Source: Paracyclopina nana (Eukaryota; Arthropoda; Copepoda; Cyclopoida; Cyclopettidae). From it: a stretch of DNA of 64,000 nt. Position numbers and translations under genes: made by a program. The notes beneath the pieces are model-generated. The model worked only from the letters and a program-made list of their open reading frames with translations, did not search any database and was not told the origin of the DNA. This document shows positions 1 to 64,000 of this stretch, one piece after another. Each line of letters opens with the position of its first letter. The first letter of the stretch is position 1. Where the stretch lies: the NCBI GenBank assembly GCA_019096065.1, contig JAGUCH010000006.1:3802001-3866000 (forward strand). Reading direction: 5' to 3'.

Positions 1-1564
1 ACTGTCGCAAAGACATTGAGTTATTTATCTTTGCAAAGTGCATTAAATTCACAGCAAAATGGGGCAAGGTTGCATATAAAAGGGCTCATTCCGCAATGGA
101 ATTCTGCTATTTATGAGCAGCCTTATTTCTAGCTTCAGCAATTGTCTACAGCAGCATGGAGTGAAAGCAATCTGGGAAAAAATTCAATTTAGCTTTCCGT
201 AAATATTGGGACACTACATACACCCCTCTCTAAATGGCCACGAGGAGCCATCTAGGTGTGTCTACTAGAAGTGTGTCCCTCCTTGTATACTACTTCTTCG
301 TTGCTTCTGGGGGTATAAATCTTTCTGCGCGAAACGTCTGCTTTCTTTCCCTTCAAGCTATATAAAAGAGGAGCCGTGAACAACAATTGTTGATCAATAG
401 ATTGGGGCATTGTGTGTATATTCCTTGCTGCCAGCTGTTGTGCATGCGTGTATATAGATGGCTACAAAAGTGTTATTGCGATTGTCAGGGTCATAATTAT
501 TACTATACACACACACGAACGGTCAAAGACCTTTAGATTCTTCGATCTAATGCCACGTGTTGTGCGAGTTGTTGACAAAACCGATGATGCAACACCGAAG
601 ATGTTTGCTTGTAAATTTTCAGTTTTTTTCGTGCAGAAAATGAAAAATGTAAAAGCATCATTCAGAGGAAGTTCTGAAGAAAGTTTGACACGTGCACAAT
701 CTGTCATAAACTATAGCCTAGCCTCTAATCCAGCGAGGTCGTCATCTGCTTAAGACGAAAGTTGATAATTAGTTCTGGGACTGCATCTAATGTTACGATA
801 TATCATGTTAATGATGCAGATTATGCACGGCATGGTATAACAGCCGTGATTTGGCATTCAAAGTTATACCACCACACTATAAGCTCTCATTAGTTCGCGC
901 GCAGTAGCTATACAGCAATAGACCTTGGATGCTACAGTATCACGATTATGATCATTGTGGTTGGCCATTGAAGCATGCCAACTGGCATCATCTTTGCATA
1001 AAAGCAATATTGAAAAGCGCAGCAACTTCTATCTCAAGGATCGAAAGAAAAAAATATTGGCGCCACATTTTCGGCTGATGCCTGAAAAAAGCCCTTTTTC
1101 CTATTATTGGAATGCTGCGAGCAAAATGGGGGCCAACTTCTTTTGGGCTATCGCTGCTTTGTCAAGTATTTCTTGCTAATGTTCACAATGTAGCCAAGTT
1201 TCGTTTCCGCACGAGTGACGCTAATGACGCTGCTGCTACTACTACTAGATATCTGAACTTCTTTTACTACCGCTGTACTAAGAAGCTATACGGGCTTCCG
1301 CTTCGCATTTGCCAGTTTCGCTCTTTCTCTCTCCCTGGAGATTCACTGATACCCAGAAACTCCTCCTGGAAAAAGTCATTTGTCTGCATCCCTTTCTTTT
1401 TACTCCTTGGCTTCGTGCCTTTTGGGGGCTAGCTTCTGGGCTGAAGCAGAGAAAAAGTCGTGAAATGATAGCAGATCAGCGATAATTTAGGAAAAACGAG
1501 GTCAACTATTATCTTACATGGATTTAGCCAGAAATTATAGTATCTTTGCTTCCTCCTCTTGCAG
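1..1564. other. Upstream non-coding / intronic sequence of the phosphatase gene
   Basis: No exon could be supported here. The phosphatase exon that follows starts inside a domain, so its earlier exons must lie upstream, and this stretch is most simply the 3' part of an intron. Two TATAAAAG strings (about 75-82 and 361-368) look like core-promoter TATA boxes, but nothing coding follows them convincingly. Open frames around 412-753 and 1112-1432 show no recognisable domain and have low-complexity composition. Confidence 0.5.
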
Positions 1565-3385
1565 TTGTTGACCAGCTATCACCCGGGCAAGTCTCAGTAT
1601 TCCACGGCATTAAGGGTGATTAACCAGTGCAAAAATCGGAGTCCGGATCTTTTGGCCACGGATTCTGCGCGAGTATTCCTCAATCCTGGAGGCGAAGTCG
1701 ATGGGGACGACTACATCAACGCATCGTGGCTCATGGGTAAGTCGAAAAAGATGTCATACGCATCATTGACAACCGAACGACGAGAGCCATTTTGAAGCGA
1801 ACTAACGTGAATGGATGGATGCATAAAATCCGGAAAGGAGCCAGATCCTCCCCGCCCCATTTTAAATGTACAAGCTGTAATAGCAGTAGTAAAGATGATT
1901 GAATTTAGAGCACCATGAATATCTCCAGCGAGAAAAGTCACGCTGGGGTGAATTCCCTCCAACTGCTCTACAGTTCCTGCGGGGCTTTCTCGCCCTTTTC
2001 ACTCCTGGGTGGTTTTACGAGTTCACTTCAATTTATGCTTTCTAATGCACATTTGGCATAATAACGGGTCTTCGTGAGTTTTGGCTTCAAACTCTGTTTG
2101 AGTTGGGTATGGGGGGATGTTTTTCTTGATTAATGCTGGCTGGGGACAAATTTCTCCTCAAATGATCTCCCATTTCGAGAAGGTGCTGAAAATGATCTCT
2201 TACCCTAAAGCGAGCTAGTTCTACGTGCTAGTTGTAAGAAAGCCAGCAACATTGGCACTTTGTGCTAATGGTCTCTTTCGGCCTTTTTTATGGCGGTCGT
2301 ACTCTTTGCTAAAAGCTGCAACTTTTCCAAATTTCAGGTTTCTTTGACCGCCGAGAGTTCATTGCCACACAACACCCTCTGGAGAGGACAATTTGCGACT
2401 TTTGGAGGATGGTGTGGGAGCAAGAGTCCAAACTGATTGTGGCCTTGAGCTCCATCGATAGCCAGGAGTGCCTGCCCTTTTGGCCTTCCATTCTTGGCGA
2501 GGCTTTGGCCTTTGAGACGAACAAAAGGAGTGAACGGATCCGACTGACCCTTCTCGAAGAGGCTGACACCATGGCCAGAAGAGCCATCCGGCTCAACTTG
2601 GAACTTTTGGTATGTAGCATTTGCATAGGAGTAGTACACTTTATTGGCAAACTTTTGCATCATTCCACTTCTTCTTCTTTCAAGGTTTCCAATACCGCCG
2701 GGACGACTCCACTTTCAAGAGAAGTTTGGATTTTCTTGAGTCCCAGTTGGCCTCAACAGTGCTCCCCACTCTCCACTGTGTTTGACCTCATCAAAGTCAC
2801 CGACGAGGAGCACCAGACTCTGGGAGGAGGCCCCATCGTGGCTGTAGACAGGTAAACTCGAATAAGGTTCCCCTGAAAAAAAGCCCCTTCATATTTTACT
2901 GTAGATATGGAGGCACGCAAGCTGCAACCTTCTGCAGCCTCATGACGTTATGGCATCAACTCCATTTCGAAGGAGGCGTCGACATTTACCAACTGGCGAA
3001 AATGGCCCATTACAACCGGCCTGGCATCTTCAAGAATCCGGAAGACCTTTTGTTCCTCTACTGCGCTCTCGAAGCCTACGTCACAAACAATGGCACAACC
3101 ATTCCCTCTCCAGTCGACATTGAGGCCTGGAGAAACTCCACGTCAGGCTACCAATTGAACGGGTGCGTCAGGGTGTCCAGGGTGTACACCGACTCCGTGG
3201 CCAAGGTGCTCAATGGAGTGGTGATCAACGATGACCGCATTCCTCCGGATGGCCAAGAGTCCGCAGCTTTGCTCAAGCATGCGGAGACCAACGGAAATAA
3301 CGGCTGTCCTCTCATGGGCTGCGGCCTCGCTAACGTTACGATTGTACCTAACAATGGGACCCTGAAGAGGCCACCGCCCTCCTGA
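1565..3385 (+). CDS. Receptor-type tyrosine phosphatase, Ptp99A-like, C-terminal exons (inactive D2 domain)
   Basis: Four exons join in frame: 1565-1736, 2338-2609, 2685-2851 and 2905-3385 (stop TGA 3383-3385), all with GT-AG introns. Together they give the last 363 residues of a receptor phosphatase; the N-terminal part lies outside the window. Visible landmarks are the substrate-loop motif YINASWL near residue 50, the FIATQHP-like motif after the first intron, a WP motif (WPQQCSPLSTVFDLIK), and the P-loop region reading VDRYGGTQAATFC. In an active phosphatase the P-loop is HCSAGxGRTG. Here the catalytic Cys position is Asp and the Arg is lost, as in D2 domains of the Ptp99A/PTPRG/PTPRZ group. 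The helix VDIYQLAKMAHYNRPGIF also fits that group. Expected role: a single-pass neuronal or epithelial receptor in which D2 regulates D1. The Ptp99A assignment is inferred from family pattern, not from an alignment search. Confidence 0.85.
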
Positions 3386-3752
3386 GACGCAGAGACGGCC
3401 TCTGCTACACATTTCGCTATGCCACCAGTTAGAGAAACCATCTTGTAAAAAAACGATGTAGCATAGGTCGTCACTTCCAACTATCTTTGATTTTTTGTTG
3501 TTCAAATTCTTGTCAGGCAACGATGTTATTCCACCACCGAGGACTACAACTTTCTCTCGCATTTTCATTTTTTCATTACAACATGATACATCCTGATATA
3601 CCGCATACGTATACACTATACTCAAAAGACTGTTTTTTGAATGGATCGCGCGCGCGCGCAGTATTACCACACATATTTCGAGCTTGCTTTCTGCCTCTTC
3701 TCATGTACATGATAATAGATGTTCTACAACCTCTTCAGATTATGAGTACTAT

Positions 3753-3758
3753 AATAAA
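3753..3758 (+). terminator. Poly(A) signal AATAAA of the Ptp99A-like gene
   Basis: A canonical AATAAA lies 368 nt after the stop codon, giving a normal-length 3' UTR. A short (GC)n dinucleotide run (about 3646-3660) sits inside this UTR. Confidence 0.5.
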
Positions 3759-3759
3759 A

Positions 3760-6700
3760 GTCATGAAACCATAGCTAATTAGGTATGATGGCCAAAGTTG
3801 GAAAGTTTCCCCTTTCCGCACTCCTTGGCCCCCCATCATCATCGTTTCACTTCTTCCTTGCTTTAATTTGTTTCAGACTCAATTTTTCCGTTGCTGCTGT
3901 TGCAAAACTTTCCCCTCATTTCCACCGAGAAGGCTTCCGGAATTCGTTGTTGTTGTCGTCGTCGTCTTTGTGCATTCTTTTGTTGCCCGTTTTTTGGATT
4001 CAAACTTCTTTCAAACTCTTGGCAAATTAGGGAAGACAAAAGGGGGAACAATTCGGAATATCTGGATTTTTGTATTAAGCGTGGATTCCTCTCGTGGGCT
4101 GGGTCCAATTAGCCAAATTGTAACAAGTATGGCATTGAAGGCTCTCCTGCTTTTTATCCTACCTTATGGACCATTAAGGACAGGCACGCCCCTTGGCAAT
4201 ATCATAGTATCTGGTTATTAGATATCCCGGATTACACTTTCATTATAGCCACTTCTTCCTCCTCCTCCTCTTCGTTTTTCTAAGCAGATGTACGTGGCTG
4301 CTGTAGCTGTTTTTCCTGCCAAACCTCTTTTTTGTGGATCATAAAAAAAGGCAATTTTTCTGTGCGCATGAAAAATGGAGGCTGGCGTCGTAGCTACAAA
4401 TGTGCTGAGGTTGAAGCCAAATCCAGAGATTCTGCGAAAGCCAAGGATCACTCAACGCAACATTAGTGCCATTTTGGTTCAGCACTCAACCTATTGCTAT
4501 AAATGAAAATGAAACGCTCATTATTCGTTTTTCATCCTTGGCATCATTGCATGGCACACTCTTATTTTTGGTGCACGTGGCTGAGGAAAATGGAAACAAT
4601 TTATCAGCTCTTGATTCTTTTTCTGGATTGATTGGTGCTGCGTCATGAAAACGATGCATTTCAAGCTGCTGCTGCTGCTGCTGCTTTAGTAACCTCCTCT
4701 TTCTCTATGTCATATCTTCAAGATACCATCTTAAGTGATCGGATTTATATTTTCGAGTCATAACAGCATTTGTGCAGGGAAAAAAAACCTCTCAAGGCCC
4801 AAAGCGTCGGAAAGAAGATGCACAATTTTGCGTGAAGAATGTTGTTGCGCCTCTAAAAATTATCCTATACTTGTGATGGTCAATTGCAAACCCTTTAAAC
4901 GTCAAGGTGAAACTCGTAAAATTTCAGTATACTAACCAGTAACTTTGTGGCCTCTCTTCTCTCGGTTTATTTATATTCTCTTAGGCATCTTGCCATGCTC
5001 GCGGCGACCCCCCATGGGTCAGCCTGCGTCTCTAATCAAGGAATTTAGCGCGTGCCTTCTTCAATGGAAAAATGCATTTAAGAAGCATTTGTAGCCAAAG
5101 ATGACCACACCGCACCAAGTGTCTGAAAGCTTAATTGTTAGGGCCAAAAGGGCAAACAGATGGGCGCCATTTTTTGCGCTTGCCTATCAACGCAAAATCG
5201 CATGGTACGGCCGTCGAATCATCTATAAAGATACTAATGAGCCAACCTTTTCCAGAGTTGGCTACGATCTTAATTTTGACGTCAAGAAGTTGGTTTGCTA
5301 AGGTGGGCATATTTGGCAAGTTGAAAGTAGCTATTAGGCCACGGTCACGGATATAGTATGTTGCGAAGAAGATATGATTGCTTAACAACCATTCAAGCCA
5401 TTAGAAGAGCAAATAGATTGCTTTTTCCTATGGAGTAATAATATGTATTCTTTAATTGCAGCGTTGACTCCATTATATGAGGTAACGGACAAAGGCTTTG
5501 TACATTTGCCGTCGTTTGAGGTTTCCCGGCTAATTTCTTCAAGTTTAATGTTAGTAAACGGGTTACCCTTCAGGGTTGAGACCTTGGCTGGATGCTCGTT
5601 GGGTCGGGAAATCGTTTACCACGGCTGCAAAGTATCCGGTCGCAACTCTAAAATGGAATGAGAAAAATGACTGCATTGTTTGATTTTATGAGTTGCTCTG
5701 TGCCACTCCTCGAAACTCAACCGATTACCCAAATAATTACCCTCAAGTTCACAGGAATGCCAAGATTTTTTTCACTGGCTTTTTTGTAATTTTCAGAATC
5801 TTTGCAACTTGTTAGTGAGTTATATGGATATGTCTTTTTTATGGGCTTAAGCCTGACAGCCTTTAAAAGCCTATAAAGAGAAAATGCATAGGTGGAATTT
5901 TTCAATTAGTTCCACGCGTAGCATTGAACGTTAGTGGCAATTTTTGCTTTATTAAGGCAGAAACAAGCTAATTTTGGAGGCCGTCAACGCCTACGCTTTT
6001 CTCACTCATTTACGGAATCGTCAGAAAGAGGTTGTTCATCCGACTTCTTTACTTGGGTACCGTAACCGTCTCTTTTTCTCATAAAACCTAATGGAATGCA
6101 GAAAGAAATTGAGCTTTTGTTCCCAGGACGAATTTCCATACAGCATGTCAAGGTTGTGAAGATGATGTGTTGACCTCAACAAAAAGAAATGTGTCTCGTG
6201 AAAAGAAGATGATGCGATTTTTATGACTCATATTAGAAGCAATTTTCACACACTTAGTATATTTGGGAAATGGAGATTTTTCAAGAAAAATATATAGGAA
6301 GTTAACACACGGAGAAATATAAAGCATATTGGAAGGTGTTAAGAAATGCCTTTTACTTCCTGTGGCTCAGGGTGGAGTCGACTTTACCACATTTTTGCCC
6401 AAAAGAAGGTGGCTTGATCATAATTTAGAATAAAGTTTGCTAACAATGCAATTTTTTAGGCCGAATCCTTGCAATTGACAAATGGCACACAGAACAATCG
6501 GCGATGGATGGGAAAGCCATGAATAAGCTGAAGCGCTGCCAATTTCCGGATGAGCTCCACATTTTACTGCCACCCTTTGGTTCATGTCATTTTTTATCGG
6601 CTCGTTGCCAAATGCGAATTCTCGCTCCGTGACTGAGCTTCTCATGTTTTTGCAACGGCAGCAATGACTACAGCAAAAGCGTTGCTCTCGTTGATGATGC

Positions 6701-7409
6701 AATTCTTATCATCACCTACGGCGTTTTATGGGCACAACTGGGGAATTACCTTCTTCCTCCTAAATAATTCAAAATCTTGCTGCTCTTTTTAAAATAAGGA
6801 TTGCTCTTCATCATATAATTGAAAGAGGTTTGCTAGCCTCAAATTCCCATTGTGATGCATTATGGCTAGCCTCGTTTTTGAGTAGTGTGTGTCATTTGCA
6901 GAAAAGGCCGACGGGCATCTTCTTCTTTTAAGCAGAAGAAGAACCCGATCCATAAATGGCACTCAATGATGCATCATTGCCAGTCACTTCCTAGGCAATT
7001 ATTCAAATTTCCTGCACACACATTAGTACTGAGCCAACAAGTTGAACGTTACGTTGCCAAAATGGGGTTTCTTCACACAAAGATTAGGGGGTCAATTGTC
7101 AAGGGCTTTTTTATTGCATCCTAGACTTATTGTGAATAATGAAGAGCGTTTCAAAATAGCTTGGCACTTTCAACACTCTATTTCACCATCTACACCATCT
7201 TCTTGAGCAACTTTTGGCTCCTTAACTGAATAGATCACAATAATCCAACATTTAGCCATATCTTTAGTTAGATATACGTGATTGATAAACAGACATGTCG
7301 TCTCCTGTCATTAGATATCAGCCAAGATCGCGGAAGACGTCTCGCGCGCAAAATATGCCCTCAACGCGGCGGCGGAAAAAGTTCATGAATTTCTTCATGC
7401 ATATTTTTC
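3760..7409. other. Intergenic DNA before the retrotransposon
   Basis: AT-rich sequence with no supported gene. Open frames on both strands are short (at most about 120 codons), start and stop at random, and show no domain. It contains a (GCT)7 run at 4665-4685. Confidence 0.5.
4665..4685. repeat. (GCT)7 microsatellite
   Basis: Seven perfect GCT units, read directly from the sequence, in intergenic DNA. Confidence 0.9.
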
Positions 7410-7414
7410 GCATC
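7410..7414. repeat. Target-site duplication GCATC (left copy)
   Basis: GCATC directly abuts the TGTC end of the left LTR and recurs directly after the right LTR at 18552-18556. Five base pairs is the usual duplication length for BEL/Pao elements. Confidence 0.92.
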
Positions 7415-7659
7415 TGTCAACGATGGCTTCGGCGACTGAAGCAGAAGCAACCAAAGCAAGGCTAAGATCAACAGTCCCTGATCTAGCTTCGTGATCCTTG
7501 ACAAAGTCCAAATAAAAGTCCAAGTTTCCATAAAGTTTAGTCTTTATTCTCGGGTAATGCGAATCGAACTGGCGGCAAAAACTCAACGTAAAGTGAGAAC
7601 ACAAAGTACAGAGCGTAATCTCAGCCAAGGAAAGTAAAAGGGAAGGTGGGGCCTAGACA
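7415..7659 (-). repeat. 3' LTR of the BEL/Pao element
   Basis: 245 bp running from TGTCAACG to CCTAGACA on the plus strand, with TGTC/GACA terminal inverted repeats. It carries AATAAA on the minus strand (plus-strand TTTATT at 7543-7548), which would polyadenylate the element transcript. An AATAAA also occurs on the opposite strand at 7511-7516. By eye the copy at 18307-18551 has the same sequence. The short open frame through it is not a gene. Confidence 0.95.
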
Positions 7660-7669
7660 TTCTCCCCCC
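7660..7669 (-). other. Polypurine tract
   Basis: On the element strand the run GGGGGGAGAA lies directly against the TGTC start of the 3' LTR, the expected place for the plus-strand DNA primer in reverse transcription. Confidence 0.85.
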
Positions 7670-7720
7670 AAAGTAAGGCCAAAGGCCTAACTTTCCAAAA
7701 GCAGCTAGGAAACAATCTTT

Positions 7721-10700
7721 TTAAGCATCCTCGTCGCCGAGGATGGAACGTGAAACACAAGTCAAAAGAAAGTCCTTGCGCAAGTCAATCGACAACTGAA
7801 AGCGATCGTGAGATCCTTTCGCCCAAGACCAGGAAAGGCCGGGCAGCAAACTGCACGTATAAACGTTGAAAGGGGCCAACAAAGCAAAATCATTCAATAA
7901 ATGAAGATAGGGGACTTGAATGTGGTCAAATTGAGAGTGGCCAAGAGCACCACACGCATTGCATCTTTCGGCAAATTTAGGGCAAATTTGAAAAACGTGA
8001 CGGGAACTTTTACATCTGGGATAAATACAACGTTTTTTAACATGTTTGCAAGGACGTTCAATCTTCAGTTCGTCGGCGACAGCCAGATCAGCTTCAGCAT
8101 CTTCAGGGTCAGCAATGGCAGCTTGAGCCATATCCACGTGAGCCGTTGAGCCGCATTCTCCACAGCGATGTGGGAATGATTGCCCTGGCATGAACAATTC
8201 GTCCAAAATGTCCGCAACCGCGACTTGATCATATTTTCGACCTTCCAAAAAAGCTTTCAAATCAGCTCGTAGGCTAGGCGATGCGGCGAAAAGGTCAGGG
8301 GCATAATTAGCTTGCAGCAAGTTGTTGCGAATCACTGGCATCGAACAAATGGCGGGGCTGACATCGGGCAAGTGCAAAAAAGCAGGGCCCGCACGGGCAG
8401 AAGCATTATCCATAAAAAGCTTATTGCCAAAGGCCCACACATGGATGTCACGCTTGTTCTGAATGTTATTAATGGCCGTACGGCCACAAACAAGTGCACA
8501 CAAATAGTGAATGACACGGCCAGCGTCAGCCTCAGGCAAAGCTTGCATAAAGTCCAAAAGGGCACAAGCTTCGCGGCACAGCAAAATCATGGGCACACAC
8601 AAACGGTAAAAGGCGTAGAACAATAGGCCATTCTCCCAAGAGTTAATGGGGCGGGAACAATCAGCTAAAGGCCAATAAACTGTCACAGTGTCGCCACTGT
8701 AAGTAACAGGTGGTCGTGCCTCATTTTCAGCTTGAACATCATTGGCGGGGGAGGGGTGAATAACTTCCAAAAAAGAGGGCAGTTGCAATTGTCGCGAGAC
8801 AAATGCCATGCCATTTTTGACCGTCAAAGATTTGGTCAAAGATTGCGGCGGATAAGCAAAGGTAGCAATGTTGCTAGCATCACAGTCACCTTGCATGACT
8901 ATATCCAAACCGCCCAAGCGACGTCGATCCTCAAAAATATTGAATGCGACTTTGTGTATTGAAGGATCGCGCAAAATGTCAACAATGTCGCTTGGAATTG
9001 GCACGCCCAAAGAAATTTCTGGAAGGCCTCCGTAATTGACAACAATTAACAGGCAAATGCCATTAGGTGAAAGCAGGCCTAATGTCGTGAAAGCTTCAGG
9101 GGCGGGCTTGGTCATTCGAAAGCCAGCTTTGGCATAAGCAGCGGGAGTCCAAGGAATAGTAAGCACTGCCAGCAAGGTGCGTCGTCGGATGGAGACGCAA
9201 AACTCATCCGTCTCCAAAAACGGTTTAATTAATGGCCAAGGATGATCTTTGTCGTGGGAGACAATATTCCTGCACCCCTCTAAAATGCGCAAATCAAAGG
9301 GGCCAGCCAAACCTAAGCTATCTTTTAGGGCAGCAAATTTTGGGTACACAATGGCATAATCATCCTGGGAGAGCCCTTGGGCCAGGTCATCCCCTTTTAA
9401 ATAAGTTTTGGGCAACAAAGTGGCACATAGGGGCAAAAGACAAGGAGCAGCCTGCTCACCAGCTAAAAAAGCCCGTGCCGCGGGGCACACACAATAACCC
9501 GGGCCCTTAGGAAGTGGGGTGGCAACAAGGGCAATCATGGTGATTGGAGTGGAGCCAATGGCACCAAGTGCAAAGCTAATCGTGGCGGGAGTAAAATCGC
9601 AGATTTTGCCATTATCATCTACACCGAAGAAATACTTAGAACAATCGGTGATCCAGGGCCGCAGACGAGTGATGTCTTCCATAGGGAAACAGGCCAAAAA
9701 GTTGAGAAGATCTTCCTCAGCGAAGGCATTGTCATCTTCTTGAATGTCATCGTCAGCCGTTGCAAAACGTGGACGGGTGCGATGTGCGTCTCGCTGCCAT
9801 CTAAAGCGAATGGTGGCCAGATTCCTTGCTATTCGATGGTATGTGGCCAAGCTGGCCTTTGCGTTGACTCGTTCCGAATAATTCAAAGGCCGCGAGGCCC
9901 ACCGCTCATCAGAGGATAGACGACCAGTGCAGCTTATAAACAATGTTTGATGAGAAGCTTGCATGACTTCGATGACCGACTGGCCTTTCCAAAGACCTCC
10001 CATTCGAAAGCCTTCATCTTGGATGACAGATAGTCTGGCGGCAATCCTTTGTTGCTCTTCCCTGGAATCGGTCGACAGCTTGGCTCCAAAATTGAGGCTG
10101 CTGCCCAAGATTGCCACCGTCGGGTCTCGAAATGAGGACAATCGCGAGATTGTGTCCATGGAGAGCAAATCTTCTTCAAAATAAGCCCTGGAAAAGCCCC
10201 ATTGACGGCTCACCTTTGAAGCAATTGCACATAGTTCTTCAAGCCTGGTGTTGGTAGGGATGTCGAATTCCCGCAAAATAGGAGCCTTTGGCGCCGGGTT
10301 TGTGCCCATCAAAGGCCAACAAGCAGGAACGGATTCATTGTCCACCTTCTCTGAAAATCGAATCTTACGAATCGGGGTGGGCCTGCGAGCGTCGACGACA
10401 AACTCTTCTGGCGGATCTCTTGAAGGCATGGTGACAACAATGTTGGGTGGTTCGACCTTGACATGTTGCAATTTTTGTTCCAACTCCCGTAACTTCTTTT
10501 CCGCCGCTTCCCGTTGCGATTTTGCTTCTTGATACAATCGGAAATAGTCCGGCGTGGATCGAGAAAGATCTCGCGATCGATCAGGTTGTCTATTTTCAGA
10601 CGAGTGGCGGAGAGGAGACCTACGAGGAGAACGAGAACGTTGACGAGATCCTTGATTTCGGCCACTCCGAACATCGCGTTCAGGATTACGTGGCCGAGAC

Positions 10701-10840
10701 CGTCGATCATTTTCATACCTCTGTTGTCGCCGAGGAGCTTGGCCTGATCTTGAAGCTCGAGGAGGTGGTGAAGACCAATCGCTTGGAACCGGGGGTGTGG
10801 CGACATCCAAAACTTCAGGATCGCCCTGATTTTCAGCCAT
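7721..10840 (-). CDS. Third ORF of the BEL/Pao element: SR-rich / coiled coil / exonuclease-like / Cys-His knuckle protein
   Basis: About 1,039 codons from ATG at 10838-10840 (context GAAAATGG); the frame stays open only to 10876 upstream. It starts 178 nt after the pol stop, in another frame. Residues about 45-95 are Arg/Ser-rich (RSRSPRRSPLR), and about 100-130 form a Glu/Lys heptad-like coiled coil. Residues about 555-758 follow the layout of RNase D-type DEDD exonucleases: a strand ending TIPWTP where D-x-E-W-x-P is usual, then ILRDPSIHKVAFNIFED, then CDASNIATFAY, then SRPINSWENGLLFYAF. The Exo I Asp/Glu and the last Asp are missing, so the domain should be inactive. Residues about 893-973 hold CxxC, Cx4Cx4Hx4C and CxxCx4Hx4H clusters. 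No signal peptide or membrane helix is visible, so it is not an envelope protein. Domain reading is by pattern only; its role in the element's cycle is unknown. Confidence 0.85.
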   Translation of the reverse strand: MAENQGDPEVLDVATPPVPSDWSSPPPRASRSGQAPRRQQRYENDRRSRPRNPERDVRSGRNQGSRQRSRSPRRSPLRHSSENRQPDRSRDLSRSTPDYFRLYQEAKSQREAAEKKLRELEQKLQHVKVEPPNIVVTMPSRDPPEEFVVDARRPTPIRKIRFSEKVDNESVPACWPLMGTNPAPKAPILREFDIPTNTRLEELCAIASKVSRQWGFSRAYFEEDLLSMDTISRLSSFRDPTVAILGSSLNFGAKLSTDSREEQQRIAARLSVIQDEGFRMGGLWKGQSVIEVMQASHQTLFISCTGRLSSDERWASRPLNYSERVNAKASLATYHRIARNLATIRFRWQRDAHRTRPRFATADDDIQEDDNAFAEEDLLNFLACFPMEDITRLRPWITDCSKYFFGVDDNGKICDFTPATISFALGAIGSTPITMIALVATPLPKGPGYCVCPAARAFLAGEQAAPCLLPLCATLLPKTYLKGDDLAQGLSQDDYAIVYPKFAALKDSLGLAGPFDLRILEGCRNIVSHDKDHPWPLIKPFLETDEFCVSIRRRTLLAVLTIPWTPAAYAKAGFRMTKPAPEAFTTLGLLSPNGICLLIVVNYGGLPEISLGVPIPSDIVDILRDPSIHKVAFNIFEDRRRLGGLDIVMQGDCDASNIATFAYPPQSLTKSLTVKNGMAFVSRQLQLPSFLEVIHPSPANDVQAENEARPPVTYSGDTVTVYWPLADCSRPINSWENGLLFYAFYRLCVPMILLCREACALLDFMQALPEADAGRVIHYLCALVCGRTAINNIQNKRDIHVWAFGNKLFMDNASARAGPAFLHLPDVSPAICSMPVIRNNLLQANYAPDLFAASPSLRADLKAFLEGRKYDQVAVADILDELFMPGQSFPHRCGECGSTAHVDMAQAAIADPEDAEADLAVADELKIERPCKHVKKRCIYPRCKSSRHVFQICPKFAERCNACGALGHSQFDHIQVPYLHLLNDFALLAPFNVYTCSLLPGLSWSWAKGSHDRFQLSIDLRKDFLLTCVSRSILGDEDA
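7922..8164 (-). other. Cys/His knuckle cluster of the third ORF
   Basis: Three groups are readable: CGECGSTAH, then CIYPRCKSSRHVFQIC (Cx4Cx4Hx4C), then CNACGALGHSQFDH (CxxCx4Hx4H). The spacing resembles retroviral zinc knuckles with altered ligands, which suggests RNA or nucleic-acid binding. Confidence 0.7.
8569..9178 (-). other. Degenerate RNase D-like 3'-5' exonuclease region in the third ORF
   Basis: The order of conserved blocks follows the DEDDy exonuclease fold (RNase D, WRN-exo, EXD1/EXD2, Nibbler). First comes a beta strand then TIPWTP (Exo I, D and E lost). Next is a hydrophobic strand (GICLLIVVN), then ILRDPSIHKVAFNIFED (Exo II, Asp kept). After these come a CDASNIATFAY helix, a SLTVKNGMAFVSRQL segment like the 'sLa.La..yL' block, and RPI..WEN.LLFYAF.RLCVPMILL like the Exo III 'RPL..eq..YAa.DA' block with Asp replaced. 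Similarity is by eye, not by a profile search. Confidence 0.5.
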
Positions 10841-10919
10841 TTTCGTGCGTAGAAAAAGAAGGGCGTCAAAACTCACGTTTTGAGGCTGAGTTGATCGGCG
10901 GAAGGGGAAATGCCATCAG

Positions 10920-10921
10920 CT
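10920..10921 (-). promoter_or_regulatory. Candidate 3' splice acceptor for a subgenomic third-ORF mRNA
   Basis: Between the pol stop and the third-ORF start, the element strand reads a branch-like TTGCTGAC, a pyrimidine run and TTTTTCATCAG, a good acceptor consensus. A second weaker CAG lies about 34 nt further on. After the first acceptor a 16-codon ATG frame precedes the main ATG; the second acceptor would skip it. Retroviral env genes are expressed by such a splice. No donor was pinned down. Confidence 0.4.
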
Positions 10922-11018
10922 GATGAAAAACCAGTAAAAAGTCAGCAACACATTTTGCGGGAAAATTTGAACAACAAAATAGGAACATAAAGATAGAGAT
11001 CTCGCAATCTCTACATAA

Positions 11019-14000
11019 TCAATTTAGTTTCATAAAAACTTGAGGCTTGGCACTGCGTAGTCTTGATCTAATATCGTTATTTTTCAGGTCATCAAAAGTA
11101 GTTTGCCAGTTATGGACTATTGGCTGTAAAGCTGACGGAATAGAATCCGTGTTGACATCTTCTATTTCAGCTTCTTCTTCTTCTTCTTCAAGCGGAACGT
11201 CAAAATTGGGATCATCGTCCAAAAATGGAATATCCGACTCATTTAGGTCAACTTTAACGTAGTGATCATCTTCTTGAAAAACGTTAATGGGAACCAATCT
11301 ATTGAGGGGCCGCTTTAACTCAATCTTGTTCTTTTTTCGATGAGGTTGAACGTGTAAAAGAGCGGTACGTTGCTCGCCATCAAAATCAGTCATCACATCA
11401 ACAACTTTGCCATATTTCCAAGTGTTGCGTCTATCAAGGTCATCTGCTACTAAAACTAATTGTCCTTTTTTCACAGTACCTTTAGTTTGATGCCATTTTG
11501 GGACTTCGTGGAGAAGAGAAAGCCATTCCGGAAGCCAAGAACTCCAAAGCTGGTTGAGACATTCTTCAATGAGGGCGAACCTCAACGGCAACGTTGATAT
11601 ATCCTCTGGAGCTAAAACTGGCAATGTTTCTCCTGGAGGACCCCTCGTCAAAAAGTGCGAAGGAGTCACAATCTCGCCATCAATTTCCCCTAATGGTCGT
11701 GAATTGACTATAGCCTCAGCTTTAACAACCATAGTTTCGAATTCTTCAGTTCTTAGCTTGTGCTTTCTATAAGTCTTATAGAGAGCAGTTTTCCACAGTT
11801 TTATACTGGATTCTGACAAACCATTGAAGTTAGGGCCGAAAGGAGGTGAAAAGAGCCAGGTTTTAACTCCGCAGTTAGCTCCCCATCTTCTTAGAGCCAA
11901 CCAATCGAGCTCTTTTATGTCTTTTAAAAGGTCACCATGTCTTTCATCTTCAACAATGTTCTTCATGGTCCTGACCAAACTGCTTTGGTTGTCAGACCTA
12001 ATGGATTCAGGGCAACCTCTTCGTCCAATAAATCGTTCTAAAGCTAAAGTGACATTTTCAGTTCTCAGCGAACTTACTATTTCAGTATGAATAGCTTTAG
12101 TATGGCGACAAATAACCACTAGCACCCATTTTTTGACAATAGTACGATTATGGATAACTTTGAAAGGGCCTGCAAAATCCAGAGCAACATGTCTAAATGG
12201 AAAAACATCTGACAATGCTACAGCTCTCTCTGGATGTGGAGCCATCGCTGGCTGCACAACAGTGTTACGCATTTTTTGACATTCTACGCATTTTCTTATA
12301 ACTTTTTCACACTGTTGTTTTCCTTTGATAATCCAAAACTTCGACCTTAATCTGTTTAACAAGGATTGCTTTCCAATTCCATGGCCAATTTTGCTATGGA
12401 ACTCTTGCACTATATTTTGAACCAAAGCGCATGGAGGTAAAATGAGTCTTGATGTTGTCCAGGGTGAGATGATCTGCGAAGATCGTCCTTGTGATCTTAA
12501 TTCCCCCTGTTCTCCAATAAGAATCCTCAATCCTTGTAATTCTGAATGTTTTGGGAATTGTGAGTGCTTCAACAAATAATCGATCTCGTGATCAAAATAT
12601 TGTTGCTGTACACACGCAATTAATAGAATTTCGGCCTTTTTTGTTTTTGGTATTGCATAGCGTTGGGCAGTTATAGTAATACTCCCCCCATTTTTCTGCC
12701 CTGCAGAAAAATCAGGATCCAATTGAGCTTTTCGCAAAGCTACACGATCTTTTAAATAGTAGACAAAGTTGATGAGATGACCCAGAAGTCGTTTGCTTTT
12801 TGCGAAGCTATTAGTGGCAGTTAAAATTTTCTCAATGGGAACATTGCGTAGAGATTTGAATTTTTCCGCATATTGTGCAAAATGCATCATAGCTTGATCA
12901 CCCAATTGGACAGCTAGCGATAGCTGTACATGGGGTTGAACATATTCAGCCACCGCTTCATAATCTTTGACGTCTGGTCGCCAGTCCGGAAATTGGTCCA
13001 CAGGACCCTGTAGCCAATCTGGGCCTTGAAACCACAGCTTTTCTTCTGCTAACTTCTTTGGAATCTTTCCACGAGTTGGAATGTCACTAGGATTTTGCTT
13101 TCCAGGAACATGCGACCATAAAAATTTTTTCGTTAGCCCGTAAATCTCACAGACACGACGAGCGATGAAAGACCGCCAAGCAACTCCAGGTTTGGAGATC
13201 CATGTAAGGGCGCACTTCGAGTCCGTAAAAAGGTGGAAGTTGATGGTTTGTGGAAACAATTTTGACAATGTTCTTGCTAGTCGCGCACCTAATAAAGTGC
13301 CCAAAAGCTCCAATTGCGAAATTGATAGTTTTTGTTTTAGTGGAGCCAAACGTCTTTTGGACATCAGTAACTGGCAAGAAACAGGGTTTTCCACTCGAAC
13401 ATAGGCGACGGCTGCATAAGCAAGCTCTGAGGCATCCGTGAAAATTACGATGCGAAATTGGTCGTCAGCATTATGAACGACTGGGCGAGGAAAAATAAGA
13501 CGAGGCAAATCTTGCAATGTTGAAATAACAGTCTTCCATTCTTCCAGGATTGAATCAATTTCTTGATGGTGTAGGCGGTCCAGACAAGTGTCCCAATCAA
13601 AAGATTGAACAGTGCGCAAGGCACACATTTTTTGCATGGAAAACCGAAGGTAAAAAGTGACAGGGTCAATGAGACCTAACGGATCATAAAGTTTGCATGC
13701 CACCGAGGCTATTTTCCTCATGGTAATTGGCGATTCAATGGATTTTGACAAATCAGGACAGGCAAACTCAATAGTGTCTTTTTGGTAATTGATGATGAGA
13801 CCTAGAGCTTTAACTCGCACGTCGGCTCCTGGCAAGGAAGCACTCCATTTTGCATTGATGTCATCATTTGGCAAGTCCGCGAGGACTGTCGGATGACTAG
13901 AAAGCCACTTTTTTATTGGAAGGCCAGCCAGCATCATTAGCTCTTGACATTGCTTGACTGCCAACTTCGCAGTTGGGATGTCTGGTTGTCCGCTGATGAT

Positions 14001-15395
14001 ATCGTCCATGTAGGTATCATGGAGGAAGATTTGTGCTGCCAAAGGAAATTTTTCTTTATGCAACTCAGCATGGTGTCGCAGAGCATACAAGGCCATGCAA
14101 GGAGAAGCTTTTGCCCCAAACACAATGGACGTCGACTCATAACAGTTGCCATTCCAATAAAAGCGATAATATTTCCTATCCTCTGGAAGCAGTCGAAATT
14201 GGCGATACATTTTTTGAATATCTGCAGTGATGGCCACAGGCGCGAGCCTTAACCTTAGCAGGACTGTGAGAATGTCCATTAGAAAATTGGGGCCCTCTAG
14301 TTGAGCGGAATTTAAACTGGAAGTGTTTGGGCCGGCTCTGGAGCAGTCAAAGACAACACGAAGAGGTGTACTTGTAGATGATGGATCTTTTCTAACAAGG
14401 AGCCAGAACAAGTAAAAGCCATCTGTAATGTCATCCACTGATGGATTCAAAAGCCGAATGAAACCAGCTTCCAAGTCCTTTTTAATTTCCGCCGTCACTT
14501 TGTCATGCAAATCCGGATTGGTAACCTTCAGTCTCGTTTCGAATTTTTTAGTCATCACCAAAACTTGATAATAGTTAGGAGGGAGATCTGGATGACCTGG
14601 AGCCCATATAGTTGGCACCCACAAATGCCCATCAGGCCCGAGATGAGTGCCCTTTGAAAGAAGATCAAGGACATAGCTGTCTTGCTTATTGATGATCTTT
14701 ATTTCAGCGTCATCGCTGACGCCTAATAGATCTAAAGACCAAAGTTTGTCCAAAGCCACAACAGGGTTTGATTCGCAAGAATCAACAGGGTCAATAGGTA
14801 AAACAGAAGATTTTTGACTAGGAAACACTGAACATTGTAAGTCGTACAATTTTAGAGTTTGAGATCCATAAAGACAAACAGGACCTAGCATAGTGTCAAT
14901 AACATAGGGCCTTTTTCTTTGTAGACTAGAACGGCGAGGTGTAAGCCAGTCAAAGTGCTCCACACCAATGATTAGATTAATATCATTACCCACTAATGGT
15001 GGAAAGTCATAATGAGCAATATCTGGAAACTCGCGTTTCAAAATGTCCAGTTGAGGCATATAAAAATCTTCGATAACAGTAGGAGCAGTATTAGCGATAA
15101 TAACCTCCGTGAATTGTTCATAGACTGTGCTCGTTATTCTTAATTGAACGACTTTTGATTGCAACGTTTGAGATGAATTCAACATTCTAATGTGTTGAGT
15201 TGTCTCTTTTCCAGGTAAGTTTAAAAGAGTGGCCAAATCCTCCTTAATAAAGCAACCAGCGGCTCCCGTATCCAATAAAGCATTGATTTTGACGCGATAA
15301 GCGGAATCCGGATGTGATACGTAAACGGGAGCAATAGGATGACACACATACCTTGGTGGTCGATCTTGGCCAGCTGATGCTTGGAGGAGTGGTTG
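11019..15395 (-). CDS. pol: pol polyprotein of the BEL/Pao element
   Basis: The frame is open for 1,458 codons from the triplet after the gag UGA and has no convincing ATG at its start, so it is probably made as gag-pol. Numbering from the GTG at 15347, I see: aspartic protease motif LLDTGA near 24-29; reverse transcriptase about 250-500 with YMDDI at 446-450; RNase H with TDAS near 638 and TDSK near 708; a connection region; integrase zinc finger (H, H, then CVEC) about 984-1023; and an integrase core with D near 1057 (LDFAGPF), D near 1119 (IRSDN) and E near 1180 (GLSESS). A C-terminal segment of the DUF5641 type follows (GQLVLVADDLDRRNTWKYG), then an acidic tail. No catalytic residue is obviously lost. 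The order protease-RT-RNase H-integrase with this tail is typical of BEL/Pao. Confidence 0.95.
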   Translation of the reverse strand, partial: QPLLQASAGQDRPPRYVCHPIAPVYVSHPDSAYRVKINALLDTGAAGCFIKEDLATLLNLPGKETTQHIRMLNSSQTLQSKVVQLRITSTVYEQFTEVIIANTAPTVIEDFYMPQLDILKREFPDIAHYDFPPLVGNDINLIIGVEHFDWLTPRRSSLQRKRPYVIDTMLGPVCLYGSQTLKLYDLQCSVFPSQKSSVLPIDPVDSCESNPVVALDKLWSLDLLGVSDDAEIKIINKQDSYVLDLLSKGTHLGPDGHLWVPTIWAPGHPDLPPNYYQVLVMTKKFETRLKVTNPDLHDKVTAEIKKDLEAGFIRLLNPSVDDITDGFYLFWLLVRKDPSSTSTPLRVVFDCSRAGPNTSSLNSAQLEGPNFLMDILTVLLRLRLAPVAITADIQKMYRQFRLLPEDRKYYRFYWNGNCYESTSIVFGAKASPCMALYALRHHAELHKEKFPLAAQIFLHDTYMDDIISGQPDIPTAKLAVKQCQELMMLAGLPIKKWLSSHPTVLADLPNDDINAKWSASLPGADVRVKALGLIINYQKDTIEFACPDLSKSIESPITMRKIASVACKLYDPLGLIDPVTFYLRFSMQKMCALRTVQSFDWDTCLDRLHHQEIDSILEEWKTVISTLQDLPRLIFPRPVVHNADDQFRIVIFTDASELAYAAVAYVRVENPVSCQLLMSKRRLAPLKQKLSISQLELLGTLLGARLARTLSKLFPQTINFHLFTDSKCALTWISKPGVAWRSFIARRVCEIYGLTKKFLWSHVPGKQNPSDIPTRGKIPKKLAEEKLWFQGPDWLQGPVDQFPDWRPDVKDYEAVAEYVQPHVQLSLAVQLGDQAMMHFAQYAEKFKSLRNVPIEKILTATNSFAKSKRLLGHLINFVYYLKDRVALRKAQLDPDFSAGQKNGGSITITAQRYAIPKTKKAEILLIACVQQQYFDHEIDYLLKHSQFPKHSELQGLRILIGEQGELRSQGRSSQIISPWTTSRLILPPCALVQNIVQEFHSKIGHGIGKQSLLNRLRSKFWIIKGKQQCEKVIRKCVECQKMRNTVVQPAMAPHPERAVALSDVFPFRHVALDFAGPFKVIHNRTIVKKWVLVVICRHTKAIHTEIVSSLRTENVTLALERFIGRRGCPESIRSDNQSSLVRTMKNIVEDERHGDLLKDIKELDWLALRRWGANCGVKTWLFSPPFGPNFNGLSESSIKLWKTALYKTYRKHKLRTEEFETMVVKAEAIVNSRPLGEIDGEIVTPSHFLTRGPPGETLPVLAPEDISTLPLRFALIEECLNQLWSSWLPEWLSLLHEVPKWHQTKGTVKKGQLVLVADDLDRRNTWKYGKVVDVMTDFDGEQRTALLHVQPHRKKNKIELKRPLNRLVPINVFQEDDHYVKVDLNESDIPFLDDDPNFDVPLEEEEEEAEIEDVNTDSIPSALQPIVHNWQTTFDDLKNNDIRSRLRSAKPQVFMKLN

Positions 15396-15398
15396 TCA
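15396..15398 (-). promoter_or_regulatory. Single in-frame UGA between gag and pol
   Basis: gag ends with GAA TGA CAA, and the frame then continues open into pol with no further stop for over 4 kb. A base C follows the UGA, the least efficient termination context. It could be a programmed readthrough stop or one nonsense mutation in what is normally a fused gag-pol frame. Confidence 0.85.
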
Positions 15399-18236
15399 TT
15401 CAGTTGAAACAGAAGGAGAAGTTGATGGATTGTCATCCTTCTTCAAATTTTGCACCGCAGCAACAATTTTTTGCAGAGCATCAGTCACATGCTTTTCAAT
15501 GGCCGAAGTAGTCACTTTGTCATCGGGTTTTTTCTGAGAAGCAGAGTTGGCGACAACTTTGTTAATAGGAGGTTGCGGCGCCGGTCCATCTGATGATTTT
15601 GGGCAAATGAGCCAATGATGATTAGAGGACTTACAAAGCCGACATTGCCAAGACTTTTTTGGGCAAGCTGAGCGCGAATGTGCTCCCATAGTGCAACGGA
15701 AACATAGCTTGTTATCATAAAGGTGAGTTTTTCGTTCAACTCTAGGCATGTTGAGAAAAGCATCACATCTCCACAAGGAATGTGCTTCCTTACATTTAGT
15801 ACATGACAACGTTGGCCTACTGGTCATTGGCATCGTAGCTAGAATGGTAAGAAAATCACCTTGTGACTGTTCATGAAACCCGTTTTGGTCCTCATCTGAG
15901 TCCGACAAATCACTGCCATCCCACAATTGGCAGGCCAAAACAGTGTTTGAGCTCTTCTTCGCAGAAGAGCTGAAAACACTATGAGTTTGCTGCAAAAGTT
16001 GCATTTGAGCAGAGCACCAGGAATCAAAGCAATCAAAAGTGAATCCCATTGGACTATGCAAGGACTGGTAGATTCCATAAGAAAGTTGAGTCACTGAAGT
16101 AAACCGAAGTCTAGCCATGACTGAAGAATGGTGAGAGGCCAGATTGCCAACGTCCACTTGTAGCAAATGAACTTTCACTTTGTTCACCGCTGATCTTGCT
16201 GCACTAATTGAATTAGCATCGCTGCTATCAATAGGCTGCAAAGTATCCAAATTTTTGAAGGCATAAGCTATCTGACGTTCCATCAACCCATATTCTCTGT
16301 GCAGAGTGTCTCGGCACATTTGATAGCCTTCTTCGCTTCTTGGAAAGAAAGCTATGGCTTCATAGGCGGGTGCTTTTTCTCCTTTATTATAGGTGGCTTG
16401 AAGAAGACGCATGTGCTTTTCATTATAATTGAGAAAAGGGTTGTTATGCACCAAATAGTCAAAGTCAGCAATAAAAGCAAAATATTGCGATGGATCATTT
16501 CCCGTAAAAGGAGGAATTTCAACAGCGGGCAACTTGATATTTTTATACCTCTCCTTTAAAAAGTGATCAGAATCCAGAGATGACCTTGGGGTTGAAGGTC
16601 GAGGAGTAAAAGCGCTTGATGAAGGCGGCAATGGAGGCCGAAATGGAGGCCGCTGGAACTGATCTTGCGATTTTGGTAAATTTGGAAACGGATAAGTTGA
16701 CCAGGAATGATTGGTAGACGGGGTTGCAGATTGCTGCTGATTGTGAGGAGTCGAATGGTTGTGGGTATCATTTGTTCCTCCCCCCGTTTTGGCATCCTTC
16801 AATTCGGTCGAGAATTTGACTTGAAAGGGTGCAGCCTTCGGATTGAGAGACGGCTTTCTCGCGAAAGAAGCCTTTTCTTTTATAGCAGAAAATTTTGCAG
16901 AATTTCTGATGCCAATCAAAGTATTAGTCCTGCTGGTTAAAGTTGAATCATACTTATAACAATCAATGTCAGGATTGACTGTATTCCAACTTCTAAGCCA
17001 CCACATCCTTTCCGCCTCTACATCAATGAGCGAAGTAAAGACCAGAGACGAAGCAGGGTCCAATTGAGCGACAACATTTTCAGCTTGAATCAATAGATTT
17101 TGTTGTCTTTGTTTAATTTCCTCATACTTCGCAGCATATTGTTCCATCTCATCTGTGGTTACTCCTAAACAAGTTTGAAATTGTTCTTCCACAGCCGTTG
17201 AATGAGGCATTGTCGCCAATGACTCCTTTTCTGATTTTATGGGGGGCTGGAAAAACGTCTTCATCTGGGATGCCAAAATGGCATGAACATCCACTGGAGA
17301 AGAAGTGACAGGTTTTGGAGATGCCGCCTTTTGTTGCTGATTCCAATCAATTGTTTGTAATGATTGAAGTAAAGAGGCAGCATTTTGTTCCAGCTTCAAT
17401 GTATCATGCTTTAAATCCAAAATATCCCGCTGTTGTTTTAGAGCTTCCATGACTGATTTTGCAGTGCTCAACACCGGGGTCTTGGCTGCCAAAGTAGCAG
17501 CTGAGGAGGCCTTTAAAGCCTCCACGATGGATGACATCATTTTTGAGGCATCGAAACTCAATGAAGACAATAATTCCAACGATTGATTAGGTGAATCCAA
17601 TGATAACTTTATTTTATTAACCAATTGAGAACCGTTCGCGAGAACAGTATTCAAAGAGGCTAGGCATTGACGATCAATGGCAACCTGTTCATCCACTGAC
17701 GTATTCATCGACAAAAGCTCGCGCTCTAATTGAAGAATAGCCTCCTCTTCCGTTGGATTTTGGTCAATTGGAGTATCCGGATTCATAGTGAATGGTTTTG
17801 TCCTTTTCGCAATAGCAGATAATCCGGTCTCAAAGGGTGGGTGGTCCGAAGCCCGAGTCGTCGTGACTGCAGTAATGTCTCGGACCGTGGAATTTGCTGC
17901 AATAGAAGTGGCAGAATCAAAAGATTGAGATACCTCCGCTGATGAATCAACAATGGAGACAATTCCACTTATAGCTTCTGACTCAGCCTCTGACACGTTC
18001 ATATCCGGATTCCGCGAGGAATCCCGAATTTGCAACGAAGTGTCACCCAGAGGTACTGGATTGGTTAGATGCTGAATTGACTCCAAATATTGAGGTTGTT
18101 TAGCCGTGGCCACAAATTTGACGTGTTGTTGTTGTTCTGCCAAAATTTCTTCTTCCGTTGGAGCGGGAATGCCTAAAAGCCGTTTACTTTTTCTTTCGGG
18201 AGTTAACCCTTTTTGTTTTTTCTTAGTTTTAGGCAT
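15396..18236 (-). CDS. gag: gag polyprotein of the BEL/Pao element
   Basis: 946 codons from ATG 18234-18236 (start MPKTKKKQKG). The frame extends 23 codons further up, across the primer-binding region, without an ATG. The N-terminal half is Ser/Thr/Glu-rich with helical stretches. Residues about 570-690 match the DUF1759 gag core of BEL/Pao elements (LPAVEIPPFTGNDPSQYFAF followed by YNEKHMRLL). Three CxxCx4Hx4C knuckles follow at about 812-878 (15600-15803): CTKCKEAHSLWRC, CFRCTMGAHSRSAC and CRLCKSSNHHWLIC, as expected of an RNA-binding nucleocapsid. The C-terminus is Lys/Ser-rich and ends at the UGA discussed separately. Confidence 0.93.
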   Translation of the reverse strand: MPKTKKKQKGLTPERKSKRLLGIPAPTEEEILAEQQQHVKFVATAKQPQYLESIQHLTNPVPLGDTSLQIRDSSRNPDMNVSEAESEAISGIVSIVDSSAEVSQSFDSATSIAANSTVRDITAVTTTRASDHPPFETGLSAIAKRTKPFTMNPDTPIDQNPTEEEAILQLERELLSMNTSVDEQVAIDRQCLASLNTVLANGSQLVNKIKLSLDSPNQSLELLSSLSFDASKMMSSIVEALKASSAATLAAKTPVLSTAKSVMEALKQQRDILDLKHDTLKLEQNAASLLQSLQTIDWNQQQKAASPKPVTSSPVDVHAILASQMKTFFQPPIKSEKESLATMPHSTAVEEQFQTCLGVTTDEMEQYAAKYEEIKQRQQNLLIQAENVVAQLDPASSLVFTSLIDVEAERMWWLRSWNTVNPDIDCYKYDSTLTSRTNTLIGIRNSAKFSAIKEKASFARKPSLNPKAAPFQVKFSTELKDAKTGGGTNDTHNHSTPHNQQQSATPSTNHSWSTYPFPNLPKSQDQFQRPPFRPPLPPSSSAFTPRPSTPRSSLDSDHFLKERYKNIKLPAVEIPPFTGNDPSQYFAFIADFDYLVHNNPFLNYNEKHMRLLQATYNKGEKAPAYEAIAFFPRSEEGYQMCRDTLHREYGLMERQIAYAFKNLDTLQPIDSSDANSISAARSAVNKVKVHLLQVDVGNLASHHSSVMARLRFTSVTQLSYGIYQSLHSPMGFTFDCFDSWCSAQMQLLQQTHSVFSSSAKKSSNTVLACQLWDGSDLSDSDEDQNGFHEQSQGDFLTILATMPMTSRPTLSCTKCKEAHSLWRCDAFLNMPRVERKTHLYDNKLCFRCTMGAHSRSACPKKSWQCRLCKSSNHHWLICPKSSDGPAPQPPINKVVANSASQKKPDDKVTTSAIEKHVTDALQKIVAAVQNLKKDDNPSTSPSVSTE

Positions 18237-18289
18237 GAATCTAAAGGTGATCGGGTTCGATGGCAGCCGCGAGGCTGTCGCAATCCCGG

Positions 18290-18304
18290 GTCGCGTGTGC
18301 ACCA
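18290..18304 (-). other. Primer-binding site
   Basis: Two bases after the 5' LTR the element strand reads TGGTGCACACGCG, which begins with the TGG complementary to the CCA end of a tRNA. TGCACCA is the 3' end of many glycine tRNAs, the usual BEL/Pao primer, but the match weakens after about eight bases, so the primer is unproven. Confidence 0.6.
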
Positions 18305-18306
18305 AA

Positions 18307-18551
18307 TGTCAACGATGGCTTCGGCGACTGAAGCAGAAGCAACCAAAGCAAGGCTAAGATCAACAGTCCCTGATCTAGCTTCGTGATCCTTGACAAAGTC
18401 CAAATAAAAGTCCAAGTTTCCATAAAGTTTAGTCTTTATTCTCGGGTAATGCGAATCGAACTGGCGGCAAAAACTCAACGTAAAGTGAGAACACAAAGTA
18501 CAGAGCGTAATCTCAGCCAAGGAAAGTAAAAGGGAAGGTGGGGCCTAGACA
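18307..18551 (-). repeat. 5' LTR of the BEL/Pao element
   Basis: 245 bp, read as identical to 7415-7659, with TGTC/GACA ends and the minus-strand AATAAA at the same offset (plus-strand TTTATT 18435-18440). It should contain the element promoter and the transcription start in U3/R. Confidence 0.95.
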
Positions 18552-18556
18552 GCATC
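18552..18556. repeat. Target-site duplication GCATC (right copy)
   Basis: Perfect repeat of 7410-7414, directly after the GACA end of the right LTR. Confidence 0.92.
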
Positions 18557-21500
18557 AGCAGCGCAGGCAGAGATGCCATTTTGGGCAATCTCGGAATAAG
18601 AGCCCGGAAACTACTGCATTATTAGCTTAATCACTTCCAGCAACTCAAACATGTCATGCCTTCTTATCATACTATTAAACAATTAAGGCTAGCTAGCTGA
18701 TCCCTTAAAAGGGTATTCGTTGAATTTAGTGCATCACTAAACAGTAGCTGTAAGCCATTTCAGGTGTCAGTTCTCGGATTTGAATGAACTTGCATCATGA
18801 GGCCCCCGGCTGGGTTGTTTTGCGGCTGTGGCCGCAGCTACGGCGTGGCCTTCAGTTTCGGCCGACGCGTTGCGACGCTTCGAAACGCATCGTTGTGGAA
18901 GAGGAGCCGACAGAATCGTCGGCGTCGCGGCCGCGGTGAAAAACGTGCCTGACCTTCTGGATGTTAAAGAGCGCTATGGGCTTTGGTTTGGTGGAAGCCC
19001 AAGAAGATCTTCTTCAGCCAGTCAAGTGTCGCGGGGCCCCTCGAGCAGCGCGCTTACATCAAGTGACTTTTTTCACCCCATCTCTCATATTCCGCCAAAA
19101 ATGCGGCCCTGTTGAGTGACCAAGTTTGGTGTGACCAGCAGCCCTGAAATTTGTTGAAAAAAATAGACTCTTTGCTCAAAGTGGACCCTTGCTTTATTTC
19201 GCCATAGGAAAGCCGAATGTGGCTTTTTTGGCTGGCGGAGATATGACTCCTTACCACTTCTATAGCATAGGTAAGAGCATTTAAAAAAAATAATTTGGAT
19301 AGGCTGAGCTAAAAAGCTGCGAGTGTCACGTATGACATTTGGCATTTGGGTTTCCCTTTTGACACAATTTTGTTATTGCTTTGGGCTGTTGCACTTTTTT
19401 CATCGCAGCCAGGGATGCTGCAAAATTACACATTTATATTAAAGGTCTGCTTTGAGGGAAAATGGTGTATGGTGCTAGAGGAGTTGATATTTATGAGCTT
19501 CCATTCAGCCAACTCGACATTTCCAATTTCGGATTTCAAGCAACTCTAACTGCAAACAAGCATGACAACCTCAAAAATGATTTACAATAACGATTCCATA
19601 TACAGAGCAAACAACAGGCTAATCCTTTTTTTGTAATGATAAGCAATAACTCAATCTTTTTACATCCTGTTGCTTCAGGAATGATGGTTTGTTTTTGGAG
19701 CTGAAGAGAAAAAGTTGGAGCAAAGGGTGATGATTTGATAATAGAGCTTGAATTTTTTTAGCACCGAATTCTTACGAACAGCCAAGTTGGAATGCCTCTG
19801 TTGGTCACGTACTTTATTGAGACTGTCAATTCAGCTTTTAAAATCCATTCCATATAAGAACAATTGCATTAAAAACAGAGCTACTGCAACAACGCTTACT
19901 GCTTGGTCCATTCGGATTATTTTTGCAATAAATAACCCCATTTCATGCTCTCGAACTGAGGATACAGAACAAGGTTCGCTTTCAGCAGCAGGTGGCAAAA
20001 AGGCCTACTCTTTAAGGGCATGCTAAAGATTTATGAGTATCTTTTGGATTTTCCTCGTGAATACTGATTTTTTTGAGCCAACAAAATGCATTTTTGTCAT
20101 TCCATTGGTAGCAGTCGAAGGTTGGCTGAGATCAAGGAGAAAATTGATCATCTCATGTCACAACAACAGCCCTTGACATCCTTGTCAACGTTGTAAAGCT
20201 TCATCCTTGAGTAATTGATGAGTGACTGGCTGCCTGTCTTAACATTAGCCCAATTTGCTTCTGCTTAACAAAAGGAGCTCGTTTTGGGCCCTTCATTCAA
20301 CACCTTTTGTGAGGCTTTTCGGTCATCTCACTTCTCTTGATTAAGACGCATGGCTCCCATTATTCATGTCTAGGAGAAAGAACCAATCATTTATTGCAAA
20401 CTTCTCAATGCAATGTGAGCTCGCAAAGCTCGCACAGTACTTTGATTAGCTTTGACTGCCACTCAATTTCACGAAGCTATGTAGCCCTAAAAACCATACG
20501 TATTTTTATGAGGTTCAAAGCATGTTCTAAAGGAGCTAATCAGCACACGCATTAAAGTCATTATTGCACAGCAAGATTGGATAACCTTAATAAATAACGT
20601 TTCATCTGACAATGTGTGATCGATCCAATTAGCCAGCAAATCGGAAGTAACTGTCGTGGCTTCTTCTTCTTTGAGATGCAAAATATTGATGAGCTGTACT
20701 GCATTGCAAAATGTTACTGTGAATTTTTCCCAATTTTTTTATGTTAAAGCATTGTTTGTATAGAACGCGCGACCTCATCAAAATATGAAAATCCAATCTA
20801 GATTTTCCTGAGCTAATCAAAGAAGCATCCACCGAAGGTCAGGTCAAAAAATAGTGATGATGAGCCTCTCCTTTAAGATTGTGCTGAAAATGAGCTCAAT
20901 TTCCTCTGTCCTTCCCTGCATTTTATTTTCCTGTCACTTATGATAGACTACTTTCGGGGCGATTTTGTGTCATCTCTCAATATCGCAAAAGAGGAACATT
21001 TTCAGCCTTGAATATTGATGTCGTGACATATTTTTTACACCCACCCAATTTCCCAATGGCACGAACTAGGATCAATTTTGAGCGCGTTAGATGTAGGAAA
21101 ATTAGGGGGGCTACAACTAGTGAAGCACAAAGGTTACCCGATTCATCCCCTAATTGAGGTCTTTAGTGAGTGCTTTTTGGAAAAATTCCTCACATTTGAT
21201 ATATAAGGCAAGCATGAAAAACTGAAAACTAGCAATATTTGGTTTTTATTTTTATAGCCAATTTTGGATGTCATGAAATTAACTAATGAAGCAAGCAAGT
21301 GAAATAAGCTTACATTTTTAACAGCAGCTGCTTGAAAACTAGAGATGAGTAATTATGTAAGATTGCAGTAGTTGCATGACATGAAACTTCTTCATCTATG
21401 AAAGATTCCTTTAGCTTGACCCTCAACTCCAATTTCATGTCAACTTTAGACTTCCTCTGTAATCAAGCGTCCTAATTAATTCCGTGTTCACCAACAACAT

Positions 21501-22725
21501 CGCAGATGAAAAATCAGTTCATATTACGAAACTCATTTCCAAGCTCAACTCGATGGGATGATGCAGGATACGTAAATTAGCCAATTCTGAAAGAATTGAG
21601 GCAATCGAGCTCTATTTTGGCTCTTCAAGTATTCGGATGCTTCCATATCTGTATTTGAATGTAGGCTTAAGGAACCTCCAAATAAATTGAGCAATGACTC
21701 TTTTTTTCCAAAGCTATGCTCGGAATCGATTGATTTTACCACTACCATATTGCATTAAAATTCTATTTCAAGCCTCTTACTTGGCAAAAATTCTGCCAGA
21801 ATTAGGATACTGCTATTAAAGCAGAGCAATGTGCTTATTTCTATGCATTATGGGGCTGATAGACAGGGCTGTGCTCGCGACGTAGTCACGCGTTCTACAT
21901 TCTCATCCATCACCTTCATCAAGGTCAATCAAGGCTAAGAATTAAGGATGCACAATAATAGCATTTTTAAGAGCAATTGTTCCTTGAATTTCATAAGACA
22001 ATCTAATTATAAAGCTTGCGTTCGTTCATGCATTCAGTAGGAGTGACAAATCAGTTTTTAATTGGGTCTCATATCAAAGATTGGCCCCTTTGAGCCAAGC
22101 CACCTCACAAAAGGCTACTTTTTTATACGCGTAAGAAATTAAGACAAAGGCCTATATTTGACCATCTTCCACACGGCTTATGACTCTTGATTTATAGCAC
22201 TGTTTCAAAAAGTTCGTCCATTCCAAGAAAAAGTCACATGAAAAACGTGATTGGAATTGACATTATAAGGCCCATAAACCACGACCAATTTTGAGAGAGA
22301 GAGAGGGTAATATTTTAGGCATTGGCATTCCAATCAAATTCAGATAACATTTACAAGCTAGCACCTTTAAAATTCTGGCAAATCATACTCAATGCCTATT
22401 ATGCACCTTTGTTTACTGGCAGTATGCATATAACCGAAGATGATTTGCTAACAATGCTTTGAATAAATAGTCAGGAAATATTGCAACAATGAATTGCAAG
22501 GTGACAAAGTGGTCACCACCATCTTCTTGCACTATTTCATCGCGATGGTCACGTTTCAAAAGGAAGACCTTTTGCCAACTCATCATCAATGAAGCTAATT
22601 TTATTTCTTGACTGGCACGAAAACTTTTTTATTTCCTGCATCGTTGCCCCTTAATTAGGGTTTATAATAAAGGAAACTCACTTGACAGGAAGATAAATGA
22701 TCCATTTCCTTGCTGTGTTTTGCAG
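18557..22725. other. Intergenic or 5' intronic DNA upstream of the chitin-binding gene
   Basis: The signal-peptide exon of the chitin-binding gene should lie here or further upstream, but I could not identify it. It should end one base into a codon. Apart from a CpG-rich patch at 18790-19060, I see no supported feature. Confidence 0.45.
18790..19060. other. CpG-rich patch next to the retrotransposon
   Basis: About 270 bp rich in G, C and CpG (GGCCGACGCG, GTCGCGGCCGCGG), unlike the AT-rich DNA around it. An open frame on the plus strand covers 18828-19115 (95 codons) but has no recognised domain. It could be a promoter-proximal exon, a gene relic or a small CpG island. Confidence 0.35.
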
Positions 22726-25700
22726 GCATTCTTCTCGTGGCCTTCACACTAGCCTCGCCAGCCTCCGGCCAAGTGAGGCCACCAAACTTCTCCCCAGATG
22801 CCATACCTGAAACGAGCTTCACTTGCGAAGACAAAATCACTGGTGGTTACTATGCAGATCAAGAGGCTGAGTGTCAGCTGTTCCATGTGTGCGTTCAAGT
22901 CTCCGAGTATGAGGTAAGCTGTTAACTATGTTTTGTGAGAGGCAACAGCGAGCGTCTCATCTTTTTCCCGGATGACGGTGTCAAACGGCATTAAATCGAT
23001 ACATATCTGAGCAGCTTTGAAATATGATAGGGCATATCAGAGAACCTATCAAATGTCATGATGGGCTACAAGTGAATAAAAAGTCAATTTTTTATGCTCC
23101 ATTATAACGACTTTTTCACCACAAACTCAAAACTGCATCAAAACTGCATTCTCTGGCAAATTAGTAGGCTTTATTCTCGCGATGTTATTCAATCTGGCAA
23201 TAATTTAACACCATGCCATCACATTATCTTGGCTGATGAAAAACTGATTTAGTGCTGTAATAAAGCCACTCTCGTTTGAGTTATTGAATCTGCACGCAAG
23301 GTTTCATTTAATAGCTTTTGGGGTGAGCTGACCATCCATCATAAATTGAACACCTTAGGTAATTTCGACGCGAGCCCATAGAGACAACAATAAGAGTGTA
23401 ACATATCACACATTTATTTATCCTCGAGGGCCTTTAATTTGCAGCAGCAACTAATTTCTAGCATGAGGTCATCCTCAGCTTTCAAGGATACCACAAAATT
23501 ACCCTTCATAAATACCATGACGCAAACTTTATTCAAGGATGATGCCTTGCATTTTCAACTTATAGGCTAACGTATGCAAATGACACAGTCTATGATTATT
23601 TAGTGTTTGCCTAAAATGGCAGTTGAAGGTATCATCTGCTCGAAATTCCAACTGTAAAAACATGACATTGCAGTCGAGGGCAAATTAGCCCGCTCTAATT
23701 GCTTTTTACAAATACGGAATCTTAATAAGCATAACTGCAAGTACGATGACTTGCAAGTTTCGCCTATTTTAAGGTTATTCATATAGCAGCTCTAAAATTA
23801 CAGGCACACAGAGAAATCGTTCCATGCTGCTAGTCTTCCTCGAAAACAGACCATTTGATGCATACCGACGCGCATCAGAAAAAAAGTGATCTAAGAGCAC
23901 CAATTACGAGCCGGTTAAGGCACGATTCGCAGCTAAAGTTGCTCAGACATTTTTTGTTACTGCCAAGCTCCAGCAAAGAGACCATGACCTCTATGGAAAA
24001 TGTCGTCTATACATAGCAAAAGGAAAATTCTTCTAGCTGCCTAAAGGAAGGAAAAACTGGGGATGTACTGAATTTTTTTCGTTTTCTTGCCAACTCGAAT
24101 GTCATCTTTGCCTGTCGGCACTAAATAATTGGCTTGATCAGAGATTAGTTAATTGTAAGAAAAAATGAGGCTGTATGTAATTAACCTAACAGCACTGGGA
24201 TTCAAGGATGATGCAGAAAAAGCAAATATCAGGACGTGCACAGCAGGCCATTTTGGGGGAAATAAGATCTCAGTGGGATGCAATTAGACTAGATTTTAAT
24301 GAATGAGCTCTTGTTTTTTACTTATGTGCAATTTTCAAAGCATATTACAGCTTTTTATAGGGCCATTACGTATTGCCTTAATGTGGAATCGAGCATACTT
24401 TCGCGTCACCTCGTAAATGTCAAAGTTTTGTCGATTGTCGGTTCCATTTCTCATCTCGAGCAGCATTATTATACTGTGACAGCGCCTGTAGTGGGTTGCT
24501 GCTACTGAAAAACCGCGAAAACGGCCTTGAACATTTGAAAAGGTGCAATATGAAAACCCATAATCGATGAATGCTGCTGCAAAATGTTAATTTGAAACAC
24601 ACTATTACTTCGCTGCTGGAGCAGTAGGCGTACGTGCGTCTATTTTTGGAGAAAAACCTTCAATTTTTTCCATTTTCTCCGACCACTGAATTCTGTTCAA
24701 AGAGCAACATTTTTCCCCAAGGTAAAAATTGGCCAAGAACAGAACCCAAGCCCAAATAAGGAGTGGCCTTAGACATAAAGTTGCAAAATCAATTATTGCT
24801 GTGGTAGGTCAAGAGCACGTTATTTATGAAAGCTTAAGAATTCATTTTAGTGTATAACAAAGAAAGGAAATGCATTGTGTGTTCCCACGCATCGTTACTC
24901 AGGCAGTTTCTTAATTTGGAGGAAAGGGTTAATTGTTACCTAGGAGTTCATCATTTCCAGCTGAGCCGTCATAGAAATGCTGAAGAAAAAAGTCAGCCAA
25001 GGTTCACTGGAAATAATTTCAATGCCAAAGCCAAATGAACTTTTACCAATGCTGATCATCTTCACAACTCTCGTACCTATATGATTATTGCAAAAAATAT
25101 GGGAAACTAATCATAGCCTTGCTGTTTTATTTTCAGTTCCAAGATTTTCGGTTCCTGTGCCCCAATGACACAGTGTTTGACCAACAAAATCTCGTCTGCA
25201 CCAACTGGTTTGAGGTGGATTGTCGCCAGTCTGTCTCCTTCTTCTTCCAAGGAGTTGGCCTGAGAACTGTGGCCAAAACGAATAATAACAACAACCAAAA
25301 GCCAGCAGCTCCTCAAGAGCCCAGACAAGAAGAAGAAGAAGAATATGAATACGAATACACCTACTCAGACTATGACGATCAGAATCGTTTTTTAGCCAAT
25401 AGTACGCCATCACCGGCCTCTGGAAACGACGGTGTTGGCGGCGGAATTCGAGGCCAGGGTTTCCAGAATTCCAACAACATCGACCAAGACTTCAATGACG
25501 ACGAAAGAGTTAGGCCAAAAAGGCCGCCAAAAACCACCACTGCCATTCCAATCAGCGTGACGACCACAAGAAGACCACCGAGAGTCAAGTCCAATTTGGC
25601 GGCGAATAAAAGGCCCACAAAAAGGCCTACAATCAGGCCTGAGGTGCCAGTCGAATTCACTCAGCCTGACATCACTGACGATAGATCGAAAGACCCTTTC

Positions 25701-28700
25701 AAAAATCCTCCTTTGATCAGTGCTGATGGGAAGAAGCCACGAGTCAAATCCAATTTAAACACAGGTAGCGTTAATGGTGGCTTTGCTGCTACCCATGAAA
25801 AAACAGGGGTGAAATCCAGCCAAAAGGTCAACTTTGACGAGGATGCCTTCAAGTTTGTTCCACCCCAAGAAGAGTTGGTCGTGGATTATGAAGTTGAGCT
25901 CAATGGAGGTTTCGACCAAAGTTTCACTCTGAGCAATGGGCCTGAAGTTAGGCCTGATGGTAGGCCTCCTAGAATCAAGGCTAACATTGAGGCCATCAGA
26001 CATAACCAGGGACGCAAGATTGTACAAAGCCCAGTGTCCACTGAGAGTCCATTTGATGCCATACTTCCGAATGCCAAGCCCTTCACCCAAACACCACTGC
26101 CCCCAGCTCCAATAGTGGAGCCATCCAGGGAAAAAATTCAGGATGTGCCCAACAACTTTTTCGTCACTGAACGTACCCAAAATTCAGGTCCGAGAGTCAA
26201 GTCCAACATTCTGGCAGGAAAGGCCAACACAGGTCAACGCAATAGGGTTGTCATCCCTCAAGACCAACTTCCTGGTGCCCTATCAAGATTGCCCACAACT
26301 CCTCAACCTGCAGTGGTCACCACCACTCAATCTCCCACATTTTTCCACTCATCCACATTGTTGTCCATCTTCGATGACTCTGAACAATCTGAGTTTAACG
26401 AGCCAGAGTTTATCGATGAGATCGACGAATTTGAGTTGCCAGCTGTCACCACCACTAGCCGGCCTTTTATTCCTCCATCTCCAACGCGAAGGCAAAGGCC
26501 ACGAGTTAAATCTAACATTTTGGTTGCTCGCAAAAATAAATTCCAATCGCAGCAAGGACAGCCCGAAAAGACCAGATCCAGGGTTCAATTCAACAACGTC
26601 AAATTTGTGTCTAATGTAAATGAAAATGAGGTCGATGATGATGGCATTGCTGACGAAGTGGACGATGGTAACAGATGCTCAAATCCATTTAAATGTCCTC
26701 CCTCGAAACCAGCTGATGGTCGAAAGCCACGTGTCAAGTCGAATATAAAGGCTAGAAATAGAAATTATTTCCACCCTTCAACCAGCCATACAAACCGAAT
26801 TCGAGGCAAACCTTCGTTCAAGAACACCCAACAACAGACCAGAAATGGAAAAGCGAGTCGAAAACCCTTTGAGAAGGTCAGGAACAATGAATTGCCGAAG
26901 AGTTCTTCACTTGAAAATGATGGCTTGAACAACAATAGTGAGAAGCAGGAAGACGAGAAGCGTGATTTTTTCACTGGAACTGCTTTTAGCCAGCAACCCA
27001 TCGTTTTTACCACAGAACGTCAATTTGCTGCACACCAAGGTATTTTTGAAAACGCCATTCAGCAACAACAACTAGAACAACAACAAGTTGTCTCGTCAAC
27101 AACTGAGAGTCTCCTAATGAGCTTGCTCAACCAAATTGAGGAGGACAAGAAGAACAATGTCGAGCCCCTGATTTTCACAAGGCCTGATCACATTCCTCAA
27201 ATCCCACAGGCCCCTCAAATCCCTCAAATAAGAAGAAGACCACAAAAGCCCGTTCAGAGGCCACAAAGGCCTGTTAGGCCCATTTCCCCAACTCCTTCCC
27301 CGCAGACCAGCCCTCCTCCTCCTGCCATCCACTTTACCACATCTACCACCCCATTTTCCATTGTGAGCACCACTGATTTCATTTCAACCACACAGAGGCC
27401 TGGAATTTTGCAACAACAAAGCTCTTCTCCACCAAGAACTCCCAAGCAGCAAAACCAGCTGGGATTGAATGGAGCAGCCATTTCCACAACTGTCAAGCCT
27501 GAATATGAATACTATTATGAATATGAATATGAGGATGATGACTATCAAGGAGGACTTGAGCCACCATCACCAATTGCACCTGAGCCATCTCCACTAACAA
27601 CACAAAACTTGCCTGTGTCCACAACTGAAGCATTCTTGCAAGCAGATTTAGCCTCACCTCAGCCACTTGTAACCCCTCAAGTTCAACAATCTCCAGTGAC
27701 ATTGCCACCCAGACCTACTGTGAGTGATCCAGGGTTTCCACCCATTCCCACTTTTTCCCCTGAACAATTGAGGAAGCAGAGGATTCAGAGTTTCAGACTT
27801 GCTAGACCCCCTAAGGGTTTCCCTGCATTCACAAAGAAGAAGGTTGCTGGAAATAAGCATGATAAAGAGGAGGAGGAGGAAAGTAGTACTCAGTCAACCA
27901 GATTCCCTTTGAAAAGTAGGCCTACTCCATTTGAACCTAGGCCCGAAACCACGCCTGAGATCCAAGCAGATAATGCAGTTCCATTCCCAAGCACAGATGC
28001 AAGGAAACCTCGAGTTAAATCTGATTTGAAGCAAGCTCGCATCAATAGCGGAGTCCCAGCTAGCAGAGAAGCCAGAAAATTCCAGCCCAGTAGGTTCAAC
28101 CAGAAATTGTTCAAAAATCTTCAAAAAGAGCCAGACAGCGAAGAGTTAATCGTTACTACTGAGAGCAGTAGCGGCCTAAATGAGATTACTCAGCCCCCAC
28201 TTGACGTCGAAGAAGACGAGACGGAAATTCCAAGCATCTCAGTTACAACTGAGAATGTTCCTGTGACAACAAGAAGGCTCAGTGTGAAAGATTTATTTGG
28301 CGACCCCGCTGTGAAGCCTGACGGCAGAAGACCACGTGTCAAGTCAAATATTAAGCAAAGATTGGCTGACAATGGAAGAAACTTCCTTGAATCGCAGAAG
28401 ATACCGGTACCCGCCGACCTTTTTGAGCCCAAAAATCACGAAGAAAGGAGCATTGATCAAAGCAAGGCACCGCAAAATCTGCTCGATGAGACAGCTCCCA
28501 TTGTTTCAGTAACTGAACCACCGGTATCTGGCAAGTCAGCTGAATCAGCAAATCACGAGGAAAACGAGGTGCTCAGTCAGCCAGCTGGAAAAGGCAAATC
28601 AAATCTGCTACTGCAGCTGAAGAATGGCAAATTCAAGATTGACCCGAACGAAATAAACCAGTCGAGCGACCATGAACCTCTCGTGAGGCCTGACGGTCTG

Positions 28701-29171
28701 AAGCCGAGGGTCAAGTCCAACATTCTTGCAAATCAGCGGGACCATCATCAAACTCCAAACAATGACAAGAAGAATTATGCATTTAGGCATAGCAAAAAAG
28801 TAGAAGACAGTGACTTTGTGTTCGAGCCAACAACGCTGAGAAATCTGGAGGAGCCAGTGGAGACTTCAACGCCCGAAGTTTTGACAACGACTACAGAACA
28901 TCCGTCAACAGCCACTGAAGAACCTGCAACGACTACCACAGAATTTCCAGTCAGTAGCACACATCCCACATCTCTATTGGATGCATTGTTGTCCACTCAG
29001 GTTCTTAATACGAGAGCTGTGGACCCAACTTTGGCATCTTTGCACGAAAAGATCAAAGAAGAGTTTGAGCAGCAACAAAAATACAGGAGGAGAAAGCGAA
29101 AGAGCAAAAAGAAAGATTTGGGGGGAGAAGAAAACGATGAAGAAGTTGAGGATGATTCAACACCTGTTTGA
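22726..29171 (+). CDS. Secreted protein with one chitin-binding type-2 domain and repeated RPRVKSN motifs (5' exon missing)
   Basis: Two exons join in frame: 22726-22913 and 25137-29171, across a 2,223-nt GT-AG intron. About 1,407 residues are visible; the initiator exon was not found. The start (ILLVAFTLASPASGQ) is the end of a signal peptide. Six cysteines then form a peritrophin-type domain split by the intron: FTC, EAEC, HVC, FLC, LVC, VDC. This points to cuticle or other chitin matrix (CPAP1-like layout). The rest is low-complexity Pro/Thr/Gln sequence with two acidic Tyr-Glu runs and nine copies of a motif like DGRKPRVKSNI, spaced through the chain. The C-terminus is strongly basic (RRRKRKSKKK) then acidic. 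No membrane helix is seen. I do not recognise the exact orthologue. Confidence 0.85.
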
Positions 29172-29689
29172 CCAACAGAGAGCTCTTTCAATCCATGAAA
29201 TTCACTCTGATGTCAATCAATTTGCTCATATTCGATTGCCTTTTGCTCCACTGAGCAAGAATGGCTTCTACTCCTCGCGCGTTTTCATAGGCATTTATCT
29301 CTACTGTGTGTGTCGTGCATAAACCTAGTCCATGAAATGTACCACCGTCTAAGGATGTGGTGGCTATAATCCAAGCTACTGAAGATTTTTCAAGAACGAA
29401 GTCAATTGCTGTGATGAAAAGATCAATTTTCTCTACTTATAAAATTGTTTGCCGATGCTAGTCCTTAGCTTGCTAATGCTACCTGTATGTGACTAGTAAG
29501 CCTCCCATTTCATGGCATATCAAAAGATGACAACACAGATGCCATAGCAATGCCATGCAACCATGTTTTTCCTGCCATTTTTGGATAATGTCCTTGTATT
29601 TTCCCTACTACCACTATATGTAATACGATATATGCTGTAACAACCCTACTCCACAATGGATTTTGTTTTCTGTATAAAAAGTGCTTGAG

Positions 29690-29709
29690 TGTGTGTGTGT
29701 GTGTGTGTG
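29690..29709. repeat. (GT)n microsatellite in the 3' UTR
   Basis: A run of about ten GT units lies 520 nt after the stop codon of the chitin-binding gene. Confidence 0.85.
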
Positions 29710-29743
29710 AGAGTTGTGAAGCCTGTATGATTGATAAACTAGC

Positions 29744-29749
29744 AATAAA
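29744..29749 (+). terminator. Poly(A) signal AATAAA of the chitin-binding gene
   Basis: Canonical AATAAA 573 nt after the stop codon, the first convincing one on this strand. Confidence 0.5.
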
Positions 29750-32700
29750 AGTGATGCTGATGAATTACCATATAAATAGTGCCAGTGTTTCAGTTTGTGC
29801 CTGACCTCACATGAAGCGGAGATTTCAAAAAAAGCTTTGCATTGCTTGCAGGCTCTTTTGAAAATGCAGTTTCGTCGTGGTAATGACATGACACCCGAGC
29901 AAAAAGATGAGGGTTTCCCACAGCAAGTCAGCCCCTTTTTTCAAGGTGCTTTGCATCAGGTCAAACCAAATAGTAGCAGCCAGGTACTTGTAATCAAACA
30001 TTTTTTGCCCTATTTCAGGGCGGAGGAAGCTGATTGAACATGACAAGTGAACACCAAACAATACCGACCAATTGTGCACCAGTGTGCGTTATTAGCAGTT
30101 GTTGAAAAACTTGGGCGTAAAATTGCTCAAAGCTCGATAGAGCAATAGCATTTTTGACACATTTGCGTGGGCAGCGAGCGCTGTTAGCAATGACATTTTG
30201 CTCTTGAAGAAGAAGGGGGTGATTCTTAGAGGAAATTGCTCATGTGGGAAGAGAAACAGCATCGCAAATGATCATTTATTATTATTGCTTGGTATACTAT
30301 AGTATGCTAGCACACAGGATGAGTCGACCTTGACCTCCCCATCATCCAACTTTTAAACTATCAGGGTTTTACTGCGTACGTACGCTCCACAATTGCAGTA
30401 AAAGTGGGGAAGACAACAATACCCAATTTGTGTCCCCAATAAATGTGACACCAATTGACATTGTGTATAGCACAAAGCGGTGCTTTAGTGCGAACGTGCC
30501 TCACTATTTTGGGCGGTTGATAGCACAATGGAAAGAACCGAGTTTCTTGCAGTCTGCGCTGCCAACTGTGGCATAAATGTGGCAAAATGGACCCCCATAT
30601 CTTGTTAGGGTTGCAGTTTGACAATGGAGAATATGAGATAAGCGTTTATGGGCAAGTGAAAGTGACATTTTGACACTTTGTAATCGTGTTTCTGGGTGGC
30701 CTCTAAGCCACACGCACACCTCTTGTTTTTGCCAATTCATGAGATCAAGCCAGCTTTGCACTAATAATTGCATATTCAGCTTTTGTCGATATTTATATGC
30801 ACACACTCGGGAACATAATATAGGAAGTAAGATAGGACTGCATTCCCCAAATGTACAACATACTTGGGCTACACCACAGTATCTTCTACCATGAATATGA
30901 AGAAGATTCCTTTTTTCCACCCACCATGATATTTCAGGCATGTTGCCTTCGTTTCCATGTCTGGATGTTTTTTCTCTAAATATGCTACAATCATTGCGTC
31001 CAATTGCTTGCATGACTACAAGTATGTGAACGAATGGCCAATTAATCAAGGCAAAAAGAGGTGAGCCATATGATGCTCAGTTCCTGCTGGCAACTCATGT
31101 CAGATCTCCTCCACTTGGAAGATGGTCATGACGCTTATTTGTTTGCCTGTTATGACAGAAGTTGATAAAATCTAGACCCACCACAGTCAAGAAGTGTTTA
31201 CATTGTACCTCTCAACTGGAGCATTACATTTTTTGCACTCGGTGCTTGCACAAGCTATTGCAGCCTGTATCTAGGCAAAAGTATATAAATGGGCAATTTC
31301 CTAAATCTCCATTGCATTGTATGCTCAGCTATGGCAGCAGGCTCGTTTATTTTTTAGGTGGAAATCCATCGGCGGTGTGGCATACTATATACGTCCGTAT
31401 ACATTTTTCGCACAAAACAAAAGGTCAAGATTCTGCCAAGGAAAGCCAAGGTCAAAACTCATCATTCTTTGCGCATGAACGGCTTAACACATATGGGCTA
31501 CTAAATATGCATTTCATGCAGGTTTTTCCAAAAGGTCATCTTCTTTTTTTAATCCACTAGCTCGGATCGAGGCGATGTTTTCTTGCTGATGCAAAACTCT
31601 TATTGAAAATATATGCTTGACTGATAACTTTGGCCCCACTGTGCTTTTGATGGCCGAGATCTGAGCAACGATGACCCCAAATATTTGGAGTGAAAAATGA
31701 GTTTCCTTCCATTTCTGGCATAATCTGCCCTCGTGCCCGGCATAAATTTCAAAGTAAAGACTTTTGGTGTCATTGGTTCGTGTTTCGCCTTCTAAAGAAC
31801 GGGCAACAAATGTGTCTTCCACGCGAGTGCATAATTGATGGATGTCTCCTTGCATAACCTTGGATTCTTAGCGAAGATGCTTAACTCTTCGGCTATTGAT
31901 GAGGTATTTTAATTTGCCTCTTTTGAGCCTCAATCACGACCCCTCGTCTTTGGGTTATCAGCGAAAGCATCACATGTTTAAGCCTCATAAAAAAGTGTTG
32001 ATGCAGTCTATGAAAAATTCGAATATTAATATAAAACGCTTTTCAATACCACATGGGTTAGGAGGATGCGTCAAAAATGCGCGTTAGCTCACTTAAATAG
32101 AGTAGGAAATAAATTAAGGCAGAATATGAGCATCTCACGCAAAGCCACTCGACGCAGAATTTTCAACCTTCCAATTGGATTATGATTTCGGCATTAAACA
32201 ATGATCAGAGACGCTGAAAAATCTTCACAGCATGAGGTCCAGGATCATCCAGCACTAAATCCAAATGACCGCGGCCGCCATTTAATTTTCAAGCGGATAT
32301 CAATGAAATATTCCAGCAGCTAAGAAGTCAAATAGCAGAAGGTTTGCTTGCGGTTTTGAAAAATTGCGTGCTACAAGTTGAAGCGGATAAAGGATATGCT
32401 TATTAGGCAATTTTCTTTCTCATCAATAGCATTGCTTGGGATAGGCCCAAAGAATTTGAAGCAGAGCATACGATATGTTTTAAAACCCTTTTTTCGCCAA
32501 TCACAGGAAATGAGTGGTTGTAGTACAGCAATGAAAAGATGGTATCAATTTTCATCGTTCCAAAGGTTAATGCGCTGCTCTTCAATTTATGGCGAATGAA
32601 TTGACCTTGGGCCTCTTCCAGAAATTGCCGGGGAAACGAGCTGGCTGCTGACATGAAAATGGGCCCTTCTATGATTTCATTAGTGTGTTTCAGAATGTCT

Positions 32701-35700
32701 CCGCCTACACAATGAAATGATGGTGAATGGGCTCTTTTTGGCAAATGGAAATGATGTACTATGTGAGGATGTTGTTGGAGAAGACACAGAAGCAGGAAAC
32801 CATTCAAGCAAGATATTTGTCAAAAATTACATACTACTGTTTGGAACGACGACGGCCATCAAGGATAACCTCACATCATTGCATAATGTCACATCAAAAA
32901 ACTTTCATTCTCATTTGGTGACCACGCATGTGGGCTTTGAATGAAAATTGAAAATGTCAGGACAGCCCATAATCGTCACCTTTTTTACATGGCCTATGTC
33001 GTACAGTACACAACAATGAGGCTTAAGGTTTTTTGCTTTCTGTGGCTGCGAAAAGGAAACCTCAACCTGACTTTAAATCCTTTGTAGCAGGCAAGGTAGA
33101 AGAGATATGACGACAAAGTAGAAGGAAAAGTCAGTGCGTGACCAAGCAATGTCTCTTGGATGCATTGGGACTGATTTAGTGGCTGTATGCCTGGTGTGTG
33201 GCCAATGGCTAATCATGTGGCTTCCACGAAATTTTATGGCTGTCTGCTTGTCGTCCATTTAAGACAAAACGCTCGTCAAGATCTTCCAGAAGATGCACAC
33301 ACAACCACCTTGAGTTGCATTAAGCAGTATTTATCACCATACGTTTGAATGGTGTTTGGGTGGCAATGGCGGTAAAAATGGATAGAAGGACCTTTGGATG
33401 CTGCTGCTGCTGCTTCCAGGCTCCCTACCGTGGCAAAGTGCCAAGCTCAATTCTTCCAACATCCATAAGAGACAAAACTAGGGATTGACTCTTCACAATC
33501 AAGGCCGTTTCTTCTTCCATTTGGGTGGTAATATCCGAAAAAAGGTGATTAAAATCCGGAAAAGTGGATCATCTGTAATGCTAGGGACAACAGCTAGCAC
33601 AATGATCGTTTGTAAATAGGAGCAAACTTTTGGGAGGGCGTGGGATAATTGTGTTCACAAAAGTTGTAGAAACAAAAGATGGCAATGATATTCACATGCC
33701 AATCAATTTTGGCGAGCCTTGTTTTTTTTCTTGCAAAAATTCAGATTCTTAACGGACGAGCACGCGGTCACCTATCACGAAATGTGCCATAGAGCACTCT
33801 GACTCATATTGTTGGATTCCAAATTAGGGGTTCAATTTTCATAATGAAGTTCCTGAAGGAAGTCCATAGTCAATGCATTAGTACATATGGAGATAATAGG
33901 CGACATAAACATTTGATTGCTGCCACAGTCTAAACTCGATTTCCTCATATGCTAGAGTATTTTGGGAGATTCCAAAGCATCACTCATCGGGGTTCTCAAA
34001 AGGCCATAAAAGTCTGGGTGGTTTCACTCTTTTTTTGGGCATCCAAAGGGCGCGTCCAATTTTGCATCAGGTGAAGGAATTCGAAAGAAACTAATATGAC
34101 GTCTTGATTATCTGCTCTTCGCCTTTGTCGTGAGTCAAAAGTGTCATCCGAATACAATGCCCCGAAGAGAAATAATGCCTGGGCATGCATACAAAACTAG
34201 CATTCGTGCCCAAAAGGACGTGAGAGATGCACACGTACGTCGACCGGCAGCAGCATCTTCGTTCGTGTTAAACGTTGTTTCAATGCTATAGCTTGCAGCT
34301 GAAGAAAACTTGGGCATGACCTTCAAATCCGACCACTCATGGCTTCAAGAATCCTACTTACGTACGTCTGGCGACGAAGCTCGTGCGGTTTTACCATTTT
34401 CATCCATATTTCGAGCAACACCCACGATCTAAAAGGAATTTTTCAATTTCCAGGGCATAGGCTTGTGTATGGTGGAACCAATGCATAAACGCACAAGCAC
34501 CTTTATTATTCTGCATATTGGCAGTTTTTCAAATGCTCAGCCAGTACTGGCAAAAAATAGCATAAGGTACCAGGCCAAATCCACGAATGACTGGGAGCTT
34601 TTTTTACACACAAGGAATTGGCAAAACCTTAAAATGGATGGGTGACAATGTCCACGGATGAAGAAGACAAATGGCATCCTTGCAAAATTATGCTTGAATA
34701 TATTTAAAACAAATCTTCTGCTTACCTTGTTTGTATTTTAACAGCAAAAAATGAACCAAGGTGTAACCTGCATGTGACCCTTTGGGCTTGATTAGCTACT
34801 TAATAAACTTAGAGAGTGGACAACGCCAAAAGTTAGCACTGTGGTTTCAGCTGCCAATTTCAATAGTGGTGCCTTTTGAAAGCCACTAAAGAAATCTAAG
34901 GCAATTACTTACCTTAATTTAGAGTTTACAATGAGCATGCTGAAGGAAAAACCCGAATCCTTTGCTAAAGAATTCAGTATTTAATTTTTCGTAAATGATA
35001 TAAAATAATTGAATAATTTAATAAGGAGTTTAGTTTATTTAGTACCTAGGCTTGATGAGGAAACTGATTGTAATATCATAAAAAAACCTCAGTGATTCGT
35101 GATGGTGTCGCAAATTAGCATATATTGGTAACTCTTTCAAATTGACCACACTCATCTATAATGGGAATGGCATATCTCGTGCACAAATGCACACGATCTA
35201 TGCTATGCAAATCCCAACGGAATTTGAACATCTCTCGCGCGCACAGGGGCCCGTCAAATTGAGGCCAGATACCAAAAAATCGTATCAATTCTGGGATCTT
35301 GCCTGCTTTGCTGTTGGTGTGAAGAACAGTAATAATACTACAAGGTCAGAATTGGATCAGTCATAATTGCGGCTCAAAAAGTAACATCAAGATGTTGTTG
35401 GCGTTTCCTGACATTGACTTTCGACATGGTCTGTCAAAGCTTGAATTGTTGATGCTCTAGTAATTGATTCTTTCAAGCCTTGATGCCACCTGAATATTGA
35501 ATTTCCTGCCCCAGGACGATTTTTTGATGGAGAGGTTCATGGCCTTCTTTTACTGTTTTCCTACGACAAATTGGATCACCTAGCGTGGTGGCCGCGCATC
35601 CATCACAGTTTGAGGACAAGTTAATTACAGGCCTCGCTTTAAAAGCCCCAATTCATTAGGTCGATGGCCACGAAGAATTGAGAGCTTATCTGGCGCTTTA

Positions 35701-38700
35701 ATCATCCATCAAGATGACATTTTGAGGCCTTTTTGAATAGTAATCATAGGTCACCCGGAAGCCACAATAAACAGTAATATCTATTGAAGAAGATACAATC
35801 AAAAAGGTTGAACTCGCGCACTTCTGCTACTAATCTGATTTGGAGCAATAAATTCAACTTTGCACTTTTTTGTTGGCAGAGCGTTTCCGAGTTTGAATTG
35901 TGGCATCTCAATGATTCAATCATTGAGCATGACCCCAAGGCCCTCAAGCAGCAGAAGCACCGATCAAAGGCGAAACAGATGAAACATCACCAGCCATATA
36001 ATTTTGAAGACCTACCCGATTGTTTCATGTGCCAACGCAACGCAAGGATACATACTTGGTGGTACATAGGATATTAAAAAGGGGCTGCATATTCAATTTA
36101 TGGACTATTGACAGATAAGAGGCAATCTTTATGGCTATCGCCCAAGAGCTCAAGTTTCCTGAGGTCTGGGAGGTAAAAAAAGATGAGACGAACAATAGTT
36201 TGCAGATTCGGGACCAAACGTGACCTAGGCAGCAACAACAGGAAGATAGATTCACGCGAGGAGGCAACGACGAAACTAAAAAGATGATGACTTTTTAATC
36301 GCATTTGAGCATCACCTAAACAAAAACGGCAGGTAGGCTTGATCCGCCCCGTTCCTGACATTGAGTACAGGCACAAAAAATAAAGATGAATCGTGTGGAA
36401 GAAGAAGACTTTTGGGCGAAATCGACAACTACCAATACACCTAAATATATCTTTCGTAGCCAAATCGTTCGCGCATCTGAAGCATTCAATAATTACTTCC
36501 ATCAGATCGAAGCATTCGCCCCAACTTTATCCCGAAGATTCTTGAAAGATAAGATACCAATTCTGGAAGAAGCTGCAACAGGGAACTGTTGCTGGATCGC
36601 AGGCAAATTACACGCTAGGCTCATATACTCATTATCCTTAATGTTGGCCTCGCGAGCCTGTTTCCCATAATAAGTTAAAAAGTTTTAATCATAGGGGATG
36701 TTCAACTAGGCATTTCTCGGAGCACGGCCATTTGTTCATATAAACAAGGATGTTTTCCGACTGCTTAACGCACGTTGAAATGTAGGGCTCCTCTCGTGAC
36801 ATCTAATCTAAAAAACATGGAAAAGGTTATGCCCCAACTTGCCTCAATTTGACCTCCAAACAACGCACGTATGGGTATCAGTGTACTCCACCAGCAACAG
36901 TTAGCTCGTTCCAAGATTTATACCATGAGATCTTCCTTGATTGTATTTGCCTTAATGGTACGTAGATGCAACCATTACGTCAACGCTTTTTTCTGTCTCT
37001 TCGAAAAATAAAGCATCACGCTTATTGCCTATCCGCAAGCCGGATATGAGATTGCCCACACGAGTGTGCATCCATGCACAATTCGGTGTTGCTCTTTATA
37101 CCAACATGAAATGGGGCATTACAGGCTCTTCCATAAAAACTTCACATAGTACTTAAACGTCCTTTACATCTGTTTTGAAAAGGAGGCTGCAAGAATGTTA
37201 AATTGGCAGCCATTAAAAATACTATTAGCCCTGGTCAACATTCATATTTCACATTCTGGTCCGTATTTGGCAATTTAGCCAAGCAACTCTTTTCAGAATG
37301 TGAAATCAGGGCAATCAAAGGTATTATCAGCACATGAAATTGGCAGGCTAGCTGTGAAGGAGCCTGTTAATTGTTCATGCACAGTAATAACAATCATATC
37401 ATTTCTTCTCCTTTTTTCATGACAACCAAGCCGCAAAATGTCAAGCCAACGTGTGTGAAACGACTGACATGGCATGAGAAATGGATTACTATATGACCTG
37501 GCGGAAGACGAGTCATCTAATTTGCAATCCATATCCGGCAACAACTGTTTGGTGGCTGATTGAAATAACGGGCGCGGGGATTGAAACCAAAATAGCATGC
37601 ATTTGGTTTTTTCTTACCCTCCAAAAGTTTATATTAGTTGGTTGCAGTAAAGTTCAGGGTCGCACCGACTCATCCTCAGGAGATGTTAGCATGAGAAATG
37701 AGACTCGTTAGATGCCTTGCAACATTGGATTTCCCTCTCCTCTGTGGTGTTTTTATGACTGCAATAGTCAATGCTCCATAATGAGGACATATTGAAAATG
37801 AATTACACGAACGCGCGTGGGTCGTAAATCTCAGTCATCCTCGATTATTGAGTCCGAGTTGACTTTTTCTCGCGAGACCCCTTCCAGCTCTTTTCATGCG
37901 CGTATCGTATAGAAAATGGCTCGAAGCAAGCTGTGTTAATAGTCTGTTCATGAATGGGTTATTTTTGCCTATCCACAGATATGGATTGCTCCGAAGAAAA
38001 TAAAAAGCGCATACAGCTATGCGACTGCAAAATAATATTAGTACAATATTACGTTGAGGAACCTTACTTTTTAACCTTTTAGCTTTAAGACAACTGGGAT
38101 ATGGAATGCTAAGAATTGTAAAATTATCTCATTTTATAGCACATCTTCGAAGCTCATATATTAATATGGGGAAGAGCAAGAAAAGAAAACTGAAAAATTA
38201 TAAATTTTCCGACGGTGCTGAGAATATTTTATAATTCCCTAACTAGTTTAAAAACTTTAGTATTTCAAATTAGCCATTTTGAATGAAAACGACAAAATTT
38301 CCGACAAGTTCTAAGGCGAATTCATCGCACGGAAAGCTGAATTCTGAAAGACTTCATTCTTTTTCTACGCGCAATATTGAAAAAGCAGTACGCGCAACCT
38401 AACCAGGGCAAGGAAAAGCTGGAAATGATGATTGATGGCTACTTTGGCTAGTATGATTCATGATGCAAAATAATTAACAGTTTTCTAAACAACAGGGCAT
38501 GAAATGTGTCAGACAGACATAATATTTCTTGTGGAGCAGTTTTCGCAACAAAATTTCGATTCCCTTTTTTCCATCGAAAAGTTTGTCACACGAGAAGATA
38601 GCGACCACAAGCTTCGCACTCCCTGCTAATTGATATTTCCAAGGGGCAAATTCTGGTTCCCATGCATAAGAAAATTACGACAGACACCGGCAAAAATTTT

Positions 38701-41700
38701 TGTAGGTCACAATAAAAATCGGATTTATGCTTACATCTGTAAAACCCGTCCGGACGGCGTCGTACTCCCGTATGCTTCATTAGCTAATGGACTTCTTTAT
38801 GGGAATTTTTCCGAAAAATATTCATGGCCGTCCATTAAAACAAAAAGGAGAAAATGCCACTTCGTGAACAAGCAAAAAAAGTTGCATTTGCATGATATTT
38901 TTGATGAACTGTTTCACAACTTTCTCAACGGCTCATTGGTATTTTCAAGGTGCATTTATTTATGAAGCACCTCCTATGGAAAGATTCTGCGCGATTCGGC
39001 AATTAAAACCATGTGGGTGATAATTAGTCTATCTGATCTCATTGAAGCCAGGGAACTGTCTCTTTCACAAAACCAGACTCAAGCCTCTCACAACGAGAAT
39101 AATAGAACCATTAACGCAAGCAAAAACACGCCCATGAAAAATGAGTTAGCGGCTTATGCGACATGCTACTGTGATCCATGGCTAAAAGGTCGCGTAGTGT
39201 GGTTTAATTCTTGGATCAATGTTGCATGAGGGTTCCATTCCATTTGCTGCAGTTGCTACAAAATGATAATTCTTGCCTGTGTACATCATGTTGACGTAGA
39301 AAGTGATTGCTGCTCCAGTTTCACTCTTTCGTCTGCTATGGCCAAATTGCAAATGTATTATTTGCAAGGCCCCCCATAAGTGATTTACAGGCATGAATGT
39401 AAAGAGTGACTACTTGGCATGTAATTAAATAAGCTGCACACAACAGAGTAATCTTTCACCATAAACCAACAACTAGGCATAAATCTTTATCTACTACGGT
39501 AGCATGTGCTTTTTGTTGGCTAGGCTTTATGAAGCAGAAATTGGTTGTTGACTGCTATATGGTTGAACATAACATTTCCCTTTGAGAGCATAAGTAGCTC
39601 AAGACACTGGTATTGTTATGGCTGAGCCACAAGCTGAAGTAAGGTTCAAGTTGGATTTGCAAAATGCCTTTGAGGCTCAGAAGTGTTTCACTTCCCTCCT
39701 CGACAGTAGTAGAGCAGCCACAATCGTGAGTGGTTTATCCACTCATCATGTTTGGACTTTTAAAAGCCAATATCTCAAAGTTTTTTTCCAGCCTTTTTTA
39801 AACTTTCTAAAAGTAATTACACTCTTTCATGGCTTAAGTGGACAAAATGACACCTAATTTTATTAAGTGCCATCAACATGCAATGGTTGCATCAACTCTC
39901 AAGTCAAGATGAAACAAGAGTGGCCACAATAAATTTTATTTTTTCCATTGGGCTGCAGTTTGAGGGCTGAGTTTAGAGGCTAAACAATAACTTTTCTATT
40001 CCCACACCGTGAGAATCTAGATCACAAAAGAAGAAGTGTGCACTGATGGGACACGCAGGATTTACAAGAGCTTTTATGCAACAAGCACCAATAAATTTAT
40101 TTTCAGTTTTTCTGATAAGATTGGTTTGCGTTAGGGTATTGCTCAAAAAATCGAATTATTTTGTCAGCTTACCAGAATCAATCAACTGGAATTGAGAATC
40201 GTAAAAACTAAGCAAGCGCAAGCGTAGTAGGCAAAAAGACAGGCCGATCCCAAATTTTCAATGGCAAGAGCCGGAGGATTCTATAAGGGGAGACTGAAGC
40301 GGAACGTTACGAAAATAGCTTGACCTTTTCCTTTTGAAGCGTCATTGGGTTTTATATTTCAGACTCTGGTAATCAGAACTGCCATTGCAAGCAGCTACCT
40401 TACCACAACCGAACAATGAAAGCGAATGATATCGTGTACCTATTTATTATAGTTGCTCTAAGCAACAACTGCTGTTGGTCAGAATTGGCATTAATCTTTG
40501 GCGTTGCAAATGTTTGTGGTGACTCCTACTAAGCTATGCAAAAATAGCACCAGATGCCTGCCTCACGCATAGCTGACATGTTTATTGGCGAAGAAGCCGT
40601 ATCAATGCTAGTGCTTGTAATTACTGCTTGGACGTTTACGTGAGCTATAAACGTTGCAGCGTTGCTTGACCGAATTTCCCTCAACTTCCCCTACCTACCA
40701 ACGCGACGCAGCGTCGCGTTGTAAAGCATAAATGGCATTTCCTCTTCTTCAAAATCGCTCTTACTTAGGAGAAATTGTAGCAGGCAGCGCTAACTTTTTT
40801 TCTCATCGAAAAAAGAACGAAGGAAAATGATGCACTATTACGGGCATACAAATCGTTCAAGAATAACTAATGTGTGTTTGCGAATGTTGAACAAAATGCA
40901 TAGAGGCATAATTTGATAAAGATGGATGAGCCAGTTGTGGCTAGAGCAACCTCAAAATTTGCTTTAGTTTCAGTGAGAAACACGAAAAGTATCAATTAGT
41001 GTCAATCCAAAAATAGACTCCTGTCATTTGCCTAATAGGCATTTTTCACAGCTAGATTGCTGCGGCAGAAAAACAGACATTGTGGTAGACATACGAACCT
41101 TTTAAACACTTGCTTACTTTTAAATTAAAGCTTGACCGCGATTTGTTTTCTCAATAAATTGGAAGATCTGTATCTTCAGGGCAAAAATAAGATGGCATGA
41201 CAATAGCGAAAATGTTTGTTTACGATTTTATTGATCGCTTCGATTCCAAAACCATTCTGTCAATATAGGGAAAAAGGTAGTAATTTAGTCGGTTATTGCT
41301 GCAGAGAAAATGCTGAAAATGTCGAAGATCTGCAGAATGTAGCCATTGTCACCGAGAGGCAAATGTTTTATTTTGTTAGCTATAATTTGCTTATCGCTAC
41401 TACAAGTAGCTGAGGCATAAAAGGTAACTGTTACAGCAACAATTTCAGGATGTGTCCATATACACAGTCAGAGCTGTACCATATGCTAAGCAAACACGCC
41501 TTCCAATTTCGTGTACACTGGAGTTTTTGACAAATTATTTTTCCTTGAGGAAAATGTTGCCTTCTGTTCCATATGCAATCTCATATAGCATATTCACTTT
41601 GTGAAAAGGTGGTGCAGCGCACAAAGGGAGCTTTTAATAGCCGATGTTTTCGAGGAAATAAAAAAAAGTTGGGAAAAGTTGCCATGATGATAAATTTACC

Positions 41701-44700
41701 ATACACGCGTCTCGACAGAGCAGCATCTGCACTCAGTATCAGCAGCGTGTGTAAGTTGGAAAATTCCCTCTTACATTATTTTCACACAAAGTTCTTATTC
41801 AGAGAAACTTTTTTCCCGACTAAACAACTACTCTGACAAAGTAAACGTGCGCGTCAACCCAAGCATTGTCTTCTGAGATTAGATGACGATCCTGTGATGA
41901 TGCTGAAAAGGCGTCTCAAGGCAACCGAATGAAGCATTAGAGGAAATTGCAGTCTTGACCGGCAGAAACTGCCACCATTACTTGCAAAATTCACAGTGCA
42001 AATAAAGTCATTTTCTCAAGGTAGAAGGCAATCGATGAACACAATCAGCAATATGCAGTGATCATTAGGCTGGTGGCTATGGTCAACAGCAAATAGTTTG
42101 GAGTTCATTGAAAATAAGTGAATCATGTGTAATCAAACGAAAATAATCATCATCTTGATATCATGCATTTGCAGCTGTCACAGCCATTTTCTTTTAGGCC
42201 AATTTGGCTGCCTCTGATAGCTGGTTGTAGTAGTATGTGTCAGTCTTTAAATTGCACACTAGCACAATTCAAACGGTTTTAACCCTCTTCTCATATCGTG
42301 GGAAAATTGGCATATCCTTGTGAGTTTCGGACACAATAAACGCGCGTGAACTGCCAATAAAATCATTTTTTGTTGCAAATCCTAAATTTCGACCGAGTTT
42401 GGCAATAAAGCCATTTTCTGCTTCATATCATCCTGATTAGAGCAAAAAAAATATTGGCAGAAAAACGGCCATCTCATTTGTACATTTTCCCTCTTTCAGG
42501 ACGGGTTAATTGAAACATCAGGAGTGTCCGTCAATCATCGTAACAGATTGTCCAGAAATTCATTACTCATCCATCTCAATCTGTTGGATGCAAATTCGTG
42601 AGAAAGCAGTTTCCAAGTGCGGTTTTGAGTGCATGCAATCCGATCATTGATTTCTTCACATATATGCCAATCAGATGTGTCCGAGTAAAAGGATTTTGGA
42701 ATTCATCATAAGGGTGGTGAGTAAATCCTGAGAACGGATTCCCACGGTGAGGGTATTTTGTCATCGTTAAATCCCTCTCGAAAGTGTCACAATCACCCCC
42801 TGAAGATGTTTACGAGATGCTGCTGCTGCTGCGCCGGAATGGATGCCAAATTTACGGCAGTCAAGCATGGCAACCATCTTGCAGTTGTCTCAACACATGA
42901 CGTTCTGCGTGAAAATGTGTCAATTGGCAACATTGCCATGACCGCAAATGATAACACCACAACTACTACGTAAACCCTTCTTTCCATAACCTAATTGTTG
43001 TCTGGCTCTCAAAATATTGTCTTCCGCGGTTTTAGGCTCAATTGATTTTGATTGCTAGTACTTTATATATCAGAGTACAATTTGCTTTTTGTTCACAAGT
43101 TTTTGTCTTCTCAGTTGTTGACATTGATACACTTTAAGATAATAATGCTGGCGTTTTTGTCTTCGCCAAAAAAGCTTTATAGGCCATTGAATGCCAGGAA
43201 GTAATAGCAAAAAGGGGGAACGAAAGGAGATCGAAAACGTATCAGCTTTCTCTCTATTAGGAAACTGTCAAACAAGTCAAATCTCTTTATGAGTAGCACG
43301 TGTGTGAGAAAAATGGCAGCAGCATCATCCAACTTTCACATGAAAGAGTTTCAGAACACTGTGATGATCATGGCAGTTGAACCAGGACTAACTACTAAGG
43401 GTGAAACATATAACTAAGTGTTATTACAAGTGCTCTAATTTTTCTCTTAATTGTCCAGCTCTGCATGGCCAAGAGTGCAGGCAATATGATTCCTGGTCAA
43501 CAGTTGGCTCAGTTCCCTGAAATCATCACTGAGAAAAAGGAGCATACTATACAGAGCCTGGCTGTAATTTTCTGCTTCGATCGTCAAGTGCAACACCATA
43601 CTGAGGAGCAACTTTCAGTGATAGACCACAAGTCAAAAGGGGGAAACCTTCAACGTCATGCTATATACTGTAGAACTAAGTGCATTGGCAAAACGAAGTA
43701 ATAATCAACTGTTTTCACTTTTCCCTCTCCTATATTTTTTACCTCATCCCTCGTACTGCTTGCTGGCTTATGTCACACACAAACACCCCCATCCAGAAAA
43801 AAGAGACCTGCGCTGATGATGACAAGAATTATTTATTGCAAAAAAGAGAAAACATCAGCACACTTACCTTATTTTATTGCAGTCATCACCATGGGCTAGC
43901 GTCAATCTGCCCTGAAAAGCAGGGCTTGCCTAATTGGTGCATTTTATGCCAAGTGGACTTGATGCTGGCAGTGCAATTAGGGAAAAGTGCAATTCTTCTT
44001 GTTGCAGAATCCAGCTCTCTGCACGAGGGTAATCGAATCATGATGGCGAAATCGCCTCAAAAAACCGGAAAATCTCACACGACCAACACAAATTGTGAGA
44101 AAACAACATATTGTGGCAGTGTGTCAAAATGCACTGCACACACCGTTCTTTCACAACTAACTTTCGGATATCTTGATGCCTCAGTTATATGCATGAGTCA
44201 CGTCAAGTTAGCCAAAATGTGTTCCAGCTCACACATACAAATATACATAAAGTATTTGGAACAAAAACCACGTGGTTTATGACCGATGAAACCCCCTATG
44301 TTGTTCTACTTTTGTGAGACTTACCGCACAATGAGAACACTGACCCCCCACCAGGTGAGAATTGGATCTGAAACAACTAGGACAATTGCCGAGATTAGCT
44401 TGAGAAAATGATATTTTTAAGCGCAAAGATAACTAGATTAAGTATTGCTCAGTGAATCATGACTATAGAAAACCAATGACTCATCCAGGATAGAAAATCA
44501 GGATTACATTGATGCATTTGCAATCATTCCCTTTGACTTGGAAGCAGAACCGGATTTCCGTTCGAGGCCTGCTGACCCATGAGAAACACGATGAAGCACG
44601 CGGCGCAATACCGCGACCACCGACGGGTGTGGTAAGTTTCGTCAATTGGATGATTGCCAGGCCTAGTAGTATGAGCGGACAATGTAAGCTCAATTACATG

Positions 44701-45397
44701 CATGTCACGAGGGACGCCCCATGCAAGATTAAGGCCACGATGATTAAACAAATTGCTACGTGAGCAGAAGGTTTTATGTAAACTATATTCAAGCCTGATT
44801 GCGAAACCAAAAAGTTCCAACATGAGCCATAAAAAACCTAGGCAGCAACAATAGGACCATCATCTTTCTGCTGTAAAAATTTCGAGCCCAAATCTGCGAT
44901 CAGCCATGACATTAAAGAATATTGGTCAACCTTGTATTTTCTGTATTTATGGGAGAATTTCCCTCGCCACTCTCCACGGTTGACTGGTTAAGTGCGCTCT
45001 CGCACCTGGCCAAAAAGGACTTTTTCAAAGTCGCCTTGCAAGTTTTTCCACGTGATCCGCGCTAACGCGAATCACGCATCACACACGAGCTCGCAGGTCT
45101 AAGAAAGTGACTTGGCGTCTGTCCGTCCGTCCGTCCGTCCGACCGACGTTGAAATCTCCCCGGCTTCGGCGGACAGTGCGACTTGCGATTCGCTCTGATA
45201 TACACGAGAGCAGACCACTCCAATAGTGTCCTCAATTTTCGGTGCAAAAATCATGGGTACATTGAAATGAGTAACATGTAGTGTGCACAGTGCTATGAAC
45301 CCCCTAAACGCATACATATGATATAGAATGGAGCTAGAGGAAATATGAAGTGCAGCAGTTGCAGAAGAGGTATCCAGACTAACAGTGATCTGCCGTG
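29750..45397. other. 15.6-kb gene-poor interval
   Basis: No exon, RNA gene or mobile element could be supported here. Open frames reach at most 200 codons (43680-44282) and look random: no domain, no signal peptide with continuation, and no splice-linked partner. It may hold regulatory DNA or a 5' non-coding exon of the mucin-like gene. Confidence 0.45.
45117..45147. repeat. (GTCC)n tetranucleotide repeat
   Basis: Five successive near-perfect GTCC units followed by degenerating GACC units, about 250 bp before the start codon of the mucin-like gene. Confidence 0.85.
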
Positions 45398-48300
45398 ATG
45401 CTGCTCGGCCGCAGGGTCAGGTGGAAAATGGGCAGGCTTGTCCTGCTCTGGCTTTCCTTTTTGCCCTTTTTGAGGGCTCAACGGCCGTCGTCGACGCAGC
45501 AGCAAATGCAAGGCATGTACGAAACTCAGGACTCTTTCGGAGATACCATCAATGTCTTCAACTTGACCACAATCAGCCCCATCGAGGCCGAGACTGCGAC
45601 CAAAGTGAGCGCTGAGACTATAGAAACGATTCTTGGGGCATTGGACAATGCAGCCAACGGCTTGGAATGGGCCCAAGTGTCCACTCTTGACGCAAATGAG
45701 TACACGACCCAGAAGCTGCCCTCGGAAGAGGATTTTGACAATATGGGCGCTTTTACTGTGATACCAGATACCGGCCTCGGTGCAGGCATGGTTGAGGGAG
45801 GCTCTGAACGCCCCACTGAGGAAGGAGGGGATGCCAGTGAAGTTACTAATAATGGAAGTGAAACCGAAGAAAATGTCCCACCGACGGATCCTCCAGAATT
45901 TCTCCCACCCACCGACTTTCCCTTCTTTCCCGATTTTGGGGGAGGGCCCGATGGGAGTGTGGACACACCCTTAAACCCAGGACAGGCCATTGGGGAATTT
46001 CTCCCGGAAAGGCCTGAGCTCCCTCCAACGAGTTCTCCCACTCCAGTTCCTATTGATACTGACGATGCCCAGGTCGTTGAAGCGAATGGGGAAGATACCC
46101 CTGACGCCATTGAAATCGTGGCGATAGACGATGGCTCGGGCATCAACGCTACAGTGATCGAAACCAGAGCTTTCGACATGACGACCTACTTGTCAGACCT
46201 AGAAACAAGAATTGTGTTCAATAGGCTGGACAATGGTATCAATCAGCTCCAATGCACGGTGATCACGAGAACAGACCGGCTCTTTAAAGATGAGAAAGGC
46301 AACACGCTGGACATCGAGTATCTGCCAACGATTTACTTGGTGGATGGTCGCACCGATTGTCATGGTCTCGTAGAGGAGGGCGGCGAGGCCCTAGTCAAAT
46401 TCATCGGCGCAATCCGTTTCGCCGGCATCGTAGTGGCTGACATTACAAGCGTGCTCACATTTGACGAACTGTATAATAGGTGCATAGCAATCTTGGTCAA
46501 GAAGAACTTTGTGACCGTGGACGGAACCATCGTGACCGAGACGGACGTTATTGCGTCCGTGTCAACAGCGAGGCCGCCCATTATTTCCTCACCAGACGAG
46601 GGAAGCCCCCTAGCTACGAGGCCGCCTCCAGGGGTCGCCGTTGATTACGTTCCTGACTCTGGGCTGATTGCTCAGCCTCTTCCAGGAATCTCAGACTTGC
46701 CTCCACATCAGGGCGCTCTATCAGAGCCCACAGTGCCATCGGCCGGAGATAACGTCGTCACTCCCCCCACCATTGAGGCTGGCGAGGGGTTTCCCGACAT
46801 TGACATTCCGCCGTTGCAGCCACTTGATACCGAGGACTTTTGGTCAAATTGGCCAGTTATTGAAGTGTCAACGGCCGTTAACACAAGGCCGACACCTCCG
46901 CCAACTACGACAACAACAACCACGACCACCACGTCTACAACACAGCCTACCTCGACAGCAAGATTTTCCACAACAGTAGCCACTGACAGGCCAACCAGAC
47001 CAACTACAACTATCACTGCAGCAACCAGGCCATCAACCAGACCAACTTCCTCAACCACCACCACCACAACAACAACAACAACCAGGCCAACTTCCACAAC
47101 AACAACTACAACCACCACCACAACAACTACTACAACCACCACCACAACTACCACCACAACTCCCACTACGACAACTACTACAACCACCACTACAACTCCC
47201 ACTACGACAACTACAACACCCACAACAACAACCACGACTACTCCAACAACTACCACTACAACAACAACAACCACTACAACCACCACAACAACAACCACTA
47301 CTACTACTACAACTACCACAACCACCACTACAACAACGACTATGACTACTACAACTACCACCACCACTACTAGTCCAACAACCACCACAACTAGTCCAAC
47401 AACGACCACTTCAACAACAACCACTACTACTCCCACAACAACGACTACAACTCCCACAACAACCACTACCACTTCCACAACAACCACTCCCACAACAACT
47501 ACTACCACCACCACCACTACAACGACAACAACGACATCTACTACTACCACGACTAGTACAACAACTACTACAGTTAGAACAACTACAACAACGAAGCAAT
47601 CAACTACCACTCTAGATCTGGGCCCTACTATGCCTAATGATCCGGAAGAAATATCGGCTGGAGATTACGGTGATTACGGTACCTACGATCTATATGGGGG
47701 ATCAGATATTGGTGACCTAGTGTATGGCTCTCCCCCCGAAGTAGACGTTTACGACTACTACGGCTCTGCACCAGCTGCTGACAAAGACCCCGTCATGTAC
47801 TTTGATGAGATAACTACAACCACAGTGCCACCCGATATGTACGATTACCTATTCGCCTTCGACACCCCGTCAAGAAACCGTGTCAAGGGACCCTCGCGCA
47901 AAAAGTTCGACGCTCAGGCCTTGAAAGCTGCCTATGCAGCCATCCTGAACAAGTCACAAATCAAGTCAAGAGTGACCCGAAGATCAGTGTTTGATAGTGT
48001 TGAGCAACTAGCTCGTCAGTTCCTTCAAAAATTCACTGGGCCGACGCCCAAAGTTCTGGGCCTTTTAGACAGAAGAGCTCCAGACCCTTTCCGACAAAAC
48101 ACGTTTGTCAAGATCTCGCTGTCTCAGTTCTCAATTGTCTCAACAGGCACAACAGGTAAGCTTTCCGTAGTTGGTCAGAATGGGCTGGTAGCACGAAACT
48201 CTTCAAATTGAGGCATTTGCAACCGAAAAAAGTAGAGCAACCGCATATTTTTCCTAAGAATTGCAACAATCAACTGGAATTTATAGTTGACAACAGCAAC

Positions 48301-50978
48301 AATTTTCCCCTGAAACCTCAGCAGTTCCATTAATTTTTTCGCAAATTGCTCAAGGGCCTAGAACAATGGTTGGTCGTCTTTAATAAAACACGCAACCAAA
48401 GAAACGAGATTTTTACAATAGGCCCACAGAAAATTGCATAGTTCAGTCGACTAATTTACTTAACAACGTTTACGATTGGCAATTTCGACCAGACACACTT
48501 TAAGACACACTCAATTGGCCTTAACAAAAATTTAAAGGTCATTAACGCTCACGGCGCGAAAAATTTACATGTTACTTTTCGCAGTTGAAATTGCTAATTG
48601 CAGTTGATGTGCCATTGATTAGCTAACGATGTGAAATGAAGGGCCTTGATCGATTTTTTTCTGAGTGGCATTTTGTTAGTACCATAGGCAATTGATTTGC
48701 TTGACTGAAGCCTTTTGGCGTCGCCTTTTCAAGTGGTTAGCGTATTTTCTAGTGAAAGTCGCGTCACTACAATTGAGAGGAGTCCAATTCATCCAATCTG
48801 GTGCGGAGAAAGAGGACAAAGTTTTCACACAGTCGAAAAAAGATGCAATCTTTTTCCAAGAAATCTGTTGCTATGGACATCAGGGGAGAAATTTACAACA
48901 ATGGACAATTCCATCAACCCATTTGACATGCTTTCCCTCCCTAGTAGTTGCGCGAAGGCCGATTTTGCTCTTACGATATTTTTTGATCAGAGAATGAATG
49001 CTAATCGAAAAGGTGGCATTGAAAAAATTGTGTTTTTCACAAATTCGGCCAAGAAGCTACGATGGCCTTCTTCAATTTGAACCGTTATTCAAATTCACGA
49101 ATTATCGAAACAGATGCCACTGCTAAACTTTGAAGTAGTCAGGCACTTTTTGCAATATCAATGTCAAGACTCGTGTCTCGACTTTTTATTACAAATAATA
49201 ATGCAACTCGGCTTAACTGCGGTTGCATAGCTAATATATCAAAATCGTGGATTTTCCCCCTCAGGCAGCTGGCTTTATGATCATGACGAATTTGATCATC
49301 TTCTAAAAATAACTCTAATTGGACTCGAGCATTATTTTTCCGAGCTCTATGCTTATTTCGGTAGTGGGGCACAAAAAGTCGAATAAATCAATCATGCCGT
49401 GGTGGGGGTGCTAGAACTAATTCGAACCATCCCCTCCAAATAAAATAGGAGGAGCCGGAAAAGGTAGTCTTGCCATCACGTATGAATTACTCCTCCACGA
49501 GGAGCAGCGTGTCAAGAAAAAGGAAAATTTTCTCACACAAACGACGCTTGGTTAACTTATAAGAAAACTAAGGCAGCCAATTTTTAGATGGCGCACGTGG
49601 TAGTGGGCAAAATTGCCAAGCACATTTTTATACGTCCATGTAACAATTAAAGTCTAGACAAAGATTAACAAGCTTGTAAGTTATCATCAAGGCGATAAAG
49701 TATCGAAAATTGAAGCTTCACGCCTTTTGCATTTCCCATGAACTACGCTAAATTTTACCTTAATTTTTCAGGTGCAGCTTTGGTCGCGGCCGCAGCCAGT
49801 TCGGCCGCAGTCGCAGCCGTCGCGGTCTCGGGTCCTTTGGGCGCGACGGTTGCTGTCCCAGCTTTGAGCCTGGGAACATCGGCTGTCATCACCTCGGGAT
49901 CATCAAGTACAACTTTTTGGGACCGGCTGTCGACGTGGCCCATCTTTAAGCTAAGTGTCGTGGGCGCCGACATTTGGCCGTTCGTCATCTCCGTTTTCCT
50001 CATTTACGTGGGCATCATTCTCATCACGGATGGCAACATGCTGTTCAATGCTGTCCGAGAAAGCCTCAGTTTTGGCAGAAGTAAGTTTTCCGTCGACTTT
50101 TTTAATCTCCACTTCATTTGACGAAAAAACTGTTTTCATTGTTTTTGCTTTTTTAAACTACGCATCGAAATTAGGTACGCTCAAGATTTGTTAGATAGAT
50201 TGCTTGGAGAATCGTTGAAAGTCTTGATAATTAACATCTGCTTGCAGTTTTAAGATATCATCTGTCGATTTGATACATCAAATTATAGGATTTGTCCATC
50301 TGTTTTCATGACTCTATGGAAAAGAAACTCTTTGTAGAGCCTTAAACTTTGTGCTCAATCTCGCTTTCGCGGATAACTTATTCCGCAACTTTTAAGTATG
50401 TGACTCGCGCAACCCATATGATGTTAGTGACTCTTGAATGGCATAAATTGGTTAGTTTCAGCTGAGCATGGAAGTTAAAATGTACAATTTAACGGTCGTT
50501 AAGCATTTACAGCTTTTTTCTGGGAATAAATTAGGTTGCCGATTATATTGTGTACCGTGATTTATCATGGTTCTTTGTTCTTCCAGATGTGGCTAGAAAC
50601 GTGAGGCGAAATTACATTGGTGACCGCCCGTATGGAGGCACCTTCAATCGAATTCTCGGCTCCATATTTAACTGGAAGGTGCCCAAAGTGGCCCATCCGC
50701 AGCCTTATGATGTGGCGTTGAACAACTACGCCAATTATGCCCGAAAGAGGCAAGAAAGTGTACAAAATACAAAGTGGACCAGACGGAAGCGAAAAAGGCC
50801 AAGTAGTGAGCGGAAGAGCAAGAATAAAATAAGAAGGAGAAAGCAGAACCCTGCTGCTCGTTTAAGTCACCGGACAATTGAAGTGACTTCGAGCGCTCAT
50901 CAGCCATATTTCTACGAGAAACCTTTGTCTCACATTGACGTGAGTCAAGTCTATTTTTTACCCAGTCATCGAAAGTAG
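45398..50978 (+). CDS. Mucin-like type I membrane protein with a long threonine tract
   Basis: Three exons join in frame: 45398-48155, 49772-50080 and 50587-50978, giving 1,152 residues. The ATG at 45398 is followed within 30 nt by a second ATG (45428), after which comes a clear signal sequence (LVLLWLSFLPFLRAQ). Residues about 30-250 are acidic and Pro-rich. About 255-390 may be a folded domain with a few cysteines (QCTVI, DCHGL, NRCIAI). About 503-736 are nearly all Thr with some Pro/Ser, a mucin-type O-glycosylation tract encoded by ACN codons. Tyr/Asp-rich and basic segments follow, including a possible furin site (RVTRRS). The second exon gives an Ala-rich stretch and one membrane helix (WPFVISVFLIYVGIILIT). 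The tail is basic (RRKRKRPSSERKSK). Likely cell-surface or apical-matrix protein; family not recognised. Confidence 0.85.
46903..47605. repeat. (ACN)n threonine-codon repeat
   Basis: About 700 bp made almost only of ACA, ACC, ACT and ACG triplets within the first exon of the mucin-like gene. The reverse strand is an apparent 300-codon open frame of poly-valine, which is only a shadow of the repeat. Confidence 0.95.
48156..49771 (+). other. Intron of the mucin-like gene
   Basis: GT-AG intron of 1,616 nt with no separate gene visible in it; the open frames at 48692-49080 have no recognisable features. Confidence 0.7.
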
Positions 50979-51129
50979 AAGAAGAGACCAGTATTGTAAA
51001 AATCATTTATATTGTGCCATGCGAGTTGTAGAATCATTGCGTGAATAGTACTCGTTTTTTGCTAATTGTAATAATTCACCGAAAATACACAGTAGCTAGT
51101 GTGCTATTGTGTGCAGCTACGTTTTATTG

Positions 51130-51135
51130 AATAAA
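51130..51135 (+). terminator. Poly(A) signal AATAAA of the mucin-like gene
   Basis: AATAAA 152 nt after the stop codon at 50978. Confidence 0.6.
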
Positions 51136-51139
51136 GAGG

Positions 51140-52588
51140 GTCATTGTGATATAGATTGGTCATCCAAGCGCGACTTTAGGATGAAAGTTTGGCTAAATAG
51201 TCAGAGCATCGAGCGGAACGGTCTTCCGTCAATAAAACGCTGAGGGAAATCGAGAAAAAAATCGGCCACACGTCACAACTTTCATTTTGTGATCTACTGA
51301 AAAACCTGACCTATATTGAGTGCAAATTTGTGATTTACGAGATGAAGACTTAACATTAGTGCCGTCGCTAGCGTGCACTTGAACATACTATAGTATAGCA
51401 TGTAACACCGTAATATTTGCATTTTTTACAGACCCTTCAGCGAATGGCAATTAAATGCCACTGCTGTTTTATTATTGCCAGCAACGTTAGGTTGGGGGAG
51501 CAATTAAGGAAAGATGATCATCAGTCCATATGTGATCCCTCAATTAATCATCAACCTGTCTAGACTTTACTTAAGAAATACTTTTTCCCTATCGGTTATG
51601 TCGTAGTGCGTACTGCACTCGCGGGGAAACTATAATTAAACTGGGGCGAATTATTGTTTCCTATCTCCCTTCTAATGGAAGGATATTTGTCACTGAGCAC
51701 TTTTTCCCACTGTGCAGATGGTGCTTTATCTACTGAAAGTACCATCTAGTGGTATCATTATTACGACCGCATCAGAAAATGCAAGCCAAAAATTATTGTG
51801 AAACCTGTATCCATGTCCAAAACTTTAATTAGACTTCTCAAAGATCTGCGATGATGTCATATTTAGCCAATTTAATTGAACCTCAACAGGAGACTCAAAT
51901 TATTCGATTGATTAAATTTTGCGCCAATCAGTTTGCCTTTTATGGCAATGTATACATATCCTTGGTCCTAAACTGATTTTTCTTGAGAATTCGTTGACCG
52001 TGCGAGGCCAGTTACATTTACCCAATTTTACTATGGTTTCACGACACTGCGAGACTTGGCCACAAAATGAGCCTGCTACAGCTGCATCTTCATCGTGATC
52101 CCTGATGAAACAATTTTGCGGATTTTCATTTCATTTATTCACCGCTACCAGAGCGTGATGGAACAATGGAGAAAAGAAGGGAAAAACCATCTGAACTGTA
52201 TGTCAGTTCATTAACTTGGCAACAGCCAAACAAAGGATGCATTTTGCATAATGCGAACTGTGGGCCATGACAAGTGTATCTAACCTGAAGTAATGGATGA
52301 CCACCTCCTTTAGTGGTGCTACTTCTGTATTGAATTACCGTGGCTCTGATCCATAGTCCAGGATAATCAATAGAAATTTAATCCCTATTCAGGTGCGGAA
52401 AACTGGCTTAAGCAGCACAGAATGAAATCCTTAGCCGGTGGTTGCGTCACACTATATTTCTCATGTCTTGTAAATCAAGCAGCCGTGGCCAGCAATAAAT
52501 ATTTGATCAGTAGACATGGCATCAAGGTTAGCAGCAGCTAACTTATATAACAGCAATTTCTCGATCATCAACACACACAGTTAAATGA
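51140..52588. other. Intergenic region and ANKFY1 3' UTR
   Basis: The mucin-like gene and ANKFY1 converge here. A minus-strand AATAAA (plus-strand TTTATT 52134-52139), about 450 nt past the ANKFY1 stop, is the best poly(A) candidate. Nothing else could be supported. Confidence 0.45.
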
Positions 52589-53219
52589 CTACGGAGCAAA
52601 TGATGGTCCGACAGTTATCACATCGGCGCAAGTGTCACAGACACGGACAGCTTTGCTCAGGTTGTACTTGATGATGGGCATTTCCTTGGCCGAGCATTTA
52701 GAGCAGAGTAGGCGACCACAGTGACGGCTGCAATAAAAATAAGATTAGACCAAGTGACAAAAATAAGATTATTGCTGCCTGATGGACACTCTCCGGATCA
52801 CTTAAAGTAATTGCGAGAGAAATCGTTTACTGAAGCCCTCATAAAATGTGAAAATGGGCAGCAAAAACAACTCTGAGATAAAATAAAAGACAGGTGTCTC
52901 AAATTATGGGTTTCTCCACTTTTGCAAACGCTAATACCTGAATGCAAAGTAACACAAATTAGATGAGTGAAATTCCATTACCAATGGTGTTTTCTGGTCG
53001 TAATTCCGAATTTCGTGGTACATTCTTCGCATACGTCCCCTTCGCCCCATTTCGGCTCTTGGTTCAAGCAGTCGAGAAGCCTAAAGAGGAGCTGCTTCGT
53101 GGCAACTTGGCAGTTGAAGATTGACACTCCGCTGTTGTTCAAGGTACCCAATTTGGCTCCTGCCTTCACCAAAGAACGACACATGGCTCCATTACCCTTC
53201 ATGTAGGCCAGAAGCAAGG
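52589..53219 (-). other. FYVE zinc finger of ANKFY1 (last two exons)
   Basis: The FYVE domain starts at WGEGDVCEEC in exon 11, crosses a splice in the middle of HHC (CAT TG|C), and ends with CDTCADVI in exon 12. The basic RKHHCR motif that contacts phosphatidylinositol 3-phosphate is intact, as are the eight zinc ligands. Confidence 0.9.
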
Positions 53220-56200
53220 CTGCAATTTGCAAAAAAAAAAGATCTATTCGCTGCACCTGTCACAAAAACTCATCATGAATGGATTTTGATTTACTGCAAT
53301 AAAACCTCTGTATATAATCATTAACGTCGAGTTTTACTTCAGTATACTACGAGTGTGCTCTATATACTCTAGTGGATTAAGCTGCAGAGCAAGAACCTTG
53401 GCTCTGTTTTTCGAAGAGTAGTAATGGACGAAGTATTTACATTTTAACCCCACATACTAAATTCATTGCGGTCATTTCTTTCAAAATCCTCCGCTTATCT
53501 GCTTCTATAGACACATGTGTGTCCAAGGAGTAGAAAACCTCAGGAGCAATAACTGCAATAGAGACAAGAAGTGCTGGCACAAGAGTAATGAGGAGAAAAT
53601 CAAAATCCTTCTTAATTTGCATCACCACTTAGCGGCTTTATATCACCTGTGTTTCCGTCTCCATCTGTCTTGTCCAGAGGATAGTCTGGCATGCATTCCA
53701 AGAAGAGATCAAAAATAGCCACAGCATTGTCTTGCGCAAAGTTGGCCAGCACGTGGAGCGGATTTCTGCCCTTGAAATTTGTGGCCTCAGCGTCGATGTG
53801 AGATTCAGTCAGCAACACTCGTACTACTTCCAGATGGCCTTCTTTAACCGTAATATGTAGAGCATTGTTGCCTCTCGAGTCCACGGCCTTGTAGTCGATG
53901 CCCTCAGCCAAAAGGATGCTACAAACTTCGGGAAGGTTGGCCTCTGCTGCCAATTGCAGGGCTGTTTGCTCACTGGTGGTTTTCTCGTGAACAGATGCAC
54001 CTTCACGAACATTTATACGTAGATATAGGACTCCACTTTGAGCTTAAGGATGTATTATTACCTGCAAGGATTAGGTTCCTCACCATCATGGCATGGCCTT
54101 TTTGCACAGCTAAAAGTAGTGGAGTGAGGCTGTTCTGATCTTGCGTTCTTGAGTGCACGTTGACATTGATGGAGAGTAGAAAGAGGACAGACTCGAGGTC
54201 TCCTTTCATTATTGCAGTATGCAAAAAGTTGCGGCCTCGCGAATCAAACTGTTCAGCAGCTTGAGGCTCAAGGCTGAGTATTTTCTGAGCAGCCTTGTTG
54301 TTCTTCATGGTCATGGCAGTGGCAAATGGGGACAATCCGGATTTGTCTCTCGAACACAAATCCAGTCCGGGTTGCTCAAGTAGAACATTGATGATCGGTT
54401 GATGTCCATTTTCGATTGCGCAATGCAGCGGGGTCTTTCCTTCCACATCCTAGCATTAACATATCGTGATTTTAACATATATGGACACAGTAAGCCCGGC
54501 TTACCTTGGCGTTTTTATTGGCTCCGTGCTCCAGCAAGGTTCGAACCACAGCTTCAAGACCCCACTGGCAGCAAAGATGAAGAGGCGAAGCCAGATCGTG
54601 AGCCTCATCACCTCCACGACCATCAGGTCCGACTTTTCGCGGTGAGTTCATATCACATCCGCAACGCACGAGAAACGTGGCGAAATCCTCGTTGTTCTCA
54701 TCGATCGCCCTATGGAGCAGGGTCTGGAAGCATCCGTCGGGGCCCTCACTCCAACTATCCGTATCCACTCCGTACCTGACCAAAGTGCTAGCCAAGTCGT
54801 GATCAGTTTTCATGGCAATCCAAAGAGGCGGATCCGGTCCAGATGAAGATGCCAAATCAGCTCCGAGACGACATAGGGACTCCACTGCAGCAACCATATT
54901 TTTCTTTATAGCAATTTCAAGGCAAGTTTCGTTGCTTCGAGTCCTCACATTAACATCTGCTCCGTTGTTGAGCAAAAACAATGCGGCATCCGTGCTGCCC
55001 TCCATCAATGATGTATGCAACAGAGTGTTTCCATTGGAATCCGAGACATTGACATTGGCGCCACCTTTGAGCAGAGCAGTAGCAATGTCATGCAGGTTTT
55101 CGGACAAAGCCAAAGCTAGAGGGGTCAGACTGGCTGAGTTCTTGAAGTTGAAATCGGGTTTGACCCTTTTAGATTCCCCAAAGGGATTGGAATCCTCTTG
55201 AATCAGAGCATCAATGGCCCTTTTATTCCGACAGTGAATTGCCAAGTGTAACGGAGTTTGACGGAAATCCTCAGAGTCCACCAATCTAGATTTGAATAGG
55301 GTCTGAAGATTGGGATTTGATCCCTGGTCTAGCAATAGAGCCACGAGATCAGGGAAGTCTTTCATAGCCGCAATATGAAGAGGGCTTTCGCCCACTCTAT
55401 TAGTAACGTTGGCTTCAGCTCCCTGCTCTAATAGAAACAAGGCTGCTTTTTCGTTGCCATCACAAATCAGTAAATGCAAAAGAGTGTTGCCTTCGTTATC
55501 ACAAATCTGAAAGAGATGTGGCACTTTACAATGGGCATTAGGAGTTGAAAAAAAAGCTTACAGTATCTGTTGAAGCTCCTTTGAAAATTAAATTCAAAGC
55601 CATCTCCTGAGTATCTGGTTCCTGAAGCGCATACCATAAAGGAGGAAATCCTTCTTCAGATCGAACTTCTAAGGATGCATTCTTATTCAATAGAAGTTCA
55701 AAGATAGGCAGATTTTTTCTCCCTATCGCCACATGCAATGGAGTGCTGAAAAGGGATACGGAGCTTAATCATGTGAAATCTCTTCACTAACCAACCGCGT
55801 CGGCTTCCAACTCACAATTTGTCGACATTTGTGGCGTTGATATCTGCCCCATTCTCTATAAGAGCCTCGGCAACGGCTATCAGGTCATCGTAATTGGCAG
55901 CCAAGTGCAATGGAGTGTTGTCATCGAATTTCCTCTTCACGTTCACTTTCGCTCCGTGTGCCAAAAGAAACATGGAAGAAAACTCATCGTCTGAAAAGTT
56001 AAATTGATTTGGAGAAAGTTTTCACGAGTAATTTTTTTCGTAAACCAGAAAAAACTGCTTGCATTTATTTCATTCACACGCACGCTGCAGCACCGATGCA
56101 CTAAAATGAGAGACGCAAGTGGTAATAAACCACATCATTTAAAAAGACCTAAGCGATTACGTTCGTAGCAACTGCCTCTCCAAAAGCTGCAAATAAAAGT

Positions 56201-59092
56201 TACCTCGGTCGATGGCCAAGTGCAATAAAGATGAGCCATTGGAGTCGATTTTATCCAAGTTTACATTGTGCTCAACCAGATTAAGGGCCAGTTCTTCTTG
56301 TCGAGATTTCAGAGCAATATCCAAAGGCACAATTCCGTGATCATCCTCCTCGTTGAGTTTGATTGACAGCTAAAAAATGAACAGGTATATGCAACAGAGT
56401 TTTTAACAATGCAGAGAACGATTTGAGTTAAAACGTACTTTTCACCCGTCAACATCAGAATTGGGATTACGAAAAGATCAATAAAAACTGTGCAACCAAG
56501 CAAACTGGAAAAAGGCACATGATCAAGCTTTCTATGGCAAAATGAAGCCTGATTTGAGCTATTGTACTCTGGCCGAGCGGAATTCTTAGGATCGTGAAAA
56601 AAGGAATATTTTTGAGGCTCATCAAAATAGTCAAAAGAAGATAGCTAAATGCGTCTACTCTAACAATTATTGCACTGCTGTACCTAAAGTATTTTCCACA
56701 GTAAGCAAAAAAACAAGGTGATCGCGGTCCTAACTTCCTAACTACACCAACAATAATGAGGATAGCTTAATAGATAAACCTTAGTTTGCTCCGCTCAAAT
56801 GATTGGCAATTCGATCTAGCGTTTTAAAATAAAATAATAGTGCTAATTTACGAATCCTCCAAACAATCTAGAGCAGATTGTAGAAATTGGTTAGAGTACC
56901 AAGTCTGTTAGAGGTTTATTTGTCATAGCTTTAGTGCCTTCATCATTGATGCTACCAGTGAGCTAGAAATCTCCTAAAAGAGAGAAAACATCGCTGTCTC
57001 TTAGCAACGAGACGCACTCTTATCAAGAGTTGCAGGCCTCTGTAGGTTGCAGACTTGGGTGAAAGATGGGAGCCAAAGTGGCAAAGCAGAGCGGAAATGA
57101 AGTGACCAAGTTTACAAAAGAAGACTTAGAAGAGAGTAGTGACGATGGCGACTACCAAAGCCAGCGTCCTCCAACAGGAATGCCTAACCCACGGGACGCA
57201 CCAGCAAAGAAGAATTTTCTTTCTGTTCCAGCTGTCATCTACGTTGATGATGATAGCATCAGCACAATGAGCGTTGAAACGACAACACTGTTCACAAAGT
57301 CCTCAGCCGAATCCTCGACGACCAATTTGACCTGTATCGAAGGGCGAAGGCTGTCCACATCATGGTGAGTAGTACCCTTTCAAATAATTAAAGCGTTTGA
57401 AGATGAAAGAAAGTTCGCTCTAGGCACTCGAGCAACGATGATATCAAGAGCATGACTAACCTTATGCCAGGAATAACTTCACTCAAAGTTGTAAGGTCAA
57501 TTTCAAAAGAGGAGAAGATCAAAGAAACCGGCCTAGACGATATTGAGGAATCACCTAATACTTCGTATGTTGATGATTCCTCAACTCCAACTAATGAGGA
57601 CAAGCTGCACGATCAAAGGGAGGAGCAGGCCGAGAAGCCATCGAAACAAATGGAGAGGCTGTTCACTGTGACGAACAAAAAAATTCCTCCCTCGGCCGAA
57701 AAGGCTCCCGGAGACGGCACAAGCCAATGCCAAGTGCATTTGATCGATGTCAGCGATGACAGCCCTAAAACTCAGCCCTCAAAAATTAGGGATGCGCTCA
57801 AGTCACCCAAGACATACTTTATGGACAACATTCAACGCAGGCGGGAAAAGAGCATGATAAAGAGCCAATCAGCCCACAAATTCATGTCAGTGGGTCCTAA
57901 TTTATTACGTAGGCATCCTGACACGTCGTCAGAGAAAGAGGACAAGGACTTTGAAGAGAAATTTACTAATATTGATAAAGTCAATACGGAAGAAGCCAAT
58001 CTTGCCGTCAAGGAAGAAAAGAAGAGAATTTGGTCGAGCTCAGCAAATCGATACCGGCTGGACAAGCAGCCAATGCCATCATTTAATTGGGCCTATAACC
58101 TTCAACAGCGTTCTCGCTTCAGAGACTTTCCATCAAAGAGCAAATCTTGTTACGATATTGCTGGGAAAAAGTAACGACGCCTTACCTGCTGATTGAATTC
58201 AATAAGGTAGAGGAAGACGACATCTTCTCGTTTGAGTCGAATTGCTGAATGCAGGGGATAATTTGTCTTCGTTTTAAACATGCTGAAGAGTAAGGGTGCA
58301 GACATGTGCTCAAAATCCTCGCTCGTAAAATCATCCTAAAACATTATGTGCTGTTTCAATTCGAAATTCATATGTTCTCTAAGTCATTTTACCCAGTGAG
58401 TCGAGATCATTTGCGAGCAATGGTGCTTCAGCTCAGAGGCCTCTATTTCCTCTGCAGTCGTGTAGAACCGAATGCAGTTTCGTATGCTCACAGATGCGAT
58501 GAGTGCTCGTTCGCAAACCACTTTCAAGTCTGGAAGGTTGAACTCGTTGGAAGCCTTCAACAAGGTCAGCTTGAATGAGTCTTCGGCCTTCATCAAGACT
58601 ATTTTGTCAGTGTAGATCCACTCAAGGAGAGCTTCTCCAACATCACATGGCAAATGCCTCCAGTCTAATTCGTCAACATTGCTCCACTTTTGATTTCGAG
58701 CCTGCAGAACAAATTTGTGAGCACTGACAACCTTGTCTCCTTTGAGAATGACATTGCAATCACTGAAAAGAGCGCAAATAGAAAAAGAGTTATGAATGAA
58801 CAGGTGCTCAGCGTACCTGTATGCTTGACTTTTGTACATATTGCTGACAGCTTTGAGTATTTGTGATACAAAACTTGTGCCATTTTGGACCTCGCACGTT
58901 GCTTTTAGTTGAGTACGTTCCCTTTCGACCTCTTCGCAATGATTCTGCAACTTCACGTATTCCTCTTTGAGCAGAGCCAGCCTTTGCTGCAGCTTCGAAA
59001 CATCCTCTGTAGAACATGAGAAAAAATAGCATCAAATCGAAAGGTAATGCTGATTTAGTCTTGCCTGTGAAATTTACAGATTTTGAAGACAT
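52589..59092 (-). CDS. ANKFY1: ANKFY1 / Rabankyrin-5 (BTB, ankyrin repeats, FYVE)
   Basis: Twelve exons, high to low: 59065-59092, 58817-59006, 58393-58762, 58186-58335, 56204-56369, 55816-55990, 55562-55745, 54505-55506, 54062-54449, 53647-54000, 52982-53219, 52589-52727. They total 3,384 nt (1,127 residues; the vertebrate protein is about 1,170) with every phase consistent. Residues 10-45 are a coiled coil (KLQQRLALLKEEYVKLQ) and about 73-180 a BTB domain (SDCNVILKGDKVVSAHKFVL). About 235-1050 are ankyrin repeats (TPLHLA-type units). About 1063-1120 form a FYVE zinc finger with RKHHCRHCG and paired CxxC. The family acts as a Rab5 effector on early endosomes and macropinosomes; FYVE binds PI3P. 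The first intron uses a GC donor (AG|GCAAGA). Another gene lies antisense in the intron between exons 4 and 5. Confidence 0.95.
56370..57065. other. ANKFY1 intron segment / upstream region of the nested gene
   Basis: About 700 nt of AT-rich sequence with no coding signal. It should hold the promoter and 5' UTR of the nested gene; no clear TATA box was found. Confidence 0.5.
57066..58174 (+). CDS. Nested two-exon gene, product unknown, possible N-myristoylation
   Basis: Exons 57066-57364 and 57424-58174 join in frame across a 59-nt GT-AG intron and encode 349 residues. The protein is hydrophilic, Lys/Glu/Ser-rich and probably disordered, with no domain I recognise. The start MGAKVAKQ fits the N-myristoylation consensus (Gly2, small residue at position 6), which suggests membrane tethering. 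The C-terminal half is more distinctive (RIWSSSANRYRLDKQ, MPSFNWAYNLQQRSRF). The gene lies wholly inside the ANKFY1 intron on the opposite strand and stops 11 nt short of ANKFY1 exon 4, so its 3' UTR must be antisense to ANKFY1 exon sequence. The open length and in-phase splice favour a real gene; no homology is claimed. Confidence 0.65.
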
Positions 59093-59828
59093 TATAGCGC
59101 TAATTTTGAATCACCAGAATTAGCCGCAAAAAGGGAGGGGAGGATCCCGATAAAAAACAAGGAATTTTTCAAAAAAATAACATTGGTCGAGTGGATCGAA
59201 AAACCAAGTCAATAGGCCAAGTTTTCCAATGAAACGCAAAAAAATTATAAACAATACTAAAAAAAACTCGTTTTAACGGTTGATTTCCATTATGTTCTTT
59301 GGATTGATTTAGTGCGATACTTTTACATCAACGACCAAGATGATAAGGCCTCATAAAGTTGGTAAAACACGCCTGAGAAATAGTTGGACGCTAGTGCACA
59401 TCAATGTCACTATTTGACAATCAGGTTCTTCACGTCGGATTTGAAAGTTGCGAAATCGCAGCATGGAATGCTGAGACAGGAATAGAAATCAAAACAATCT
59501 CCCAATTTAAAACAGTTGGTAATCGAGACACCTGTCTTTTGCTGTGCTTAGTAAAAACGCATTTGTGTCCAGACCGGATTGGTAATCAGCGAGAGGGGAC
59601 ACTTTTGGCATTTTCCCTCACGGAAATGGCCGAATTCCGTTCGCAGAAGTCAGAGAAAATAGCAGCAGCTTTCTATTGACCTCCTCTGCTGCTGCCTTCT
59701 TGCTTTGCGACCCTGAACGCTGTTTTTTCTTGAAATTGTGGTCCCACTTTTCAAGAAAAGCCCTCCGTTATGCGTCGTGAGTGAGGCCACTGTTGTCCTC
59801 GGGCGAGGTCTGGCCATGGTACAATCCC
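59093..59828. promoter_or_regulatory. Shared divergent upstream region of ANKFY1 and the REXO1-like gene
   Basis: The two start codons face away from each other 736 nt apart, so the promoters of both genes should lie here. No clear TATA box. Upstream ATGs before the exonuclease start (CGTTATGCG near 59767, and 59816) would open short frames, the second overlapping the true start to 59944. Confidence 0.5.
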
Positions 59829-61584
59829 ATGGAGGCCTTCGTTTTGACAGCCTTGTCCTTCATCAGTTTTGCCGCGGTTCTCTGGCTTGTGGTGACAAAA
59901 CTGGCAAAAAATCACCATCTCTCCGCCGCCCCAGCGGCCTCTGAGGACGAAGCCTCGACGTCTATCAACAACGATGAAGATGAGGCCCCACAAGAAGACA
60001 TCGGCTCGGGGACAGCCTCCCCTGGAGGAGTAGCCAGTACGAAATGCTCTATCGCGATGAAATCTAGCCTAATTTGCTTTCTTTGTTCCAGCTACAACAA
60101 CAACTAGCACGACATCTGAGAAAAAGCGAATGAGTCGAAGACAAAGGAAGAACGTGAAGAAGCGCGAAAAAGAGGCCACGGAGGCGGCAAGCGCGTCCGC
60201 CAGTGGAGGCTCGGGGTCGTCCCCTGTGCCAAGTGAACGTTCCCCAGGTTCCCCATTGGCCTCTCCGCCCACCCTAACCACGCCCTCCAACCCCGTCAAA
60301 GTCCAGAAGAAGAAGCAGGCATGTCGCTACCGCTCCACCATCGGCCTCTCCGACCATCAAATCTACTTGTATATGCACAACTACATAGCCGATCAGACCA
60401 CCCTCCGCTACCTAGGGTTCCCTCTGGAGTCTCAGCTGTCACCGGGTAAAGCTTGGGTCTACCAGGACCCTGAGCTCAGTGTCTCCAGCTTTGTGTGCGA
60501 CGATGAGCCCGCCAAATCCGTCTCCAGCTCTTCTTTGGACGTGAACGCGAGAGAGTTTGTTCCGAAGAAAATCGCCGAGGATGAGGCCGCGGCCTCGGGG
60601 GACGAAGTGGCCTCCACGCACTCGAGCAGCTCTTTGAGTGCGTCTGCCAAGGAGTTTGTGCCCTCCAAGAATTACGAATCGGATGGCTTTGAGCGAAGAA
60701 CATGCGCGAGATGCAACAGAACGTACTATGTCTTCCGTGATACTGGCGAGGTTGTCAATCCAGAGTCCTGTGTGTATCACTGGGGCAAGCCTCGCAATAC
60801 GCGAAAATACTCCTGTTGTGGACGCAAATCCAGGTCTCAATCTGGAGGAGGATGCGAGTCTGCTCCGAGTCACGTGTGGCGCGGAATTCTGTACGAGGTC
60901 TCTGGCCTTCATAAAGATCTGGAGGGCTACGCCAAGACGAGGCCTTTGCGCAACAGGGCCCAACCCGCGGATGGGAACTATGGCGTGTACGGTATTGATG
61001 GGGAGATGTTGTTCACCACGCAAGGCTTGCAGCTGTGCAAGATCACGGTGGTAAACGTGAGCGGACGTCTGGTGTACGAGTCGTTTGTGCAGCCCGAGGA
61101 CCCCATCGTTGATTTCAACACGAGGTTTTCAGGTGTCAGTGCTAAGGATCTGAAACGCGGACCTGCTAAGTGTTTGCGTGACGTGCAGAACGACTTGCTC
61201 GGGTTCATCAACGCCAACACCATCCTCATTGGACATGGACTAGAGAATGATTTGCGCGCGCTCAAGCTGGTCCATATGACTGTCATAGACACTTCGCTGG
61301 TTTTCCCTCATTTCTACGGCTTGCCCTACCGCCGTTCATTGAAGTCTGTGGTTCAAGTCTATTTGGACCGTGAAATCCAGGCAGAGAACTGCGGCCACGA
61401 CAGCTACGAGGACGCAAGGGCCTGCGTCGAGCTCATGCTGTGGAAGGTGTGCCAAGACATGGAGTCGATGCCTGCTGTACATCAACAACAACAAGCCTCA
61501 CCTGGACGACTGCAGCATCACCACCTCCAGCAACAATACTCTCCCTTCCCCCCTCCACAGCAGCAGCAACTTCCCGAGCAGTAG
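59829..61584 (+). CDS. REXO1-family 3'-5' RNA exonuclease with N-terminal membrane anchor
   Basis: Two exons, 59829-60036 and 60092-61584 (55-nt GT-AG intron, phase 1), encode 566 residues. Residues about 3-24 (MEAFVLTALSFISFAAVLWLVV) are a hydrophobic signal-anchor. An acidic then basic Ser-rich linker follows. A Cys/His region typical of REXO1 lies at about 273-330 (CARC, CVYHWG, YSCCGRK, GCESAPSHV). The DEDDh domain spans about 365-520: GIDGEM (Exo I, D372 and E374), GHGLENDLRALKL (Exo II, D456) and GHDSYEDARACVELMLWKV (Exo III, H505, D510). All five catalytic residues are present; Exo I reads DGE where DCE is usual. The tail is Gln/Pro/His-rich. Expected activity: removal of 3' nucleotides from structured RNA. 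The anchor would place it at a membrane, unlike the nuclear REXO1. The start was chosen because it gives the anchor and keeps phase with exon 2. Confidence 0.88.
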
Positions 61585-62422
61585 TTGCTGAAAAGCGAGA
61601 ATCCTCAACAACAATATCAGCGTATTATAAGACAGCGTCGGCGTCTGCAGCCGCTCTCATCCTCGACTAAGACAACCTCAAGAAGAAACTGAACTCAAAG
61701 CTAATTTTATCTCAGAAAATGTACTACTACAGGCGAATCGTTACATTCGGCTGAATAATACACTCTCGACGGGAGGATAAAGACTAATATGCCATTTCAT
61801 GGTTGTCGTCAAATGGAACACACTTCCTTGCTGATGGAAAGTGATCGCGCTTGCCTTTCCTTTTCTGTGTAGCAGCTCTTCTTTGTTCACTGTGGGAAGC
61901 ACAGAGCGAATTTTCGCTTAGCGACAGTTGACAGCAGCAGTCAAAAGTGGGCGAAAAATAATACGACATGCTCAATTCTCGACTCACTTCGCAGCCCTTA
62001 ATTCGATCATATCGCATCTCCAGCTATCAAGCCTGTTTTCTTGGGACTCCATTGCAATCATTGAGCCTGGCTCTCAAGCTTAGCTCATATGGAGCCGCAA
62101 TTCGCAGCGTTTCCAGAATACACATTCTCTCAACTTCTCCGCCCTTCGATTTGGCGTAAAATAAAAGTATCCGCTTTGTTTACATTTGTTTCCAGTACAG
62201 CTAGGCTGGACGCTCAAAAATAATAGAAAATTGACTGAAAGGAAATTGTGGACGGTCTGACAGTCTGACGTGTTTGGCCTTTTTGCCGCATAGGATCGCT
62301 ATTTGGTAAGAAAGGCCACTCGCTGCCAATGTTCCGAGGATCTAGAGGTCGCTTTTGAAAGGTCAACTCGAGATTGCAGCTGAATTGATCAAGTGCCACA
62401 AAAATGGAGACCTGACCCGAAA
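61585..62422. other. Intergenic region between the exonuclease and the second phosphatase
   Basis: About 840 nt holding the 3' UTR of the exonuclease gene and the promoter/5' UTR of the next gene. No canonical AATAAA was placed with confidence after the exonuclease stop. A four-codon upstream frame (ATG GAG ACC TGA at 62404) precedes the phosphatase ATG. Confidence 0.5.
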
Positions 62423-64000
62423 ATGCTACTTTTCTGCAAGAAGTTTGCTCTGTTGGCCCCGGCATTGCTGCTGGCGTTCAATTGCAAACATGTGCAGCCT
62501 TTTCCGTTCCCGAGCCTTCAAGAGGCCACCCTTGGTACTGCCGAGGAGGTCGTCGACCTTGACAGCGTCGCTGAACAGGACTCGTTTGGTCAGCCTCAAA
62601 ACTTGAAGGCAATTGGGTCGAGTCAGAGCAGTCTGTCACTTGGCTGGGACTTGGATATTGACCCCGAGGAGATTGAGAGCTACAGAATCTACTACAGTCA
62701 TCAAAACTTCAATGACGTGAAAACCATTCGGGAGCCTCAGCCTTCTCATGTCCTCAAAGGCTTAGAACCTTATACCGAGTATAAGATTATGGTGGCGTCC
62801 ATTATCAATGGATCAGAAAGCCGTAAATCGGACCCAATTACTGCTCAAACAGATGTGGGCGAGCCCAGTGCACCCAATATTACAAATGCCACATGTTATG
62901 GAACTGGAATGCTCTACGTGGAGTGGTTACGGCCAATCAGGTAAGAAATAATTGAGGTTACTTCTTTGCGATGGGTCTCCTAACTAATTTATGGTGCAGA
63001 TTTCACCGAACTGTGGACTACTACAAGATTTACTACCGCCCCGCCTCTGACAACGTGTTCGAAGATATCACCATCCAAACTGATGCAAACGAACAGCTCC
63101 AAAAAGTGGGCACAGGCTGCTACTGGAAATTTGCATAATTGATAATCACGTAATTTTGTTTTCAGTTCGTGATTGAAAGACTGGAGGGCAACCGCGAATA
63201 CGTGATCAAAATTTGTGCTGGAACAAAAAGTATTTCGAAGCCAGAGCAGCCTTTGCTGGGTGATCCATCTGCTGAGGCTCGCGTTTTCCTGCCAGAAGAG
63301 GAGTGCCAAGCAGATACGACAAGCAGACCTTTTTCGGCGGATTTCCAGGGTGAACTCAGTGCTGGAATGATAGTTGGAGCAGTGAGCGCAGTCCTCTTTC
63401 TTCTTCTGGCCGTGATAGGATTTGTCATCTGGAGGTATGACATTTTTAGCATGAATGCTAAACTCGTTTGTCTGCTCACTGCATACGCTGCTGCTATTTT
63501 AACTGAGTGCCAATTTGCATTTTGGCATGCGCGAGCGTCGTCATACGCACTATTCATTCATCAGCTTGATCTTCAACATGATGTGTAGTGGCCTTAATTC
63601 GTTTTTTGTCGGAAATTACCGCGCAAATGATTGAAAAAGGTGTGACTCAGGCTGCATTGCACAAGTGTGACAGATCATCAGAGCGACATTCGTAAGGGAC
63701 AGTCAGCTTGATCCAACAATCGTGCAACATTATCTTGCTATGCGTTGATAAGAATAGCTACTAGGCAAACACCATGTCCAATGCGACAATCTTTAACAAG
63801 AGGCTCTTCAACCACTTTCGTCGTCCTAGGCAATACTTCAAGGCAGCCTATTATTACCTGGATGAGCCCCATCGAATCGTGCCCCCGGCTACTTTGCCCG
63901 ACTGGGAGGATGCTCCTGGGCCTGATGGAGGGGAGCAGAGTGGTGCCGTACCTGTGCACCAGTTCGCTGCTCATGTGGCTGAACTTCATGCCGATTCGGA
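62423..64000 (+). CDS. Receptor-type tyrosine phosphatase, 5' part (two FN3 domains, TM, juxtamembrane), cut by the window end
   Basis: Exons 62423-62940, 63000-63105, 63166-63434 and probably 63803-64000 and beyond. ATG 62423 starts a signal peptide (MLLFCKKFALLAPALLLAF). Two fibronectin type III domains follow at residues about 47-145 (SLGWDLDIDPEEIESYRIYY) and 148-250 (VEWLRP, VDYYKIYYRP). A single membrane helix is at about 274-297 (AGMIVGAVSAVLFLLLAVIG). The last exon reads KAAYYYLDEPHRIVPP and then VPVHQFAAHVAELHADSD, the juxtamembrane wedge that precedes the D1 phosphatase domain in Ptp99A-type receptors. The last acceptor is uncertain: AG at 63801-63802 keeps the frame, while the better-looking AG at 63764 does not. 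The catalytic domains lie outside the window. Confidence 0.8.

What the first reader, a model, noticed from the sequence alone, without database searches (positions are those of the whole stretch)
8569..9178. A retrotransposon ORF carrying a decayed RNase D-like exonuclease domain
Reading the third ORF against the DEDDy exonuclease layout, the blocks fall in the right order and spacing: strand plus TIPWTP, hydrophobic strand, ILRDPSIHKVAFNIFED, CDASNIATFAY, SLTVKNGMAFVSRQL, and RPINSWENGLLFYAF. The Exo I Asp/Glu and the Exo III Asp are gone, so the fold seems kept without catalysis. I know of no BEL/Pao element with such a domain. Capture of a host EXD1/Nibbler-like gene would be striking, because those families act in small-RNA pathways that silence transposons; an inactive copy could act as a decoy or an RNA-binding scaffold. 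The host-capture and decoy ideas are inference.
Basis: partly seen in the sequence, partly recalled or inferred. Interest (0 to 1): 0.88.

Follow-up and report, generated by a model that had tools for sequence, protein, structure and literature searches.

The report
Retrotransposon protein with dead exonuclease fold
A jumping gene of the BEL/Pao type carries a third protein built on the fold of RNA-trimming enzymes of the RNase D kind but lacking most of the enzyme's key residues, while related jumping genes in the same genome keep those residues, so one genome shows the same mobile-element protein in an apparently working and an apparently retired form.

The parts
18307..18551 (-). 5' LTR, 245 bp, TGTC...GACA
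   Evidence: exact direct repeat with 7415-7659
7415..7659 (-). 3' LTR, identical to the 5' LTR
7410..7414 (.). target-site duplication GCATC, left copy (right copy 18552-18556)
15396..18308 (-). gag frame with Cys/His knuckles, ending at an in-frame TGA (15396-15398) directly before pol
11019..15395 (-). pol: aspartic protease, RT, Peptidase_A17 (Pao), integrase zinc binding, DUF5641
   Evidence: Pfam
7721..10840 (-). ORF3, 1039 aa from its first Met; accessory protein downstream of pol
   Evidence: 43 matching places in the genome, this one included
10316..10840 (-). Arg/Ser/Pro-rich N-terminal tail of ORF3 (residues 26-200; 17% Arg)
8420..9322 (-). DEDDy exonuclease-fold domain (ORF3 residues about 532-832)
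   Evidence: AF2 model and structural matches
9155..9163 (-). former Exo I site: D->Leu585, E->Ile587
8927..8929 (-). Exo II Asp663, kept
8603..8617 (-). Exo III site: Tyr767 kept, D->Arg771
8138..8164 (-). first Cys/His cluster CX2CX4H
   Evidence: 25 of 26 group A rows and 2 of 11 group B rows in the form tested
7982..8029 (-). second zinc-knuckle-like motif CX4CX4HX4C
   Evidence: 25 of 26 group A and 6 of 11 group B rows
7922..7963 (-). third zinc-knuckle-like motif CX2CX4HX4H
   Evidence: 26 of 26 group A and 11 of 11 group B rows

Best explanation
ORF3 of this BEL/Pao element is an accessory, non-envelope protein. Its core is an RNase D/EXD2-like DEDDy exonuclease domain between a basic N-terminal tail and C-terminal zinc knuckles. 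Shown by computation: predicted fold, lost catalytic residues, a sister ORF3 group with all catalytic residues, shared ancestry along ORF3, divergence in step with pol, and substitutions that spare the protein. Inferred: the ancestral ORF3 was an active 3'-5' exonuclease trimming 3' ends of RNA or single-stranded DNA in the element's replication; in the window's clade the nuclease step was lost and the fold kept as a nucleic-acid-binding surface that works with the zinc knuckles, for example holding, protecting or packaging element RNA (as the host pseudo-exonucleases EXD1 and Egalitarian bind RNA; recalled, EXD1 also in PMC5408684).
Against: No activity or binding is measured; a fold shows no function. 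Group A's own profile gives no DEDD match by sequence and scores none of six host exonuclease domains above zero bits. Ex-catalytic columns in group A are variable rather than re-fixed, which shows loss but not a new function. Synonymous sites are saturated in most pairs: only 1 of 325 pairs of A1 had pS under 0.62, and the pairs were picked by me. In the window's own clade constraint is weaker (window/L003 pN 0.328, pS 0.684). That the active state is ancestral is parsimony with cellular DEDD enzymes; the root rests on long branches.
Confidence: 0.72

Rival explanations
1. Decoy or suppressor: the inactive domain mimics host DEDD proteins of small-RNA pathways (EXD1, Nibbler, Maelstrom) and interferes with silencing of the element.
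For: Fold shared with EXD1 and, for the group B model, Nibbler; the host genome has EXD1-, Egalitarian- and EXD2-like genes; catalytic residues lost with fold kept.
Against: Sequence is nearest to EXD2, not EXD1 or Nibbler. The sister group keeps an apparently intact active site, so the domain probably did not enter as a dead decoy. No interaction data.
Confidence: 0.12
2. Host capture of an EXD1- or Nibbler-like gene by this element.
For: The host carries such genes (the Nibbler name is recalled); gene capture by transposable elements is known.
Against: Six host exonuclease domains fall apart from the ORF3s, with long branches; the group B profile scores host EXD2 16.0 bits, RRP6 2.0, EXD1 0.4 and the rest below zero. 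Homology along ORF3 across two deep BEL/Pao groups points to old acquisition. Exchange between retroelements, as argued for rotifers (PMC5408684), is as likely.
Confidence: 0.05
3. Envelope-like ORF3.
For: Position downstream of pol, where env sits in the few LTR elements that have one.
Against: The best hydrophobic stretch, mean 1.86 at residues 608-626, falls on predicted strands of the exonuclease fold; zinc knuckles and an Arg-rich tail fit a nucleic-acid-binding protein. No dedicated signal-peptide or transmembrane predictor was run.
Confidence: 0.03
4. Decaying relic without function.
For: Variable ex-catalytic columns.
Against: 47 of 52 matching stretches have no stop inside; pN is far below pS; 17 columns are invariant in the 26 group A rows, none of them a catalytic position.
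Confidence: 0.04

Closest known systems
DEDDy ORF3s of bdelloid rotifer LTR retrotransposons Juno and Vesta and of Athena/Terminon elements (Rodriguez et al. 2017, PMC5408684; abstract, passages and section 3.1 seen)
   Same: non-envelope ORF3 downstream of pol with an RNase D-like DEDDy domain; a Cys-His-Cys motif is noted there in Vesta2 and Vesta5
   Different: there the elements are Juno and Vesta, with a dUTPase domain, and 'BEL' and 'Pao' do not occur as whole words in the text; invariant residues are reported intact (DEDD changed to DEED); here the element is BEL/Pao and one clade has lost the active site
EXD2 exonuclease domain (PDB 6k17 and related)
   Same: closest by phmmer, Foldseek rank and host-gene profile score
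   Different: 21% identity over 109-112 structurally aligned residues; EXD2 is a cellular enzyme without this tail and these zinc knuckles (recalled)
EXD1, Egalitarian and Maelstrom pseudo-exonucleases
   Same: DEDD fold without (full) catalysis; RNA-binding roles (recalled; EXD1 and Maelstrom also stated in PMC5408684)
   Different: cellular proteins; weaker sequence match than EXD2 here (Maelstrom not compared)
BEL/Pao retrotransposons (survey PMC3118150; passages seen)
   Same: LTR length within the stated 0.2-1.2 kb, gag, Pao peptidase domain, integrase
   Different: 11.1 kb, above the 4.2-10 kb called usual there, ORF3 making up about 3.1 kb of it

Membership tests
DEDDy (RNase D-like) exonuclease superfamily | RNase H-like DEDD fold | tested here: met
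   predicted structure
DEDDy (RNase D-like) exonuclease superfamily | four acidic residues D, E, D, D | tested here: not met
   the window keeps only the Exo II Asp; sister group B keeps all four in 12 of 12 rows
DEDDy (RNase D-like) exonuclease superfamily | Exo III Tyr (of YxxxD) | tested here: met
   Tyr767 kept; 24 of 26 in group A; the Asp of the motif is not kept
DEDDy (RNase D-like) exonuclease superfamily | 3'-5' exonuclease activity | not testable with these tools
   needs an assay
BEL/Pao retrotransposons | Pao peptidase A17 domain in pol | tested here: met
   E 2.4e-36; 6 of 6 group B loci examined
BEL/Pao retrotransposons | paired LTRs with target duplication | tested here: met
   245 of 245 identical, GCATC on both sides
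Bdelloid DEDDy ORF3 family | non-envelope DEDDy ORF downstream of pol | tested here: met
Bdelloid DEDDy ORF3 family | direct sequence relationship to Juno/Vesta/Athena ORF3 | not tested
   those sequences were not at hand
Bdelloid DEDDy ORF3 family | intact catalytic residues | tested here: not met
   0 of 26 rows in the window's group, 12 of 12 in group B
EXD1/Egalitarian-type pseudo-exonucleases | closest sequence kin | tested here: inconclusive
   EXD2 scores higher but tree branches are long
LTR-element envelope protein | signal peptide and transmembrane segment | tested here: inconclusive
   hydropathy scan only; the top stretch lies in the predicted fold core

The most novel reading that the evidence does not exclude
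A BEL/Pao lineage carried an active RNase D-type exonuclease as ORF3 and, in one large and persistent clade, turned it into a pseudo-exonuclease nucleic-acid-binding factor serving the element, possibly against host small-RNA silencing, with both states still side by side in one genome: a transposon-encoded counterpart of the host's EXD1 and Egalitarian.
Probability: 0.35. Interest if true: 0.8.

Novelty: new variant of a known kind. Interest (0 to 1): 0.62.

Why it matters
Extra ORFs in the envelope position of LTR elements are often left unexplained. Here such an ORF is assigned to a nuclease fold in BEL/Pao, and intact-looking and dead-looking versions occur in the same genome on related elements. 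That makes it possible to ask directly what a retrotransposon gains from a 3'-5' exonuclease, and why a whole clade persisted after losing the active site. It also extends enzymatic ORF3s from the rotifer elements of PMC5408684 to BEL/Pao elements.

Tried and rejected
Homologues outside this genome: the search for homologous proteins with residues 200-960 of the frame counted from 10846 (E<=0.001), with alignment A1 (E<=10) and with A4 (E<=10) gave none among about 8000 scored candidates each; viral contigs with A1 and A4 gave 17 and 19 pattern matches, none confirmed. These tools collect candidates by short exact words or patterns, and I do not know how many animal genomes the collections hold, so absence elsewhere is not shown. 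Group A profile against PDB: one unrelated hit at E 1.8; group A members against Pfam: no DEDD family. BFVD fold search: one hit at E<=1e-3, a giant-virus 3'-5' exonuclease, taken as the same fold only. Host gene tree: inconclusive because long branches meet. Gag as source of ORF3's zinc knuckles: blastp E 0.034 only, not pursued. Rfam: no match in the window at gathering scores. A count of group B copies beyond and a census of BEL/Pao elements without ORF3 were not obtained. Host species not identified. Group B loci were found by a PF01612 search, so their Pfam matches are circular; the blastp and hhalign matches to the window's group, the PDB profile search (5 of 5 hits at E<=1 are DEDD exonucleases, best E only 0.099) and the fold searches are the independent checks. 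Paper search for pseudo-exonuclease background listed one unrelated paper; the search with 'BEL Pao' gave 0, probably because the name is written with a slash.

Full report
Setting. The window is G000:C6:3802001-3866000 of a 92-Mb genome in 10 contigs. On the minus strand lies one complete LTR retrotransposon, 7415-18551: LTRs of 245 bp identical at 245 of 245 positions, ends TGTC...GACA, flanked by GCATC on both sides. Gag (15396-18308) and pol (11019-15395) share a frame and are separated by one TGA. Pol has Pfam matches to Peptidase_A17 (E 2.4e-36), DUF5641, integrase zinc binding, RT and aspartic protease, the last two below Pfam's cut-offs: a BEL/Pao element. Identical LTRs suggest recent insertion (inference).

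The third ORF. It runs from 10840 (first Met) to 7721, 1039 aa. It has an Arg/Ser/Pro-rich N-terminal tail and three Cys/His clusters near the C-terminus. The window's copy has no Pfam match at E<=10.

Active site. In alignment A5 the columns for Exo I D, Exo I E, Exo II D, Exo III Y and Exo III D hold the canonical residue in 12 of 12 group B rows (L034 left out); in group A in 0, 6, 14, 24 and 1 of 26. The window has L, I, D, Y, R. The profile alignments (Exo I, II) and 75 give the same register; no residue-level superposition on a solved structure was read out. The one group A row that keeps the Exo III Asp, L028, leaves the unresolved base of group A, which fits loss of Exo I first and later drift at Exo III (inference). 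Seventeen columns are invariant in group A, some of them group-specific, such as the Trp just after the old Exo I site.

Context and history. All 28 group A loci held, the window's included, have a pol match upstream on the same strand; all 6 group B loci examined, of 13, have one too, with Peptidase_A17 and DUF5641 in 6 of 6. Pairwise distances of the integrase region and of the exonuclease domain correlate at r 0.95 in 26 group A loci and 0.91 in 31 loci of both groups, 0 of 2000 permutations reaching it. So ORF3 has descended with pol, and, since both groups share the ORF3 layout at 28% mean integrase identity, acquisition before their split is the simplest reading (inference). Selection: two recent pairs, both group A, have pN 0.008 against pS 0.063 (L007/L008) and 0.001 against 0.035 (L012/L013); nine other within-subfamily pairs that I picked, five of group A and four of group B, have pN 0.05-0.11 against pS 0.67-0.84, near or at saturation; the window against its nearest kin L003 has 0.328 against 0.684. 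Of 325 pairs in A1 only one had pS under 0.62. The inactive clade therefore seems to keep its protein.

Origin. Of six host exonuclease domains only EXD2 scores well with the group B profile (16.0 bits; RRP6 2.0, EXD1 0.4, the rest below zero). In a tree the host genes, group A and group B each fall together (SH-aLRT 83, 99, 97), but long branches meet and the placement is not reliable. Capture from EXD1 or Nibbler is thus not supported, nor strictly excluded; exchange between retroelements, argued for rotifers (PMC5408684), remains open.

How it probably works. Shown by computation: fold, lost and kept residues, zinc-knuckle motifs, constraint, co-descent. Inferred: group B ORF3 trims 3' ends of RNA or single-stranded DNA during the element's cycle; group A ORF3 uses the same fold, with basic tail and zinc knuckles, to bind nucleic acid without cutting. 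An RNA-silencing decoy is a possible but unsupported special case.

Literature. Rodriguez et al. 2017 (PMC5408684; abstract, passages and section 3.1) describe DEDDy ORF3s in bdelloid Juno and Vesta elements and Athena retroelements with invariant residues intact (DEED), and point to Maelstrom and EXD1 as inactive DEDD derivatives that keep RNA binding. PMC6431247 and PMC5718144 (passages) repeat the rotifer cases. In the surveys PMC3118150 and PMC2996953 the passages shown to me name no exonuclease ORF; I did not search them for that word. The listings of searches showed no BEL/Pao case; most subscription journals are not covered.

Noticed in passing
15396-15398 (-): Gag and pol are in one frame, separated by a single TGA followed by CAA CCA; stop-codon readthrough or another bypass may be used.
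   Followed up: no
60073-61584 (+): A separate host ORF that looks like a REXO1-type DEDDh exonuclease (name recalled, not searched).
   Followed up: no
L007, L009, L011, L015, L016, L017: In these copies the stop-to-stop ORF3 frame overlaps the 3' end of pol by several hundred bases, unlike in the window.
   Followed up: no
L034:558-3369 (-): A group B ORF3 copy broken into two overlapping frames within the exonuclease domain; pieces were scanned apart.
   Followed up: partly
7922-8029 (-) and the end of gag, 15396-18308 (-): Weak similarity between ORF3 and Gag zinc knuckles (blastp E 0.034), perhaps a common nucleocapsid-like origin.
   Followed up: partly
45389-48211 (+): Long Thr-rich, mucin-like ORF with long Thr runs.
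   Followed up: no
25056-29171 (+): Chitin-binding-like ORF with repeated RVKSN motifs, hint of an arthropod host.
   Followed up: no
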